Positions 1 to 64,000 of a stretch of 64,000 nucleotides of DNA are shown in pieces. Source of the DNA: Flavobacteriaceae bacterium (GTDB lineage Bacteria > Bacteroidota > Bacteroidia > Flavobacteriales > Flavobacteriaceae); assembly GCA_018669795.1 (NCBI GenBank), contig JABHSQ010000001.1:1-64000 (forward strand), in the 5' to 3' direction. Each line of letters begins with the position of its first letter. Positions within the stretch are counted from its first letter, which is position 1. Under the pieces are notes generated by a model that saw only the letters and a list, made by a program, of their open reading frames with translations, searched no databases and had not been told where the DNA came from. The position numbers and the translations under genes were made by a program.

Positions 1-12
1 ATAACCATACTT

Positions 13-37
13 ATTTGTTTGCAAATTGCAAACAAAT
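13..37. repeat. 25-bp perfect palindrome
   Basis: Two 12-base arms (ATTTGTTTGCAA and its exact reverse complement) surround a single central A. No T-run follows on either strand, so an operator for an off-window gene is at least as likely as a terminator. The rest of 1-203 shows no gene or other motif I can support. Confidence 0.5.
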
Positions 38-203
38 ATGATAACAACAACAAATATTGGACAATATTGACAAAAATCTAATGATGCATAATCATGGAGT
101 TGTCTTAAGAATGAAGAAGAAATTTATCTTTTATCATAGAGAAAAAAGAAAATAAAAAACACATAAAGTATTGTTTGTTAGTTATTTACACTTAATATAA
201 TTC

Positions 204-234
204 ACAAAAAAACCACCCTGAAATAGAGTGGTTT
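204..234 (-). terminator. Rho-independent-type terminator after tRNA-Met
   Basis: A seven-base-pair stem (210-216 with 228-234, AAACCAC/GTGGTTT) is followed on the minus strand by a run of seven T. It lies just beyond the 3' end of the tRNA and fits as its terminator. Confidence 0.65.
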
Positions 235-240
235 ATAAAG

Positions 241-314
241 TGGTCCCACATGGGCTCGAACCATGGACCCCCTGATTATGAGTCAGGTGCTCTAACCAGC
301 TGAGCTATGGGACC
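241..314 (-). tRNA. tRNA-Met (anticodon CAT)
   Basis: The minus strand folds as a full cloverleaf: acceptor GGTCCCA, D-arm GCTC..GAGC, anticodon stem CCTGA/TCAGG around loop CTCATAA, and T-arm with GGTTCGAGCC. The anticodon is CAT and the discriminator base is A. The 3' CCA is not encoded. The sequence looks like elongator tRNA-Met, but a lysidine-modified tRNA-Ile2 also reads CAT in the gene and cannot be fully excluded by eye. Confidence 0.92.
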
Positions 315-327
315 GACATTCAGATTG

Positions 328-356
328 CAAATTTAAAACTCTTTATATATTCCGCA
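328..356 (-). promoter_or_regulatory. Bacteroidota-type promoter of tRNA-Met
   Basis: The minus strand carries TTG (354-356), 18 bases, then TAAATTTG (328-335), matching the Bacteroidota sigma consensus TTG-N19-TAnnTTTG. The predicted start is a few bases upstream of the tRNA 5' end at 314. Confidence 0.65.
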
Positions 357-369
357 AGCTATTTTATTG

Positions 370-771
370 TTATTTTCTATCTTGACATAATTCAACCAAT
401 ACACCCGCTGTAGATTTAGGATGTAAAAATACCACTAACTTGTTATCTGCGCCCTTTTTAGGGTTTTCGTTCAACACAATAAATCCCTCGTTTTTAAGTC
501 GAACTATCTCAGACTGTATGTCGTCTACTGCAAATGCAATGTGATGTACTCCTTCTCCCCTCTTTTCAATAAACTTAGCGATAGGACTGTCTGGATTCGT
601 AGCTTCTAATAATTCAATTTTACTATCCCCCGTCTTAAAAAAAGAAGTCTTTACTCCTTCGCTTTTTACTTCTTCCATTTTATAAGGGGAAGACCCTAAT
701 AAGCTGGTATAAATTTTAGTTGCGTTTTCTATATTTTTTACTGCAATCCCGATGTGCTCAATTTTTTTCAT
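370..771 (-). CDS. mce: Methylmalonyl-CoA epimerase
   Basis: Interconverts (R)- and (S)-methylmalonyl-CoA, linking propionyl-CoA metabolism to succinyl-CoA in the cytosol. The 133-residue protein is a full-length vicinal-oxygen-chelate (glyoxalase-fold) protein with two beta-alpha-beta-beta-beta halves. Likely metal ligands are His6 (EHIGIAV), the acidic residue in KIELLE (near 53), His76/77 (GVHHIAF) and the Glu in VLVELC near the C terminus. It stands alone on the minus strand, ending just after tRNA-Met. A TAnnTTTG element at 793-800 lies 22 bases upstream of its ATG. Glyoxalase family members look similar, but the length and ligand pattern favour the epimerase. Confidence 0.9.
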   Translation of the reverse strand: MKKIEHIGIAVKNIENATKIYTSLLGSSPYKMEEVKSEGVKTSFFKTGDSKIELLEATNPDSPIAKFIEKRGEGVHHIAFAVDDIQSEIVRLKNEGFIVLNENPKKGADNKLVVFLHPKSTAGVLVELCQDRK

Positions 772-792
772 AATTAATTATCTAAAACATTA

Positions 793-800
793 CAAAAATA
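793..800 (-). promoter_or_regulatory. -7 element (TATTTTTG) upstream of mce
   Basis: A minus-strand match to TAnnTTTG ends 22 bases before the mce start codon. No clear TTG -33 element lies at the expected distance, so only the -7 part is supported. Confidence 0.45.
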
Positions 801-864
801 AGAATTCTAAAGGGCTTTTTACTTTCAAACTAGCTATTTAAATGGTCATCTTTATTAAATGTAG

Positions 865-872
865 TATTTTTG
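865..872 (+). promoter_or_regulatory. -7 element (TATTTTTG) abutting the rbfA start
   Basis: An exact TAnnTTTG match ends four bases before the rbfA ATG at 877. If used, transcription would begin at or next to the start codon and give a leaderless or nearly leaderless mRNA. Confidence 0.45.
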
Positions 873-876
873 CAAT

Positions 877-1272
877 ATGAATGAAACTAATAGGCAAAAA
901 AAGATTGCAGGAGTGCTACAAAACGATTTAGCGGTAGTATTACAAAAGATGCTGCGTGAATCAGGGCAATTAGGAATTATTATTTCGGTTTCTAAAGTTA
1001 CCGTTACTACAGATCTTTCTTTATCAAAAGTATTTACCAGTGTTTTTCCGCCTGAAAAATCTGATTTAATTGTTAAAGAACTAAACGAATTAAAGCCTAA
1101 AATAAAGCATCAAATAGCACAAAAAACGAAACATCAGCTTCGGAAAATGCCAGATTTAGTATTTTACAATGATGACTCGCTAGAGTATATAAACAATTTG
1201 GAAACTGCGGTAAAAGGGAAAGAAAACCCTATTAAAGACACTGATTTATTGGATAAAAGAAAAAACTTATAA
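877..1272 (+). CDS. rbfA: 30S ribosome-binding factor A
   Basis: Assists late maturation of the 16S rRNA 5' end in the small ribosomal subunit. The 131-residue protein has the single KH-like domain of RbfA: an N-terminal helix with QNDLAVVLQ, a strand with VTVTTDLSLSKVFTSVF (about residues 40-57), and the late helix with HQLRKMPDLVFYNDDS (about 94-110). The C-terminal tail is charged and low-complexity. The following permease starts at the base after the stop codon, so the two genes are almost certainly co-transcribed and translationally coupled. Confidence 0.93.
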   Translation: MNETNRQKKIAGVLQNDLAVVLQKMLRESGQLGIIISVSKVTVTTDLSLSKVFTSVFPPEKSDLIVKELNELKPKIKHQIAQKTKHQLRKMPDLVFYNDDSLEYINNLETAVKGKENPIKDTDLLDKRKNL

Positions 1273-2472
1273 TTGAACTTTCCCCTCTACATTGCAAAAC
1301 GTTATTTGTTTTCAAAAAGCAGTAAAAATGCAATTAATATTATTTCAAAAATTGCAATTTCTGCAGTTGTAGTAGGTTCTTTTGCATTATTTATAGTATT
1401 ATCTGGGTTTTCTGGATTAAGAAGTTACAGCCTTCAATTTACCACTATTTTTGATTCAGATTTAAAAGTATATCCAGCGAATGGCAAAACATTTGCATTT
1501 TCTAAACCTTCGGAAAACAAACTGAAAAATATGGAAGGTATTGACGCTTTTTCAAAAATTATTGAAGAACGGGTGTTTCTTCAGTACCGGGGGAAAAATC
1601 ATATTGCATTAATTAAAGGGGTGGATGAAAATTTTAAAAATGTAATCCCAATTGATAGTATTTTGTTTTTAAACAAATGGCTAACACCAGATAAAGATGA
1701 GGTTGTAATTGGGCTTGGTATTTCACAAAAATTATCTATGGGTGTACTTGATTATGGTAATTTATTAGAAATATATGTCCCCAAACCTGGAACTGGACAA
1801 ATAATAAATCCAACAGATGCCTTTACAAAAAGAAAAGTTATTGCTTCTGGGATGTATAGTGTAAATCAAGAGTTGGATAATAAGTATGTATTTTCTGATA
1901 TCGAATTCGCCCGATCTTTATTAAAATTAGATACTACAAAGGTTTCTTCTTTAGAATTAAAACTAATTCCAAATGCAGATTCAAAAAATATTCGACAACA
2001 ACTAAAAGCTCTTATTGCGGATGAAATTATCATCAAAAACAGAATACAACAGAACGATGGGCTTTATAAAATGCTGAATATTGAAAACTTGTTTGTTTAC
2101 ATTTTTGTTAGCTTAATTGCTGCGATTGCTATTTTCAATATTGCAGGGACTATTATTATGACCATTCTTGAAAAAAGGGGAACTATTAATACACTTTCTT
2201 CATTTGGATTAACAATTAAAGAAATTAGAAAAATATTCTTTTACAAGGGGGTGTTAATGACTTTAATAGGATTATTAATAGGTCTTTTTTTAGGGATCAT
2301 TGCTGTTTTTCTACAACAAAAAATAGGGTTTATTCCAATTACACCTAGTTTACCTTATCCAGTAAGATTGGAACTTTTTAATGTAATTATTGTGTTTGTT
2401 ACCATTTTAGTCTTGGGTGGTTTTGCTTCAAAAATTGCAGCAACCAGAGTTTCTGAAAAACTTATCTCTTAA
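1273..2472 (+). CDS. LolC/LolE-like ABC transporter permease
   Basis: An inner-membrane permease of the MacB/FtsX/LolCE group (399 residues). One N-terminal membrane helix (about 20-45) is followed by a roughly 220-residue periplasmic region and three C-terminal helices (about 268-295, 322-350 and 370-392), the classic layout. The start is TTG, directly abutting the rbfA stop, and no in-frame ATG nearby fits the conserved N terminus (FPLYIAKRYLF). The ATPase partner is not encoded here. By family the likely role is moving lipoproteins out of the inner membrane, though the family also includes exporters with other substrates. Confidence 0.8.
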   Translation: MNFPLYIAKRYLFSKSSKNAINIISKIAISAVVVGSFALFIVLSGFSGLRSYSLQFTTIFDSDLKVYPANGKTFAFSKPSENKLKNMEGIDAFSKIIEERVFLQYRGKNHIALIKGVDENFKNVIPIDSILFLNKWLTPDKDEVVIGLGISQKLSMGVLDYGNLLEIYVPKPGTGQIINPTDAFTKRKVIASGMYSVNQELDNKYVFSDIEFARSLLKLDTTKVSSLELKLIPNADSKNIRQQLKALIADEIIIKNRIQQNDGLYKMLNIENLFVYIFVSLIAAIAIFNIAGTIIMTILEKRGTINTLSSFGLTIKEIRKIFFYKGVLMTLIGLLIGLFLGIIAVFLQQKIGFIPITPSLPYPVRLELFNVIIVFVTILVLGGFASKIAATRVSEKLIS

Positions 2473-2491
2473 TCTGATTTAACTCAGGTTA

Positions 2492-3484
2492 TTAGTCAAA
2501 CTGAAACCCTTTAAATTTTTCTGCAACCTCATCAAGTGCTTTAAAAACATCAACTGATTCATCACTCGTTACCATTTTCATTCTATATTCCTTAAAATGT
2601 GGAATGCCTCTAAAGTAATTGGTATAATGTCTTCTAGTTTCAAAAACTCCTAACTTTTCACCTTTCCAGTCAATTGCCATTTGCAAATGTCTTTTTGCTG
2701 CATAAATCCGTTCTTCCATGGTAGGTTGTCGTAGATGTTCTCCTGTTTTTAAAAAATGTTTTACTTCTCTAAAAAACCAAGGATTACCAATACTTGCTCT
2801 ACCTATCATTGCACCATCAAGCCCATAAATATCTTTCATTTCTTTAGCCTTTTCGGGCGTGTTAATATCCCCATTCCCAAAAACAGGAATATGCATTCTA
2901 GAATTGTTTTTCACTTCAGCAATGGGCGCCCAATTTGCTGCTCCCTTATACATTTGCTTTCGTGTTCTCCCATGAATGGAAATTGCTTTACATCCAACGT
3001 CTTGTAGCCTCTCGGCAACTTCAACAATTTTAATAGTATCTTCATCCCATCCTAAACGAGTTTTTACGGTAACAGGTAACGAAGTGTGTTTTACCATTGC
3101 TTCCGTTAACGAAACCATTAGGTCTATATCTTTTAAAATTCCTGCTCCGGCTCCTTTTGAAACTACTTTTTTTACAGGACAGCCAAAATTAATGTCTATA
3201 ATATCTGGTTTAGAGGCCTCCACAATCTCCACACTTCTAATCATAGATTCTAAGTTAGCTCCAAAAATTTGGATTCCTACTGGACGCTCTTTCTCGTAAA
3301 TATCCAACTTCATCACGCTTTTAGCGGCATCACGGATTAATCCTTCAGAAGAAATAAACTCGGTATATACAACGTCTGCACCTTGCTCCTTGCATAAGGC
3401 ACGAAAAGGAGGGTCACTTACGTCTTCCATTGGTGCTAATAATAAAGGAAACTCACCAAGTTCTATGGTATCAATTTTAATCAT
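2492..3484 (-). CDS. dus: tRNA-dihydrouridine synthase (DusB-like)
   Basis: An FMN-dependent enzyme that reduces specific uridines in tRNA D-loops. The roughly 330-residue TIM barrel shows LLAPMEDVSDPPFR near the N terminus, INFGCPVKKV with the catalytic cysteine, VKTRLGWD, HGRTRKQMYKG and the phosphate-binding GNGDI and IGRASIGNPWFF segments, in Dus family order. I use the ATG at 3484; a longer reading from a TTG at 3493 adds only three residues. DusB is the most likely subtype. The gene converges on the preceding permease with about 20 bases between stops. Confidence 0.9.
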   Translation of the reverse strand: MIKIDTIELGEFPLLLAPMEDVSDPPFRALCKEQGADVVYTEFISSEGLIRDAAKSVMKLDIYEKERPVGIQIFGANLESMIRSVEIVEASKPDIIDINFGCPVKKVVSKGAGAGILKDIDLMVSLTEAMVKHTSLPVTVKTRLGWDEDTIKIVEVAERLQDVGCKAISIHGRTRKQMYKGAANWAPIAEVKNNSRMHIPVFGNGDINTPEKAKEMKDIYGLDGAMIGRASIGNPWFFREVKHFLKTGEHLRQPTMEERIYAAKRHLQMAIDWKGEKLGVFETRRHYTNYFRGIPHFKEYRMKMVTSDESVDVFKALDEVAEKFKGFQFD

Positions 3485-3553
3485 AAGCTGCAAAAATAAG
3501 TAAATTAATAAGTTTCTTTTTGTTAAGAAAAACCTTTTTGAATTTTAGTAAGG

Positions 3554-3667
3554 ATGAAAAAAACAAATAGCTCTTATTTGTATTGCATTAATTTCTTCTT
3601 TTCTTTTGAACAAAATGCTGAAACTGATCGATTATTAACAGAAATATCAAAAGGAACTATTCCCTAA
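3554..3667 (+). pseudogene. Possible frameshifted remnant of a small exported-protein gene
   Basis: This lies in the 414-base gap 3494-3907. The ATG frame gives 37 codons with no recognisable protein. Dropping one A from the A7 run after the ATG yields MKKQIALICIALISSFLL, which looks like a signal peptide. A second shift in the T-rich stretch near 3600-3608 returns to the original frame, which reads FEQNAETDRLLTEISKGTIP before a stop. Two lesions in homopolymers would explain this as a decayed secreted-protein gene; chance is not excluded. The rest of the gap (3668-3860) holds nothing I can identify. Confidence 0.3.
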
Positions 3668-3874
3668 AACCAAAGGATGACAAGGGCTCTATGTTTAGAT
3701 TTGAAATTAAATGCTTGTTGCAATTCCTATGAAGAATTTCAAGTAAATAGGTGATGTATAAAAATGATATTACCTGCTCTTTTAAGACAAATTAGGTTTA
3801 TTTAAATTTATTATAAAAAAAATTATGATTAAAATGGGTTGTAATTAAGGGTTCTAGTTTGGTTCCTTTTATTC

Positions 3875-3882
3875 TATATTTG
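3875..3882 (+). promoter_or_regulatory. -7 element (TATATTTG) upstream of lepA
   Basis: An exact TAnnTTTG match lies 25 bases before the lepA ATG. A TTTG at 3858-3861 is too close (13 bases) for a standard -33 element. Confidence 0.45.
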
Positions 3883-3907
3883 CAAATGAATATTGTAGAT
3901 TTTTTAT

Positions 3908-5704
3908 ATGAAAAACATTCGTAATTTTTGCATCATAGCTCATATTGACCATGGTAAAAGTACCTTGGCAGATCGCCTTATGGACGCTACTGGTGCAGTA
4001 ACTTCTCGTGAAAAACAAAACCAGTTATTGGATTCTATGGATTTGGAACGAGAAAGAGGAATTACTATAAAAAGTCATGCGATTCAAATGGACTATCATT
4101 ATAAGGGCGAAGACTATGTATTAAACCTTATTGATACTCCTGGTCATGTGGATTTTTCATATGAAGTATCTCGATCCATTGCTGCCTGTGAAGGAGCTTT
4201 ATTGGTGGTAGATGCTGCTCAAAGTATTCAAGCACAGACCATTTCTAATTTATATTTAGCCTTAGAAAATGATTTAGAAATTATCCCTGTTTTAAATAAA
4301 GTAGACCTCCCTTCTGCAAACCCTGAATTAGTTACCGACGACATCGTTGGGTTATTAGGTTGTGATGCGGAAGATGTAATTCCAGCCAGTGCTAAAACAG
4401 GTATAGGGATTGAAGCTATTTTAAAGGCAATAATTAATAAAATTCCTGCGCCAAAAGGGGATATTAATGAGCCCTTGCAAGCTTTAATATTTGACTCTGT
4501 TTATAATCCATTTCGAGGTATTGAAACCTATTTTAAAATTTTAAACGGAGAGATTAGAAAAGGGCAGCATATTAAATTTATGGCTACGGGTAAAGATTAT
4601 TTTGCTGACGAAGTCGGTTCGCTAAAATTAAAACAAGAAATTAGAACTAGTGTAAAAGCTGGTGATGTTGGATACTTGATTACCGGTATAAAAGAAGCAA
4701 AAGAAGTAAAGGTAGGTGATACCATTACAGATTTTAAAAATCCAACCAAAAATATTATTGATGGTTTTGAAGATGTAAAACCAATGGTGTTTGCTGGTAT
4801 CTACCCTGTTGATACCGAGGAATATGAAGAGTTAAGAAACTCTATGGAAAAACTTCAATTAAATGATGCGTCTTTAGTGTTTCAACCAGAAAGCTCTGCT
4901 GCATTAGGATTTGGATTCCGTTGTGGTTTCTTAGGAATGCTTCATCTTGAAATTATTCAAGAAAGACTAGAGCGTGAGTTTAATATGACAGTTATAACAA
5001 CTGTTCCCAATGTTTCTTATCATGCATATACCAATAGAAATCCTGACACTATTTTATTGGTTAACAATCCATCCGACTTGCCAGAGCCTTCCAGCTTAAA
5101 CAGAGTGGAAGAGCCTTATATTAAGGCCTCAATTATTACAAAATCAGATTTTGTAGGGTCCATAATGTCACTTTGTATTGGTAAACGTGGGCAAATCACC
5201 AACCAAACTTATTTAACACCAGAACGGGTTGAATTGTCTTTTGATATGCCTTTAGCTGAAATTGTTTTTGATTTCTATGATCGTTTAAAAACAGTTTCAA
5301 AAGGATATGCTTCATTTGATTACCACCCAATTGGAATGCGCGTTTCTAAATTAGTAAAAGTAGATGTGTTATTAAATGCAAGTCCTGTTGATGCGCTTTC
5401 TGCATTACTTCACCAAGACAATGCCTATGATATAGGTAAAAAAATGTGTGAAAAATTACGCCAATTAATTCCACGACAACAATTTGACATCCCAATACAA
5501 GCTGCAATTGGAGCTAAAATTATTTCAAGGGAAACCGTAAAGGCACTTCGAAAAGATGTGACTGCAAAATGTTATGGAGGAGATATTTCTCGAAAACGTA
5601 AATTACTTGAAAAACAGAAAAAAGGAAAAAAACGAATGCGCCTGGTGGGGAATGTAGAAATCCCGCAAGAGGCTTTTATGGCAGTGCTTAAATTAAACGA
5701 CTAA
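3908..5704 (+). CDS. lepA: Elongation factor 4 (LepA), ribosomal GTPase
   Basis: A translational GTPase that binds the ribosome and promotes back-translocation or assembly. At 598 residues it has the normal family length. GTPase motifs are clear: G1 AHIDHGKS (residues 9-16), switch I with RERGITIK, G3 DTPGHVDF, and G4 [11 protein letters not shown]-like domains and the LepA-specific C-terminal domain follow ([20 protein letters not shown], about residues 556-575). The gene is monocistronic, converging on the ferredoxin gene with about 23 bases between. Confidence 0.97.
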
Positions 5705-5727
5705 ATTTTATACGGATCACTATTTTT

Positions 5728-6084
5728 TTAATAGCTACTCCCATGCATCCAAACTTTCTTTTGAAGTAATGTTTCTTCAGATTCTACATGGTCCTCATCA
5801 GGGACACAACAATCAACTGGACAAACAGCTGCACATTGAGGTTCATCATGAAACCCTTTACATTCCGTACATTTATCAGTTACGATAAAGTAAAATTCCT
5901 CAGAACCCGGTTCGTTTTCGGCATTTGCATCCACCTTGCCACCGCGGGGTAACGTAACCATTCCTTTTAAAATAGTTTCGTCAGCGTATGACCATTCTTG
6001 ATCTGGCTCATAAATTGCATTGTTTGGACATTCTGCTACACAAGCGTCGCAGTTTATACATTCGTCTGTAATTTTTATTGCCAT
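5728..6084 (-). CDS. 4Fe-4S dicluster ferredoxin
   Basis: A small cytosolic electron carrier of 118 residues. The first cluster motif is CINCDACVAECP (Cys9, 12, 15 and 19). The second is spread as CTECKGFHDEPQCAAVCP, with a longer gap between its second and third cysteines, as in YfhL/Alvin-type ferredoxins. An insertion of about 50 residues rich in acidic residues separates the clusters. It lies divergent from the ferredoxin reductase-like gene 270 bases away, but no shared control element is evident. Its partner enzyme cannot be named from sequence. Confidence 0.9.
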   Translation of the reverse strand: MAIKITDECINCDACVAECPNNAIYEPDQEWSYADETILKGMVTLPRGGKVDANAENEPGSEEFYFIVTDKCTECKGFHDEPQCAAVCPVDCCVPDEDHVESEETLLQKKVWMHGSSY

Positions 6085-6353
6085 TGTTTTCTAATTATAT
6101 TAATCAGCAAAAATAAAATTTATCTTTTTATTATTATTTACAATCTTCACAAATTTATAAAAAAAATTAAAGCTTGAATGCTCTTTTGTTAAAGAGCGCA
6201 GGTTCTTTTAAAAAAATAATTATAGTTAGTACGCTAAAACCCATACTGATATCAGGTTTTAAATTATTAGAAAATACCTTTAAAAGTATAAAAAGCTTTG
6301 TAGTTTTGTGGCCTGTATATTTAGAGTCAAATAAAATTTAGACTAAAGCTAAA

Positions 6354-7406
6354 ATGATAAAAACTGATATAATCATAATTGGAGCGGGGCCAACTGGTTT
6401 GTTTACCGTATTTGAAGCGGGCTTATTAAAACTAAAATGTCATTTAATAGATGTCCTTCCTCAGCCTGGAGGCCAATGTTCTGAAATATACCCCAAAAAA
6501 CCAATTTATGATATACCAGGATTTCCCGAAATTCTTGCTGGGGATTTAACAAGAAATTTATTAGAACAGTGTAAACAATTTGAACCAGGATTTACTCTTG
6601 GGGAGAGGGCTGAAAACATTACAAAAGATGAAAATGGAATCTTTACGGTAATCACAAATAAAGGCACTCAACACCAGGCGCCAGTTGTTGCAATTGCTGG
6701 TGGGCTTGGAAGTTTTGAACCAAGAAAACCACTGCTTGAAAACATTAGCTTTTATGAGGGTAAAGGGCTTGAATACATCATTAAAGATCCTGAAATTTAT
6801 AGAAATAAACGAATAGTAATTGCTGGAGGTGGAGATTCTGCATTAGATTGGAGTATTTTTTTAGCAAATATTGCCGAAGAAGTTACGCTTATACATAGAA
6901 GAAATGAATTTAGAGGTACATTAGATTCTTTAGAAAAAGCAAGAGAACTAAATAATAAGAACAAGATAACTATTATTACTCCTGCAGAAATAACTAAACT
7001 CATCGGTAAGGAGAAACTAGAAAGCCTTATTATGACAAAAGATAAAATTGAAACAGAAATCAATATTGATCATTTCATACCTCTTTTTGGATTATCCCCT
7101 AAACTTGGTCCTATTGCAAATTGGGGCTTAGAAATAGAAAAAAATGCAATTAAGGTGGATACGTTTGATTATCAAACTAGTGTCCCGGGAGTTTTTGCAA
7201 TTGGTGATATCAACACCTATCCTGGCAAGCTAAAACTTATTTTATGCGGATTCCATGAGGCAACTCTTATGTGCCAATCAGCTTTTAAGATCATTAATCC
7301 TGGTAAAAAACATGTTTTTAGATACACCACAGTAAGTGGAATAGATGGATTTGATGGCACGAGAAAAGAAGGAAAAAAACCTGTAATTCAAGCTATTAAC
7401 AAATAA
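6354..7406 (+). CDS. Thioredoxin-reductase-like ferredoxin/flavodoxin-NADP+ reductase
   Basis: A homodimeric FAD/NAD(P)H flavoenzyme of 350 residues that passes electrons from NAD(P)H to a ferredoxin. The FAD-binding GAGPTG is at residues 10-15, PQPGGQC lies near 42, and the NAD(P)-binding GGGDSA is near 158-163. The C-terminal GVFAIGDINTYPGKLKLI segment is typical. The redox-active CxxC of true thioredoxin reductases is absent, which points to the YumC-type ferredoxin reductase group. A [2Fe-2S] ferredoxin gene follows eight bases after the stop, giving a reductase-ferredoxin operon. The hairpin at 6180-6197 lies in its 5' region. Confidence 0.88.
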   Translation: MIKTDIIIIGAGPTGLFTVFEAGLLKLKCHLIDVLPQPGGQCSEIYPKKPIYDIPGFPEILAGDLTRNLLEQCKQFEPGFTLGERAENITKDENGIFTVITNKGTQHQAPVVAIAGGLGSFEPRKPLLENISFYEGKGLEYIIKDPEIYRNKRIVIAGGGDSALDWSIFLANIAEEVTLIHRRNEFRGTLDSLEKARELNNKNKITIITPAEITKLIGKEKLESLIMTKDKIETEINIDHFIPLFGLSPKLGPIANWGLEIEKNAIKVDTFDYQTSVPGVFAIGDINTYPGKLKLILCGFHEATLMCQSAFKIINPGKKHVFRYTTVSGIDGFDGTRKEGKKPVIQAINK

Positions 7407-7414
7407 CACACATC

Positions 7415-7741
7415 ATGTCAGACATTAATATTATTATAAAAGATAGAGATGGAAATATCCATAAGGTCCTCGCTCCAACAGACATAGCAATGAACCTAAT
7501 GGAAATAATTCGTTCCTACGAATTAGCGCCTGAAGGAACAATTGGGGTTTGTGGAGGCATGGCAATGTGCGCTTCTTGTCAGTGCTATATTAATTCAAAT
7601 CATATTCTTCCTGAGCTAGGAGATGAAGAAGAAGCAATGCTGTCAGAAGCTTTTAATGTGCAAGAAAATAGCAGGCTAGGATGCCAGATTTCAATAACAA
7701 AAGAGCTAGAGGGCTTATCCTTTGAACTGGCTCCTGAATAG
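7415..7741 (+). CDS. [2Fe-2S] ferredoxin, adrenodoxin/ISC type
   Basis: A soluble one-electron carrier of 108 residues. Cluster ligands Cys46, Cys52 and Cys55 lie in CGGMAMCASC, and the fourth is Cys90 in RLGCQI; this C-x5-C-x2-C spacing is that of adrenodoxin-type proteins. It directly follows the ferredoxin reductase gene, so the pair likely delivers NADPH electrons to an oxygenase or to Fe-S assembly. No cytochrome P450 or Isc gene lies in the window, so the final acceptor is unknown. The acidic loop GDEEEAM is typical of partner-binding surfaces. Confidence 0.92.
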   Translation: MSDINIIIKDRDGNIHKVLAPTDIAMNLMEIIRSYELAPEGTIGVCGGMAMCASCQCYINSNHILPELGDEEEAMLSEAFNVQENSRLGCQISITKELEGLSFELAPE

Positions 7742-7749
7742 TCTTAATT

Positions 7750-7971
7750 TTAATTAACACACGTAGCTCCAGCAGCTTCTAAGTCAGCAATATAAATATC
7801 GTATCGGGTCCCGGTATTCTCCCCGTTTACAGAGGCGTTTCCATTGCTTTCTTCGCAAACCTGAAAAGCAATGGTCTGAGACGAATTACAGGTAGCACAG
7901 GAAACAGAGTCGTCCCCTTGGCAGGAGATAATTATAAGTAATATAACAATTGTAGGTACTATCTTTTTCAA
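7750..7971 (-). CDS. Small cysteine-containing lipoprotein, function unknown
   Basis: Encodes 73 residues with a lipoprotein signal: MKK, a hydrophobic core and lipobox IIISC, with the lipidated cysteine at position 17. The mature part of about 56 residues has four further cysteines (25, 28, 39, 71), including a CATC pair, and is rich in Asn, Ser and Gly. I recognise no family. Cysteines spaced this way may form disulfides in the periplasm or at the outer membrane. It converges on the ferredoxin gene with an eight-base gap and lies downstream of the antiporter gene on the same strand. Confidence 0.65.
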   Translation of the reverse strand: MKKIVPTIVILLIIISCQGDDSVSCATCNSSQTIAFQVCEESNGNASVNGENTGTRYDIYIADLEAAGATCVN

Positions 7972-8015
7972 TGCAGTTCGTTTTGTGTTGTAATAACGTT
8001 GTTCTGGTTTTTATG

Positions 8016-9866
8016 TTATTCTTTAATCGGTTTTTCTTCTGTATTTATAGGTTTTCCTAAGTAAACCAGTGTAAACTCAGCGTGATTATTATCAATGTTT
8101 TTACTAAAAGAAGAAATAATAGTCAATGCTCCTTTTTTGTCTTTTAGAAATAATGGAATCGTGTTTTTATTAATGATCGTCTGTTCAATAAGCTTGTTAT
8201 AATGAGGTTTGTCAATTATTAAAACTTCATTAATTATTGGATAATCCTGTGCCGTTCTAGTTAATAATGCAAAGTCGTCTGTATGCGAAAACAAGCCTTC
8301 TTTTGGGTTCTTGGTTGGGTCATTTTTTTCTTCTTCAGTAACTAACCTAAAAGCACCATTCTCCCCAAAATGGTTTTTAAATTTATGAATTGCATATTTA
8401 TTAATGTCTGCGCTAGCTGTTAATGCCATTAAAAACCCTATGTCATTTAATTCTATATTATCTTCTAAAGAATCTGAATATATATCGGTCATCAAAGCCT
8501 CCAATCCTAAGCTTTTTGCTTTTGCTATGTTTGTTTGGTTGCTATCTATTAAAACCACATGACGGTTGTTATTTTTAAGATAATTCCCTATTAATTGAGA
8601 AACTTCTGAAGCACCTACAATTAAAATTCCGTTTGAATTTTTTAAGAAAACACCTGTTATTTTTGCAAAAAGACGCGCGGTAGTAGCGTTAAGTAAAACC
8701 GTTCCCATTACAATCATAAATACTAATGGGGTAATATACTCAGCGTCTACTATGCCTTTAAAAACTAATGTTAAACCAAATAACGATGCAATTCCTGCGG
8801 CAACAATTCCTCTTGGTCCAACCCAGCTTATAAACATTTTTTCTTTAAATGTTAATGCAGACTTATATGTACTTAGCAACACGCCTATGGGGCGTATAAT
8901 AAAGACAACAACTGCAAAAAGAGCTAATGTTTCCCATTTATAAATTAACATTAAATCCTCGAAATTAATATTCGCTGAAAGAAGAATGAATAAAATAGAA
9001 ATTAGTAGAATACTAAGTGATTCTTTAAAATAAAGTAAATCTTTTAAATATTTTGACTTAGAGTTTCCTAAAACCATTCCCATAATTACAACTGCCAAAA
9101 GCCCTGATTCGTGTGAAAAGCTATCAGATAAAACAAAAACACCTAAAACTGATGCCAATGCAAATACATTTAATAAATAATGAGGAATCCATCGTTTGTT
9201 AATCGCAAAATTTAATGCGTGGGCAAAGGTAAAGCCGAAGGTAGAACCAAATAACACAATTTTCCCAAACTCAATTAAAGCCGTTTTAGTGTACTCACCT
9301 CCAGCCCCTACGCTTATAAATTCGAACACCAATACCGCTACTAACGCACCTATTGGATCTATTAATATTCCTTCCCATTTTAAAATTGCTGAAATGTCTT
9401 TCCTAAGAGGTATATTTCTTAATATAGGTGTAATAACTGTTGGTCCTGTAACAATAATTAATGCTGAAAACAAAAAAGAAATTTCCCAGCTTAAATTAAA
9501 GATATAATGTGCTGCAATTCCAGCTCCAAAGAAAGTTACCAGGGACCCTAAGGTTATTAGTTTGGTAATAACAAGTGGTCCAACATTTTTTATTTCTTTA
9601 AATTTTAAAGTTAAACCTCCTTCAAAAAGTATAATACTAATCGAGAGTGAAACAAAATAGTATAAATTTTTACCTCCAAACAATCCTTCCTCACCATTCC
9701 AAACAGGTTCTATCCACTTGGTTCCGTCTTCTGATAAAAATTCTGCAGATATAGGGCCTACCAGCAAACCTATTAACAACAATGGTAAAATAGCAGGAAT
9801 CTTTAATTTCCAAGCAAACCATTGGGCTAAAATTCCTAAAATAATAACACCTCCTAATTCTAACAT
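8016..9866 (-). CDS. CPA1-family cation/proton antiporter with TrkA-N domain
   Basis: An inner-membrane Na+(K+)/H+ exchanger of 616 residues. Residues 1-400 hold about twelve hydrophobic helices; the conserved core segment WEGILIDPIGALVAVLVFE (about 164-182) carries the acidic transport residue. A Rossmann-fold TrkA-N domain follows (NGILIVGASEVSQLIGNYL, about 408-460), which in related proteins binds nucleotide and gates transport. The last roughly 150 residues form a cytosolic tail. It diverges from the SulP transporter gene 317 bases away; a Na+ gradient made by one could drive the other, but that is inference. Confidence 0.88.
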   Translation of the reverse strand: MLELGGVIILGILAQWFAWKLKIPAILPLLLIGLLVGPISAEFLSEDGTKWIEPVWNGEEGLFGGKNLYYFVSLSISIILFEGGLTLKFKEIKNVGPLVITKLITLGSLVTFFGAGIAAHYIFNLSWEISFLFSALIIVTGPTVITPILRNIPLRKDISAILKWEGILIDPIGALVAVLVFEFISVGAGGEYTKTALIEFGKIVLFGSTFGFTFAHALNFAINKRWIPHYLLNVFALASVLGVFVLSDSFSHESGLLAVVIMGMVLGNSKSKYLKDLLYFKESLSILLISILFILLSANINFEDLMLIYKWETLALFAVVVFIIRPIGVLLSTYKSALTFKEKMFISWVGPRGIVAAGIASLFGLTLVFKGIVDAEYITPLVFMIVMGTVLLNATTARLFAKITGVFLKNSNGILIVGASEVSQLIGNYLKNNNRHVVLIDSNQTNIAKAKSLGLEALMTDIYSDSLEDNIELNDIGFLMALTASADINKYAIHKFKNHFGENGAFRLVTEEEKNDPTKNPKEGLFSHTDDFALLTRTAQDYPIINEVLIIDKPHYNKLIEQTIINKNTIPLFLKDKKGALTIISSFSKNIDNNHAEFTLVYLGKPINTEEKPIKE

Positions 9867-9929
9867 TCAATAAATTTTGCCTTAAAAATACTAATAAATT
9901 CAATAGGGTTGGTATCTAAGTTTCTGCTT

Positions 9930-10092
9930 TATTTTAAGTGGTTTTCAATTATTGCAACTGCGGGTCATCAAATTAAAAACAAAGCAAGAATATCTAGGTT
10001 TAAATCACAGTAAGTTTTCTTGTGCATGTTTAAAAAAATAAACACGTTTAGCATGTTCCTATTGTCCGGATTTCTATTTATCTATTAATTAA
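9930..10092 (+). other. Intergenic stretch with interrupted coding-like frame
   Basis: This is the middle of the 317-base gap between the divergent antiporter and SulP genes. One plus-strand frame reads KTKQEYLGLNHSKFSCACLKK, a stop, then TRLACSYCPDFYLSIN before another stop. The paired cysteines (CAC and CSYC) and the good composition suggest a broken small zinc-binding protein, but there is no start codon or homologous match I can name. The remainder of the gap is AT-rich and presumably holds promoters for both transporters, including a TATCTTTT near 10112. Confidence 0.2.
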
Positions 10093-10183
10093 GCGGCTTA
10101 AATACATACAAATTTATCTTTTTAGGTCTGTAAAATATATTGGATAAATATTTTAGTTTTTTCTGAGTTTTTTTTATACAAAT

Positions 10184-12433
10184 ATGTATATTATGACCAT
10201 GAATATTAATAATAAAATCCCAGCGACTGGCTTTAAAGGATTAAAAGAAAATTGGCGAAATGACGTTTCCGCTGCGCTTAGCGTCTCACTTGTAGCCTTG
10301 CCTTTAGCTTTGGGAATTGCAGTAGCTTCAGAAGTTTCACCTATGGCAGGAGTCCTTTCTGCTATTATTGGAGGTGTTGTAACAACATTTTTTCGGGGTG
10401 GGCATTTAGCAATTAATGGGCCGGCAGCTGGATTAATTGCAGTAATTTTAGGAGGGCTCGTTGTTTTAGATGGTAATATTAATTATGTACTAGCAGCTAT
10501 TGTTATTTCTGGCGCAATTCAAACACTGTTAGGGTTTCTTAAATTAGGTCGTTTTGCTAAATTACTACCATCTTCAGTACTTCACGGTATTTTAGCAGCA
10601 ATTGGAGTTATTATTATTTCAAAACAAATCCACTATACCTTAGGAACAAAATCCTCATCAGAAAGCACAATAGGGACACTTTTGGATGTTTTTTACAAAC
10701 TTCCAGAGATCAATCCGTTCGTTTTTTTAATTGCTTTATCTGGGATTTTGATGCTTGTTTTTTATAAAAAAATTAAATATAAATTTATTCGTATTATTCC
10801 TGCACCAATGTGGGTTCTATTGTTAGCCTTGCCTTTTGTTTTTGGGTTTGATTTTTTCAACGAACACAGTCTCTCTTTTTTTGATAAAGATTTTAGCGTT
10901 GGACCTCATTTATTAATTAATATACCTGATAACCCTTTAGAAAGCATAATGCATCCAGACTTTGGCATGATTAATACATTTCCATTTTGGTTAACAGTTT
11001 TATCGATAACGATGATTGCATCTGTAGAGACCCTCGCAAGCGCTAGGGCTGTAGATAAGTTAGATCCATATAGGCGTACGACTAATTTAAATAAAGATTT
11101 GGTTGGTGTGGGCCTTAGTACAATGGTTTCAGGTGCTTTAGGTGGCTTACCTATTATCACTGTTATTGTTAGAAGTACGGTTAATATAAATAGTAATGCA
11201 AAAACAAAGTGGTCTAATTTTTATCATGGAGTGTTTTTAATACTTTTTGTTTTAATTTTCGCGCCAGTCTTAAGAAGTATCCCTTTAGCTGCTTTAGCTG
11301 CCATCCTAGTACATACAGGATATAAATTAGCTTCTCCAAAAGTTTTTAAACACGCATATGATCAGGGAGTGGAGCAGTTACTATTTCTATCCTCAACACT
11401 TTTAATAACACTATTTACAGATTTACTTTATGGAATATTTGGAGGAATATTAATAACTCTTACTTTACAAATGCTATTAGCTAAAGTTGGCTTTTTAAGG
11501 TTTTTTAAGATGATTTACACATCAGGATCAAAAGTATATCATTTAGAAAATGGAACTTATAGTGTTAAGTTAAAAGGTATTGCTAATTTTTTATATGCAT
11601 TAAAATTAGATAAACTACTAAAGGATATCCCCAATGGTTCTAATGTTATTATTGACCTGTCTCAAACGCGATTAGTTGATCTATCGATAATGGAAAATAT
11701 TATTGATTTTAAACGAGTTCATGACGACTTTGGTGGAAAAGTAAGTCTTATTGGTTTAGATAATCACGTTGCTTCAACAAATCACAATAGGGCGCTAAAA
11801 ATTGCTACTAGTAGAATAAAAAAACGAATTTCAAAACGACAGATTCTGCTGCAGAAATTGGCAAATATAAACGGCTGGTCTTTTGAGCGTAATGTAGATT
11901 GGAATACCTCATATCTAAGAAATTTTCATTTTTTTGACTCGCGCCCTATTGAAATGAAAAGTAATTCGTTACAGGGTTTGGATTCCGAAAATAATGCACA
12001 TTGGGAAATAGCAGATATTGTTTTTGATGAAGGAGCGCTGCAAGCTCTTGAAGTATATAAAACAACAGTCCAAGTAATTCGGCTACCTAAATTAATACCA
12101 AAATTTATAGTTGATAAGGAGGGCTTATTTGATACGATTTTTAATAGAGTAAAAGTTTTTTCTGGTTCAAGTGGTGATATTAATTTTAAAAAGAATAAAG
12201 GTTTTTCTAATAAGTTTTTATTGAGAGGAGAAGAGGAGGCTGAAATACGTGAGTTTTTCACAGATGATCTTATTCAATTTTTAGAAGACAATGAAATCCA
12301 CCATATTGAAAGCAATGGAGAGGCTTTAATGATTTTTAAATATCTTCATATTGCTAAAACAGATGAGGTTCAGAATATGTTAACTTTTGGTCTTAATTTA
12401 TTGAAGCATATGAATTTTAAAGGCAATTTATAG
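10184..12433 (+). CDS. SulP-family anion transporter with STAS domain and extra C-terminal domain
   Basis: An inner-membrane SLC26/SulP transporter of 749 residues for sulfate, bicarbonate or another small anion. Residues about 20-440 form the membrane core, beginning with the SulP signature VSLVALPLALGIAVA and the GPAAGLIAVI segment. A STAS domain follows (about 470-545, VIIDLSQTRLVDLSIMENI). About 190 residues then follow that I do not recognise in ordinary SulP proteins, including FSNKFLLRGEEEAEIREFF near 670-690. Three in-frame ATGs (10184, 10193, 10199) are possible starts. Its position next to a cation/proton antiporter suggests Na+-linked bicarbonate uptake; the substrate is not shown by sequence. 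Confidence 0.87.
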   Translation: MYIMTMNINNKIPATGFKGLKENWRNDVSAALSVSLVALPLALGIAVASEVSPMAGVLSAIIGGVVTTFFRGGHLAINGPAAGLIAVILGGLVVLDGNINYVLAAIVISGAIQTLLGFLKLGRFAKLLPSSVLHGILAAIGVIIISKQIHYTLGTKSSSESTIGTLLDVFYKLPEINPFVFLIALSGILMLVFYKKIKYKFIRIIPAPMWVLLLALPFVFGFDFFNEHSLSFFDKDFSVGPHLLINIPDNPLESIMHPDFGMINTFPFWLTVLSITMIASVETLASARAVDKLDPYRRTTNLNKDLVGVGLSTMVSGALGGLPIITVIVRSTVNINSNAKTKWSNFYHGVFLILFVLIFAPVLRSIPLAALAAILVHTGYKLASPKVFKHAYDQGVEQLLFLSSTLLITLFTDLLYGIFGGILITLTLQMLLAKVGFLRFFKMIYTSGSKVYHLENGTYSVKLKGIANFLYALKLDKLLKDIPNGSNVIIDLSQTRLVDLSIMENIIDFKRVHDDFGGKVSLIGLDNHVASTNHNRALKIATSRIKKRISKRQILLQKLANINGWSFERNVDWNTSYLRNFHFFDSRPIEMKSNSLQGLDSENNAHWEIADIVFDEGALQALEVYKTTVQVIRLPKLIPKFIVDKEGLFDTIFNRVKVFSGSSGDINFKKNKGFSNKFLLRGEEEAEIREFFTDDLIQFLEDNEIHHIESNGEALMIFKYLHIAKTDEVQNMLTFGLNLLKHMNFKGNL

Positions 12434-12537
12434 AAATGGCAGGTTTTTAAAGAGACAAATAAAATTGATTATATTCTGTCATAATAATTCCTTAACAATG
12501 CTCTATAATTTGACACGATTACTTATTTTGCACATCT

Positions 12538-13398
12538 ATGAGATTATATCCAATCGAAGCTGGAAATTTTAAGCTAGATGGCGGCGCTATGTTTGGCGTT
12601 GTTCCGAAACCACTTTGGTCTAGAACCAACCCAGCAGACTCGAACAATATGATTGATATTGCTTCTCGTTGTCTTTTAATTGAAAATGGAGATCGCCTGA
12701 CTTTAATTGATACTGGTATGGGCAATAAACAAAGTGATAAATTCTTTGGTTATTATTACCCTTGGGGAGATTTTACTCTTGAAAAGTCTCTGAAAGAAAA
12801 AGGTTTTCATAAAGACGATATTACTGATGTGTTTTTAACTCATCTTCATTTTGATCATTGTGGAGGTGCGGTTCAATGGGATAAAAATCGAACTGGTTAT
12901 GAACCTGCTTTTAAAAATGCGGCTTATTGGAGCAATGAAAGACATTGGAATTGGGCAACAAAACCCAATCGAAGAGAAAAAGCTTCATTTCTTTCAGAAA
13001 ATATTTTACCCATGCAAGAAAGTGGTCAACTAAAATTTGTAGGTGATCCTAAGGAATCTTTTTCGAATGGAAATGAATTGGATTTTGGAATCTTTTTCGC
13101 AGATGGCCATACTGAAAAACAAATGATACCACATATAGATTATAAAGGGAAAAAAATTGTGTTTATGGCAGATTTATTACCAACTGCTGGACATTTACCG
13201 CTTCCTTTTGTAATGGGATATGATACAAGACCCTTATTAACCATGCCAGAAAAAGAAAAGTTTCTTAATATGGCTGCAGACAATAATTACTATTTATTTT
13301 TAGAGCACGATGCTCATAACCCTATTATTACAGTAAAACACACAGAAAAAGGGGTTCGCCTTAATGAGTGTTTTACTAAAGATGAATTATTTAACTAA
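12538..13398 (+). CDS. Metallo-beta-lactamase-fold hydrolase
   Basis: A 286-residue cytosolic dinuclear-metal hydrolase. The metal-binding motif HLHFDHCGG occupies residues 102-110 (His102, His104, Asp106, His107), with later ligands probable in ADGHTEKQM and in FLEHDAHN. The arrangement resembles lactonase/AttM-like or general MBL-fold proteins; no signal peptide is present. The substrate cannot be named. It begins a tightly spaced run (gaps of six and five bases) with the subtilase and M1 peptidase, so the three are probably one operon. Confidence 0.85.
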   Translation: MRLYPIEAGNFKLDGGAMFGVVPKPLWSRTNPADSNNMIDIASRCLLIENGDRLTLIDTGMGNKQSDKFFGYYYPWGDFTLEKSLKEKGFHKDDITDVFLTHLHFDHCGGAVQWDKNRTGYEPAFKNAAYWSNERHWNWATKPNRREKASFLSENILPMQESGQLKFVGDPKESFSNGNELDFGIFFADGHTEKQMIPHIDYKGKKIVFMADLLPTAGHLPLPFVMGYDTRPLLTMPEKEKFLNMAADNNYYLFLEHDAHNPIITVKHTEKGVRLNECFTKDELFN

Positions 13399-13404
13399 AA
13401 AACA

Positions 13405-15069
13405 ATGAAAAATTTAAACCCTTTTGTACTAGCAGCTGCAACAACGCTTTTATTAGCGAGCTGTGGGAGTAGTGTGGCGCCAATTAATGCGCCTCTTCTT
13501 GAAAACTCTATGACCTTAACCCTTAAAACAGCAAACATTGAAGACGCTCAGCTTAAAGTTTGGAGCGCTACAGATTTAGCAACCGACACTATTCCAGGGA
13601 TGAGTGTTGATAAAGCATATGCCGAATTAATTCCTAATTTAAAAGGAACCAATGTAATTGTTGCTGTTATTGATAGCGGAATTGATATCGAACACGAAGA
13701 TCTTAAAAACGTGATCTGGATAAATAAAGGAGAAATACCTAATAACGGAATTGATGATGATAAAAATGGATTTATAGATGATGTTCACGGATGGAATTTT
13801 TTAGGAGATATCGAAGGTGAAAATCTGGAGTTTACTCGTATTGTTAGACGATATGATGTGGTGTTTAATGGAAAAGATGTATCCGAAATTAGTGAAGTCG
13901 ATATGGAAACCTTTGTTTTATACCAAAAAGCAAAAGCAGAGCAAACTAAAAATTACGACGAAACAAAAGCAAATCGCGATAGATATACTCAAATGCTAAA
14001 GGAAGTTACTGACGCTAATAATGTAATTTCAAAAAAATTAGGGAAAGAAGACTATACGGCTGAAGATTTAGCTGCAATAAGTAATCCTTCTGAGGAGGAA
14101 CAAAAAAATATTGCTGTGTTAACACAAATGTTGTCATATGGCGGAAGTATTCCTGAATTTATGGAGCGTCTAAATGGTGGTGTCGATTATTTTGATGGTA
14201 GAATGAAAAATCACTTTAATATGGACACTGATTTTAGAGGAGTTTTAAATGACAATCCTTATGACATTACTGATACTAGCTATGGTAATAACGATGTTGA
14301 TGGTCCAAATCCTAAAAAGGAAGATGCGTTGCACGGTACTCACGTGGCAGGAATTATTGCTGCACAAAGAGGAAACGGTATTGGAATGGACGGTGTTGCT
14401 CAAAACGTTGAGATTATGGTAGTTCGTGCAGTGCCAGACGGAGATGAATATGATAAAGATGTTGCTTTAGCAATTCGTTATGCGGTAGATAATGGGGCAA
14501 AAGTAATTAATACAAGTTTTGGAAAGGGATATTCTCAAAACCCAGAGTGGGTTTGGGACGCCATAAAATACGCAGGTAAAAAAGATGTTTTAATTGTAAA
14601 TGCTGCAGGAAATGATGGTCTTGATTTAGATATAACTACTAGTTACCCAAATGACCAAAATGGAACTGGAGCAGAAATGAGTGATAATTTTATTACCATT
14701 GGTGCGCTTAATTACAAATATGGTGAAGAAATGGTTGCAACATTCTCAAATTACGGCGCTACTAGTGTAGATTTATTTTCTCCAGGTGTTAAAATTTGGT
14801 CAACTACTCCTTTAGACACTTACGAATATCTTCAAGGTACCTCTATGGCGTCTCCAAATGTAGCTGGAGTCGCTGCAATGATTCGTTCGTATTACCCAAA
14901 ACTATCTGCTAAACAAGTAAAGCAGGTTTTAATGGATAGTGGTTTACATACCTCTACTCCGGTAATTGTAGGAGGAGAAGAGTCAAATATTCAGCCTTTT
15001 GATGCTATTTCAAAGTCTGGTAATACAGCAAACCTATATAATGCCTTAATTATGGCTAGTAAAATGTAA
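13405..15069 (+). CDS. S8 subtilisin-like serine protease, lipoprotein
   Basis: An exported protease of 554 residues anchored by a lipoprotein signal (LLLASC, cysteine at about 20). The catalytic triad is Asp90 (AVIDSGID), His310 (HGTHVAGI) and Ser480 (GTSMASPNVAG). The 220-residue distance between Asp and His is far more than the usual 30-60 and contains a Glu/Lys-rich segment (about 150-240) that is probably helical. No C-terminal type IX secretion domain follows. It is likely periplasmic or outer-membrane attached, co-transcribed with the MBL hydrolase upstream and the M1 peptidase five bases downstream. Confidence 0.93.
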   Translation: MKNLNPFVLAAATTLLLASCGSSVAPINAPLLENSMTLTLKTANIEDAQLKVWSATDLATDTIPGMSVDKAYAELIPNLKGTNVIVAVIDSGIDIEHEDLKNVIWINKGEIPNNGIDDDKNGFIDDVHGWNFLGDIEGENLEFTRIVRRYDVVFNGKDVSEISEVDMETFVLYQKAKAEQTKNYDETKANRDRYTQMLKEVTDANNVISKKLGKEDYTAEDLAAISNPSEEEQKNIAVLTQMLSYGGSIPEFMERLNGGVDYFDGRMKNHFNMDTDFRGVLNDNPYDITDTSYGNNDVDGPNPKKEDALHGTHVAGIIAAQRGNGIGMDGVAQNVEIMVVRAVPDGDEYDKDVALAIRYAVDNGAKVINTSFGKGYSQNPEWVWDAIKYAGKKDVLIVNAAGNDGLDLDITTSYPNDQNGTGAEMSDNFITIGALNYKYGEEMVATFSNYGATSVDLFSPGVKIWSTTPLDTYEYLQGTSMASPNVAGVAAMIRSYYPKLSAKQVKQVLMDSGLHTSTPVIVGGEESNIQPFDAISKSGNTANLYNALIMASKM

Positions 15070-15074
15070 ATAAT

Positions 15075-16883
15075 ATGAAGTTAGTTTTAAATACTCTTAT
15101 TGCGCTATTTGTTTTTATTGCTTCTGCACAAAACAACACGAGTTATTGGCAACAAAAAGTTGATTATAAAATGGAAATTGACATGGATGTCGAAAACCAC
15201 CAATACAAAGGGACTCAAGAACTAACTTATACAAATAATTCACCCGATACATTGTATCGGGTGTTTTACCACTTATACTTTAATGCATTTCAGCCGGGTA
15301 GTCAAATGGATGTTCGCTCGAGAACAATTGAAGATGCAAGTAGTAAAATTTTAGATAGAATTTCTAAATTAACACCATCAGAAATAGGTTATATCAGGCC
15401 AACATTATTAACTCAAGATGGACAAAATTTACAATTTGAAGTTGTTGGTACCATATTAGAGGTGCTATTAAACACTCCTATTCCACCTAATACTTCTACT
15501 GTTTTTAACATGAACTGGGATGCTCAAGTTCCTATACAGATTAGAAGAACAGGTCGATATAATGCAGAGGGGGTTGCATACTCTATGACTCAATGGTATC
15601 CAAAACTAGCTGAGTATGATTTTGAAGGGTGGCACGCAGTACCTTATATCGCTAGAGAATTTCACGGTGTTTGGGGAAATTTTGATGTTTCTATCAAGCT
15701 AGATGAAAACTTTATTATAGGAGGTACGGGTTATCTTCAAAATGCAGATAAAAAAGGTTTGGGGGGAAAGTCAAAACGCAAAACTAGAACATGGTATTTT
15801 TCTGCCCCTAATGTTCATGATTTTGCTTGGGCAGCAGATAAAGATTATATTCATGATACCTATCCAGGACCTAATGGAGTTAAGTTAAATTTCTACTATA
15901 AAAACAATCCTGAAATACTTGAAAACTGGAAAGCATTACAGCCAAAAACGGCAGATTTACTTGCTTATTTCAATACCCACATTGGCAATTATCCCTATAA
16001 ACAATATTCTGTAATACAGGGAGGTGACGGAGGTATGGAGTATGCAATGTGTACTTTAATAACTGGTGAACGGAAATTAGGAAGTTTAATTGGTGTTACG
16101 GCACATGAATTGGCGCATACTTGGTTTCAGTTTTTACTAGCAACCAATGAAAGTAAACACGAATGGATGGATGAAGGCTTTACGTCGTATATTTCAAATA
16201 TGGCGATGAATGAATTAATGGAAGAAGAAAAAGAAAACCCTAACGCAGGCTCTTACAGAAGTTATAATTACATAGCAAATAGCAACAAAGAACAGCCTCA
16301 AACAACACAGGCTGATCGTTATAGCACCAATATGGGTTATGGAATCGCTGCATATAGCAAAGGAGCTGTTTTTCTTTCACAATTGGGTTATGTTATTGGT
16401 AAAGAAAATTTAGATAAAACATTATTGCGCTATTATAAAGAGTGGTCTTTTAAGCACCCTACGCCTTACGATTTTATTAGAGTGGCCGAGAAAGTATCTG
16501 GCGCAGAGTTAGATTGGTATTTAATGGATTGGACACAAACGACAAATACAATTGACTACGGAATAAAAGAAGTGCTTTCTAAAGACACCGAAACTAAATT
16601 GTCTTTAGAAAGATTAGGTTTAATGCCAATGCCTATTGATATAAGTATCACTTATGAAGATGGTTCTATCGAAAATTTTTACATTCCGTTACAAATGATG
16701 CGCGCAGACAAACCAAACCCTAATCCGAGTCAAAAATGGACCGTATTGCCAGATTGGAGTTGGGCAAATCCAACATATGAATTTATGATAGAAAATGACA
16801 AAAAAATTAGAATCATCACTATTGATGCTTCTAAATTAATGGCGGATATCAATTTAAGCAACAACACCTACGAATTGGAATAA
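15075..16883 (+). CDS. M1-family zinc metallopeptidase
   Basis: An exported aminopeptidase-like enzyme of 602 residues with an N-terminal Sec signal peptide ending near SAQ. The GGMEYAM exopeptidase-type motif lies near residues 317-323. Zinc ligands follow the HExxH-x18-E pattern: His344, Glu345 (catalytic), His348, Glu367. The N-terminal beta domain (about 25-240) and catalytic domain are intact. It is the third gene of the run with the MBL hydrolase and the subtilase and may process the same exported peptides. A strong palindrome lies inside the coding sequence at codons 56-63. Confidence 0.92.
   Translation: MKLVLNTLIALFVFIASAQNNTSYWQQKVDYKMEIDMDVENHQYKGTQELTYTNNSPDTLYRVFYHLYFNAFQPGSQMDVRSRTIEDASSKILDRISKLTPSEIGYIRPTLLTQDGQNLQFEVVGTILEVLLNTPIPPNTSTVFNMNWDAQVPIQIRRTGRYNAEGVAYSMTQWYPKLAEYDFEGWHAVPYIAREFHGVWGNFDVSIKLDENFIIGGTGYLQNADKKGLGGKSKRKTRTWYFSAPNVHDFAWAADKDYIHDTYPGPNGVKLNFYYKNNPEILENWKALQPKTADLLAYFNTHIGNYPYKQYSVIQGGDGGMEYAMCTLITGERKLGSLIGVTAHELAHTWFQFLLATNESKHEWMDEGFTSYISNMAMNELMEEEKENPNAGSYRSYNYIANSNKEQPQTTQADRYSTNMGYGIAAYSKGAVFLSQLGYVIGKENLDKTLLRYYKEWSFKHPTPYDFIRVAEKVSGAELDWYLMDWTQTTNTIDYGIKEVLSKDTETKLSLERLGLMPMPIDISITYEDGSIENFYIPLQMMRADKPNPNPSQKWTVLPDWSWANPTYEFMIENDKKIRIITIDASKLMADINLSNNTYELE
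15241..15267 (+). repeat. 23-bp perfect palindrome plus T4 inside the M1 peptidase gene
   Basis: Arms CACCCGATACA (15241-15251) and TGTATCGGGTG (15253-15263) pair perfectly around one central T and are followed by TTTT. It is GC-richer than its surroundings and uses CGG and GTG, codons uncommon in the neighbouring genes, so the nucleotide sequence itself may be selected. It has the form of an intrinsic terminator or protein-binding site but lies early in an intact reading frame. Confidence 0.6.
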
Positions 16884-17071
16884 TTTTTAAACTTATCCTA
16901 TTAAAAAATAGTGTTTATTAAAACCCGTAGCAGTGCAGTAAGTAGAAAAAAATGAGGCTTATCTTTTTTTATAATCAGTTATTTTTTTAGCTGAATTAAC
17001 TACTTTACTAACAATAATATTGATTTTTAATAAAGAACCAATACTCTTTCATATTTCTTACTTTTACGATT

Positions 17072-17422
17072 ATGAATTTTCGCTTCCCAAAATCAGAAAA
17101 ACTTAAAAGTAAAAAAAAGATAGAACTTCTTTTTGCAGAAGGAAGATCAATTAGCAAATACCCAATAAAAGTATTTTATCTTCCATCTAACAATGTAAAA
17201 AAAACACAAGCTGCTTTTGCTGTTCCTAAGCGCAATTTCAAAAGTGCGGTAGACAGAAATCGAATAAAAAGACAACTTAGAGAAGTTTATAGGCTTCAAA
17301 AACATTTGTTAAAAAACGAGGGTGAACTAAAGTTTAGTTTATTCTTTTTATACATTGGTAATGAAATATTACCATATTCCAAAATTGAAACATCACTTAA
17401 GTTTCTGATTAATAAAATATAA
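17072..17422 (+). CDS. rnpA: Ribonuclease P protein component
   Basis: The protein subunit of RNase P, which helps the RNA subunit mature tRNA 5' ends. The 116-residue basic protein shows the family signature AAFAVPKRNFKSAVDRNR followed by IKRQLREVYR (about residues 48-75), including the RNR motif that contacts RNA. The N terminus has the typical FPKSEKLKSKKKIELLFAEG. The S41 peptidase starts one base after its stop codon, so the two are co-transcribed. rpmH is not adjacent, unlike in many other phyla. Confidence 0.95.
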   Translation: MNFRFPKSEKLKSKKKIELLFAEGRSISKYPIKVFYLPSNNVKKTQAAFAVPKRNFKSAVDRNRIKRQLREVYRLQKHLLKNEGELKFSLFFLYIGNEILPYSKIETSLKFLINKI

Positions 17423-17423
17423 T

Positions 17424-19046
17424 ATGAAAAAGAAAATTCTCATTCCTATTCTTGCCTTAGGAATACTTTTTACGACCGTTAGCTTTAAGGGAGACTTTTT
17501 TGAGATTGCCAAGCAAATAGAAATATTTACTACGCTTTTTAAAGAATTAAATATGAACTATGTTGATGAAACAACACCTTCAGATTTAATGAATAAAGCG
17601 ATTAAAGGAATGCTAGAAGATTTGGATCCCTATACTGTTTATTGGAACGAACAAGAAGTGGAGGATGCTCGCATTAACAACTCTGGAATGTACACCGGAA
17701 TTGGAGCAACCGTTAGAAATAAAGATAATAAAATGATAATTATTGAGCCTTTTAAAGGTTTTCCAGCAGATAACGCTGGTTTAAAATCCGGAGATCAAAT
17801 TATTAAAATAGGGGAAATTACACTCTTAGATAACGAAGGAGATGCTAGTGAATTATTAAAGGGTGCCGCAGATTCTAAAATTAAATTAACCTATTTACGA
17901 CAAGGAAAAACGGATAGCACTACCTTAACTCGGGGTGCAATAGATGTTCGTGCGGTCCCTTTTTACCAATTAATAAGTGATGATATTGGTTATATTGTGC
18001 TGTCTAAGTTTAATAGAAAAACTACTACGGAGACAAAAGCGGCTTTAGAAGATTTAAAATTGCAGGGGGCAACTAAAATTATACTTGATTTAAGAGGTAA
18101 TCCCGGAGGTCTTTTAACAGAGGCTATCAACGTCGTTAATTTGTTTGTTCCTAAAGGGGCATCTATTGTAACTACAAAATCGGCTATTAAAAAGTATAAT
18201 AAAACCTATAAAACTCAAAAACCTGCTTTTGACACAGAAATTCCACTTGTTGTATTGGTAAACGGTAGAAGCGCTTCTGCTAGTGAAATAGTTTCTGGTG
18301 GACTACAAGACCTAGACAGAGCTGTTGTTATTGGCGCGCGTAGTTTTGGAAAAGGCTTGGTGCAACGCCCAAAAAAGCTAACATATGGAACGCAATTAAA
18401 GGTGACAATTTCAAGGTATTATACTCCAAGCGGCAGGTGTATTCAGGCGCTTGATTATTGGAATCGTGATGAAAATGGGGATCCTGTTCGTTTAGGGACT
18501 GAAGAGTATAATTCTTTTAAAACAAAAGGCGGAAGAACGGTTTACGACGGTGGAGGTATTATGCCGGATATTGAATTAAAATCGGGTGAGTTTAGTCCAA
18601 TTACAACTGCTTTACTTAAAGATCAGGCAATTTTTGATTATGCTACTAATTATTATTACAATAATAAAATTAATAATTGGGAGAATTTTTCTTTTTCTAA
18701 TCGGGACTTTCAAGATTTTTTAACGTTTTTAAAGACTAATAATTTTGAATATGAAACTGAAACTGAAAAGTTGTTTTCAAAAGCGTTCCGTAAATCAAAA
18801 GATGAGCATTTACAAAAAGATATTTCTTCTAGTTATAATCAATTAATAATTGCTTTAGATGACGCTAAAGAAAAAGCCTTGGTTGAAAAGAAAGAAGAAA
18901 TTATTAACTTATTAAGCGATGAAATTTTAAAACGTTATTTTTATCGTGACGGAATGTATAAATATCATTTAAATTATAGCCCTGAAATTTTAGAAGCGGT
19001 ATCTGTGCTTAATAATACATCGAGATACCAAAAAATATTAAAGTAA
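17424..19046 (+). CDS. S41-family C-terminal processing peptidase
   Basis: A periplasmic tail-specific protease of 540 residues. An N-terminal membrane or signal segment (about 5-22) is followed by a helical region, a PDZ domain (about 90-165, ADNAGLKSGDQIIKIGE) and the S41 catalytic core. Catalytic elements are the serine cluster NGRSASASEI (about 280-289) and the lysine of SFGKGLVQ near 310. The 140-residue C-terminal helical tail is common in Bacteroidota CtpA-like proteins. It is translationally linked to rnpA (one-base gap) and followed after three bases by the hydroxylase gene. Confidence 0.93.
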   Translation: MKKKILIPILALGILFTTVSFKGDFFEIAKQIEIFTTLFKELNMNYVDETTPSDLMNKAIKGMLEDLDPYTVYWNEQEVEDARINNSGMYTGIGATVRNKDNKMIIIEPFKGFPADNAGLKSGDQIIKIGEITLLDNEGDASELLKGAADSKIKLTYLRQGKTDSTTLTRGAIDVRAVPFYQLISDDIGYIVLSKFNRKTTTETKAALEDLKLQGATKIILDLRGNPGGLLTEAINVVNLFVPKGASIVTTKSAIKKYNKTYKTQKPAFDTEIPLVVLVNGRSASASEIVSGGLQDLDRAVVIGARSFGKGLVQRPKKLTYGTQLKVTISRYYTPSGRCIQALDYWNRDENGDPVRLGTEEYNSFKTKGGRTVYDGGGIMPDIELKSGEFSPITTALLKDQAIFDYATNYYYNNKINNWENFSFSNRDFQDFLTFLKTNNFEYETETEKLFSKAFRKSKDEHLQKDISSSYNQLIIALDDAKEKALVEKKEEIINLLSDEILKRYFYRDGMYKYHLNYSPEILEAVSVLNNTSRYQKILK

Positions 19047-19049
19047 CAT

Positions 19050-19868
19050 ATGGAAGCATTTTTAGGTTATTTTGAACATTTGCCTACTTGGATAAAGGCG
19101 GGTTGGATTCTTTTTTTTCTTGCTTTTTTTTGGATCATAGAAGGATATTATTCATTTTACAAAAATCCGAATAGTAAATGGAAGCACGCTAAGACTAACA
19201 TCCAGCTTTTATTGCTAGTTGTAATTATTAATTCAATTTTTGGGGTTTTACTAATCTTTGTTGATGAACGGCTTAGTGAGTCTGGTTTCGGATTGCTTAA
19301 TTATTTAGATGCCCCGCCTTGGATAAAATTATTGACTTCTATTGTTGTATTGGATTTTACCTCTCAATATTTTGTGCATTTTTTATTGCATAAGGTTAGG
19401 TGGATGTGGCGCCTACACATCGTTCATCATTCCGATAAACATGTAGATGTAACTACAGGAACCAGACATCATCCGTTCGACTTTTTAATACGAGAAACCT
19501 TTGCTTTGACGGTAGTGGTCCTTATGGGAATGCCGGTTTCTTTTTACTTTTTATACAGAATGATCACCATCCCTTTTACTTATTTTAACCACGCAAACAT
19601 ATCCTTACCTCTCTGGTTAGATAAAGGGTTAAGTTATGTTATAGTATCTCCAAATATGCATAAATTTCATCACCATCATGAACTGCCTTGGACGGATCGT
19701 AATTTTGGTAATGTGCTTTCTGTCTGGGATCATATTTTTGGAACTTTTGTTTATGGCGATCCAACTAAGATAGTATACGGATTGGATACTTCAAATCATA
19801 CCGACGATGAAGATGTTGTGTTTCAACTGGGAATACCTTTCAATAAAAATGTTAAATCAATAGATTAA
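19050..19868 (+). CDS. Sterol desaturase / fatty acid hydroxylase family membrane protein
   Basis: A membrane di-iron oxygenase of 272 residues. Four to five hydrophobic helices carry the family's histidine boxes: HFLLH (about 110-114), HIVHHSD (about 127-133), RHHPFDF just after, and HKFHHHHE near 206-213. In bacteria such enzymes hydroxylate or desaturate lipids or carotenoids; the substrate is not evident. It starts three bases after the S41 peptidase stop, so it is probably the last gene of the rnpA operon. No sterol or carotenoid genes lie nearby. Confidence 0.87.
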   Translation: MEAFLGYFEHLPTWIKAGWILFFLAFFWIIEGYYSFYKNPNSKWKHAKTNIQLLLLVVIINSIFGVLLIFVDERLSESGFGLLNYLDAPPWIKLLTSIVVLDFTSQYFVHFLLHKVRWMWRLHIVHHSDKHVDVTTGTRHHPFDFLIRETFALTVVVLMGMPVSFYFLYRMITIPFTYFNHANISLPLWLDKGLSYVIVSPNMHKFHHHHELPWTDRNFGNVLSVWDHIFGTFVYGDPTKIVYGLDTSNHTDDEDVVFQLGIPFNKNVKSID

Positions 19869-19903
19869 TAAATAAAGCAAGTTTAGCGTGATAGAAAAGT
19901 CCG

Positions 19904-20344
19904 TTATTCCCTTACCATGGTAACATGAGGAATACCATCTTCTAAATATTTTTCTCCAATAGATTTGAATTGTAAATTGGTATAGAATTTATTTAGATAA
20001 CATTGCGCTGAAATTTTAATAATTTTTGTTTTGTAATGGTTATTTATAGCCTTAATAGAGCTGTTCATTATTTGATTTCCTCTTTTAAACTTTCGTTGTG
20101 ATTCTTTTACAACCACTCGTCCAATTGAAGCTTCTTTAAAATAATCACCTGGCCCAAAACAGCGGGTATAAGCAATTATTTTATTTTCAACTGTTCCTAT
20201 AATATGTAAAGCTTTTTGGTCATTACCGTCTATATCTTGATATACACAGTCTTGTTCTACTACAAATACTTCTGAACGTAATTGAAGTATTTCATATAAT
20301 TCTAAGGGAGATAGATCATTAAACTTTTTAATAACTACATTCAT
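19904..20344 (-). CDS. ElaA-like GNAT N-acetyltransferase
   Basis: A 146-residue acetyl-CoA-dependent acyltransferase of the GNAT fold. The N-terminal ELYEILQLRSEVFVVEQ and the following YQDIDGNDQKALHI are signatures of the ElaA group. The acetyl-CoA-binding loop is IGRVVVKESQRKFKRGNQIM (about 74-93), a form of the R/Q-x-x-G-x-G/A motif. The substrate is unknown. It converges on the hydroxylase gene and lies about 50 bases after rpiB on the same strand, so the two may share a transcript. Confidence 0.85.
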   Translation of the reverse strand: MNVVIKKFNDLSPLELYEILQLRSEVFVVEQDCVYQDIDGNDQKALHIIGTVENKIIAYTRCFGPGDYFKEASIGRVVVKESQRKFKRGNQIMNSSIKAINNHYKTKIIKISAQCYLNKFYTNLQFKSIGEKYLEDGIPHVTMVRE

Positions 20345-20394
20345 GTGTCTAATTTATTGTTTTTTAATGGTTGTAATTAATTAGCCCACAAAAA

Positions 20395-20826
20395 TTAAGA
20401 ACAAGTTATTTTATCAACCCTTGTTTGATGTCTTCCTCCTTCAAATTTAGTGTTTAAGAAAACATCAACCATAGCTAGTACCTGGGGAATACTTGTGTAA
20501 CGCGCTGGTATGCTTAAAATATTTGCATTGTTATGAAGTCTAGCTAATTCGGTAAGTTCTTTGTTCCAACAAAGTGCAGCTCTTACTTCTTTATGTTTAT
20601 TTGCAGTCATTGCAGCGCCATTTCCAGAGCCACAAATAATTATACCTAAGTCAACTTTATTTGTGGCTACATCGTTAGCCACAGGGTGAATAAAGTCTGG
20701 ATAATCTACACTGTCTTTAGTATCTGTTCCATAATTTGAAACAATTATTCCTTTAGATTCTAAAAATGTTATAATTGCTTCTTTATATGCTGGTCCAGCA
20801 TGATCATTTCCAATAGCTATTTTCAT
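20395..20826 (-). CDS. rpiB: Ribose-5-phosphate isomerase B
   Basis: Interconverts ribose 5-phosphate and ribulose 5-phosphate in the pentose phosphate pathway. The 143-residue protein is normal length for RpiB/LacAB. Visible signatures are IGNDHAGPAYKE at the N terminus, VDYPDFIHPVA (about 40-50), the active-site cysteine and anion-binding loop in IICGSGNGAAMTANK (about 63-77), and RHQTRVDKI near the C terminus. It is transcribed away from the very AT-rich 662-base gap upstream. Confidence 0.95.
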   Translation of the reverse strand: MKIAIGNDHAGPAYKEAIITFLESKGIIVSNYGTDTKDSVDYPDFIHPVANDVATNKVDLGIIICGSGNGAAMTANKHKEVRAALCWNKELTELARLHNNANILSIPARYTSIPQVLAMVDVFLNTKFEGGRHQTRVDKITCS

Positions 20827-21488
20827 TTCTTTAAATATTTTTATTTAACAAATCAAGCGTTGTTTATTGTTAATTATTCTTTTAAGATGTAAAAAGTTAT
20901 ATTTTATTTTATAATAATTATTCTAAATAAAAGCTTTAGTTACAATTAAGTTTATTAAAGCAAATATATTGTATAAATTTAATAAACAGAGGCTTAATAA
21001 GACGTTTTAAGTTTTAAAATATTATCAACTATTTAAAAAAAACTTATCTTTTTTAATAGTTAATAAAGTGTTTATAGCTGTTCATTCTTTTTATAAAAAT
21101 TAATTAGGATGGTAAATAAAAAATAATAGTAGCAATTTTTATTTTAATTAACCAAAAAAGTTAAACTTAAATTATATAAAAGTTATCTTATAAATAAGGT
21201 GTTTTTTAAACTTTATAAATAAAAATACTTATAAAAATTATTATTAAATTAAAGAAGTTAACAATGGTTAATAGAGACTACTATCTAACTCAATTTCAGT
21301 TAAAAAAGCGATTAATATACTGTTGATATCTTACTAAGAAAACAATTTAACTTAATATCAAAATAAATAATCTAAAACTTATTGTAGTTATTAACAAGCA
21401 ATTATAACCATCATTTTATATTTAAATTTAATTAAAAAAAAGGATATTATATAATAGTTGTTAATAACGTTTATTTTAGGCCTAGATT
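20827..21488. other. 662-base extremely AT-rich intergenic region, origin candidate
   Basis: Sampled 60-base lines have only about 12-15% G+C, well below flanking genes. No open frame of gene length exists. Inverted copies of TTATTAACA lie at 21388-21396 (plus) and 21459-21467 (minus), with near matches around 20866 and, just outside, 21788; these differ at two positions from the DnaA box TTATCCACA. No exact DnaA box is present. It could be a replication origin or unwinding region, a long regulatory region, or simply drift. Confidence 0.3.
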
Positions 21489-21728
21489 TTAAACAATTTC
21501 TAAAACAATATCGTTATTTAAATCAGTTATAATTTTTACAGCCATGTCTTTATCATTTTTATTTACTTGAAGTCTAATTCCGCCAAAAGCATTAGAATGG
21601 AAAGGAAGAATAGTAATAGCGGTTTCATTTAAAAAAAAATAATTAATATTTTTTTGTTGAAGTAATAATTCTATAATGACATATTCACTAGGATAGTTAA
21701 ATCTTGCTATGGTTATAAAATCTTTCAT
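21489..21728 (-). CDS. DUF2007-family small protein
   Basis: A 79-residue protein whose layout matches DUF2007 (putative signal-transducing protein): an N-terminal FITIARFNYPSEYVIIELLLQ segment resembling the family's 'tfs.peA..ak..Le..GI' pattern, then a strand pair and GIRLQVNKNDKDMAVKII. By analogy it resembles the C-terminal regulatory module of ACT-like folds, but no role is established. It diverges from rnr 114 bases away and borders the AT-rich gap. Confidence 0.7.
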   Translation of the reverse strand: MKDFITIARFNYPSEYVIIELLLQQKNINYFFLNETAITILPFHSNAFGGIRLQVNKNDKDMAVKIITDLNNDIVLEIV

Positions 21729-21842
21729 GATTAATAAAAATTAATTTAATTAAGTATTTTTATAAAGGTAATTAATAATAACAGTTTGTTAATACTAATA
21801 CAAAAATTTAAAGCTTACTTTTACCTTAATTAAAATTAAAAA

Positions 21843-24062
21843 ATGTCGAAAAGAAATAAGAGTAGAAAGAAACCAAACAATTCCAATCTTACCCAAAGTA
21901 TACTTACTACTTTAAGAAAACAAAATTCAAAACCTACTAATTATAAACAGGTTGCATCTATTTTAGATGTCAATGATACTACAACAAGAAATTTAATTAT
22001 TAAAATCCTAAAAAAACTTCAATCTGAAGAAAAAATAGAAGAAATTTCTAGAGGAAAATATATAATAAAAGCATCAAAAAATTATTATACAGGAATAGCT
22101 GATGTCACATCTAAGGGTCAAGCTTATATTATTGTAGATGGTTTAGAAGATGATATTTTTATTAACAATAAAAACTTAAATCATACCTTAAATGGTGATA
22201 CCGTTGAGGTATATGTTTTTAAAAGAAAAAAAGGAGGAAAACAAGAAGGAGAAGTTACGCAAATAATAGAGCGAAAAAGAAAAGAATTTGTTGGAGTTAT
22301 AAAAATACAAGAACGTTTTGCTTTTGTGGAATGTCAAGATGTTAAAATGTACACCGATATTTTTATTCCAAAAGAGAACATTAACAATGCTAAAGATGGA
22401 GAAAAAGTATTAGTAGAAATTGAAAGCTGGCCAGAAAAAGCGGGATCCCCTTATGGTAATGTAATTAAGGTATTAGGAAAACCCGGAGAACATAATACAG
22501 AAATCCATTCCATCTTAGCTCAATATGGGCTGCCATATGAGTTTGAAAAAGAAATTGAAGATTTTGCAAACAATATAGACACTTCAATTAATAAAGAAGA
22601 AATTAAAAAACGCCGTGACATGCGGTCTGATTTAACATTTACGATAGATCCAAAAGATGCAAAAGATTTTGATGATGCTTTATCATTTAAAGTATTAAAA
22701 GAGGATATTTATGAAATAGGAATTCACATCGCAGATGTATCTCATTATTTAATTCCAGGAACTATTTTAGATAATGAAGCTTTTGATAGAGCAACCTCTG
22801 TTTATTTAGTAGATAGAGTAGTGCCAATGCTACCTGAAGTACTATCAAACAATGCTTGTTCATTAAGACCTAATGAAGAAAAATTTACTTTTTCAGCTGT
22901 TTTTAAAATAAATAAAAAAGCTGAAATAATAGATAAATGGTTCGGTAGAACAGTTATTTATAGTGATGCGCGTTTTGCATACGAAGAAGCACAATATGTA
23001 ATTGAAAACGAACTATTAAAAAAACAACAAACGGTTACTATACCTTCAGAAATATCCATCACAGGAAAAACATACGAGGTTAAATCTAAAATCACCGAAG
23101 CAATCCTTAAATTAGATAAATTAGCTAAAATTCTTCGTAAAATAAGAATGAAAGAAGGCGCTATTTCTTTTGATAAAGTAGAGGTTAAATTTAATTTAGA
23201 TGAAAGCAACAATCCTGCAGGAGTTTATTTTAAAGAAAGTAAAGATGCTAATAAATTAATAGAAGAGTTTATGCTTCTTGCCAATAGAAGTGTTGCCGAG
23301 TTTATTGGAAAACAAAACCCTAAAAAAACATTTATTTATCGTGTTCATGATGAACCTAACGATGAAAAAATTGCTGCTTTACAAAATATTATAAAACAGT
23401 TTGGTTATAAACTAGATATCCGTGATCGAAAATCAACTTCCAACTCTTTAAATAATTTATTAAAAGATGTTCAAGGAAAAAAAGAACAAAATTTAATAGA
23501 TACGCTTGCGATACGCTCTATGAGTAAAGCTGTTTATACTACACAAAATATTAGGCATTATGGATTAGCCTTTGATTATTATACTCATTTTACCTCACCT
23601 ATTCGTCGATATCCAGACATCATGGTACATCGATTATTAAATTATTATTTAGAAGAAGGTAAATCCGCAAACGAAGATCAATACGAACAAAAATGTAGAC
23701 ACAGTAGTGAAATGGAAGGATTAGCTTCACAAGCAGAACGCGCAAGTATAAAATACATGCAAGTTAAATATATGTCCGACCACCAAGATCAAAATTTCTT
23801 AGGAGTAATATCTGGTGTAACAGATTGGGGCATTTATATAGAGATTGTTTCTAATAAATGTGAAGGAATGGTGCGCTTACAAGATATAAAAGGAGATCAT
23901 TATACGTTTCATAAAGATGAATATGCTGCAATAGGAGATCGCACAAAAACTAATTATCAGCTTGGAGATGAAGTTTATGTTCGTGTAAAAAACGCAGATT
24001 TAGTGAGAAAACAATTAGATTTTGAAATGTTAGGTCATAAAACGGACCTTGTAATTAATTAA
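21843..24062 (+). CDS. rnr: Ribonuclease R
   Basis: A processive 3'-5' exoribonuclease that degrades structured RNA (739 residues). Order of domains: an N-terminal helix-turn-helix-like segment (about 15-70), two cold-shock domains (about 75-215), the RNB catalytic domain beginning near 255 with FTIDPKDAKDFDDALS, which carries the metal-binding aspartates, and a C-terminal S1 domain (about 650-725, FLGVISGVTDWGIYIEI). The lysine-rich N terminus (MSKRNKSRKKPNN) suits RNA binding. The gene runs rightward from the AT-rich region. Confidence 0.96.
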   Translation: MSKRNKSRKKPNNSNLTQSILTTLRKQNSKPTNYKQVASILDVNDTTTRNLIIKILKKLQSEEKIEEISRGKYIIKASKNYYTGIADVTSKGQAYIIVDGLEDDIFINNKNLNHTLNGDTVEVYVFKRKKGGKQEGEVTQIIERKRKEFVGVIKIQERFAFVECQDVKMYTDIFIPKENINNAKDGEKVLVEIESWPEKAGSPYGNVIKVLGKPGEHNTEIHSILAQYGLPYEFEKEIEDFANNIDTSINKEEIKKRRDMRSDLTFTIDPKDAKDFDDALSFKVLKEDIYEIGIHIADVSHYLIPGTILDNEAFDRATSVYLVDRVVPMLPEVLSNNACSLRPNEEKFTFSAVFKINKKAEIIDKWFGRTVIYSDARFAYEEAQYVIENELLKKQQTVTIPSEISITGKTYEVKSKITEAILKLDKLAKILRKIRMKEGAISFDKVEVKFNLDESNNPAGVYFKESKDANKLIEEFMLLANRSVAEFIGKQNPKKTFIYRVHDEPNDEKIAALQNIIKQFGYKLDIRDRKSTSNSLNNLLKDVQGKKEQNLIDTLAIRSMSKAVYTTQNIRHYGLAFDYYTHFTSPIRRYPDIMVHRLLNYYLEEGKSANEDQYEQKCRHSSEMEGLASQAERASIKYMQVKYMSDHQDQNFLGVISGVTDWGIYIEIVSNKCEGMVRLQDIKGDHYTFHKDEYAAIGDRTKTNYQLGDEVYVRVKNADLVRKQLDFEMLGHKTDLVIN

Positions 24063-24097
24063 AATTTCTTCTCAAAACTCTTCTCAAATGTATTTAG

Positions 24098-24105
24098 TAC
24101 TTTTG
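24098..24105 (+). promoter_or_regulatory. -7 element (TACTTTTG) close to the LysE-type gene start
   Basis: An exact TAnnTTTG match ends seven bases before the ATG at 24113. As with rbfA, a start site from it would leave almost no 5' leader. Confidence 0.45.
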
Positions 24106-24112
24106 CAGTATT

Positions 24113-24790
24113 ATGTTTGATGGTTTAGTATATGCTGCTTTTTATGGTTTTTTATTAGCTTTTGCTGTAGGCCCCGTGTTTTTTACTTTAATTGAAACAA
24201 GTATAACTAAAGGCTTTAAAGCTGCTGTTTTTTTTGATTTAGGCGCTTTGTTCTCAGACGTAATTTTTATCATAATTGCTTTTTATAGCACCAGTCAAAT
24301 TCTCGATAAAGTAAAAGACGACCCCGCTTTACTTATTTTTGGAGGAGGTGTTTTAATTGCGTTTGGTGTTATTTCTTATATACGAACCTCAAAATCATTT
24401 ATTAAAATAGCAAGAGAATATTATTCTGTTGAAACCAAAAAAAACCATGGCGGGCTTTTTTTAAAAGGTTTTTTGTTAAACTTTGTTAATTTTGGAGTTT
24501 TAGCAGCTTGGATAGCAACTATTATTATCGCACAAGCAGTAACTACTCATAAAAATGGAGTTTTATTGTTTTTATCTGTCACTATAATTACTTTATTTTT
24601 AACCGATTTATTAAAAATATTTCTCGCTAAAAAATTAAAAAGTAATCTTACACCTCGTTTTATTATCAAGACAAAAAAATGGGTAAGTATATTAATAATA
24701 GGTTTTGGAGTGTTATTATTAATTCAGGGTCTTTTTCCAGACAATATCCAAGAAGGAATAGAGAATATTCCAGAAACTTTTGAAAAATAA
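24113..24790 (+). CDS. LysE-family amino-acid/metabolite exporter
   Basis: An inner-membrane translocator of 225 residues with about six helices. The N-terminal FLLAFAVGPVFFTLIETSITKGFKAA is the LysE/RhtB signature (GP-x-x-x followed by G-x-x-A). Between helices lies a basic loop (RTSKSFIKIAREYYS). The substrate cannot be deduced; amino-acid or homoserine efflux is the family norm. The stop codon runs directly into the hairpin shared with tRNA-Cys. Confidence 0.82.
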   Translation: MFDGLVYAAFYGFLLAFAVGPVFFTLIETSITKGFKAAVFFDLGALFSDVIFIIIAFYSTSQILDKVKDDPALLIFGGGVLIAFGVISYIRTSKSFIKIAREYYSVETKKNHGGLFLKGFLLNFVNFGVLAAWIATIIIAQAVTTHKNGVLLFLSVTIITLFLTDLLKIFLAKKLKSNLTPRFIIKTKKWVSILIIGFGVLLLIQGLFPDNIQEGIENIPETFEK

Positions 24791-24820
24791 AAAAGCTCCA
24801 GTAAGATACTGAAGCTTTTT
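24790..24820. terminator. Bidirectional terminator between the LysE-type gene and tRNA-Cys
   Basis: A 14-base arm (24790-24803) pairs with 24807-24820 with one mismatch around the loop AGA, and has an A-run on one side and a T-run on the other, so it works on both strands. Base 24820 also templates the terminal A of the encoded tRNA CCA end. Confidence 0.8.
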
Positions 24821-24893
24821 GGAGGCGTCGAGCGGATTCGAACCGCTGTAAGAGCTTTTGCAGAGCCCGGCCTAGCCACTCGGCCACGACGCC
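24820..24893 (-). tRNA. tRNA-Cys (anticodon GCA)
   Basis: The minus strand forms acceptor GGCGTCG/CGACGCC, a D-arm, anticodon stem GGGCT/AGCTC around CTGCAAA, and a T-arm with GGTTCGAATCC. The anticodon is GCA and the discriminator U. The 3' CCA is encoded, unlike the tRNA-Met in this window. A TATATTTG promoter element lies about 40 bases upstream (24933-24940). Confidence 0.94.
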
Positions 24894-24932
24894 CTAAATT
24901 CCTAATCAATAAAGAATATCTTTTAGAGATAG

Positions 24933-24940
24933 CAAATATA
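24933..24940 (-). promoter_or_regulatory. -7 element (TATATTTG) upstream of tRNA-Cys
   Basis: An exact minus-strand TAnnTTTG match, 40 bases from the tRNA 5' end. No TTG at the standard spacing. Confidence 0.4.
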
Positions 24941-24974
24941 ATATAAAGTTCAACTTTTTCAATTAAAAAATAAC

Positions 24975-25331
24975 TTATCTTTTTGTGGCTAACGTTACAC
25001 TAACAGCTGCTACATCACCATCTATTGGTGGGTTCACTTTTGCTACCGTTACTTTTACATAACTAACTAACGGAACATCAAACAATATCTTATCAACAAT
25101 ACGCTTTCCTACGTGTTCTAGTAATTTAGAACGAATAGCCATTTGTTCCGCCACTATTTTCTGAAGCAACACATAATCAACAGTATCCGTTAATTCATCA
25201 CTTTTAGATGCCTTATCAAGGTTTGCTCTTACCGAAAGGGTTACTAAATAATCTGATCCAATCTGTCCCTCTTCTAGTAAACAGCCGTGAAAGGCATAAA
25301 TTTTTATATTTTTTAATTGTATCGTGCTCAT
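24975..25331 (-). CDS. folB: Dihydroneopterin aldolase
   Basis: Converts 7,8-dihydroneopterin to 6-hydroxymethyl-dihydropterin in folate synthesis. The 118-residue protein has the tunnelling-fold pattern: IKIYAFHGCLLEEGQIG (about 9-25) with the conserved FHG, TVDYVLLQKIV (about 49-59), LEHVGKRIVDKI (about 71-82) with the substrate-binding Glu, and VTVAKVNPPI near the C terminus, close to the KP/NPP segment carrying the catalytic lysine. It diverges from glnS with 74 bases between. Confidence 0.93.
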   Translation of the reverse strand: MSTIQLKNIKIYAFHGCLLEEGQIGSDYLVTLSVRANLDKASKSDELTDTVDYVLLQKIVAEQMAIRSKLLEHVGKRIVDKILFDVPLVSYVKVTVAKVNPPIDGDVAAVSVTLATKR

Positions 25332-25337
25332 TTCAAC

Positions 25338-25345
25338 TATTTTTG
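25338..25345 (+). promoter_or_regulatory. -7 element (TATTTTTG) upstream of glnS
   Basis: An exact TAnnTTTG match 60 bases before the glnS ATG, in the short divergent folB-glnS spacer. Confidence 0.45.
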
Positions 25346-25405
25346 CAAAGTTACAAATCCTTAACTTGTGGTGGGCATTTGTAAATATTAAATTAGTTGA
25401 TTAAG

Positions 25406-27409
25406 ATGTTAGAAAAAAAGATCCCTCTCAATTTTATTGAGCACATCATTGAAGAAGATTTAGCCAACGGAATGCCAAAAGAAAACTTACGTTTTCGTTT
25501 TCCGCCAGAACCAAATGGATACTTACATATTGGACACACCAAAGCAATTGGTATTAGTTTTGGACTGGGGGAAAAATATGATGCACCGGTTAACTTAAGG
25601 TTTGATGACACTAACCCAGCAAAAGAAGAACAAAAATATGTAGACGCGATTAAGAAGGACATTGCCTGGATGGGTTATCAATGGGATCAGGAATTATATT
25701 CTTCAGATTATTTCCAAAAACTATATGATTGGGCGATTCGCTTTATTAAAAACGGAAAAGCGTATATAGACTCACAATCAAGTGAAGAAATGAGAAATCA
25801 AAAAGGAACCCCAACTCAAGTTGGGACCAATAGCCCATATAGAAATAGACCTATTGAAGAAAATTTAGATCTTTTTGCAAAAATGAAAGAAGGAGCGTTT
25901 AGCGAAGGGACCCATGTATTAAGAGCAAAAATTGACATGGAAGATCCCAATATGCTGATGCGGGACCCTATTATGTATCGTGTTTTAAAGAAAACACATC
26001 ACAGAACAGGAAATGATTGGTGTGTTTTCCCAATGTACGATTGGACACACGGCGAAAGCGACTATATTGAGCAAATTTCACACTCTTTATGCTCTTTAGA
26101 ATTTAAACCTCATAGAAAGCTTTACGATTGGTTTAGAGACGAGGTTTATAGCGAGAACTTAAGAGAACTTCCTTTAGCTCCAAAACAACGAGAATTTGCA
26201 CGCTTAAATTTGAGCTATACCATTATGAGTAAACGAAAGTTGCTTCAATTGGTAGAAGAAAAGGTAGTAAATGGGTGGGACGATCCAAGAATGCCAACTA
26301 TTTCTGGATTAAGAAGAAGGGGATATACGTCCAATGCAATAAAAAAGTTTATTGATGCAGTAGGAGTGGCAAAACGTGAAAACGTGATTGACGTATCTTT
26401 ATTAGAATTTTGTATTCGAGAAGATTTAAATAAGACTGCTCCACGCGTAATGGCAGTTTTAAACCCCGTAAAATTAATAATTACCAATTATCCTGAAGAT
26501 AAAGAAGAATTGTTAAAAGCGGAAACCAATCCTGAAGATAAAAACGCTGGATTTAGAGAGGTTCCTTTTTCTAAAGAACTTTATATTGAAAGAGAAGACT
26601 TTAAAGAAGCAGCGAATAATAACTTTTTTCGATTAAGCCTTGGAAAAGAAGTGCGTTTAAAAAATGCATATATCATTAAAGCAGATTCCGTTTTAAAAGA
26701 CAGTCAAGGAAACATAACTGAACTATTATGTTCTTACGATGCTGATAGTTTAAGCGGTAGAGGAACGGAAGCAAGTATTAGAAAAGTAAAAGGGACGCTT
26801 CATTGGGTTTCAATTGCTCACGCGTTAAAAACAGAGATAAGATCCTACGATCGTTTGTTTACAGACGAAGCTCCAGACAGCCATAAGGACAAAACTTTTA
26901 TGGATTTCATAAATCCAAATTCTCTTAAGGTTACAGAAGCTTTTGTAGAGCCTAGTTTGGCTTCTGCAAAAAAAGGAGATAGTTTTCAATTTCAACGATT
27001 GGGGTATTTTAATGTAGATGATGATACTACTTCAGAAAACATTGTTTTTAATAAAACAGTAGGATTGCGAGATTCTTGGGCAAAGAAAAAACCAACTCAA
27101 ATACAAGTGGAACAAGCTCAAATACCACAGGTTTCACCCGTCAATGAAATCATGCGTTTTGGTAAAAAATACACAAAACTACCTATTGAAAAACAAGAAT
27201 TAGCCACAAACATTTCTTATGATGAATTAACACCTTTCTTTGGAACTGCTCTTAAAAAAGTAGGTACTCGAATTGTAACGATGATAAGCTTAGGTGTATT
27301 ATTAAAAATCACCCCAGAAATCACCCCAGAAATTAAAGAGTTTGTAACAAAAGCACTGGAGGATAAAGACGAGTTATTAGTGTTGGAAGCAAAAAAAATA
27401 ACCTTCTAA
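25406..27409 (+). CDS. glnS: Glutaminyl-tRNA synthetase with C-terminal extension
   Basis: Charges tRNA-Gln with glutamine. The class I Rossmann core has HIGH at residues 41-44 (PPEPNGYLHIGHTKAIG) and the MSKRK loop at 274-278. The core ends around GLRDSWAKKKP, where typical bacterial GlnRS (about 555 residues) stops. Here roughly 95 further residues follow, including PVNEIMRFGKKYTKLPIEKQ and ITPEITPEIKEF, giving 667 in all. I do not recognise this tail as the YqeY domain fused in some Deinococcus enzymes. The ATG at 25406 is preferred over an upstream TTG. The stop codon lies in a terminator stem. Confidence 0.94.
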   Translation: MLEKKIPLNFIEHIIEEDLANGMPKENLRFRFPPEPNGYLHIGHTKAIGISFGLGEKYDAPVNLRFDDTNPAKEEQKYVDAIKKDIAWMGYQWDQELYSSDYFQKLYDWAIRFIKNGKAYIDSQSSEEMRNQKGTPTQVGTNSPYRNRPIEENLDLFAKMKEGAFSEGTHVLRAKIDMEDPNMLMRDPIMYRVLKKTHHRTGNDWCVFPMYDWTHGESDYIEQISHSLCSLEFKPHRKLYDWFRDEVYSENLRELPLAPKQREFARLNLSYTIMSKRKLLQLVEEKVVNGWDDPRMPTISGLRRRGYTSNAIKKFIDAVGVAKRENVIDVSLLEFCIREDLNKTAPRVMAVLNPVKLIITNYPEDKEELLKAETNPEDKNAGFREVPFSKELYIEREDFKEAANNNFFRLSLGKEVRLKNAYIIKADSVLKDSQGNITELLCSYDADSLSGRGTEASIRKVKGTLHWVSIAHALKTEIRSYDRLFTDEAPDSHKDKTFMDFINPNSLKVTEAFVEPSLASAKKGDSFQFQRLGYFNVDDDTTSENIVFNKTVGLRDSWAKKKPTQIQVEQAQIPQVSPVNEIMRFGKKYTKLPIEKQELATNISYDELTPFFGTALKKVGTRIVTMISLGVLLKITPEITPEIKEFVTKALEDKDELLVLEAKKITF

Positions 27410-27426
27410 AACTAGAAGGTTATTTT
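27395..27426. terminator. Bidirectional terminator after glnS
   Basis: ATAACCTTCTA (27398-27408) pairs with TAGAAGGTTAT (27413-27423) around a four-base loop, with flanking A and T runs extending the stem. The glnS TAA is inside the left arm. It also serves the convergent SPFH gene ending at 27436. Confidence 0.85.
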
Positions 27427-27435
27427 TTAATTTAT

Positions 27436-28413
27436 CTAATAATCAAAATCTGATTGAGGTGGCTTAGGCAACTTTTTCTTTTTATTCACAATCCCCTTAG
27501 CTTCATTTTCTTTTTTCATTTGTTCTCCAATTTGATTACTCGCAACAAAGGATGCTATCATATTATTTAACATATCGCTTCCTGCTTGAGGTGAATTAGG
27601 CAATAATATTAAATTGGAATTAGTGGAGTCTCCAACAGATTGCAAGGTGTCATAATGTTGAGTAACCACAATCAATGCAGAAGCTTCTTGAGAATTAATC
27701 CCTACATTATTTAATACATCAACACTGTCTTCAAGGCCTCTTGCAATTTCCCTACGTTGATCAGCGATACCCAATCCTTGTAATCGCTTACTTTCTGCTT
27801 CAGCTTTCGCTCTTTCAATAATTAATATTCGTTGTGCGTCTCCTTCGTGTTGCGCAGCAACTTTTTCTCTTTCAGCAGCATTAATACGGTTCATTGCAAT
27901 TTTCACCAATTGGTCAGGATCAATATCCGTTACCAAAGCTTTTACAATGTCATAACCATAATTTAACATTGCTTCTTTTAATTCTCTTTGAATTGCAACT
28001 GCTATTTCTTCTTTTTTAACAAATACATCGTCCAATATCATTTTTGGTACTTCGGCACGAACAACATCAAATATAAAAGCTGTAATTTGTTCGTGAGGGT
28101 TTTGTAATTTATAGAAGGCATTATATACGTCTTCTCTTTTTATTTGAAACTGAACTGAAATTTTTAAATGAACAAAAACATCATCTTTTGTTTTTGTTTC
28201 AACAATAACATCTAGTTGTTGAATACGTAAATTTACTCGCCCAGCAATTCTATCAACAAAAGGAATTTTTATATTAATTCCCGCACCATAATCTCTAGAA
28301 AACTTTCCAAATCGTTCAACAATAGCAATGGTTTGTTGCTTTACTATAAAAAAAGAAGCAAGCAATAAAACAAACAGTCCAATAATAATAATAGGCAATC
28401 CTATATAACTCAT
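27436..28413 (-). CDS. SPFH/Band 7 stomatin-like membrane protein
   Basis: A membrane scaffold protein of the stomatin/QmcA group (325 residues from the ATG at 28413; a TTG at 28440 would add nine). One N-terminal helix (about 5-28) is followed by the Band 7 domain starting IVERFGKFSRDYGAGINIKIPFV and a coiled-coil region rich in Ala/Glu/Arg (NRINAAEREKVAAQHEGDAQ, about 180-225). The tail is basic and proline-containing. Such proteins oligomerise in the inner membrane and affect membrane organisation or proteases. No NfeD partner gene is adjacent. Confidence 0.9.
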   Translation of the reverse strand: MSYIGLPIIIIGLFVLLLASFFIVKQQTIAIVERFGKFSRDYGAGINIKIPFVDRIAGRVNLRIQQLDVIVETKTKDDVFVHLKISVQFQIKREDVYNAFYKLQNPHEQITAFIFDVVRAEVPKMILDDVFVKKEEIAVAIQRELKEAMLNYGYDIVKALVTDIDPDQLVKIAMNRINAAEREKVAAQHEGDAQRILIIERAKAEAESKRLQGLGIADQRREIARGLEDSVDVLNNVGINSQEASALIVVTQHYDTLQSVGDSTNSNLILLPNSPQAGSDMLNNMIASFVASNQIGEQMKKENEAKGIVNKKKKLPKPPQSDFDY

Positions 28414-28554
28414 AATAAATATTTTTAGATTAAAAATCAATGTTGAAGATACGAAAAAAGCTTGCTCTTATCGCTTTTAAAACTTCTTTAATTTAGAATG
28501 CGATAAGGTTGAAGAAAATAGCTCTTTAATTATCATAGCTAGAATATTTTCCTT

Positions 28555-30081
28555 TTAAGATAAAAAAGATATTGTTTTTTTTATTCTACTAATTGTTTCT
28601 TCTCTACCAAGAATAGCCGCAATATTAAATACATCTGGCCCTTTCATTTCTCCTACAAGCGAAAGTCTTAAAGGCATCATCACCTTCCCAAATCCAATTT
28701 CTTGAACACTAAGCCATCCCTTTACTTTGTTTGAAATTTCATTTGAAGTAAACTCTTCACATTCATTTAAAAGACCCAATACCTCGGTCATTATTTCAGA
28801 AGTTCCTTCTTTAAATGCTTTTTTTGAAGCTTTTTCGTCATAAGTGGTTGGAGCTTCAAAAAAGAAACTTCCTTGCTCCCAAAGATCACTCACAAAAGTT
28901 GCTCGTTCTTTTATAGATGCTACTATAATTGAAAGCTTCTTATTGGTAACAATACCTTTGTCTTCCAATAGTTTTGAAAATAAACTTGTTAAAGTTTCAT
29001 TATCTTTTGCTTGCAGATAATAATGTTGAAACCATTTTGTTTTTTCTGGATCAAATTTAGCTCCTGTTTTGTTAACTCTACTTAAATCAAATGCTTTTAC
29101 CAATTCGTTTAAACTGAATATTTCTTGTTCCGTACCAGGATTCCAACCTAATAAGGCTAGCATATTTATTAGTGCTTCAGGGAAATAACCATCTTCTCTA
29201 TAACCAGAAAACATTTCGCCCTCTTTGGCTTTCCATTGAATTGGAAATACAGGGAACCCCATTTTATCACCATCACGCTTACTTAATTTTCCTTTGCCAA
29301 CGGGTTTCATAATTAAAGGTAAATGAGCAAATTCAGGAATTTCCCAACCTAAAGCTTGGTATAAAGCGATATGTAATGGAACCGAAGGAAGCCATTCCTC
29401 ACCACGAATTACGTGAGTGATTTCCATAAAGTGATCGTCTACAATATTTGCCAAATGATATGTTGGCATCCCATCACTCTTAAACAATACTTTGTCGTCT
29501 AAAAGCTCTTTTTTAAACGATATTGGGCCTCTTATAATATCTTGTGTTGAAATAATGCTATCTGATCCTTCTTCAGAATGATATACTTTAAAACGAATCA
29601 CATAATCATCTCCATTTTTAATTTTAGTAGCCACTTCTTCCTGAGATAATGAAATAGAGTTGTTTAATTTTTCTCTATTATGCCAATTATATATAAAATT
29701 TTTTCCTTTTTCTTCATGATCTTTTCTGTGAAAATTCAATTCCTCAGAAGTATCAAAAGCATAATAAGCATTTCCAGAAGCAATAAGCTGTTCAGCGTAT
29801 TGACTGTACATGTCTTTTCGTTCACTTTGACGATAAGGACCATATTTTCCTTCTTTTCCAACACCTTCATCAAATGGTATGTTTAGCCAATTTAGCGCCT
29901 CTACTATATAGTTTTCTGCCCCTTCCACATACCTGTTTTGGTCGGTGTCCTCTATACGTAAAACAAAATCTCCTCCGTGTTTTTTAGCAAATAAATAATT
30001 AAACAAGGCGGTTCTTACTCCTCCAATATGTAAAGGTCCGGTAGGACTAGGCGCAAAACGAACTCTAACTTTTTTAGGCAT
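28555..30081 (-). CDS. gltX: Glutamyl-tRNA synthetase
   Basis: Charges tRNA-Glu. A class I synthetase of 508 residues with the HIGH-type motif in FAPSPTGPLHIGGVRTALFN (about 8-27) and the KMSKS-type motif GKLSKRDGDKMGFPVFP (about 260-276). The anticodon-binding helical domain occupies the C-terminal third. Glutaminyl-tRNA synthetase is encoded nearby, so this enzyme need not mischarge tRNA-Gln. A TACCTTTG promoter element lies 26 bases upstream of the ATG. Confidence 0.96.
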   Translation of the reverse strand: MPKKVRVRFAPSPTGPLHIGGVRTALFNYLFAKKHGGDFVLRIEDTDQNRYVEGAENYIVEALNWLNIPFDEGVGKEGKYGPYRQSERKDMYSQYAEQLIASGNAYYAFDTSEELNFHRKDHEEKGKNFIYNWHNREKLNNSISLSQEEVATKIKNGDDYVIRFKVYHSEEGSDSIISTQDIIRGPISFKKELLDDKVLFKSDGMPTYHLANIVDDHFMEITHVIRGEEWLPSVPLHIALYQALGWEIPEFAHLPLIMKPVGKGKLSKRDGDKMGFPVFPIQWKAKEGEMFSGYREDGYFPEALINMLALLGWNPGTEQEIFSLNELVKAFDLSRVNKTGAKFDPEKTKWFQHYYLQAKDNETLTSLFSKLLEDKGIVTNKKLSIIVASIKERATFVSDLWEQGSFFFEAPTTYDEKASKKAFKEGTSEIMTEVLGLLNECEEFTSNEISNKVKGWLSVQEIGFGKVMMPLRLSLVGEMKGPDVFNIAAILGREETISRIKKTISFLS

Positions 30082-30106
30082 AAAATATTTCTTAAAAATG
30101 ATGGAT

Positions 30107-30114
30107 CAAAGGTA
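30107..30114 (-). promoter_or_regulatory. -7 element (TACCTTTG) upstream of gltX
   Basis: An exact minus-strand TAnnTTTG match 26 bases before the gltX start codon. Confidence 0.45.
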
Positions 30115-30232
30115 CAATACCTGCTGAGCTTTTTAAAAGTATAATTTGGTTTAATTTTTACAACAAAATATTAACAGGCAGATTAAAATTAATATAGTAT
30201 TTTCGATGTTATATATCTATAGCGATTAAGCA

Positions 30233-33200
30233 ATGAGTAGTTTTTCAATGATCCAGAAAAAGCTGGAACAATTTATTAAGAAATACTATACCAGCGAATT
30301 AATAAAAGGAACCATTCTTTTTTTCGCAATAGGCCTCTTATACCTTATTATTACTTTGCTTATTGAATATTATTTATGGCTAAATCCTTTTGGAAGAACC
30401 ATTTTATTTTGGACATTTGTATTGGTAGAAACCGCTTTGTTTGTTCGATTTATAACAATGCCTTTATTAAAACTTTTTAATATTCAACAAGGAATAACTA
30501 ACGAAGAGGCTTCTAAATTAATTGGAAATCATTTTCCTGAAGTTAGCGATAAGCTTTTAAATGTTATTCAGTTGAATCAAAACCAACGAGAATCCGAACT
30601 TTTACTAGCAAGTATTGATCAAAAATCTTCCGATTTACAACTGATCCCCTTTAAAACAGCCATTAGTTTTAAAACGAATAACAAATACCTAAAATACGCA
30701 GCAATTCCTATAATTATATTTTTACTGTTTATCGCTTTAGGAAAAAAAGATATTTTTTCAAGCAGCTATAAAAGAGTTGTAAATTATAATACTGCTTATG
30801 AGCCACCAGCACCTTTTGCGTTCCAGGTTTTAAATAATTCATTAACTGCCATAGAAAATAAAAGCTATACGCTAAAAATTAAGACGGTTGGAGTGTATGC
30901 GCCTAAAAATGCTAGTATTTCTTTTAATGATGAAACTTATTACTTAAAACAATTTGCTCCCGGAGTTTTTGAATACACTTTTCTACAACCTATAAATCCA
31001 ATTGATTTTAGTTTAAAAGCAAACAAAGTTAGCTCTAAAGAATATACGCTGGATGTTATAAAAACACCCTCTTTAGTTAATTTTAAAATGAAATTAGACT
31101 ATCCCTCTTACACAGGAAAAAAGGATGAGATTTTAGAAAGTTCTGGAAACGCATTAGTTCCTCAAGGAACAAAAGTTACTTGGGATATTTCCACTAAAAA
31201 CACAGAAGAAGTTAATTTAAAAACAAAAGATTCTAGCTATATGTTTACTGTAATTAAAGACGCAGAAACCGGTAGTATTGGACCAGATAGAATTTATAGA
31301 TATCAAAAAGGAATTTACAATAAGCTAGATTACACAATTACTACTTCCAATAAAAACCTAAAAGAATACGAGAATTTGTCTTTTACTTTAGGGGTAATTA
31401 GAGATGAATATCCAGAAATAAAAGTAGCTTCCAAACAAGACAGTACCGATAGTCAAAAAATGTATTTTTTAGGAAACGTGTCGGATGATTATGGGCTTAC
31501 TCAATTACAGTTAGTATATTATCCTTCATTAGAAGAAGATAACAAACAAAACCTACTCCTAAAATTAAAGGCAACAAATTTTGATCAGTTTGTGTATGAT
31601 TTTCCAGGTAATTTATTACTAACTGATGGGATATCTTACGATTATTATTTTGAAGTTTTTGATAACGACGCTATCCATAATTATAAATCCAGCAAGTCTG
31701 CAATTTATTCTTTCAGAAAGTTAACTCAGAACGAAATTGAAAACGAACAGCTTCAAAACCAAAATAAAACCATTGTAGGATTGGATAAGTCTTTGGGAAA
31801 TATGAAGCAACAAGACAAAACACTGGAAGAAATCTCAAAAAATCAAAAAGAAACAAACGAACTCAACTGGAACGATAAAAAGAAGCTTGAAAAATTTCTT
31901 AAAAAGCAGAAGCAACAGGAAGAAATGATGAAAAAATTCTCAAAAAAATTAAAAGAGAGTTTGGAGAATTTTCAACCAGAAAATAAAGAAAAAGACTCTT
32001 TTAAGGAACAATTAAAAGAACGCTTTCAAGAAAATGAAGAGCAATTAAAGAAAAATGAAAAACTCTTAGACGAGCTTGAAAAGCTTCAAGATAAAATTAA
32101 AAAAGAAGCACTAACTGAAAACTTAGAAAAGCTTTCTAAGCAAAATAAAAATCAAGAAAAAAACTTAGAACAGTTAGTAGAGCTAACAAAACGATATTAT
32201 GTTAGTAAAAAGGCTGAAAAACTAACAGAAGAATTAAATAAACTAGCAGAAAAACAAGAAAAACTAGCTAACGCTCCTGAAGAAGAAAACACAAAAGAAG
32301 CTCAAGAAGAACTAAGTAAAAAGTTTGAAGAATATACAAAGGAGAAAGAAGAACTTCAAAAAGACAATAAGGATTTAAAAGAACCTATGAATATTCCCGA
32401 TGATAAAAAGGGAGAAGAAGAAGTTAAAGAAGAACAAGAAAAAGCGAGTGATAATTTAGACAAAGGAGCTCAGAAAGAAGCTTCTAAAAGTCAGAAAAAA
32501 GCAGCTCAAAAAATGAGAAAAATGGGTCAGCAGATGCAGATGCAAATGCAATCTGGTCAAATGGAAACACTAAAGGAAGATTTAGAAATGCTACGCCAAA
32601 TATTAGATAATTTAGTGGTTTTCTCTTTTGAGCAAGAAGATTTAATGGAGGAATTTAAGATTACTGATTACGGAAGCCCTTTATTTGGAAAAAAATTAAT
32701 TAAGCAAAATGACCTAAAACTAAATTTTCAACATGTGGATGACAGTCTATTTGCATTGTCATTAAGACAGCCAAAGCTTGGAGGAAAAATAAATGAATCT
32801 TTAACAGACGTTACCTATAATTTAGATAAGAGCTTAGAGCGTTTGGCTGAAAATGAAATTAGAAAAGGAGTTTCAAGTCAACGATATACATTTACTGGCG
32901 CTAATGAATTAGCTGTTTTGCTAAGTGATATTTTAGGGGGTATGCAAGATGAAATGAGTATACCGCGAAAAGGAAAAGGAAAAGGAAAAGGCAAGGGAAA
33001 AGGAGAAGGACAAGGGTTTCAATTACCAGATATTATAAAAAAACAAGAAGGCCTTAACAAAAAAATGAAAGAAGGTCTTGGTAAAAAAGGTGAAAAAGGA
33101 AAAGAAAGCAAAGGTGAAGGAGAAGGCGAGGGAGAAGGATCTGGTGAAAACGGAAAGAACGGTAAAGATGGAAAACAAAAAGGAAAAGAAGGTTATGGAA

Positions 33201-33622
33201 ATGAAGAAGATTTAAACGGTAAACTATTCGAAATATTTAAAGAACAACAAATGCTTCGTCAACAATTACAAGATAAAACAAATCAACTTGGCAATAAAGG
33301 AAACGCTGGAAATTTAGTTCGTGAAATGGAAAATATCGAACAACAGTTATTAGAGAAAGGTTTTGATCAAAATACATTAGAGAAAATGCAAAACCTTCAG
33401 CATGAATTATTAAAATTAGACAAAGCTACTTTCGAACAAGGCCAAGAAATGAAACGGGAGTCTAAAACAAACCGCAAGAGCTTTGAAAACAATGTTAGCG
33501 CTAGTTCAGAAGATATTAAAAAGTATTTCAACACTACCGAAATTTTAAATCGAGAGGCGCTACCTTTGCGGCTAGAATACAAACAAAAAGTGCAAGAATA
33601 TTTTAAGAATAAAGATGATTGA
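30233..33622 (+). CDS. DUF4175-family large membrane protein
   Basis: A 1129-residue protein with two N-terminal helices (about 22-75) and a third near 148-165, then a periplasmic beta-rich region to about 500. Residues about 500-790 are an almost continuous Lys/Glu/Gln-rich coiled coil. A conserved block follows (LRQILDNLVVFSFEQEDLM, near 790), then low-complexity KGKGKG and GEGEGEG tracts (about 915-985) and a helical C terminus. It resembles the DUF4175 proteins widespread in Bacteroidota; function is not established. Its end overlaps the ybeY start by eight bases, implying translational coupling. Confidence 0.8.
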   Translation: MSSFSMIQKKLEQFIKKYYTSELIKGTILFFAIGLLYLIITLLIEYYLWLNPFGRTILFWTFVLVETALFVRFITMPLLKLFNIQQGITNEEASKLIGNHFPEVSDKLLNVIQLNQNQRESELLLASIDQKSSDLQLIPFKTAISFKTNNKYLKYAAIPIIIFLLFIALGKKDIFSSSYKRVVNYNTAYEPPAPFAFQVLNNSLTAIENKSYTLKIKTVGVYAPKNASISFNDETYYLKQFAPGVFEYTFLQPINPIDFSLKANKVSSKEYTLDVIKTPSLVNFKMKLDYPSYTGKKDEILESSGNALVPQGTKVTWDISTKNTEEVNLKTKDSSYMFTVIKDAETGSIGPDRIYRYQKGIYNKLDYTITTSNKNLKEYENLSFTLGVIRDEYPEIKVASKQDSTDSQKMYFLGNVSDDYGLTQLQLVYYPSLEEDNKQNLLLKLKATNFDQFVYDFPGNLLLTDGISYDYYFEVFDNDAIHNYKSSKSAIYSFRKLTQNEIENEQLQNQNKTIVGLDKSLGNMKQQDKTLEEISKNQKETNELNWNDKKKLEKFLKKQKQQEEMMKKFSKKLKESLENFQPENKEKDSFKEQLKERFQENEEQLKKNEKLLDELEKLQDKIKKEALTENLEKLSKQNKNQEKNLEQLVELTKRYYVSKKAEKLTEELNKLAEKQEKLANAPEEENTKEAQEELSKKFEEYTKEKEELQKDNKDLKEPMNIPDDKKGEEEVKEEQEKASDNLDKGAQKEASKSQKKAAQKMRKMGQQMQMQMQSGQMETLKEDLEMLRQILDNLVVFSFEQEDLMEEFKITDYGSPLFGKKLIKQNDLKLNFQHVDDSLFALSLRQPKLGGKINESLTDVTYNLDKSLERLAENEIRKGVSSQRYTFTGANELAVLLSDILGGMQDEMSIPRKGKGKGKGKGKGEGQGFQLPDIIKKQEGLNKKMKEGLGKKGEKGKESKGEGEGEGEGSGENGKNGKDGKQKGKEGYGNEEDLNGKLFEIFKEQQMLRQQLQDKTNQLGNKGNAGNLVREMENIEQQLLEKGFDQNTLEKMQNLQHELLKLDKATFEQGQEMKRESKTNRKSFENNVSASSEDIKKYFNTTEILNREALPLRLEYKQKVQEYFKNKDD
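32969..33008 (+). repeat. Short tandem repeat encoding Lys-Gly
   Basis: Six-base units of the form AAAGGA/GGAAAA repeat about six times inside the DUF4175 gene and encode the KGKGKG tract. This is a slippage-prone, in-frame repeat; copy-number change would alter the linker length only. Confidence 0.6.
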
Positions 33623-34031
33623 TTTTTTTTCAGAGACCCCATTTAATCTGCAAAATTCAGAAGAAGTTGCTGGCTGGATATCTGCTATTATTTCAAACGA
33701 AAATTTTGAGGAGGGAGAAGTAAGTTATATTTTTTGTGATGATGAATACCTCCATAAGTTAAACCTAGAATTTTTAGAACACGATACGTTAACCGATATT
33801 ATTAGTTTTGACAATAGTTTAGGAAACCAGATCAATGGGGATATTTTTATTTCAGTAGAACGAGTTAAAGAAAATGCCAATTCATTTAATGCCTCTTTTG
33901 AAAATGAATTACATCGTGTAATTATTCATGGTATTTTACACTATTGTGGTTATAAAGATAAAACCAAAAAAGACGCTGACTTAATGAGAAGCAAAGAAGA
34001 TGCAGCGCTTTCCCAAAGAATTTTTTTATAG
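33615..34031 (+). CDS. ybeY: rRNA maturation endoribonuclease YbeY
   Basis: A 138-residue single-strand endoribonuclease acting in 16S rRNA maturation and ribosome quality control. It shows VSYIFCDDEYLHKLNLEFLEHDTLTDIISF, typical of the family, and the zinc motif HGILHYCGYKD (about 109-119). The first two His ligands are present, but the third position is Asp where most phyla have His (GYDH). I believe the GYKD form is common in Bacteroidota. It overlaps the preceding gene by eight bases and precedes mnmG. Confidence 0.92.
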   Translation: MIDFFSETPFNLQNSEEVAGWISAIISNENFEEGEVSYIFCDDEYLHKLNLEFLEHDTLTDIISFDNSLGNQINGDIFISVERVKENANSFNASFENELHRVIIHGILHYCGYKDKTKKDADLMRSKEDAALSQRIFL

Positions 34032-34086
34032 TTTACTGAAAATCAATTTAATACGATTTTAACAAACTGATTGTAAGTTATTTAAC

Positions 34087-34094
34087 TATATTTG
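34087..34094 (+). promoter_or_regulatory. -7 element (TATATTTG) upstream of mnmG
   Basis: An exact TAnnTTTG match 141 bases before mnmG. The left parS site lies between this element and the start codon, so ParB bound there would sit in the transcribed leader. Confidence 0.45.
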
Positions 34095-34138
34095 CACGCT
34101 CTTGCAAAACCAAGACCATCATTAATTTTTAAAAACAA

Positions 34139-34154
34139 TGTTCCACGTGAAACA
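34139..34154 (+). other. parS: parS site, left
   Basis: TGTTCCACGTGAAACA is an exact match to the 16-bp ParB (Spo0J) binding consensus TGTTNCACGTGAAACA. It lies in the 204-base ybeY-mnmG spacer. parS sites are centromere-like: ParB loads here, spreads, and works with ParA and SMC to segregate origin regions. No parA or parB gene lies in the window. Confidence 0.93.
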
Positions 34155-34235
34155 TTTATAACTAAATTTTAATTAAAAATAAATAATTTATATGGATGTT
34201 CTGTGCGACCAAACATATAAAACAAACTAAATACT

Positions 34236-36107
34236 ATGTTTCCAAACGAATATGATGTTATAGTTGTTGGTGCTGGACATGCTGGCTCCGAAGCGGCGTC
34301 TGCAGCGGCTAATTTAGGGTCAAAAACATTGTTGATTACAATGAACTTGCAAAATATCGCACAGATGTCTTGTAATCCTGCTATGGGTGGAATTGCGAAA
34401 GGTCAAATTATTCGTGAAATTGATGCATTAGGAGGATATAGCGGAATTGTTTCTGATGAAACGGCTATACAATTTAAAATGCTAAACAAGTCTAAAGGGC
34501 CCGCAATGTGGAGTCCTCGAGTTCAAAGTGACCGTATGCGTTTCTCAGAAACGTGGCGGGATATGATGGAAAAAACTCAAAATCTTGATTTTTATCAAGA
34601 AATGGTTTCTGGTCTGTTAATAGAAAACGGAAAAGTTATTGGAGTTAAAACATCGCTGGGAATTGAAATAAGATCCAAATCGGTTGTATTAACTAACGGT
34701 ACTTTTTTAAACGGGATTATACATATTGGAGACAAACAATTTGGTGGAGGTAGAGCAAGTGAAAGAGCTTCAACAGGTATTACTGAAGACCTATTAAATT
34801 ATGGGTTTGAATCTGGAAGAATGAAAACAGGAACTCCTCCTAGAGTTGATGGGCGCTCTTTAGATTTTTCAAAAATGACAGAACAACCTGGCGACGAGCA
34901 ACCAGAAAAATTCTCCTACTTAAAGTCTACCAAACCACTAACCAACCAGCGATTGTGTTATATGTCTTACACGAGCGAAACTGTTCATGAATTACTTAAA
35001 GAAGGCTTCGATAAATCACCGATGTTTAATGGCGCTATTAAAAGTAGTGGACCAAGGTATTGCCCTTCAATTGAAGAAAAAATAAATCGATTTGCAGATA
35101 AAGACAGGCATCAACTATTTGTAGAGCCAGAAGGTTGGAACACGGTAGAATACTATATCAACGGTTTTTCTACATCGCTATCTGAAGACATTCAGTTTAA
35201 AGCATTACAACAAGTAGCCGGTTTTGAAAATGTAAAGTTTTTTAGACATGGATACGCTATTGAATATGATTATTTTCAGCCAACACAATTAAGACATACA
35301 CTAGAAACAAAATTAGTTGCTGGATTATATTTTGCTGGTCAAATAAACGGAACTACTGGATATGAAGAAGCAGCATCTCAAGGTTTAATGGCGGGAATAA
35401 ATGCCCATTTAAAAGTGCATGAAAAAGACCCGTTTACATTAAAGAGAGATGAAGCTTATATTGGAGTATTAATAGATGATTTGATTACTAAAGGAACAAA
35501 AGAACCTTATAGAATGTTTACTTCTAGAGCAGAATATAGAACCTTATTAAGGCAAGATAATGCTGATTTTAGATTAACATCTAAGTCTTATGATATTGGA
35601 TTAGCTTCAAAAGAACGCCTAGAGACTATGGAACAAAAGGAAAGAGAATCTCATGCTTTTATTCATTTTTTTAAAAATAAGAGCATCAGTCATGAGATTT
35701 TAAATCCAATTCTAGAAGCAAAAGATTCTGCTACAGTAAAGCAAATGGATAAACTATACAAACCTTTTTCTCGTCCAAATATTACGATGGATGATATGCG
35801 AAAAATAAAAGAGGTGGATGATTACATTTTAGAAAATAACTTAGATAGAGAAGTTTTAGAGCAAACCGAAATTCAGATCAAATATGCTGGTTATATAGAT
35901 AAAGAAAGATTAAATGCTGATAAATTAAATCGATTAGAAGGTATAAGAATACCTGAAAATTTCGATTATTCAAAGTTAAAATCTCTTTCTTATGAAGCTT
36001 TAGAAAAACTAAGAGCAGTGAAACCTGTAACGGTTTCACAGGCTTCTAGAATCAGTGGAGTTTCTCCAAATGACATCTCTGTATTATTAGTTTATATGGG
36101 ACGTTAA
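34236..36107 (+). CDS. mnmG: tRNA uridine-5-carboxymethylaminomethyl synthase, MnmG subunit
   Basis: The FAD-containing partner of MnmE that modifies the wobble uridine (U34) of several tRNAs. At 623 residues it is normal length. The FAD-binding VVGAGHAGSEAA is at residues 10-21; family signatures MSCNPAMGGIAKGQI, RMKTGTPPRVDG and FAGQINGTTGYEEAASQG are all present, and the C-terminal helical domain interacts with MnmE. It is flanked on both sides by perfect parS sites. In many bacteria mnmG (gidA) lies close to the origin with parA/parB; those partners are not here. Confidence 0.97.
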   Translation: MFPNEYDVIVVGAGHAGSEAASAAANLGSKTLLITMNLQNIAQMSCNPAMGGIAKGQIIREIDALGGYSGIVSDETAIQFKMLNKSKGPAMWSPRVQSDRMRFSETWRDMMEKTQNLDFYQEMVSGLLIENGKVIGVKTSLGIEIRSKSVVLTNGTFLNGIIHIGDKQFGGGRASERASTGITEDLLNYGFESGRMKTGTPPRVDGRSLDFSKMTEQPGDEQPEKFSYLKSTKPLTNQRLCYMSYTSETVHELLKEGFDKSPMFNGAIKSSGPRYCPSIEEKINRFADKDRHQLFVEPEGWNTVEYYINGFSTSLSEDIQFKALQQVAGFENVKFFRHGYAIEYDYFQPTQLRHTLETKLVAGLYFAGQINGTTGYEEAASQGLMAGINAHLKVHEKDPFTLKRDEAYIGVLIDDLITKGTKEPYRMFTSRAEYRTLLRQDNADFRLTSKSYDIGLASKERLETMEQKERESHAFIHFFKNKSISHEILNPILEAKDSATVKQMDKLYKPFSRPNITMDDMRKIKEVDDYILENNLDREVLEQTEIQIKYAGYIDKERLNADKLNRLEGIRIPENFDYSKLKSLSYEALEKLRAVKPVTVSQASRISGVSPNDISVLLVYMGR

Positions 36108-36157
36108 TCATATTTTTTCACACACAGAGGCATCCAAATTAATAACTTAGTTATAGA

Positions 36158-36173
36158 TGTTTCACGTGGAACA
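36158..36173 (-). other. parS: parS site, right
   Basis: The plus strand reads TGTTTCACGTGGAACA, the exact reverse complement of the left site, so the two are inverted copies about 2.0 kb apart. It lies in the 98-base spacer between mnmG and the methyltransferase gene. Two perfect 16-mers in one window cannot reasonably be chance. Confidence 0.93.
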
Positions 36174-36205
36174 ACTGATTTTACGCAAAAAATCATCATC
36201 ATAAA

Positions 36206-37054
36206 ATGAAGCTACAAAAAGAAAATTTTCCGCTAAGGGTTAAAGATTATTTAGTAACCAATGAAGAGTTTACTTTAATTTATGATTCGGAAAAGGAAAT
36301 GCTTCTAACCAATCCTCAGCCAGAAGCAAACCAACTTTCTAAATATTACGAGAGTGATGATTATATTTCTCATACCGATAACAAGAAAGGGATTGTTTCC
36401 TTTTTATATCAATCTGTAAAAAAAAGAGCCTTACAGCATAAATTAAATTTAATCACTTCATTAAAAAAAGACGCTAATAACATTCTTGATATTGGTGCAG
36501 GAACAGGGGACTTTTTAAAACATATTAAATCTGAAAACAGATCTATTTTTGGAATAGAGCCCAATAAAAAAGCAAGAGCATTAGCTTCTAAAAAAGGAAT
36601 CAATTTAGAAGAAAGTATAGCGGATTTTAAAGGAAAAACTTTTGATGTAATTACTATGTGGCATGTCTTAGAGCACGTGCCTAATTTAGATGAAACCATT
36701 CAAAAGATAGAAGCCTTATTAAATTCAAATGGAGTATTAATAATAGCTCTTCCAAACTACAATTCGTTTGATGCTGCTTATTACAAAAATTATTGGGCAG
36801 CTTTTGATGCTCCACGCCATTTATGGCATTTTTCTAGAAACGCGATGAAGAAGATTTTTTCTAATAATCTTATGCTTCTAAAAACGAAACCAATGATTTT
36901 TGATTCGTTTTACGTAAGTCTTCTTTCTGAAAAAAATAAAACAGGGAAACAAAATTTAATAAAAGCGTTTCTTATTGGGTTGCAATCTAATCTTTCAGCT
37001 TTGAAAACTAAAGAGTATTCTTCTCTAGTTTATTGTTATAAAAAACGAAAATAA
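36206..37054 (+). CDS. Class I SAM-dependent methyltransferase
   Basis: A 282-residue protein. The N-terminal 80 residues resemble the substrate region of Methyltransf_23-type proteins (MLLTNPQPEANQLSKYYESDDYISH). SAM-binding motif I is ILDIGAGTGDFL (about 92-103), and the conserved MWHVLEHVPNLDE lies near 152-164. A later YWAAFDAPRHLWHFS segment is shared by many methyltransferases acting on ubiquinone-like or sugar substrates. The specific substrate is not evident. It follows the right parS site. The 242-base gap downstream to the convergent delta'-like gene holds nothing I can name. Confidence 0.82.
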   Translation: MKLQKENFPLRVKDYLVTNEEFTLIYDSEKEMLLTNPQPEANQLSKYYESDDYISHTDNKKGIVSFLYQSVKKRALQHKLNLITSLKKDANNILDIGAGTGDFLKHIKSENRSIFGIEPNKKARALASKKGINLEESIADFKGKTFDVITMWHVLEHVPNLDETIQKIEALLNSNGVLIIALPNYNSFDAAYYKNYWAAFDAPRHLWHFSRNAMKKIFSNNLMLLKTKPMIFDSFYVSLLSEKNKTGKQNLIKAFLIGLQSNLSALKTKEYSSLVYCYKKRK

Positions 37055-37296
37055 GATAAATTAAAACGTTTTAAGGAGCTTTTTACTTATATAAGGATTA
37101 AGCTGATAGGATAATAAAAAACTATTATTAGGAGGCTTTTATTTAAGCCAGTTTTGATAAATCGAATTTATTGGTAAATAAAAGACAATAGAAAAACGTA
37201 ATACTTTGATTCTTTCATACAGAACGATTGAAGCGAAACAGAATCAAAAATAAGCAAGATTCTTCGATTGTACCTCGCTCTTAATAAAAAATGAAA

Positions 37297-38451
37297 TTAA
37301 ACCAATTCTTTTCTATGAATTAAGCGAGTCAATTGTATGGATAAGTCTGTAAATATTATTTTAGCATTTCCATTTCGCTCAATATGATATGCTGCATTCT
37401 CTAAAGCATCCTTAATTTCAAAAATATTATTTTGATGGATATAGGCCGAAAACTTATCAAATGAAAACTTTCCATCATGACTTTCAAAATAGATCAATGA
37501 ATCTGTTTTGTAATTTTTAAGCATTGCTTGACGGAAAATTTCTAAGCAAAAACTTAAAAACTTCTTTTGTGTTTCGCGACCTTCTTTTGCTAATTCTTCA
37601 CTCCAATCAAATAGATCATTAATTGCACTTTTGTTACCTTTAGCTTTAAATGCAGTTCTTACCCAAAAAACAAATAGATTTTCAAAAAACACCTCATCAC
37701 CATCGTTTTTTATAATGTGTAATGCTTTATTAAAATCACCATTGGATTGATGACTTATTTTTCTAGCCTCATTTGGGTTAACTTGATGATTAGCAGTTAA
37801 TTGTGTATAAATTTTTTTTTCAGATAAAACCGGAATGTGTAATATTTGACAACGCGACTGAATAGTTCCTAAAACATGTTCCACGTTTTCAGTTAAAAGC
37901 AATAACACTGTTTTATCAGGGGGTTCTTCTACCAATTTTAATAATTGATTAGAACACTCATTATTCATTTTATCGGCCATCCAAATTACCATCAACTTGT
38001 AACCACCTTCATAAGCTTTTAATGATAGTTTTTTTGAAATCGAAACTGCTTCAAGCTTACTTATGTTTCCCTGTTTTTTTTCAATTCCTATAAATTGATA
38101 CCAATTGTATAAGGATGCGTAAGGGTTTTTTAAAACAAATTTTCGCCATTCTGAAGAGAAATTATCTGAAATAGGATTTTTTTTAATATTCTCATTAGTG
38201 TTAACCGGATACACAAAATGAAGATCTGGATGCGCTAATTTTTCAATCTTATTTTTACAGGCAATAAACTCATCACTTCCTTTAGTAAACGAATGACATA
38301 AAATTTCTTTAGCATAACTTAAGACAAGCGGTAAAATACCAGAACCCGATTTACCAACAAACAATTGAGTGTGTGGAATCCGTCCATTTTTAACGGTCTT
38401 TATTAAATGTGATTTTATATGTTGTTGGCCTATTACTTCGGAAAAATCCAT
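37297..38451 (-). CDS. holB: DNA polymerase III delta'-like clamp-loader subunit
   Basis: A component of the sliding-clamp loader (about 384 residues from the ATG at 38451; a TTG at 38457 adds two). The AAA+ fold is visible: IGQQHIKSHLIKTVKNGRIPHTQLFVG near the N terminus, a Walker-A-like GKSGSGILPLV lacking the conserved Lys-Thr, SNQLLKLVEEPPDKTVLLLLTEN (sensor region, about 166-188), and IQSRCQILHIP, the SRC motif of delta' and DnaX. Loss of a working P-loop matches the non-hydrolysing delta' role. It diverges from pgk. Confidence 0.85.
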   Translation of the reverse strand: MDFSEVIGQQHIKSHLIKTVKNGRIPHTQLFVGKSGSGILPLVLSYAKEILCHSFTKGSDEFIACKNKIEKLAHPDLHFVYPVNTNENIKKNPISDNFSSEWRKFVLKNPYASLYNWYQFIGIEKKQGNISKLEAVSISKKLSLKAYEGGYKLMVIWMADKMNNECSNQLLKLVEEPPDKTVLLLLTENVEHVLGTIQSRCQILHIPVLSEKKIYTQLTANHQVNPNEARKISHQSNGDFNKALHIIKNDGDEVFFENLFVFWVRTAFKAKGNKSAINDLFDWSEELAKEGRETQKKFLSFCLEIFRQAMLKNYKTDSLIYFESHDGKFSFDKFSAYIHQNNIFEIKDALENAAYHIERNGNAKIIFTDLSIQLTRLIHRKELV

Positions 38452-38610
38452 ACACAATATTACGGTTTTTAGTTAAAAAGAACCTTTCAAAAATGGTATA
38501 TTTACAGTCCGAAATTTAATATACGAAATGAGCATGTTAAAATTTTACAGACTAAAGGAATGTCTAATAGCGAACAGCAGGTGACCATAAAAAAACAATA
38601 ACAAAGACAC

Positions 38611-39810
38611 ATGAAAACGATTAACGATTTTAATTTTGAAAATAAAAAAGCTTTAATCCGAGTTGATTTTAATGTTCCTTTAAATAAAGCTTTAGAGGTT
38701 ACTGATAGTACTCGAATATTAGCGGCAAAAAACACGATTATTAAAGTTTTGGAAGACGGAGGAAGTTGTGTATTAATGTCTCACTTAGGAAGACCTAACG
38801 GTATTGAAGAAAAATTTTCTCTTAAGCATATTGTCAAGGAAGTTAGTAAGATTGTAGGTGTACAGGTTCAGTTTTCTGAAGATTGTATTGGGGAAAAAGC
38901 ACAGAAAGTGGTTGCTGAATTAGAAAACGGTGAGCTATTATTATTGGAAAACCTTCGATTTCATAAAGAGGAAAAAGCAGGAGATGAAGAATTTGCTGAA
39001 GAACTTTCAAAACTAGGAGATATCTACGTTAATGATGCTTTTGGGACTGCACACCGAGCTCATGCTTCCACATCGGTTATTGCTAAGTTTTTTCCAGAAA
39101 ACAAATGTTTTGGAATGCTTTTGGCTTCAGAAATTGAGAATATCAGTAAGGTGTTAACCCATAGTGAAAAACCAGTTACTGCGATTATCGGAGGTGCAAA
39201 AGTTTCATCAAAAATTACGATTATAGAAAGCATTTTAGATAAAATAGACCACTTAATTATTGGTGGAGGGATGGCCTTTACTTTTATTAAAGCACAAGGA
39301 GGAAGTATTGGTTCTTCTTTAGTTGAAGACGACAAACAAGAAATGGCATTGTCCATTTTAAAGATTGCTGAAGAGAAAAATGTAAAAGTACATTTACCGA
39401 TTGATGCTATCATAGCAGATCAGTTTTCAAATGATGCCCATATAAAAACAAAAGCTATCAACACCATTCCTGAAGGATGGATGGGATTGGATATTGGTCC
39501 TAAAACCAACGACCTATTTAGCGAGGTTATTTTAAACTCGAAAACGGTATTATGGAATGGACCCGTTGGTGTTTTTGAATTAAAAAAGTTTGCAACAGGA
39601 ACCATATCGTTAGGAAATGCAATTGCAGAAGCAACCAAAAACGGCACTTTTTCATTGGTAGGAGGAGGAGACTCTGTAGCAGCCGTAAAACAGTTTAACT
39701 TGACCGATAAAGTAAGTTATGTTTCAACAGGTGGTGGCGCTATGTTAGAAATGTTAGAAGGTAAAACACTTCCTGGAATTCAGGCTATTTTAAACTCATC
39801 TAAAAAATAG
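38611..39810 (+). CDS. pgk: Phosphoglycerate kinase
   Basis: A glycolytic enzyme transferring phosphate between 1,3-bisphosphoglycerate and ADP. The 399-residue protein has the signature RVDFNVPLN (residues 17-25), the substrate-binding MSHLGRPNG (about 54-62), and the C-terminal nucleotide-binding VVGGGDSVAAV and STGGGAMLEML segments. A TATATTTA element, one base off TAnnTTTG, lies about 110 bases upstream. The gene stands alone between the clamp-loader gene and the lytic transglycosylase. Confidence 0.97.
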   Translation: MKTINDFNFENKKALIRVDFNVPLNKALEVTDSTRILAAKNTIIKVLEDGGSCVLMSHLGRPNGIEEKFSLKHIVKEVSKIVGVQVQFSEDCIGEKAQKVVAELENGELLLLENLRFHKEEKAGDEEFAEELSKLGDIYVNDAFGTAHRAHASTSVIAKFFPENKCFGMLLASEIENISKVLTHSEKPVTAIIGGAKVSSKITIIESILDKIDHLIIGGGMAFTFIKAQGGSIGSSLVEDDKQEMALSILKIAEEKNVKVHLPIDAIIADQFSNDAHIKTKAINTIPEGWMGLDIGPKTNDLFSEVILNSKTVLWNGPVGVFELKKFATGTISLGNAIAEATKNGTFSLVGGGDSVAAVKQFNLTDKVSYVSTGGGAMLEMLEGKTLPGIQAILNSSKK

Positions 39811-39905
39811 AGTTCATAGAATTAAAAAACAGATTTTTTTTGTCTTTTATTAGCGTTTTCCTACATTTATAAAAATTATTTACACAATAGTTTGTTCTTT
39901 ATTAT

Positions 39906-41504
39906 ATGATATACAGATGTTTATACCCCTTTCTTGTCTCTTTTTTGCTTTTTACTAGTTTAGCTCTTTATGCTCAAAATGAACCTAAATCAGAAGACAG
40001 CTTAAAAGTTGTGAGTAACAACCTTCCAACTAAAACCATCCAGATTTTCGATACAATTACGACACTAACTAATACTGGAGACTTTAGTGCTCCTGTGGTT
40101 AATGCCCATAATAAAGATTCTTTAATATTTGATCTTAAAGACGAATCTACCGCAAGAACTGCCGATAGTTTGTGGATGAAAGAACTATACGATTCAAGCA
40201 GGTTCGAAGAAGTTTATGGTAGTATTGCAAACGAAGTTGTAGAGCCTTCAGAATACAAGGAGCTTCCTACCGAACTTCTTAAACAACGTTTAGAAGAACT
40301 CAATACTCGAACTCCTTTTAATGTTGAATACAACCCTTCTTTAGAGAACATAATTAAGCATTATTTAAAAAACAGAAGAAGCGCTATGGCCAAATTAATG
40401 GCTTTAAGTGATTACTACTTTCCTATGTTTGAACAGGAATTGGACAAGCATAATTTACCTTTAGAAATTAAATATTTAGCAGTCGTTGAATCTGCTTTAG
40501 ATCCTGTTGCAAAATCTAGAGCAGGTGCAAAAGGATTATGGCAATTTATGTTTACGACTGGAAAAATGTTTGGATTGGAAGTGAGCTCTTATGTGGATGA
40601 AAGAGCCGATCCTGAAATGTCAACTGAAGCAGCTGCAAAATACTTAAAGAGCCTTCACAAAAGTTTTAATGATTGGGATTTAGCTTTAGCAGCATATAAC
40701 TCTGGACCCGGAAATGTTTCAAAAGCAATTCGCCGTTCTGGAGGTGAAACTAATTACTGGAAAATCCGAAATAGACTACCAAGAGAAACAGCTGGATATG
40801 TACCCGCTTTTTTAGCAACGATGTATATTTTTGAATTTGCCGAAGAACATGGATTTAAAAGCAATGGCCCTAAATTTCACCAAATAGCTACCGACACCAT
40901 TCAGGTTAAAAGATTAATCACCTTTGAGCAAGTTGCAAAAGTGGTAAATTTACCTATTGAAGAAGTTCAGTTTTTAAACCCTTCTTATAAGTTGGGAATT
41001 ATCCCTTATATAAAAGATAAAAATTACACCCTTAGATTGCCAGCTGAATCTATAGGTAAATTTGCAGCTAACGAAGAAGCGATTTACGCCTTGGCTCAAG
41101 AAGAAAACAGTAAAGCAGCCGCTAACATTCCGGCATATGTAGAACAGCCAGATCGAATTAGATATCGAGTTAAGAGCGGCGATTATTTAGGTAAAATAGC
41201 TGAAAGACATGGAGTTGGTGTGAGTCAGATAAAAAAATGGAATGGGCTAAAAAGTAACAATCTAAAAGTAGACCAACGCCTAACCATTTACCCAAGAAAA
41301 CTAATTGCTAGTTCCACTAAAACAAGAATTACTAAAACGACCACTAAAGATAATGTAAAACTATATACCGTAAAAAAAGGAGACTCCTTATGGAGTATTT
41401 CTCAAAAATATCCAGGAGTTACTGTTCAAAATATTAAAATTTGGAACGATATTAGCAGTAACAAACTGAAACCCGGCATGAAATTAAAAATTTCTAAAGG
41501 CTAA
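39906..41504 (+). CDS. MltD-like lytic transglycosylase with LysM repeats
   Basis: A periplasmic peptidoglycan-cleaving enzyme of 532 residues. A Sec signal peptide ends near ALYAQ. The SLT domain (about 180-310) has the catalytic glutamate in YLAVVESALDPVA, followed by AGAKGLWQFMFTTG and LALAAYNSGPGNV. Two clear C-terminal LysM modules (about 417-463 and 483-529, beginning YRVKSGDYLGKI and YTVKKGDSLWSI) bind glycan; a degenerate one may precede them. It is followed 20 bases later by the DUF4837 lipoprotein, probably in one operon. Confidence 0.93.
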   Translation: MIYRCLYPFLVSFLLFTSLALYAQNEPKSEDSLKVVSNNLPTKTIQIFDTITTLTNTGDFSAPVVNAHNKDSLIFDLKDESTARTADSLWMKELYDSSRFEEVYGSIANEVVEPSEYKELPTELLKQRLEELNTRTPFNVEYNPSLENIIKHYLKNRRSAMAKLMALSDYYFPMFEQELDKHNLPLEIKYLAVVESALDPVAKSRAGAKGLWQFMFTTGKMFGLEVSSYVDERADPEMSTEAAAKYLKSLHKSFNDWDLALAAYNSGPGNVSKAIRRSGGETNYWKIRNRLPRETAGYVPAFLATMYIFEFAEEHGFKSNGPKFHQIATDTIQVKRLITFEQVAKVVNLPIEEVQFLNPSYKLGIIPYIKDKNYTLRLPAESIGKFAANEEAIYALAQEENSKAAANIPAYVEQPDRIRYRVKSGDYLGKIAERHGVGVSQIKKWNGLKSNNLKVDQRLTIYPRKLIASSTKTRITKTTTKDNVKLYTVKKGDSLWSISQKYPGVTVQNIKIWNDISSNKLKPGMKLKISKG

Positions 41505-41524
41505 TCTTCTGAAAACCAATTTAA

Positions 41525-42502
41525 ATGAAACCAATTTATATAACTTTATTCGCTTTAATTGCACTTGTATCTTGTAATAACAACGAAACAAAAGAGGCTT
41601 ACAAACAAAAATCTGTAGGAAACATTAATTCTCTTCAAATTTTAATTACAGACGAATTGTGGGACGATAGTGTTGGAGAAGAAATTAGAAATTATTTTGC
41701 AGCCTCTACAGAAGGATTACCACAAGTAGAACCTTTGTTTTCTATCAATCAAATGGATCCATCTACGTTTTCTGGATTTATAAAAAGCAATCGCCTTTTT
41801 TTACACGTTACTATTGGGAAAGAAGACAAATTCACTTTAGTAACTAATGAGTATGCAAAACCACAGACAGGCGCTATTATTACCGCAAAAACAAAAGAGG
41901 GCTTAATTAAATTAATAGCTGAAAAACAAGAAGAAATTATTGAGGCATTTTTTAAATCTGAAATTAAGGAACGCCAACGAAGAACCTCCATTTCCCCTCT
42001 GGTAATAGATTCACTTAAGGAGCGATTTGGATTGAATATAAAAATGCCTTCTGCTTATAGAATAGCTCATAAGGGTTCTGACTTTTATTGGCTAAGAAAA
42101 GATCTTAAAAAAACAGGATCTACCAACATTTTAATTTATGAAGTACCTTTAAATTTAATTTCTAACGATAGTATTGCTTTGGGAGAAATATTAACGATAA
42201 GAGATTCTATAGGTGGTTATCATTTACCTGTCGAAGACAATGGAAGATTTGGAACAGATTATTCGTATTCTCCTAATTTTTACATTACAGAATTAGACGG
42301 AAATTTTGCCTATAAAACAAAAGGTGTTTGGGATGTAAAAGGAGAATTTATGGCAGGACCATTTCTAAACTATGCAGTAAAAGATGAGAAAAATAATAGA
42401 TATTTAATAATTGAAGGATTTACTTTTGCTCCAGCAGAACGAAAAAGGAATCTTCAGTTTGAGTTAGAATCTATAATTAAATCAGCAAAAATAAACAATT
42501 AG
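41525..42502 (+). CDS. DUF4837-family lipoprotein
   Basis: A 325-residue protein with a lipoprotein signal (LIALVSC, cysteine 17). The mature sequence matches the DUF4837 layout found in Bacteroidota: LQILITDELWDDSVGEEIR near the start, a central EIKERQRRTSISPLVIDSLKERFGLNIKMP, and GVWDVKGEFMAGPFLNYAV near the end. The function is unknown. It lies 20 bases after the lytic transglycosylase gene, suggesting a cell-envelope role, and converges on tatA with a five-base gap. Confidence 0.85.
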   Translation: MKPIYITLFALIALVSCNNNETKEAYKQKSVGNINSLQILITDELWDDSVGEEIRNYFAASTEGLPQVEPLFSINQMDPSTFSGFIKSNRLFLHVTIGKEDKFTLVTNEYAKPQTGAIITAKTKEGLIKLIAEKQEEIIEAFFKSEIKERQRRTSISPLVIDSLKERFGLNIKMPSAYRIAHKGSDFYWLRKDLKKTGSTNILIYEVPLNLISNDSIALGEILTIRDSIGGYHLPVEDNGRFGTDYSYSPNFYITELDGNFAYKTKGVWDVKGEFMAGPFLNYAVKDEKNNRYLIIEGFTFAPAERKRNLQFELESIIKSAKINN

Positions 42503-42507
42503 GCGAA

Positions 42508-42711
42508 TTATTTTATTTCGTCTAAATGATTGTCATCCTTTGATTCATCCTTTGATTCATCCTTTGAAGCTTCTTTAAATTCTTTAAGACCACTACCTAA
42601 ACCACGCATTAATTCTGGAATTTTTCTTCCTCCAAACAACAATAATACTACGACTACAATTAACACTATTTGTGGCCATCCAATCATTAAAGGTAACATC
42701 GCTAAATTCAT
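42508..42711 (-). CDS. tatA: Sec-independent translocase TatA/E subunit
   Basis: A pore-forming subunit of the twin-arginine pathway. The 67-residue protein (ATG at 42711; a TTG at 42732 would add seven) has the single helix [16 protein letters not shown], the conserved [20 protein letters not shown] amphipathic helix, and an acidic tail of KDES repeats. The tail repeat comes from a 12-bp tandem repeat. tatC is not in the window. Confidence 0.92.
42533..42568 (-). repeat. 12-bp tandem repeat, three copies, in the tatA tail
   Basis: The unit TCATCCTTTGAT occurs three times in succession (the third differs at its last base) and encodes the repeated DESK/KDES in the C-terminal tail. Twelve is a multiple of three, so slippage changes tail length without frameshift. 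Confidence 0.85.
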
Positions 42712-42839
42712 TATCTTAGATTTAAGATACAAATGTAATAAGAATTCATTAGAATTATCGTTTTATGCTTGTATTTAGCTATAAAATGCAATTACAGCTT
42801 AAACTTATATTATTAAAACAATTAAACAGTTCTAATTTT

Positions 42840-42847
42840 TATATTTG
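42840..42847 (+). promoter_or_regulatory. -7 element (TATATTTG) upstream of the M23 peptidase gene
   Basis: An exact TAnnTTTG match 18 bases before the ATG at 42866, in the divergent tatA-M23 spacer. Confidence 0.45.
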
Positions 42848-42865
42848 CTGTTAGGATAGATACTT

Positions 42866-43729
42866 ATGAAAAAAGAAAAGAGATCTAAAAAGATAAAACA
42901 CAAACTGCTAAACAAGTATCGTTTAGTGGTTCTTAATGAAGACACTTTTGAAGAACGTTTTACCTTTAAACTGAACCGTCTAAACGTATTTGTTTTTAGT
43001 ATAATTTCTGCATTGATATTAATTACTGCGACCACCATTATCATTGCGTTTTCTCCTTTAAGAGAATATATACCAGGCTATTCTTCGGTGTCATTAAAGA
43101 TAAAAGCAACAAAACTTGCCTATAAAACAGACTCCTTACAACAAGCAATAGAGATTAACGAACAGTACTACTCTTCTATAAAAAAAGTACTAACAGGTGA
43201 TGTTGCAATCGTATATTTTAATAAAGATTCTATTATAGAAGCTGCAGAAATGGATATATCAGCGTTGGACTTAATACCGTCAAAAGAAGATTCATTATTA
43301 AGAGAGAAGGTTTCATTAGAAGATAAGTACAATCCTTTAATAAGTAATTCTGAAATAAATTTTGTGTTATTTCCTCCAGTTAAAGGAACCATTTCTGAAA
43401 TATTTAACACTAAAGACAAACATTATGCTGTCGATGTTGTTACCTCAAAAGATGCGCCGGTAAAAGCAACTGCAGACGGCACAGTAATTTTTTCTGAATG
43501 GACCGCTCAAACGGGATATGTAATTATTATAGAACACACCAATAATTTAATTTCAGTTTATAAACACAATTCGGTGCTCACAAAAGAGCAAGGTGAATTG
43601 GTTAAAGCGGGAGAAGTTATTGCAGCAGCAGGTAATACAGGAGAATTATCTACAGGACCTCATTTACATTTTGAATTGTGGAGTGATGGCTATCCTATTG
43701 ATCCAACTAATTTTATAGACTTCGAATAA
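42866..43729 (+). CDS. M23-family peptidoglycan peptidase (LytM-like)
   Basis: An envelope zinc endopeptidase of 287 residues. A basic cytosolic N terminus (KKEKRSKKIKHK) precedes one membrane helix (about 38-63), then a coiled-coil-like spacer and the M23 domain (about 170-285). Zinc ligands appear as HYAVD (His and Asp) and GPHLHFELW (second His of HLH), both intact, so the enzyme is probably active rather than an EnvC-type activator. It starts the run M23, GH3 (three-base gap). Confidence 0.92.
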   Translation: MKKEKRSKKIKHKLLNKYRLVVLNEDTFEERFTFKLNRLNVFVFSIISALILITATTIIIAFSPLREYIPGYSSVSLKIKATKLAYKTDSLQQAIEINEQYYSSIKKVLTGDVAIVYFNKDSIIEAAEMDISALDLIPSKEDSLLREKVSLEDKYNPLISNSEINFVLFPPVKGTISEIFNTKDKHYAVDVVTSKDAPVKATADGTVIFSEWTAQTGYVIIIEHTNNLISVYKHNSVLTKEQGELVKAGEVIAAAGNTGELSTGPHLHFELWSDGYPIDPTNFIDFE

Positions 43730-43732
43730 ATA

Positions 43733-45223
43733 ATGTTTTTAAAATCTTTAGGCGCAAAAATATTAGCTAAAAAAACAGCTAAAAAAATACAAAAATGGGC
43801 TTCTAACCCAATAGAAACCCAGCACAAAACATTTCAGAATTTAATAACTAAAGCAAAAGAAACTTCCTTTGGGAAAGACCATAATTTCCATACCATAAAA
43901 ACACATCAAGATTTTGTAAAACATGTTCCAGTAAGAGATTATGAAGACTTAAAAGATTATTTTAAGAGGACCGTAAATGGTGAAGAGAATGTTTTATGGA
44001 AAGGAAAGCCTACTTATATTGCGAAAACATCAGGAACAACTTCTGGAGCAAAATACATTCCAATTACAAAACAATCGATGCCTTCTCATATTGAAGCAGC
44101 AAAAAATGCCTTGCTGTGTTATATTGAAGAAACAGGGAATGTAGATTTTGTAAATGGTAAAATGATTTTTTTACAAGGAAGTCCAGAATTAGAATTAAAA
44201 AACGGAATTAATATTGGGCGATTATCAGGTATTGTTGCTCATTTTGTGCCTAAATATTTACAAAAAAATAGGCTACCAAGCTGGGAAACCAACTGTATAG
44301 TCGACTGGGAAGCGAAAGTAGATGCGATTGTTGAAGAAACCAAAAATGAGAATATGACACTTATTGCCGGCATCCCCTCTTGGGTTCAAATGTATTATGA
44401 AAAGCTTCAAAAATCTTCTAATCGAAAAGTAGGTGATCTTTTTAAAAATCTTCAGCTTTTTGTTTATGGAGGCGTTAACTACGAGCCCTATCGCGCAAAA
44501 TTTGAAGAAATGATAGGCAGAAGAATAGACAGTATAGAATTGTATCCAGCTTCTGAAGGATTCTTTGCTTTTCAGGATTCTCAAAAAGAAAAAGGAATGC
44601 TATTGCAGTTAAATTCTGGAATTTTTTATGAATTTATAGAAGCTTCCAAATTTTATGATGAAAATCCAAAACGATTGATCATTGGAGAAGTTGAAATAGG
44701 AGTCAATTATGTAATGATTATTTCTACCAATGCAGGTCTTTGGGGATATAACATTGGAGATACGGTTCAGTTTACCACCACAAAACCATACAGAGTGATA
44801 GTTTCAGGAAGAATTAAACATTTTATTTCCACTTTTGGAGAACATGTAATTGGGAAAGAAGTAGAACAAGCTATTAATGAAGCGATGCAAAATTTTCAGT
44901 TTTCAATATCAGAATTTACCGTAGCTCCTCAAATCAATCCAACAAAAGACGAATTGCCTTATCACGAATGGTTAATCGAGTTTCAAACGGCTCCAAAAAA
45001 CCTCATCGAAATTGCTGCTTTTATGGACAAAAGCATGCAGAATCAAAACACCTATTATAGAGATTTGATTCAAGGGAAGGTACTTCAGCCCTTAAAGATT
45101 TCCAGTTTAAAGGAAGATAGTTTTAATGCCTATATGAAATCTCAAGGAAAATTAGGAGGGCAGAATAAAGTGCCTAGACTTTCTGACAATCGCAAGATTG
45201 CCGATCAACTTCTTGGTTTATAA
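43733..45223 (+). CDS. GH3-family acyl-adenylate/amide synthetase-like protein
   Basis: A 496-residue member of the GH3 family, named after plant auxin-amino acid synthetases. Adenylate-forming motifs are visible: AKTSGTTSGAKYIPIT (about 98-113), the P-loop-like signature, then VYGGVNYEPYRAKFEEM and ELYPASEGFFAFQ (about 265-277), and the C-terminal VSGRIKHFISTFGEHV. The natural substrate in bacteria is unknown. It follows the M23 gene after three bases. Confidence 0.88.
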   Translation: MFLKSLGAKILAKKTAKKIQKWASNPIETQHKTFQNLITKAKETSFGKDHNFHTIKTHQDFVKHVPVRDYEDLKDYFKRTVNGEENVLWKGKPTYIAKTSGTTSGAKYIPITKQSMPSHIEAAKNALLCYIEETGNVDFVNGKMIFLQGSPELELKNGINIGRLSGIVAHFVPKYLQKNRLPSWETNCIVDWEAKVDAIVEETKNENMTLIAGIPSWVQMYYEKLQKSSNRKVGDLFKNLQLFVYGGVNYEPYRAKFEEMIGRRIDSIELYPASEGFFAFQDSQKEKGMLLQLNSGIFYEFIEASKFYDENPKRLIIGEVEIGVNYVMIISTNAGLWGYNIGDTVQFTTTKPYRVIVSGRIKHFISTFGEHVIGKEVEQAINEAMQNFQFSISEFTVAPQINPTKDELPYHEWLIEFQTAPKNLIEIAAFMDKSMQNQNTYYRDLIQGKVLQPLKISSLKEDSFNAYMKSQGKLGGQNKVPRLSDNRKIADQLLGL

Positions 45224-45245
45224 AATTGGAATTGTTTGCTCTTTA

Positions 45246-45274
45246 TTGTCTTTAAATAGATTATAGTATTTTTG
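45246..45274 (+). promoter_or_regulatory. Bacteroidota-type promoter before the 45289 gene
   Basis: TTG (45246-45248), 18 bases, then TATTTTTG (45267-45274), close to TTG-N19-TAnnTTTG. It ends 14 bases before the ATG. Confidence 0.55.
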
Positions 45275-45288
45275 CATAAATATTATTT

Positions 45289-46956
45289 ATGATAATAACA
45301 CATAAAAGAACGCGAGCTCAAGAAAGTTCTGGAGCCATTGAAAGATTATATATTACCATGCGACACCTTTTTAATCGTGGGTTTTACAAGCCTATGGGAG
45401 TTTCTGGAGAAACGTTAAGAGAGTCTTTGCTTACCCTTAGACCTGAAATATATGGCTCTATAGCTGATGATAAAGTGGAATTAGAGGGACTGTTATATGT
45501 TATAGATCGATTACCAATCGGTATTGAAGAATGTAGTTTTATCAACCTAACAAGTGATGAAGGTTATAAAAACTCACATTTTGAACCTATAATTCCTTCT
45601 AAAAGAAGAAGAAACTGTTATCGGATTGATGAGGAACAAATGAATATTGAAGTAACTCGTGGACGTTCTGAAATATATGATGTACTTACACACCTCACCT
45701 TCTTGTTTATTGAGTCTCATAAAATTATGTCTCATGTATTAATCAACGATGGTAATGACGTAAATAGAGATTGGAAAAAACTAGAGAGTGCGGTTCTTAA
45801 AAAAGGAAAATTAAATCAAAAAGAGAAAGAAATTGCTTTAACACATACCGCTAATTTCTTAGGAAGAACCTTTGAAGAAGTTAGTGATGCGTATCCAAAT
45901 TTTGCTACCAAAACAGATCCTAACCGTTTTTTAAAAATTATTTATTATTTAGGCAATCTTGCGATACAAGAAGTCACTACCGACAACAAACGAATTGTAA
46001 CTTTTAGTCCTGTTTTACGAGAACGATTAGGACACCATATTCATGGCGAAATATGGGCTTCTGCCATTAAGAAAAAACTAGATGAAACCAATTTATTAGC
46101 AAGACCCATACACATTATAAGTGCCAATATGCATAGTGTAATGAACACGCTTTATAGTCCTTTAGCATTGACAACGGAATTTAAAAAGCACAGCGCAATG
46201 GAGATTTATGAAATGTTGAGTGATTCTGAGAATTCATTACTTCGTAAAAAAGTAATGAAATATGCTTCAGAGAATGGATTGATTTATATAAAAGATACCA
46301 GCGGAACCAATATCAATGTACAAATAATAGATACCGCTAAGCTTCCTACTAAACTTTTAGTTGAGGCTAATGATGACAAACCCGTTATTATTGTAATGGA
46401 TTATGCTTTTGGAGAACAGGCTTTTGAAACGATGGATGAGTTGTTAAAACCTTATAAGATTTCAAAAAAGGAAACACAATTTTTAGATGTTCGTTCAGTT
46501 TCTATAATGGGAAAAGCAGGTATTTTAGAAGGTGGGAAAGGAGATATTATGATTCCTTCGTCACATGTATTTGAAGGTACTGCGGATAATTATCCTTTTA
46601 AAAATATGCTTAAAAAATCTCATTTTGAAGGAGAGGATGTTAATGTTAGTAAAGGAGCAATGATTACTGTTTTAGGAACTTCGCTTCAAAACAAAGACAT
46701 TTTGAAATTCTTTAATAATTCTACTTGGAATGTGGTAGGTCTTGAAATGGAGGGAGCACATTATCAAAAAGCAATTCAGTCAGCATCAAAAATCAGACAT
46801 AGTATTAGCTCCAAAGTAAAAGTTCGGTATGCATATTATGCTTCCGATAATCCATTAAAAACAGGAGGTACATTAGCATCAGGAGGATTGGGAACTTCAG
46901 GAGTTAAACCAACATACTTGATAACGGAGAAAATGTTAAATCAAATTTTAGAATAA
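45289..46956 (+). CDS. Unassigned protein with nucleoside-phosphorylase-like C-terminal motifs
   Basis: A 555-residue cytosolic protein. I recall close relatives in Flavobacteriia as a conserved family with a DUF number (DUF6909), but cannot confirm it. The N-terminal half (1-330) is mostly helical, with no motif I can name. The C-terminal half reads like the purine/uridine phosphorylase fold: SIMGKAGILEGGKGDIMIPS, AMITVLGTSLQNKDILKFF, the GLEMEGAHYQKAI segment (about 486-498) matching the substrate-binding E-M-E of PNP/MTA nucleosidases, and YASDNPL. A nucleotide or nucleoside-related role is inference. It has its own promoter and directly precedes rfbB. Confidence 0.6.
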   Translation: MIITHKRTRAQESSGAIERLYITMRHLFNRGFYKPMGVSGETLRESLLTLRPEIYGSIADDKVELEGLLYVIDRLPIGIEECSFINLTSDEGYKNSHFEPIIPSKRRRNCYRIDEEQMNIEVTRGRSEIYDVLTHLTFLFIESHKIMSHVLINDGNDVNRDWKKLESAVLKKGKLNQKEKEIALTHTANFLGRTFEEVSDAYPNFATKTDPNRFLKIIYYLGNLAIQEVTTDNKRIVTFSPVLRERLGHHIHGEIWASAIKKKLDETNLLARPIHIISANMHSVMNTLYSPLALTTEFKKHSAMEIYEMLSDSENSLLRKKVMKYASENGLIYIKDTSGTNINVQIIDTAKLPTKLLVEANDDKPVIIVMDYAFGEQAFETMDELLKPYKISKKETQFLDVRSVSIMGKAGILEGGKGDIMIPSSHVFEGTADNYPFKNMLKKSHFEGEDVNVSKGAMITVLGTSLQNKDILKFFNNSTWNVVGLEMEGAHYQKAIQSASKIRHSISSKVKVRYAYYASDNPLKTGGTLASGGLGTSGVKPTYLITEKMLNQILE

Positions 46957-46964
46957 AATCTATT

Positions 46965-47978
46965 TTGAAGAACAAAATATTAATAACAGGAGGAGCGGGT
47001 TTTATAGGTTCTAACTATGTAGAATTGATTATTGAGAATGCGGAAGATCAAATTTACGTATTAGATAATTTGACCTATGCAGGGAGTTTAAAAAACCTAG
47101 AAGCAGTATCTCACTTTACAAATTATAATTTCATTAAAGGAGATATTTGTGATGAAGCATTGATAAATAGCTTATTTAAAGAATATCAATTCAATAAAGT
47201 AGTTCATTTTGCAGCAGAATCTCATGTGGATAATTCCATTACAGGACCTGGAGCTTTTATACAAACCAACATTGTCGGAACCTTTAACTTGTTGCATAGC
47301 GCGTATCGATTATGGATGAATGACCCCAATCAATTAAAAGAAGAATACAAGGACGCTCGATTTTTACATGTTTCTACTGATGAGGTGTATGGTACTTTGG
47401 GCGAAAAAGGTTTGTTTTTAGAGTCAACTCCATACGCCCCAAATAGCCCTTATAGCGCTTCTAAGGCATCTTCAGACTTTATTGTTAGAAGTTATTTTCA
47501 TACCTATGGAATGCCTGTGATTACCACCAATTGTTCAAATAACTATGGAGCTCATCAACATAAAGAAAAATTAATTCCAACGATTATCAGAAAAGCAATT
47601 TCGGGTCAAGAAATTCCTATTTATGGAAATGGTAAAAACATTAGAGATTGGATTTACGTGACCGATCACTGCAGAGGAATTAAGCTGGTGTTAGAGGAAG
47701 GGAAATTAGGGGAAACTTATAATATTGGTGGACGTAACGAACGAGAAAACTTATATATTGCTTATACCATTTGTGATTTATTAGATAAATTAGTCCCTAA
47801 CAAAACACCTTATAGAGACCAGATGGCATTTGTACAAGATCGTGCAGGACATGATTTTAGATATGCTATTGATGCTGATAAAATTGAAAGTGAATTGGGT
47901 TGGAAAGCCGATGAAAACTTTGAAAGCGGCATTTTAAAAACTATTGAATGGTATTTAGAGAATAAAGACCAATTATAA
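46965..47978 (+). CDS. rfbB: dTDP-glucose 4,6-dehydratase
   Basis: The second step of dTDP-L-rhamnose synthesis. An extended SDR of 337 residues with NAD-binding GGAGFIGSN (residues 8-16), HVSTDEVYGTLG (about 134-145), and the catalytic YSASKAS triad portion (about 164-170). The family insert NCSNNYGAHQHKEKLIP follows. The start is TTG at 46965, eight bases after the upstream stop; the GGAGFIG spacing supports it. It opens the rfbB-rfbA-rfbC-rfbD cluster. Confidence 0.95.
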   Translation: MKNKILITGGAGFIGSNYVELIIENAEDQIYVLDNLTYAGSLKNLEAVSHFTNYNFIKGDICDEALINSLFKEYQFNKVVHFAAESHVDNSITGPGAFIQTNIVGTFNLLHSAYRLWMNDPNQLKEEYKDARFLHVSTDEVYGTLGEKGLFLESTPYAPNSPYSASKASSDFIVRSYFHTYGMPVITTNCSNNYGAHQHKEKLIPTIIRKAISGQEIPIYGNGKNIRDWIYVTDHCRGIKLVLEEGKLGETYNIGGRNERENLYIAYTICDLLDKLVPNKTPYRDQMAFVQDRAGHDFRYAIDADKIESELGWKADENFESGILKTIEWYLENKDQL

Positions 47979-47992
47979 AATAATATAGAGAG

Positions 47993-48841
47993 ATGAAAGG
48001 AATTATATTAGCAGGAGGCTCTGGGACAAGATTACACCCAATCACCTTAGCGGTAAGTAAACAGTTGATGCCAGTTTACGACAAACCTATGATTTACTAC
48101 CCATTATCAACCTTAATGTATGCAGGAATTAAAGAAATTTTAATTATTTCTACTCCTCAAGATTTACCTTTATTTAAAAAACTATTAGGAGATGGTAAAA
48201 AGGTTGGTTGTGAGTTTACCTATGCGGCACAAGACCAACCTAATGGGTTAGCAGAAGCCTTTATAATTGGCAAGGATTTTATTGGAGCTGATAAAGTTGC
48301 TTTAATATTAGGAGATAATATTTTTTATGGATCTGGTTTAAAGGAATTACTGCAAGCGAATAACAACCCAGACGGAGGTATTATTTATGCTTATCACGTT
48401 CAAGACCCAGAAAGATATGGTGTGGTAGAATTTGATGATAACGGAAAAGCATTGACAATTGAAGAAAAGCCATTGCAACCAAAATCTAATTATGCGGTAC
48501 CTGGAATCTATTTTTACGACAATCATGTAGTCGAAATAGCATCAAATATGAAACCAAGTCATAGGGGTGAATTAGAAATTACCGATATAAATAACGAATA
48601 CCTTAGAATGGGTAAATTAAACGTAAGCATTCTGGACAAAGGAACCGCTTGGCTAGACACAGGAACTTTTGCCTCCTTAATGCAAGCATCACAATTTGTT
48701 GAGGTAATTGAAGAACGACAAGGCTTAAAAATTGGTAGCATCGAACAAGCTGCTCATGAAATGGGATACATTACAAAAAACGAATTAAATGAATTAATCG
48801 AGCCTTTATTAAAAAGTGGTTACGGTAAGCATTTACAATAA
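47993..48841 (+). CDS. rfbA: Glucose-1-phosphate thymidylyltransferase
   Basis: Makes dTDP-glucose from glucose 1-phosphate and dTTP, the first step to dTDP-rhamnose. The 282-residue nucleotidyltransferase starts [18 protein letters not shown], with the G-x-G-T-R-L nucleotide loop, then [31 protein letters not shown] (metal-binding Asp) and [16 protein letters not shown]. Its length and order are those of RmlA. It is 14 bases after rfbB and 11 before rfbC. Confidence 0.96.
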
Positions 48842-48852
48842 AAGAATATTAA

Positions 48853-49401
48853 GTGAAAATTGAACATACACCACTAAAAGATTGCTTTGTAATAACTCCG
48901 ACTATTTTTACAGATGAGCGAGGTACTTTTTACGAAACGTATAATCAGGTGTTATTTGAAAAAGTAACAGGGCAAAAAGTAAACTTTGTACAGGACAACC
49001 AAGCTGCTTCTGCTTATGGGGTTTTAAGAGGATTGCACTATCAAGTTGGTGAAATGGCTCAAGCGAAATTAGTTAGGGTTTTAGAAGGCAGTATATTAGA
49101 TATTGTAGTTGACATTAGAAAAGAGTCTGAGACTTTTGGGAAACATTTTTCTATAATTCTAGATGATGTTAGTCAACAGCAATTATTTGTTCCACGAGGA
49201 TTTGCTCATGGCTTTATAACATTATCACCTACTTCTAAATTTGCTTATAAATGTGATAATTTTTATGATAAAGATTCAGAACGAGGTATCATTTATAACG
49301 ACGCAACCTTATCTTTAGATTGGCATCTTCCAAAAGATAAATTTATCCTTTCAGAAAAGGATCAAATCCTCCCTACTTTTTTAGAAGCAACATCAGAATG
49401 A
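48853..49401 (+). CDS. rfbC: dTDP-4-dehydrorhamnose 3,5-epimerase
   Basis: The third step of dTDP-L-rhamnose synthesis. The 182-residue cupin-fold protein shows DERGTFYETYNQ (about 17-28), the catalytic-His segment LRGLHYQVGEMAQAKLVRV (about 59-77), ILDIVVDIRKES and VPRGFAHGFITLS. The start codon is GTG. Its stop overlaps the rfbD ATG by four bases (ATGA), showing translational coupling. Confidence 0.95.
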   Translation: MKIEHTPLKDCFVITPTIFTDERGTFYETYNQVLFEKVTGQKVNFVQDNQAASAYGVLRGLHYQVGEMAQAKLVRVLEGSILDIVVDIRKESETFGKHFSIILDDVSQQQLFVPRGFAHGFITLSPTSKFAYKCDNFYDKDSERGIIYNDATLSLDWHLPKDKFILSEKDQILPTFLEATSE

Positions 49402-50240
49402 AAATATTAATAACAGGAGCTAAGGGACAATTGGGGAAATGTATTAAAGATGCTGCTGCTAATTATCCTGAATTTGATTTTTTGTTTGCTAGTCGAGAAC
49501 TATTAAATATTGAAAGTGAGAAATCCGTTTCGAATATATTTGAAAACAATCGTTTTGATTACTGTATCAATACTGCAGCCTATACGAATGTAGAAAAAGC
49601 TGAAAGTGACCAAGAAACTGCTTTTTTAACCAATGCTGAAGGAGTAAAACACTTGGCCAGTCATTGTAAAAGAAATAATACCACACTTATCCAAATTTCA
49701 ACAGATTATGTTTTTGATGGTAAAAAAGGAAGCCCATATAGCGAAGAAGACAGCACCAACTCTTTAAATATTTATGGTGCTTCTAAATTAAAGGGCGAAC
49801 AATATGTACAAGAAATTTGCCAAGCCTATTATATTTTAAGAACATCCTGGTTGTATTCTCAATACGGGCAGAATTTTTACGATACTGTTCTGCGATTTGC
49901 AAAAGAAGGAAAGCTATTAACCGTAACTACGGAACAAACAGGAACACCTACCAATGCGAATGATTTAGCCGAAGCAATACTTACAATTATAAAGATTAAT
50001 AGCAAGAACTATGGTATCTATAATTTTAGCAATCAAGGTGAAGCAACTTGGTATGATTTTGCAAAAGAGATATTAATACAAACCAATCAATTAACGAAAT
50101 CAAATCTTGCAAAAACAGACTATTACCTTACATTTGCTGCAAGACCAAGTTATAGTGTTTTGGACACGAGAAAATATAAAAACACGTTTAATAAAGCGGT
50201 GTTCGATTGGAAGAAAAGTTTGGCAACACTATTAAATTAA
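49398..50240 (+). CDS. rfbD: dTDP-4-dehydrorhamnose reductase
   Basis: The last step, giving dTDP-L-rhamnose. An SDR of 280 residues: nucleotide-binding TGAKGQLGKCI (residues 6-16), NTAAYTNVEKAE (about 58-69), ISTDYVFDGKKGSPYSEED and catalytic YGASKLKGE (about 131-139). The four-base overlap with rfbC marks a shared transcript. Together the four genes supply rhamnose for the downstream polysaccharide locus. Confidence 0.95.
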   Translation: MKILITGAKGQLGKCIKDAAANYPEFDFLFASRELLNIESEKSVSNIFENNRFDYCINTAAYTNVEKAESDQETAFLTNAEGVKHLASHCKRNNTTLIQISTDYVFDGKKGSPYSEEDSTNSLNIYGASKLKGEQYVQEICQAYYILRTSWLYSQYGQNFYDTVLRFAKEGKLLTVTTEQTGTPTNANDLAEAILTIIKINSKNYGIYNFSNQGEATWYDFAKEILIQTNQLTKSNLAKTDYYLTFAARPSYSVLDTRKYKNTFNKAVFDWKKSLATLLN

Positions 50241-50256
50241 TTAATAAAAAAACCAG

Positions 50257-51729
50257 GTGCTTTTTAATTCATTAGATTTCGCGATTTTCTTTCCAATAGT
50301 AATAATAATATATTGGATAGTTTCAAAAAAAATAGTATTAAGAAACTCATTTTTACTTATAGCAAGTTATGTGTTTTATGCCTGGTGGGATTGGAGGTTT
50401 TTATTTCTAATTATTTTCAGTTCATTTATAGACTATATTGTTGGTTTAAAACTAAACCAAACAGAGAATAAAAGTAATCGAAAAAAACTACTTTTTTTAA
50501 GCTTGTTCGTTAATCTAGGGCTTTTATTTTTTTTTAAATACACGAATTTCTTTATAGAGTCATTTATTGAATCTTTTAGTTTATTTGGCAAAACATTAAA
50601 TATTAATACTCTAAATATCATTTTCCCGGTTGGAATAAGTTTTTATACATTTCAGACCTTAAGTTATACCATAGATATTTATAGAAATCAATTAAAACCT
50701 ACAAAAGACTGGTTAGCATTTTTTGCATTTGTTTCCTTTTTCCCTCAATTAGTTGCTGGACCTATAGAAAGAGCTTCCCATTTATTACCTCAGTTCTATA
50801 AAACATATAACTTCAATTATAAACTGGTTAAATCTGGAATATTATTAGTTGCATTTGGACTATTTAAAAAAATGGTGATAGCTGATAGAGCTGCTGTTTA
50901 TGTAAATGAAGTTTATAATAATGTAGAGGATTATGGCGGCGTAGGCTTTACCTATGCCACGATTTTATTTGCGTTTCAGATCTATTGTGATTTTTCAGGG
51001 TATTCTGATATCGCAATCGGATTAGCAAGAACAATGGGTTTTGATTTAATGAAAAATTTTAATAGTCCCTATATTTCCAAGTCATTAACTGAATTTTGGA
51101 GGCGATGGCATATTTCATTATCAACTTGGTTTAGAGATTATGTTTACATCCCACTAGGGGGGAGTAAAAAAGGAAAAATTAGAACTTATATTAATTTGTT
51201 TATTGTTTTTGTTATTAGTGGACTTTGGCATGGAGCTGCAATGACTTTTATTATTTGGGGAGCGATACATGGATTGGTTTTAATGGTTGAAAAAGGAACA
51301 TTTAAAATAAAACAACCTATATTTAATAAATTGGGGTTAAACACTAAAAACACTTCAAACCATTTGTTTTTTGGGTTTATCATATTTTTTATTGTTTGTA
51401 TAGCATGGGTGTTTTTTAGAGCAAACACTTTAAATGATTCTTTTTATATCATTAATGGAATTTTCACAGACTTTAATTTTGGAGATGTTTTTAATAAAGA
51501 AACCTATTTAATAGGGTTAAAAACCAACGAATTTAAAGTTATCATTTTGTCAATTTTATTGTTATTTGCTGGTGAATTATTACACTTAAAATATAATTTA
51601 ATAGAATTGTTAAATAAACAAGGTTTAATTTTTAGATGGAGCTTTTATATAAGTATCGTAATTGTTATAGTTTTATTTGGTGTTTATGGAGATGAGAATA
51701 TTCAAGAATTTATTTACTTTCAATTTTAA
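50257..51729 (+). CDS. MBOAT-family membrane O-acyltransferase (AlgI-like)
   Basis: An inner-membrane acyltransferase of 490 residues with about ten to twelve helices. Signatures of the AlgI/DltB group are VFYAWWDWRFLFLIIFSS near the N terminus, FFPQLVAGPIERASHLLPQF (about 163-182), FWRRWHISLSTWFRDYVYIPLGG (about 280-302) and LWHGAAMTFIIWG with the conserved His325. It transfers acyl groups, usually acetyl, across the membrane onto a secreted glycan. The start is GTG. The next gene, an SGNH-like protein, starts four bases after its stop and is the natural partner. Confidence 0.93.
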   Translation: MLFNSLDFAIFFPIVIIIYWIVSKKIVLRNSFLLIASYVFYAWWDWRFLFLIIFSSFIDYIVGLKLNQTENKSNRKKLLFLSLFVNLGLLFFFKYTNFFIESFIESFSLFGKTLNINTLNIIFPVGISFYTFQTLSYTIDIYRNQLKPTKDWLAFFAFVSFFPQLVAGPIERASHLLPQFYKTYNFNYKLVKSGILLVAFGLFKKMVIADRAAVYVNEVYNNVEDYGGVGFTYATILFAFQIYCDFSGYSDIAIGLARTMGFDLMKNFNSPYISKSLTEFWRRWHISLSTWFRDYVYIPLGGSKKGKIRTYINLFIVFVISGLWHGAAMTFIIWGAIHGLVLMVEKGTFKIKQPIFNKLGLNTKNTSNHLFFGFIIFFIVCIAWVFFRANTLNDSFYIINGIFTDFNFGDVFNKETYLIGLKTNEFKVIILSILLLFAGELLHLKYNLIELLNKQGLIFRWSFYISIVIVIVLFGVYGDENIQEFIYFQF

Positions 51730-51732
51730 AAA

Positions 51733-53172
51733 ATGAAAAGTATTGTTATAAAAATAGTATTGTTTTTAATTGTAATTTCATCTTTGTTACTAACAATAGA
51801 TTCTTACTTTTTAGACAGTACTAATGCATCAGTAAATTCTTTTAATTCTTTATACGAAGCAGATAAAAACTCAGTTGACATTGTTTTTATTGGCAATTCT
51901 CATTTAAGTAAGGGAATAAATACCAATATAATAGATGCTAAATGTAATGTAAACAGTTTAAAAGTTCATGCCGGAGGTATTCAAATAGCTCAAATTTATT
52001 ATAATTTATTAGAAATACTCAAATACCAATCTCCAAAAGTTGTCGGATTAGAACTTTTCCCATTAGTTCACTCCGATAATATTTCGAATAAATTATTTAA
52101 TTCAAAAAACAAAATGCTTTCAAAGGGAATGAAAGGAGAGTATTTTAAACGGTTTGGGATTCCAAAATATAAAGAAATTAAATTAATTGATCCTAAAAAC
52201 AATTGGTATCATATGTTTAATTTTTTTAGGTTTCATGAAAATTGGACGAATTTAGAGAGTGTTTCAAAGTCGTTACAAAATAGATTTTCAGTATCAGCAA
52301 AAGAATTAAATTATAATCACAATAAAATTTTATGGCATTTAAATTCTTCAAGCATTGAAGGGTATAAAAAAAGAATGTTTATAAAAAAAGATATTTATTT
52401 CTCTGAGGCTGAAAAAATATACTTAAAAAAAATTATTGTTTTATCCGATGAATATAATTTTGACTTATTATTATTTACTATACCTGTTTATGAAGAATAC
52501 TACAATAAAGTAAAAGATAGTATTGACAATACATCTTTAAAAATATATAATTATGCAAAAGAATATAAGGAGATTAAATTTTATGATATAAATAAAGAAT
52601 TAGGTGGGCTTAGTGCTACATATATTATGGGGGAAAAAGTTTCAGAAAACCAACATTTAAATTATAAAGGAATGATAAAAACAAGTAATCTGTTAGCTGA
52701 TTTTATAAATAAAGAATATAATTTAAAGCCAAATTCTTTATTCATAAATGACGACACAGTTGAAAAATTAATTTATAATTCAAAAAAAACCGCACGAGAC
52801 ACAAGTTATTTAGGCAATGTCGAAACAGTAAATGGCAAAAACTACTATGATTTAGAAAATAAGGAACTAATAACAATTTCTTTAGCAGAGAGACGAGTTA
52901 AATTAGAGGGCTGGATGTTTAAGAAAGGAGTTAATTTAAAACGTGGGTCAAAAATAATAGCTTTAAAAAAAGGAGATGATTTTGTATATGTTTCTGGGAA
53001 AGATTTAGTTGATAATTCAAATCAGGGAAAATCTTTTGAAAAAAGCGGCTATTCTATTAATATTAGTAAATATATGCTTGAAAAAGGGAGGTATAAAATA
53101 TTTCATATTATAAAATCTCATGATAATGAGTTATACGTTCAAGATATGTGGAAATGGATTGTAATTAAATAA
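51733..53172 (+). CDS. SGNH-like exported partner of the MBOAT acyltransferase
   Basis: A 479-residue protein with one N-terminal membrane anchor (about 5-24), so the rest is periplasmic. FIGNSHLSKGI (about 52-62) resembles SGNH/GDSL block I with Ser56 as the likely nucleophile, and the late segment NQHLNYKG resembles the block V His, but the usual catalytic Asp three residues before that His is Glu. Residues about 345-479 form a separate beta-rich domain. Genes in this place beside AlgI/DltB-type proteins (AlgJ/AlgX/DltD) complete O-acetylation. I do not recognise the exact family. Confidence 0.65.
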   Translation: MKSIVIKIVLFLIVISSLLLTIDSYFLDSTNASVNSFNSLYEADKNSVDIVFIGNSHLSKGINTNIIDAKCNVNSLKVHAGGIQIAQIYYNLLEILKYQSPKVVGLELFPLVHSDNISNKLFNSKNKMLSKGMKGEYFKRFGIPKYKEIKLIDPKNNWYHMFNFFRFHENWTNLESVSKSLQNRFSVSAKELNYNHNKILWHLNSSSIEGYKKRMFIKKDIYFSEAEKIYLKKIIVLSDEYNFDLLLFTIPVYEEYYNKVKDSIDNTSLKIYNYAKEYKEIKFYDINKELGGLSATYIMGEKVSENQHLNYKGMIKTSNLLADFINKEYNLKPNSLFINDDTVEKLIYNSKKTARDTSYLGNVETVNGKNYYDLENKELITISLAERRVKLEGWMFKKGVNLKRGSKIIALKKGDDFVYVSGKDLVDNSNQGKSFEKSGYSINISKYMLEKGRYKIFHIIKSHDNELYVQDMWKWIVIK

Positions 53173-53180
53173 CACAAACC

Positions 53181-53210
53181 TTGTGAAAACAGACTTTTAT
53201 CCTACATTTG
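53181..53210 (+). promoter_or_regulatory. Near-perfect Bacteroidota promoter for the export genes
   Basis: TTG (53181-53183), exactly 19 bases, then TACATTTG (53203-53210). This is the best consensus match in the window. The next start codon is 125 bases on, leaving a leader of roughly 120 bases with partial inverted repeats (CTTTAAAC at 53231-53238 facing GTTTAAAG at 53292-53299). Confidence 0.7.
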
Positions 53211-53334
53211 CTAAAAGATTTATCTATAGTCCTTTAAACAACACTAAATACAATATTGTGTTTGCAAACTTAGTTATAGACTGAAAAAAAAGTTTAAAGT
53301 CTCTTAATATAAAACAACATTAATACCTTCTATT

Positions 53335-54321
53335 ATGAAAGAACAAAAAAGTGATGAGATAGATTTAACAAATCTATTTAGTATGTTTAAAGAAAAAATT
53401 AAAGGCTGGATTGTCTTGCTATTTGATCTCATTGATTTTATTATAAAGAAATGGATTTTTATAACTACACTTATTATATTAGGGTTAGTTTTAGGATATC
53501 TAACTCAAGATGATTATGATTATAATAAAAAAGCAACCGTATTAGTCAGAATTAATTTCGACACAGTAGATTATGTCTATAGCGAAATAGATTTAATAAA
53601 CGCAAAAGTTATTGAAAAAGATTCTTTATTTTTTTCAGAAATGGGATTAATAGGTGACAGCATTCAAGTAAAGAAAATAGAGATTACTCCAATTGTTAGA
53701 TTTAAAGAGATTATCGAGAGGTACAAAGAAAATGATCGAAAACTAGAAGGCTTATTAAGAAATCTAGAATTCAATGATAATGATGTAGAGTCCTATGAAA
53801 CCTTTAAATCAGAGTATTATTTTCATACCATTAAACTAACTCTTTCTAATAATGCAAATCAAGAAACTCTTGAAAAAATAATTGAATATATTAATAGTAA
53901 TAAAATATTAGAGGAAATAAAGGTTTCCTCTGTAAGGCATATTAAATTTCAAATAGAGAATAATTTAATAAGCATTAAACAGATAAATAATGTTATCAAT
54001 GCATACAAAACAAATGAATCCTTAACATCTCCTTCTGATCAAATATTTGTAGTTGATAAAAACTTTAATATGTCTGAGATGTTTGAGAGAAAAAATGAGC
54101 TGCAAGGTCTTAATGCAGTACTAAATAATTTTTTGGTTTACTCAAAAGATATTGTAGTAGTAGTTAATAAGCCAAAAATTATAGAAGAAAACACAAAATT
54201 TAGAAGTAATAGAATAGTTTTCTTTCCTTTTTTATTTTTATTTATATTTTTCTTATTTTCATTTCTTAAATACACCTATATCTATTTAAGAGAAATTGCA
54301 AATTCAAAAAAACAAATTTAA
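53335..54321 (+). CDS. Wzz-like polysaccharide chain-length determinant protein
   Basis: A 328-residue inner-membrane protein with helices near both ends (about 38-56 and 291-314) and a periplasmic helical region between, the Wzz/PCP-1 layout. An N-terminal cytosolic stretch of about 35 residues (SDEIDLTNLFSMFKEKI) is longer than in classic Wzz. There is no C-terminal kinase domain. Such proteins set the length of polysaccharide made by Wzy. It follows a strong promoter and a 120-base leader and begins the flippase/polymerase part of the locus. Confidence 0.75.
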   Translation: MKEQKSDEIDLTNLFSMFKEKIKGWIVLLFDLIDFIIKKWIFITTLIILGLVLGYLTQDDYDYNKKATVLVRINFDTVDYVYSEIDLINAKVIEKDSLFFSEMGLIGDSIQVKKIEITPIVRFKEIIERYKENDRKLEGLLRNLEFNDNDVESYETFKSEYYFHTIKLTLSNNANQETLEKIIEYINSNKILEEIKVSSVRHIKFQIENNLISIKQINNVINAYKTNESLTSPSDQIFVVDKNFNMSEMFERKNELQGLNAVLNNFLVYSKDIVVVVNKPKIIEENTKFRSNRIVFFPFLFLFIFFLFSFLKYTYIYLREIANSKKQI

Positions 54322-54465
54322 GTGTCTTTGGAACTTTTATAGAATTAATCGCAACTGTTATAAATAGAAAAAATGGAGAAGTAATGATAATTCTCTTATT
54401 TTACTATTTGAAAAACGTTTATTTAAGTTAATAAAAAATCATTGAGCAATACTTAATTATTATTA

Positions 54466-55722
54466 ATGAATCAACTTAAAAAATTATTTTATAAAGAAAG
54501 TAAATACATATTACTTGTAGATCAAGCTTTTATTTCTATTATCAATTTTGGCTCAATATTAGTAATAGCAAAGTTAGCATCCATTTTAGTATTTAGTTCT
54601 TTTGTTGTCGTTTATAGTTATCTATATTTCACTTATATTTTTTTAACATTACTACTTTCTAACCCGATATTGATTTTTTTAAAGAAAAAATGGAGTAATA
54701 ATGAAGAAAACTATTTAATAGTAATAATTTTATTAAATATTGTTTTTAATTTACTAATCTCTACAATACTATATACTTTTTTATCTTATCAAATAGAGGG
54801 AGTTTCTTATGTATCATTTTTGTTTGTTTCTCTTTCTATGACATTGTTTGAAATTCTAAAAAAATATATTTTCAGCAGCAATAATATCAGTATAATATAT
54901 GCAATGTTATCATCAATTTTATTAAATATATTATTTTTTGGTTTCCTTTTTATTTTTAAAAATGAATTAAATTTAAATGAAATTTTAAAAGCTTATTGGT
55001 TTTCATTTTCACTTGTTGTTTTAAGTCTTTTATCTTTCTTTTGCTTTAAAAAAGTATTTAATGTTAATTATAAAAACATTTCATTTGCTTTTATAATTGA
55101 TGTTGCTAAAACACATATTAATTACTCTAAATGGCTAATATTAGGTGGAATAGCTTTTTGGGGGTACAGCCAAGGAATTTATATAATAGCAAAAAGTTTT
55201 AATATTGATGATTTAGTCATTGGAAAAGTAAGGACCATACAAAATCTTTTAGGAATATTTAATATTCTAGCTTTTACAATCGAAAATTATTATACTCCAA
55301 TTTTTTCTTCAAAGGTTAAAAAGAATTTAATTGCGGAAGTTATTCCGTCTTTAAAAGAATATTACAAAGAAAACACTTTAAGAATATTTATATTGTTTGC
55401 TGCAGCACTTCCTATTGGTTTATATTTTTATAATATAATGTATTCAGATAAATTTGGGAATGGACTTATAATATTTATAATATTCTACTTAATTCAGTTA
55501 GCATTGATTATTATAAAACCAATAGCTATAGCTTTAAAAGTTATAGAAGTTACAAAACCCTTTTTTGTATCTCATATTTTTGCCGCCTTAAGCTTACTAG
55601 TTTTTACACCATTTTTATTAAATAAGAACAATGCTGTGTCATTTAGTTTAATATTTGTTATTGCAAATATTATTTATTTTTATATTATAGCACATTCCTT
55701 TTATTTAAATTATAAGAAGTAA
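54466..55722 (+). CDS. Wzx-like polysaccharide flippase
   Basis: A 418-residue multi-spanning protein with about twelve hydrophobic segments in six pairs, as in the MATE/MOP polysaccharide export family. Sequence conservation is weak, as usual for Wzx; evidence is topology, size and position between Wzz-like and Wzy-like genes. It would move undecaprenyl-linked repeat units across the inner membrane. A 144-base spacer precedes it, and the next gene starts seven bases after its stop. Confidence 0.72.
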   Translation: MNQLKKLFYKESKYILLVDQAFISIINFGSILVIAKLASILVFSSFVVVYSYLYFTYIFLTLLLSNPILIFLKKKWSNNEENYLIVIILLNIVFNLLISTILYTFLSYQIEGVSYVSFLFVSLSMTLFEILKKYIFSSNNISIIYAMLSSILLNILFFGFLFIFKNELNLNEILKAYWFSFSLVVLSLLSFFCFKKVFNVNYKNISFAFIIDVAKTHINYSKWLILGGIAFWGYSQGIYIIAKSFNIDDLVIGKVRTIQNLLGIFNILAFTIENYYTPIFSSKVKKNLIAEVIPSLKEYYKENTLRIFILFAAALPIGLYFYNIMYSDKFGNGLIIFIIFYLIQLALIIIKPIAIALKVIEVTKPFFVSHIFAALSLLVFTPFLLNKNNAVSFSLIFVIANIIYFYIIAHSFYLNYKK

Positions 55723-55729
55723 TTTTTAA

Positions 55730-57145
55730 ATGAAAATATTAAATAAAATATTGAAATATCTTTTTTTTATGGGTGTTTTTTTTATCCCATTTAACTCTTT
55801 TGAAGGTCTATCATTCCTAGGAGAGTTTAGTAAAGAAGCTTCCGTTTTTTTTTTTATTCCAGGAATGGTAATTTTATTTGTCACTTTTATTTTAAGAAAA
55901 AAAATTATTTTTCCATATAAAAGTTTGCTGTTTCAAGTTTTAGTATTATTTATTTTTTGGTGCTTTTTAGCAACACTACTTAACTCTCCATCGCTTATTC
56001 AAAATGACTTTAAAGGAACAAGTGGAATTATAAGGTTTATAAGGCAGTATTTATCTATTTTATTATCCACAATATTATTTTTTATATTTTATTATAATGT
56101 TTTAAATAAAATGTCTTTTAAAGAAATACTAGTTTCTATAAGAAATGTTTTCTTAGCTTCATTAATAGTAGTCTCTTCTTATAGCTTTTTTGAAGCTCTA
56201 ATTTCTTTATATGATAAAACAAATTTATTACCTGTATTAGAGTTGTTTAATTACCTTCCATTCGTAAATGCTAAAATTCACTTAGGTGGAAGATTATCAT
56301 CTGTTTGTTACGAACCTCCTTTTTTAGCGGAATATTTAATAATGATTTCCGGGTGGATGTTTAGTTTTTTATTAACACCAAAAGGAATTAAAAAAATTAT
56401 CCCAACACTATTAGTTTTAGCATTGGCTTTCTTATCTGGTTCTAGAACTGCATTTATCGTTATTTTTATACAATTTTTTGTTTTTCTGTTTATAATTTTA
56501 AGAAAGCCTAGGTATCGAAATCACCTATTCATCTTTACTTCTACCATAGTATTATCTCTAAGTTTATTAGTATTTTTTAATTCAAAACGAATCATAAAAG
56601 GATTTAAAGAAAAAATTGAAACAATAGATTTTAAGTCTAATTTAACTAAAAATGTTTCAAATCAATCAAGATTAGGCATACAATACGCATCCTTACAAGT
56701 ATTTAAAGAAAACCCTTTATTTGGTGTAGGATTTGGACAGCAAACATTTCATAATAGGTTTCACTATCCTAGTTGGGCAACTTTAAATAATTATGAATTT
56801 AGATTGTTTTATAAAAATGAAAAGATATCAAATTTTCCTCCTGGATATAATATATATGTTAGAATATTAACTGAGACTGGTTTAATAGGATTTTTAATTT
56901 TCCTTTCTTTAATACTATTAATACTCCTTTCATGTTTAAACATAATTAAAAACAAATCTGATGAAAAAAATGTCTTAGGAACGGTTCTTTTAGTCTCTTT
57001 TATTGGGTTTTTTATAAATTGGTTACAAATAGATAGTTTTAGGATTTATGGGATTTGGATCTGTTTTGCTATTTTAATTTTATTTGACAATAATTTAATA
57101 AAAAATAACACAATTTATAAGGATGTTAAAAGTATCGATAAATAA
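55730..57145 (+). CDS. O-antigen polymerase/ligase family protein (first copy)
   Basis: A 471-residue membrane protein with about twelve helices. The Wzy_C-type region is seen in LSGSRTAFIVIFIQFFVFLF (about 235-255), the large periplasmic loop with ENPLFGVGFGQQTFHNRF (about 326-343), and the following RILTETGLIGFLIFLSL, the usual ligase/polymerase signature. It joins or transfers polysaccharide repeat units in the periplasm. Polymerase and ligase cannot be told apart by sequence. It converges on the pyruvyl transferase gene. Confidence 0.8.
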   Translation: MKILNKILKYLFFMGVFFIPFNSFEGLSFLGEFSKEASVFFFIPGMVILFVTFILRKKIIFPYKSLLFQVLVLFIFWCFLATLLNSPSLIQNDFKGTSGIIRFIRQYLSILLSTILFFIFYYNVLNKMSFKEILVSIRNVFLASLIVVSSYSFFEALISLYDKTNLLPVLELFNYLPFVNAKIHLGGRLSSVCYEPPFLAEYLIMISGWMFSFLLTPKGIKKIIPTLLVLALAFLSGSRTAFIVIFIQFFVFLFIILRKPRYRNHLFIFTSTIVLSLSLLVFFNSKRIIKGFKEKIETIDFKSNLTKNVSNQSRLGIQYASLQVFKENPLFGVGFGQQTFHNRFHYPSWATLNNYEFRLFYKNEKISNFPPGYNIYVRILTETGLIGFLIFLSLILLILLSCLNIIKNKSDEKNVLGTVLLVSFIGFFINWLQIDSFRIYGIWICFAILILFDNNLIKNNTIYKDVKSIDK

Positions 57146-57222
57146 TTTAAAAGATATATTTATGGCTGTAAAACTTCTTTTTCTCAATTACAGAAACACC
57201 GCTAATTATAATAAGTTAAATC

Positions 57223-58326
57223 TTATTTTAACAATGTGCCTGTAAAGTTTTTCTTGGAGAGTGCTATTGTTTCTAGTAAATGAGTTGGTTTGTTATAATT
57301 ATTTTTGAGTATATTTATAACTATATTTAAAGTTTCTTTTGGTGAAACATCAGCATCGTAAACCCTATATTCTTCTTGTTGTCCAATATCATTCAAAAAA
57401 TCAGAACATTTTTTATGATACTCAATCAATATAAAAGGTACATTCGCATAGCAAGCAAAAATACTTGCATGTAACCTTGTAGATATCATTAAATTACATT
57501 TAGAAATTGCATCCCAGGTTTTTTTAACATTCCCAAAATAAGGTATTATTGAAAATCGTTCTTGACTAATTCCATCCATTAATTCATTTGAAATTTTGAG
57601 ATCACCAATTTTCGAATTACCATTAATAATAAAAATTTTTAAATGAGCATTTGTTTTAGTTATTATCAAATTAACCAATTCTTTAAAATAGGAATTTCTA
57701 TTGATTTCTTTTTTTAAATCACCACCATAATAACTTTCACAATTGCATATACTAATACCGATGCTTTTTTTTTCGGTGAAAGACTCATTCAATGTACTGT
57801 TAGATGATTTAAAAACGCTTGGTAACAAAGCAGCTAAGTCAAAAGCCTTTACAGGATCGTAATTTAGATTCAATGTTTTTGAATATTCATAAGATCTTTT
57901 ATCCCTCAATGATAAAAAAGATAAGCCTTTCAAATACTTAATAACTTTCTTTTCTTCTTGACTGTTTTTAAAAGGACCAATAGACACTCCAATAGCTCCT
58001 AATTTTAAATTATTGTTTATTAACTTATAATAGGAAGCTAAAGACTTATTACTATGTATTGGTAATTTAGAAAAAGTAGAACCACCGGAAGAAATAAAGT
58101 AATCAGTGTTTTTAAGGTTCTTTAAAAGAGTAATTCTATCAAAACCTGGTGCATTAATTTTAATATTTGGCGTTTTTATTTTACGTGTTGTTTCTGGTAA
58201 TGAAGCTCCTGAAAAAAAATTATCATTGCAGTTCCAATATTTTTCAGCTCCCCAGGATGAAACTTCAACAAAAGCGTCGTCACCAGCATTTTTAAATCCG
58301 TAAAAACCTTCGAAAAATATCTTCAT
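57223..58326 (-). CDS. Polysaccharide pyruvyl transferase family protein
   Basis: A 367-residue GT-B-like protein (WcaK/CsaB/PssM group) that adds pyruvate ketals to sugars from phosphoenolpyruvate. Features are the N-terminal GFYGFKNAGDDAF, matching the family's G-x-x-N-x-GD, the middle LGAIGVSIGPFKN and YDPVKAFDLAALLP, and C-terminal STRLHASIFACYANVPFILIEY (about 282-303). Pyruvylation would give the glycan a negative charge. It is the only minus-strand gene in the locus, between two Wzy-like genes, and so has its own promoter. Confidence 0.85.
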   Translation of the reverse strand: MKIFFEGFYGFKNAGDDAFVEVSSWGAEKYWNCNDNFFSGASLPETTRKIKTPNIKINAPGFDRITLLKNLKNTDYFISSGGSTFSKLPIHSNKSLASYYKLINNNLKLGAIGVSIGPFKNSQEEKKVIKYLKGLSFLSLRDKRSYEYSKTLNLNYDPVKAFDLAALLPSVFKSSNSTLNESFTEKKSIGISICNCESYYGGDLKKEINRNSYFKELVNLIITKTNAHLKIFIINGNSKIGDLKISNELMDGISQERFSIIPYFGNVKKTWDAISKCNLMISTRLHASIFACYANVPFILIEYHKKCSDFLNDIGQQEEYRVYDADVSPKETLNIVINILKNNYNKPTHLLETIALSKKNFTGTLLK

Positions 58327-58416
58327 ATAGTCTTATTAATTTAATTAATCCATAAAGATAATTATTTGTATTATCATAAGTAGTTAAAATAAGAAACAAT
58401 TAAACAATTAAAAACT

Positions 58417-58424
58417 TATCTTTG
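58417..58424 (+). promoter_or_regulatory. -7 element (TATCTTTG) upstream of the GT2 gene
   Basis: An exact TAnnTTTG match 30 bases before the ATG at 58455. It would start the second rightward transcript of the polysaccharide locus, after the inverted pyruvyl transferase gene. Confidence 0.5.
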
Positions 58425-58454
58425 GGAGGTCAAATTTAAAGCAATCATCTTTTA

Positions 58455-59252
58455 ATGAGTCAGCTAATAAGCATAATAATTCCAGTTTATAATTCACAAA
58501 AAACTATAATAAAATCACTTGAATCAATAACCAATCAGTTAGGTTCGTATAATTTTGAAATTATAATTATTAATGATGGTTCAACAGACGCTTCTGAAGA
58601 TTTAATTAATAATTTTATTTCCGAAAACGAAAGCTTACTAATTAAATACTATTATAAAAAAAATGGAGGCGTCTCGTCAAGCCGAAATATTGGTTTAAAA
58701 AATGCTCAAGGAGAGTTTATTGCTTTTTTGGATAGCGATGATGCCTGGGAAGAATCAAAAATTAAAACTCAACTTACTGTATTTGCAGAAAATTCAGAGA
58801 TAGATTTTTTAGCAACAAATATGGACGGAGTTAATCTTAATAGGTTCTTTTTTCTTAAAATTAAAAGGTTACAGAAAATTAGCCCAAAACTTTTATTATA
58901 TAAAAATTTCTTTAAGACGCCAACTGTTATATTTAAATCTGAAATTATTAAAAAAGTAGGTTATTTTAATGAGGAAATGAATTATGCAGAAGATCTAGAA
59001 TATTTTTTAAGAATAATTTCTGGATATAATTGTTATTTGTATAATAAAAGCCTGGTTAACTCTATAACTGGAAAATATAGTTATGGAGAATCTGGATTAA
59101 GTGCGGCTTTGTGGAAAATTCAGTTGGGAGAACAAAAAAGTATTAAAAAAGGGTTAGAATTAAAATTTATAAATATTTTTGAGTTTATTTTTATATCCTC
59201 TTTTTCATTTTTAAAATATATTAGAAGATTTTTTATAACTAAGACGCGTTAA
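58455..59252 (+). CDS. Family 2 (GT-A) glycosyltransferase
   Basis: An inverting nucleotide-sugar glycosyltransferase of 265 residues. Signatures are SIIIPVYNSQKTIIKSLESI (residues 6-25), IIINDGSTDASEDLI (about 36-50), GGVSSSRNIGLKNAQGEFIAFLDSDDAWE (about 71-99) with the metal-binding DxD, and the acceptor-side EDLEYFLRI (about 179-187). It adds one sugar to the lipid-linked repeat unit on the cytosolic face. The donor cannot be read from sequence. Confidence 0.92.
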   Translation: MSQLISIIIPVYNSQKTIIKSLESITNQLGSYNFEIIIINDGSTDASEDLINNFISENESLLIKYYYKKNGGVSSSRNIGLKNAQGEFIAFLDSDDAWEESKIKTQLTVFAENSEIDFLATNMDGVNLNRFFFLKIKRLQKISPKLLLYKNFFKTPTVIFKSEIIKKVGYFNEEMNYAEDLEYFLRIISGYNCYLYNKSLVNSITGKYSYGESGLSAALWKIQLGEQKSIKKGLELKFINIFEFIFISSFSFLKYIRRFFITKTR

Positions 59253-59275
59253 TTTTAATTTTTAAAATAAATAGA

Positions 59276-60505
59276 ATGAAAGCTGTAATTAGTAGTGTTT
59301 ACCCATATTTATTTTTATTTTTTTGTTTTATTTTACCCCTAGACAAATATGCGACTGCAGCGCCTAATCTAATTTTAATAGCACTAATAGTTTTATTCCC
59401 TTTTGTAATAAAAAAAAGACATCTACTGAAATTAAAATCGATCCCTTTTATTATTTTAGGGTTACTTATTTTAATGGTATTACTCAATAGTATTATTTTT
59501 AATGAATTTCAACAAGACATCCCTATTATCAGAAAGGTTTTGTCTTCTTTTCTAATAATAGTTTTATTCCTTCCCTTAGAAAACACAAAAAAAATCTTGA
59601 AAGCAATAATCATATCAGTGCTATTTTGTATGGTGGCTTCTTTAATAAATCTTTACGGTTTTTATATTTCAGAAGGTGCTTTTAACTTTGCATCAGGAGC
59701 ACATATTGATGATGTTTTGGTTGTAGATAGGTTGTATTTAGGATTTTTGTGTTTGATTAGTATAGTTGCTTCTATAGGTTTAATAGGTAAGAATTATAAA
59801 GATATTAATAAATGGTATTTAGCAAATATTGTTATATGTATTTTATTTGTTTTACTAATTTCATCAAGAATCGTGATCGTTATATTGATTTCTTTATTTT
59901 TTTTAAAAATATTTTACTCTAGTAATAAGAAAAAATATTTATTTTTATTTTTTGGTGTTCTAATAACATTTTCTTCTGCATTATTTTTAAATAAAAATTT
60001 ATCTGAAAGGTTTTTTTATACCCAGAATAGTGGAAGCAACAAAAGTTATATTGAACTTTTTAAGGCATGGGAACCTAGAGTTGTTATTTGGGAATGTAAT
60101 TATAATATTTTTCACAATGAAGATTCTATTATTATAGGATTAGGATTTTATAATACCAAAGACTTGTTATTAGAATGCTATGATAAGCAAATAGAAGATC
60201 CAGAAAAAAGAAATTATTTTATTAATTCGAATTTTAATCCTCACAATCAATTTTTTGATTTTTTTCTTAGTAGCGGTCTTATACCGGGACTTTTGTTTGT
60301 GTCTTTATTATTGTATTTAGTTACTAACTATAGGCATTCATTTTTTAAACTTTCATTAGGGGTGTCAATTTTTATTTTTGCATTTATAGAGTGCTTTTTT
60401 CAAAGGCAATTAGGCGCCTCAATTTTTGCTTTAATTTTTATTTTAATTGTATTTCAAATTAATCCTAACGATGAATCAGAAGTTAAAATTCATAAAAAAA
60501 ATTAA
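59276..60505 (+). CDS. O-antigen polymerase/ligase family protein (second copy)
   Basis: A 409-residue membrane protein with about ten helices. The Wzy_C-type region includes EPRVVIWECNYNIFHNEDSIIIGLGF, a large periplasmic loop, and NPHNQFFDFFLSSGLIPGLLF (about 323-343), the conserved H-N-x-F pattern of O-antigen ligases. It is not a close copy of the Wzy-like protein at 55730 and is shorter. One may polymerise and the other ligate. Its 3' end overlaps the GT4 start by 35 bases. Confidence 0.8.
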   Translation: MKAVISSVYPYLFLFFCFILPLDKYATAAPNLILIALIVLFPFVIKKRHLLKLKSIPFIILGLLILMVLLNSIIFNEFQQDIPIIRKVLSSFLIIVLFLPLENTKKILKAIIISVLFCMVASLINLYGFYISEGAFNFASGAHIDDVLVVDRLYLGFLCLISIVASIGLIGKNYKDINKWYLANIVICILFVLLISSRIVIVILISLFFLKIFYSSNKKKYLFLFFGVLITFSSALFLNKNLSERFFYTQNSGSNKSYIELFKAWEPRVVIWECNYNIFHNEDSIIIGLGFYNTKDLLLECYDKQIEDPEKRNYFINSNFNPHNQFFDFFLSSGLIPGLLFVSLLLYLVTNYRHSFFKLSLGVSIFIFAFIECFFQRQLGASIFALIFILIVFQINPNDESEVKIHKKN

Positions 60506-61619
60506 AATAATTCATATTCTAAACTCTGTTGGAGGAGTAGACGTTTCTTTAAGATTAATTTTAGAAAACTGTAACCCAGAGGAATTTGAAAATATAATTA
60601 TACATGGAGAACATGACACCAAGAGCATATATATAAATAAAAACGGTAAGCCATTAAAAGAATATAAACTGCCAATACAAAGAGAAATATCAATATTTAA
60701 AGACTTAAAGGCAATTTACAATACCATAAAAATATTAAAAATTGAAAAACCAAATATAATCCATGCTCATAGTGCTAAAGGAGGTGTTATTGCAAGAACA
60801 GCTTCACTATTTTATAAAATAAAGGTACTGCATACACCTCAAGCCTATTCATATTTAAGCAGCCCAAAAGGATTTAAAAGAATTGTTTTTTTAGGAATAG
60901 AAAAGGCTTTAAAGAGTTTCAGATCTATTCTCGTTGCGTCTTCTACTTCAGAATTAAATAGAGGCTTATTTGAAGTTGGTTATAAAAAACAAAATACTGA
61001 GTTGTTTAACAATAGTATTAACCCAATAACTATTAATTCAGAAGATAAAATTTCAAGTCAATTCCCTAAAAAGTATATTTGTAGTGTAGGAAGACCCTCG
61101 TTTCAAAAAAATATAGAAATGATGATTAAAGTAATCAAAGAATTAAAAAAAATGATTCCTGAAATTCATCTTGTGTTATTAGGAGTCGGTGAGTATAGTC
61201 CTAATAAAAATAAAGTAGAAGAATTAATTATAAAATACAAGCTAAAAGATAACGTAACCTTAATCCCCTGGATTGCTCGAGAAAAAATTTTCCAAATTAT
61301 ATCAAAAAGCGAATTATATCTCTCTACGGCTAGATATGAAGGTCTACCTTATTCGATTATTGAAGCTTTGGCTATAGGAAAAGCATGTATAGTTACAAAT
61401 TGTGATGGGAATAGAGACCTAGTAAAAAATGAGATAAATGGATATGTTGTTGAAGAAAATGAGATTAAGAGTATGGCAAATCGTATTTTTGAACTTTATA
61501 ATGATAACAAAAAAAGAAAAAAGTTCGAATTAAATTCGTTTGATTCTTTTAATTTAAATTATAATATTGAAAAAAATATAGTCAATATCGAAACAATTTA
61601 TAAAAAATATAGTAATTAA
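60471..61619 (+). CDS. Family 4 (GT-B) glycosyltransferase
   Basis: A retaining glycosyltransferase of about 382 residues. The N-terminal acceptor half begins IKIIHILNSVGGVDVSLRLIL; the donor half has ICSVGRPSFQKNIEMMIKV (about 198-216), LVLLGVGEYSP, and STARYEGLPYSIIEALAIGKACIVTN (about 281-306) with the E-x7-E motif. I place the start at the ATG 60471 and not at the TTG at 60447. It overlaps the previous gene by 35 bases, so the two are coupled. Confidence 0.9.
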   Translation: MNQKLKFIKKIKIIHILNSVGGVDVSLRLILENCNPEEFENIIIHGEHDTKSIYINKNGKPLKEYKLPIQREISIFKDLKAIYNTIKILKIEKPNIIHAHSAKGGVIARTASLFYKIKVLHTPQAYSYLSSPKGFKRIVFLGIEKALKSFRSILVASSTSELNRGLFEVGYKKQNTELFNNSINPITINSEDKISSQFPKKYICSVGRPSFQKNIEMMIKVIKELKKMIPEIHLVLLGVGEYSPNKNKVEELIIKYKLKDNVTLIPWIAREKIFQIISKSELYLSTARYEGLPYSIIEALAIGKACIVTNCDGNRDLVKNEINGYVVEENEIKSMANRIFELYNDNKKRKKFELNSFDSFNLNYNIEKNIVNIETIYKKYSN

Positions 61620-61631
61620 AATATCATTAAT

Positions 61632-62930
61632 TTGAAAATAGCAGTAATTGGAACAGGATATGTAGGATTAGTTACAGGAACTTGTTTAGCAGAAACCGGG
61701 AATGAAGTAATTTGTGTTGATATAGACAAAAATAAGGTAGAAAAAATGAGAAGTGGCGTAGTTCCAATTTACGAACCACACTTAGACATTTTATTTGAAA
61801 GAAATATTAAAGCTGGAAGACTAAACTTTACAACTTCTCTTGATGAGGGATTAAGTTTTGGAGAAATTATTTTTTTAGCGCTCCCAACTCCTGAAGATGA
61901 AGACGGATCTGCCGACTTATCTTATGTACTAGGAGTTACAGATGAGATTGGAAAAAAAATAACCGATTATAAAGTTATTGTTGATAAGAGCACGGTCCCT
62001 GTTGGAACCGCAGAAAAAGTACACCACTCCATTGCAAAAAACGCATCATGTGATTTTGATGTAGTTTCAAATCCTGAATTTTTAAGAGAAGGCTATGCTG
62101 TAGATGATTTTTTAAAGCCTGAAAGAATCGTAATAGGTTCTACTAGTGAAAAAGCGACCAAACTTATGCAGAGACTTTATAAGCCATTTGTTCGTTCAGG
62201 AAATCCAATAATTATTATGGATGAAAAATCTGCAGAGCTAACAAAATACGCAGCAAATGCATTTTTAGCTACCAAAATAACCTTTATGAATGAAATTGCT
62301 AATTACTGTGAAAAAGTAGGTGCAGATGTTGATAAAGTAAGAATTGGTATGGGTACTGATTCTAGAATAGGAAAACGATTTTTATTTCCTGGGATAGGTT
62401 ACGGCGGTTCTTGTTTCCCAAAAGATGTAAAAGCGCTTCAAAAAGCAGGAAGAGACGAATCTTATGACTTTAAAATATTAGATTCAGTGATAGAAGTTAA
62501 TGAAAAGCAAAAAACAATATTATTCCCAAAAATTCAAAACTTTTTTAATGGCGATTTATCTAATAAAAAGTTAGCAGTTTGGGGTCTTGCTTTTAAACCA
62601 GAAACAGACGATGTTAGAGAAGCACCTGCAATTTATTTAATGGAAAAATTACTAAATAATGGAGCTTCATTATCAGTGTATGATCCTGAAGCCATGCCGA
62701 ATATTAAAAAACAATTTGGAGAAACACTTAACTACTGTAACTCTATGTATGAAGCATTAGAAAATGCAGATGCTTTAATAATTTGTACAGAATGGAGTAT
62801 TTTTAGAACTCCAGATTTTAATAAAGTAAAGCAATTATTAAAACAGTGTATTATTTTTGATGGAAGAAATTTATATGATGTAGAAGAAATAAAAAAAGAA
62901 GGGTTTATATATACCTCAATAGGTAGATAA
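61632..62930 (+). CDS. ugd: UDP-glucose 6-dehydrogenase
   Basis: Oxidises UDP-glucose to UDP-glucuronate with two NAD+. The 432-residue protein has the NAD-binding GTGYVGLVTGTCLAETG (residues 7-23), VDKSTVPVGT (about 117-126), NPEFLREGYAVDDF, and the catalytic-cysteine segment GIGYGGSCFPKDVKAL (about 254-269). The C-terminal KLAVWGLAFKPETDDVREAP is family-typical. The start is TTG. Its product is the substrate of the next enzyme, ten bases downstream. Confidence 0.95.
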   Translation: MKIAVIGTGYVGLVTGTCLAETGNEVICVDIDKNKVEKMRSGVVPIYEPHLDILFERNIKAGRLNFTTSLDEGLSFGEIIFLALPTPEDEDGSADLSYVLGVTDEIGKKITDYKVIVDKSTVPVGTAEKVHHSIAKNASCDFDVVSNPEFLREGYAVDDFLKPERIVIGSTSEKATKLMQRLYKPFVRSGNPIIIMDEKSAELTKYAANAFLATKITFMNEIANYCEKVGADVDKVRIGMGTDSRIGKRFLFPGIGYGGSCFPKDVKALQKAGRDESYDFKILDSVIEVNEKQKTILFPKIQNFFNGDLSNKKLAVWGLAFKPETDDVREAPAIYLMEKLLNNGASLSVYDPEAMPNIKKQFGETLNYCNSMYEALENADALIICTEWSIFRTPDFNKVKQLLKQCIIFDGRNLYDVEEIKKEGFIYTSIGR

Positions 62931-62939
62931 TTTAAAATT

Positions 62940-63929
62940 ATGAATAAAAGAGTTTTAATAACGGGTGCAGCAGGATTTTTAGGATCTCATTTATGTGATA
63001 AATTTATTAATGAAGGAGATTTTGTAATTGGAATGGATAACTTAATTACAGGCGATTTAAAAAACATTGAGCATCTTTTTAAAAATCCAGATTTTGATTT
63101 TTACCATCATGATGTTTCTAAATTTGTTCATGTTGCAGGAGATTTAGATTATATTTTACATTTTGCATCACCTGCAAGCCCTATAGATTATTTAAAAATA
63201 CCAATACAAACTCTAAAAGTAGGGTCATTGGGAACACATAATTTACTAGGATTGGCAAAAGAAAAAAATGCTAGAATAATGATTGCTTCTACTTCTGAAA
63301 TTTATGGTGACCCATTAGTACATCCTCAAACAGAAGAATATTACGGAAATGTAAATACTATTGGTCCAAGAGGAGTGTATGATGAAGCAAAACGTTTCCA
63401 AGAATCTATTACTATGGCATACCATCGTTTTCATGGGGTAGAAACACGAATTGCAAGGATCTTTAATACCTACGGTCCAAGAATGAGACTAAATGACGGA
63501 AGGGTAATTCCAGCATTTATGGGGCAAGCACTTAGAGGTGAGGATTTAACAGTTTTTGGAGATGGTTCTCAAACCAGGTCATTTTGTTATGTTGATGATG
63601 AAATTGACGGATTATTTAAGTTATTAATAAGTGATTATGCTTATCCAATTAATATTGGAAATCCTAATGAAATAACAATTCTACAATTTGCTGAAGAAAT
63701 TATTAAATTAACTGGAACAAATCAAAAAATAATTTACAAACCTTTACCCACTGACGATCCTTTGCAAAGGCAACCTGATATTACAAAAGCTAAAGAGATT
63801 TTAAATTGGGAACCAAAAATATCCAGAAGTAAAGGTATGAAAAGAACATTTGAATACTTTAAAAATTTAACATCAGAAGAATTATTGAAAAGTGAACATA
63901 AAGATTTTTCAAACCATATTAGAAAGTAA
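62940..63929 (+). CDS. UDP-glucuronate decarboxylase (UDP-xylose synthase)
   Basis: Converts UDP-glucuronate to UDP-xylose with bound NAD. An extended SDR of 329 residues, with [12 protein letters not shown] (about 9-20), the family-typical [23 protein letters not shown] (about 73-95), and the catalytic [12 protein letters not shown] (about 145-156) where YDEAKR is the UXS signature. Later FNTYGPRM and [16 protein letters not shown] support it. Directly after ugd, it lets the cell make both UDP-GlcA and UDP-Xyl for the polysaccharide. Confidence 0.92.
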
Positions 63930-63932
63930 CAA

Positions 63933-64000
63933 ATGATTTTTAAAAGAGGAAGATATTCTGGGTTTTTAAGGCCAATTTCTTATTTAATAGATTTATTAAT
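63933..64000 (+). CDS. Probable initiating sugar-phosphate transferase (WcaJ-like), 5' fragment
   Basis: The frame from ATG 63933 is open to the window edge and gives 22 residues, MIFKRGRYSGFLRPISYLID then LL. This N terminus is typical of flavobacterial undecaprenyl-phosphate glucose phosphotransferases, which attach the first sugar of the repeat unit to the lipid carrier. The call rests on this short segment, on the position three bases after the UXS stop, and on the absence of an initiating enzyme elsewhere in the locus. Confidence 0.55.
   Translation, partial: MIFKRGRYSGFLRPISYLIDLL

Follow-up and report, generated by a model that had tools for sequence, protein, structure and literature searches.

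In chromosomal ParABS systems the parAB genes usually lie near the replication origin, although this position is not required. In Pseudomonas aeruginosa, for example, parAB is situated about 7 kb from oriC, according to excerpts of PMC3909081. Among Bacteroidetes, oriC is commonly far from dnaA, as recorded in DoriC and described for Prevotella intermedia in the available sections of PMC4755523, and a Hi-C study of gut Bacteroidetes, again in the sections available, defined the origin by a parS cluster together with skew and found dnaA to be no systematic marker (PMC10197239). For single Flavobacteriaceae genomes, extracts of two reports place the predicted origin at mnmG: adjacent to the gene in the text on Mariniflexile litorale, where a figure legend has oriC and ter swapped (PMC11278836), and as mnmG in Algorimicrobium (PMC12843772).

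Here we analyse a stretch of 64 kb (hereafter the window) from a member of the Flavobacteriaceae whose genome is a draft of 2.25 Mb in 28 contigs, and in which two parS sites bracket mnmG. Our preferred reading, which we hold to be very probable, is that the two sites serve a standard ParABS system as its parS, the chromosomal centromere, and that oriC most likely lies in the spacer between rpiB and rnr, 12–15 kb to their left.

Two exact parS sites flank mnmG

The left site, TGTTCCACGTGAAACA (34139..34154, + strand), and the right site, TGTTTCACGTGGAACA (36158..36173, + strand), are both exact matches to the consensus TGTTNCACGTGNAACA. A preliminary description of the sequence had called them parS, and they are the only matches in the window even when up to two mismatches are allowed, where shuffles lead one to expect 0.15. 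Both are intergenic: the left site occupies the ybeY–mnmG spacer, 81 bp before the mnmG ATG and within the probable mnmG leader, and the right site the mnmG–methyltransferase spacer, 50 bp after the mnmG stop, so that the 2.0-kb segment between them holds mnmG alone, as had been described. mnmG itself (gidA; 34236..36107, + strand) encodes the tRNA uridine-5-carboxymethylaminomethyl(34) synthesis enzyme (TIGR00136, 821 bits against a cut-off of 525). Its upstream neighbour is ybeY (33615..34031, + strand; TIGR00043), and its downstream neighbour encodes a SAM-dependent methyltransferase-like protein (36206..37054, + strand) with UbiG/MetW/BioC-like matches that all fall below curated cut-offs.

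As letters, the two sites do stand in inverted orientation, which the preliminary description emphasized, but this says little, given that parS is itself an imperfect palindrome. In 80 loci (the best 80 of at least 592 matching stretches) we counted 116 exact sites next to mnmG, of which 76 read as perfect palindromes and the other 40 as asymmetric forms, in both directions; the inverted arrangement seen in the window is just one among several and has no evident function.

Across the draft genome we found three exact parS sites, none with one mismatch and six with two mismatches. The reversed pattern, used as a control, gave 0 exact matches and eight with at most two mismatches, which places the six two-mismatch matches at background level; for exact sites, composition predicts 0.006 in this genome versus the three observed. 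The third exact site, on contig C3 between the L5 and S8 genes, falls within the coding sequence of rpsN (S14) and is spelled by the codons for FGVSRVTFRE. Because conserved rpsN codons spell it, we treat it as probably fortuitous and reject it as part of the parS system. Exact sites are thus not scattered through the genome, with three in all, one of them coding-driven.

The bracket is kept across the Flavobacteriaceae

In a sample of 149 Flavobacteriaceae genomes, one per genus, 132 carry one to three exact parS sites, and the reversed-pattern control gave 0 in all 149. mnmG was detected in 21 of the 22 closed genomes of the family, and the search of family genomes did not detect it in G123 and five others. 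Among the closed genomes with mnmG, a parS (up to one mismatch) stands beside the gene in 20 of 21, within about 140 bp of the mnmG match ends. Every exact parS in the 22 closed genomes lies beside mnmG, with the exception of three in G023 near rnr.

A single scan returned at least 592 matching stretches, and the best 80 were taken as named mnmG loci and searched over 300 bp with at most one mismatch. A site was present upstream of mnmG in 75 of these 80, downstream in 68 and on either side in 76; the reversed-pattern control around the same loci gave 0 in 1.58 Mb. The loci include Olleya, Bizionia, Winogradskyella, Salinimicrobium, Maribacter, Flavobacterium, Dokdonia and Chryseobacterium, and those of Fluviicola and Roseivirga have the upstream parS only. 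No parS was found within 300 bp of mnmG, at up to one mismatch, in four of the 80: L220 (Tenacibaculum discolor), L227 (T. aiptasiae), L240 (a Capnocytophaga MAG) and L248 (a Bacteroidia MAG). The pair, whose conservation in related Flavobacteriaceae the preliminary description had proposed to examine, is kept around mnmG in 67 of the 80 named loci and 17 of the 21 closed genomes. Gene order is kept too: among the same best 80 of at least 592 matches, ybeY lies on the same strand within 500 bp upstream of mnmG in 76, and a methyltransferase-like gene within 500 bp downstream in 59.

With 0.006 exact sites expected in the genome, with recurrence at the same place in relatives, and with counts in the window, the 149 genomes and the 80 loci far above their controls, we reject chance matching, the probability of which we regard as negligible.

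The palindromic form of the sites, and a downstream site often no more than 11 bp from the stop, would also suit RNA elements of the mnmG transcript, namely a leader hairpin and a terminator. A C/A combination nevertheless breaks the RNA stem in 24 of the 116 exact sites, the window sites fold no better than shuffles (z of 0.13 and −0.24), a terminator scan of 33950–36300 was silent at both sites, and the letters match the ParB consensus exactly. The stem breaks, the folding and the terminator scan disfavour this reading, which we consider extremely improbable.

A more substantial alternative is that the bracket primarily regulates mnmG, with ParB on the leader and beyond the stop codon tuning transcription and coupling tRNA modification to the segregation cycle; the related suggestion in the preliminary description, that spreading ParB could affect mnmG expression, is a weak part of it. 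The sites do sit tightly at both gene ends: in the 80 loci (best 80 of at least 592), the distance from the end of the upstream site to the mnmG ATG is 5–60 bp for 71 of 102 sites, and no more than 11 bp separate the stop codon from the downstream site in 44 of 69 cases. Before the left parS the window also contains TAnnTTTG (34087..34094, + strand; offset −149 relative to the ATG). We take TAnnTTTG to be the Bacteroidota-type −7 promoter consensus, and the match to it is weak evidence for a putative element. In 17 of 74 loci such an element lies 17–70 bp before the first site, but in the other 57 it is not that close.

Genome G023 also speaks against a regulatory role. Its three exact parS sites surround a relative of the mnmG-following methyltransferase gene, 3–5 kb beyond where rnr ends, and its mnmG stands about 280 kb away without any site. 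This layout indicates that parS and mnmG can separate and that mnmG can do without parS. In addition, an effect of P. aeruginosa ParA and ParB on the predicted gidA promoter was not seen in E. coli (unpublished work cited in the available part of PMC3909081). We therefore regard regulation of mnmG as the primary role as improbable, and return to the centromere reading below.

A single ParB, encoded elsewhere with ParA

An HTH_ParB search of the draft genome, in which the absence of a homologue would have spoken against parS, identified a single ParB, on another contig (C6), with the domains ParB_N, HTH_ParB and ParB_C. A ParA-type ATPase (AAA_31/CbiA) is encoded directly upstream of parB, at locus L171. 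The best solved relatives of this ParB are ParB/Spo0J chains, with Noc chains close behind, and the protein keeps the GERRYRA box, which we take to be CTP-binding. dnaA is located on contig C15. Its product contains KRDHATVLHACK, followed by about 35 residues to the C-terminal end; KRDHATVLHACK is close to the E. coli signature GRDHTTVLHAC.

In closed relatives the origin lies on the mnmG side of the chromosome

As a rule, transcription of rRNA genes runs away from the replication origin. In the 19 closed genomes with both mnmG and 16S genes, all 46 listed 16S genes point away from mnmG, versus 3 of 46 that point away from dnaA and 13 of 46 from parB; 5000 draws of random origins gave a mean of 23.1 of 46 consistent genes and a maximum of 41. 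Because the genomes share ancestry, the 46 genes are not 46 independent tests, and their direction fixes the side of the chromosome that holds the origin, not the point. The 16S search scored up to 11 candidates per genome, short of a full census, and gave no 16S gene for G071 or G118. For all but three genomes the comparison used lengths rounded to 100 kb, extra fragments of one 16S gene went uncounted, and G123, in which mnmG was not found, was left out of the 46.

On these counts we rejected both dnaA and parB as origin markers. dnaA lies 20–47% of the chromosome from mnmG in the closed family genomes, and parB 21–41% (21 closed relatives); 7 of the 22 closed genomes start within 130 bases of dnaA.

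The preliminary description had placed the window near oriC despite its lack of parA, parB and dnaA, and the origin of closed relatives on the mnmG side agrees with it. Mapping against skew, which it had named as a check, gave a more divided outcome: in most closed relatives third-position skew supports a place 7–56 kb from mnmG, but in G078 and G023 the minimum is roughly 0.1–0.3 Mb off. parS is thus near the origin in most closed relatives, with G078 and G023 disagreeing by skew, and the skew of the window's own draft is uninformative. Given a ParB in the genome, no scatter of sites, the side of the origin and the conservation of the pair, the inferred proximity to oriC holds.

A candidate oriC between rpiB and rnr

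When third-position skew is computed in 10-kb bins, its sign changes at the rpiB/rnr spacer in G025; in G014 the change comes on the rnr side, no more than about 10 kb from the spacer. In the window this divergent spacer spans 20827..21842 (1016 bp, 17% G+C) and lies to the left of the parS bracket. It is bordered on the left by rpiB (ribose/galactose isomerase family; 20395..20826, − strand; PF02502) and on the right by rnr (RNase R; 21843..24062, + strand; PF00773, PF17876, PF08206, PF00575), and we nominate it as the candidate oriC from the third-position skew switch at or near it in relatives. rnpA neighbours oriC in many bacteria; in the window, rnpA (RNase P protein; 17072..17422, + strand; PF00825) is 3.4 kb from the candidate.

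We compared the stretches 10–30 kb either side of rnr in 18 closed genomes, a sample that excludes G014 and G025, which were used to find the place, as well as G023, G078 and G100. In 17 of the 18, third-position skew on the rnr side exceeded that on the rpiB side, and across the same flanks GC skew was higher on the rnr side in 15 of 18 and forward coding more frequent in 12 of 18. In the window itself, third-position skew does not switch at 20827–21842 (+0.05 left, −0.02 right), and G078 has no switch at rnr, its coarse skew minimum lying about 0.2–0.3 Mb away.

The spacer was recovered in 21 of 24 sequences; G059, G121 and G023, with no rpiB within 2.5 kb, are left out of the motif count. 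Unbiased k-mer counting ranked the 9-mer TTATTAACA and the 10-mer GTTATTAACA among the most enriched words in the 21 spacers, with 38 copies versus 2.5 in shuffles and 25 copies versus 0.2, respectively. The density of GTTATTAACA was 1.21 per kb in rpiB/rnr spacers versus 0.12 per kb in AT-rich control spacers, and the word is absent from the mnmG spacers of the 80 loci (best 80 of at least 592). The window's spacer holds two copies of this DnaA-box-like sequence, at 21387..21396 (+ strand) and 21459..21468 (− strand), identified by k-mer enrichment, and these are the only two in the window.

Named loci offered a sample independent of motif discovery. Of 21 with an rnr match, nine have a divergent rpiB and were counted, five show no rpiB within the locus and seven have rpiB on the same strand; among the nine divergent spacers, three of which are from Tenacibaculum, seven contain TTATTAACA, which occurs 16 times in about 8.8 kb. 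The window's rpiB/rnr spacer holds no canonical TTATCCACA box. Six variants of canonical-type DnaA boxes were tried as a marker of oriC and rejected, since nowhere in some 220 kb of G025 or 200 kb of G014 did at least three of them fall within 400 bp; the DnaA-box-like variant surfaced only through the unbiased counting.

TTATTAACA was absent upstream of rnr in seven Chryseobacterium/Kaistella loci, where rpiB is not divergent. We take Elizabethkingia to be a relative of both genera. Its oriC has been predicted with near-canonical boxes, according to an excerpt of PMC8994065, and together these observations suggest that the rpiB/rnr origin may stop short of the Chryseobacterium/Kaistella branch.

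It is also conceivable that oriC lies at mnmG itself, in its spacers, and that the rpiB/rnr spacer is merely an AT-rich promoter region. Such a placement agrees with the Ori-Finder predictions in single Flavobacteriaceae genomes, in the extracts on Mariniflexile litorale and Algorimicrobium (PMC11278836, PMC12843772), and with the skew bottom of G014, which falls between the rpiB/rnr spacer and mnmG. Against it, neither TTATTAACA nor TTATTCACA occurs in 23.7 kb of upstream and 16.0 kb of downstream mnmG spacer (best 80 of at least 592 loci). The distance between the two genes provides a further comparison: rnr and mnmG are 7–56 kb apart in 21 of 22 closed genomes with mnmG, and in the five where the gap is 31–56 kb (G032, G061, G071, G125, G142) third-position skew is already positive 10–30 kb beyond rnr in four, which favours a switch at rnr over one at mnmG. 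We judge an origin at mnmG to be unlikely, and the predicted oriC is probably inside the window at 20827–21842.

An exceptional layout in G023

In G023, where parS and mnmG lie apart and rpiB does not neighbour rnr, the two halves of the rnr/parS stretch have third-position skews of −0.14 and −0.16; the skew is close to zero at 1.12 Mb and positive where mnmG lies. The turn falls between about 1.12 and 1.27 Mb, some 0.1–0.3 Mb from parS. These values place the skew origin between rnr/parS and mnmG, at neither rnr nor parS. The notion that in this genome parS had stayed with the origin was not borne out, the skew being negative on both rnr/parS halves. A rearrangement near the origin would explain the layout.

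parS and mnmG beyond the family

At the phylum level, exact parS sites are present in 57 of 75 genomes, and the reversed pattern gave one match, in one of the 75. Outside the Flavobacteriaceae, 14 of 20 loci have a parS (up to one mismatch) within 300 bp of mnmG, four of them on both sides, and six have none within that distance; these 20 loci, covering 19 families, were hand-picked from the 75 genomes after the parS list was known. In other families mnmG can lie about 7–55 kb from dnaA (G198, G209, G219, G176, G150, G151) or at least about 150 kb from it (G153, G189, G205, G211, G155, G179), and one member of the Flavobacteriaceae, G203, belongs to the second group. Read simply, these distances may mean that oriC, dnaA, mnmG and parS were formerly neighbours and that dnaA has moved off in the Flavobacteriaceae, the family within which parB was mapped.

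Discussion

Under the centromere reading, ParB, encoded elsewhere with ParA, would load at the two parS sites as a CTP-dependent clamp and spread across mnmG and its neighbours, and ParA would move the ParB–parS complex, separating newly copied origins. DnaA would open the AT-rich rpiB/rnr spacer at variant, TTATTAACA-like boxes. The bracket would stand beside mnmG because mnmG belongs to the origin neighbourhood; in the Flavobacteriaceae, dnaA and parAB lie at a distance from this neighbourhood, while mnmG and parS would have stayed. From the sequences we infer ParB binding, clamp loading, spreading, DnaA binding and origin firing at these sites, and likewise that the window's genome follows its relatives in origin placement.

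A bolder proposal is that the Bacteroidota centromere is gene-locked, with selection beyond segregation holding parS at both ends of mnmG. We rate this as doubtful. If it were so, ParB clamps would enclose mnmG, tying its expression or a defined 2-kb ParB domain to origin copying; the ParA, ParB and DnaA genes would be free to drift, and G023 would be a secondary escape.

The work offers a dnaA-independent map of centromere and origin for the Flavobacteriaceae, with parS at mnmG and a candidate oriC between rpiB and rnr, and describes a family whose centromere is unlinked from its partition genes. In open-licence PMC texts we found no report of the mnmG bracket, of its spread, or of an rpiB/rnr origin in Bacteroidota. 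The available portions of PMC4755523, PMC11278836 and PMC12843772 make no mention of parS at mnmG or of the rpiB/rnr spacer, and those of PMC10197239 do not give the gene context of the parS clusters in gut strains. Our placement of the predicted origin nonetheless resembles the Mariniflexile and Algorimicrobium reports in pointing to the mnmG neighbourhood (extracts of PMC11278836 and PMC12843772), and the DoriC and Prevotella intermedia cases in that dnaA is distant from the predicted origin (PMC4755523, in its available sections). What is added here is the side of the origin from 16S direction (19 closed genomes), the skew across rnr (18 genomes, partly the same) and a proposed variant box.

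Set against the chromosomal ParABS systems of Bacillus subtilis, Caulobacter and Pseudomonas, the Flavobacteriaceae share the identical 16-bp site, few and clustered sites, a ParB with the same three Pfam domains, an adjacent ParA-type ATPase and, in relatives of the window's genome, an origin-side position. They differ in the remoteness of parB, which in the 21 closed relatives is separated from mnmG by 21–41% of the chromosome, and in having a site pair tied to mnmG alone, at both of its ends. Mechanistically this would be ordinary ParABS, and the split layout is a variant of it.

Parallel arrangements at mnmG in relatives

Beyond the parS pair that brackets mnmG in the window, an extra parS-like site with one mismatch to the 16-bp ParB-binding sequence recurs across several genera, 6-9 kb away from mnmG on its downstream side. 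Among the named mnmG loci, six (L183, L185, L186, L188, L194 and L196) have it between +6.4 and +7.4 kb, counted from where mnmG starts, and in three closed Flavobacteriaceae genomes (G059, G040 and G068) the one-mismatch site 6-9 kb downstream of mnmG reads TGTTTCACGTGGAAGA throughout. Flavobacterium sp. MC2016-06 (L195) carries nine more parS-like sites upstream of mnmG, at -1189 to -312 from its start, and this set is an expanded array.

Two Tenacibaculum species, T. discolor (L220) and T. aiptasiae (L227), have mnmG without adjoining parS sites (within 300 bp, at most one mismatch), and an rpiB/rnr spacer with copies of TTATTAACA lies ~8 kb off; T. soleae (L222), unlike these two, has parS sites beside mnmG. 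In another relative, G023 (L059 9143-10781 and L061), ~280 kb separates mnmG from three parS sites near rnr, and the skew switch appears to be situated between them.

Other features of the window and its genome

An exact parS-like 16-mer also occurs within rpsN on another contig of this genome, C3 (L172 9820-9835), where it arises from the codons for the S14 peptide FGVSRVTFRE. Across ~12 kb of the window (50000-62000), G+C drops to 0.22-0.28, below most of the window, possibly reflecting surface-polysaccharide or acquired genes.

No rpmH-like frame was seen in the 190 bp preceding rnpA (17072-17422) in the window. The distance between rnpA and the candidate oriC, the AT-rich divergent rpiB/rnr spacer (20827-21842), is 3.4 kb, and this proximity is perhaps a leftover of the classic origin neighbourhood.
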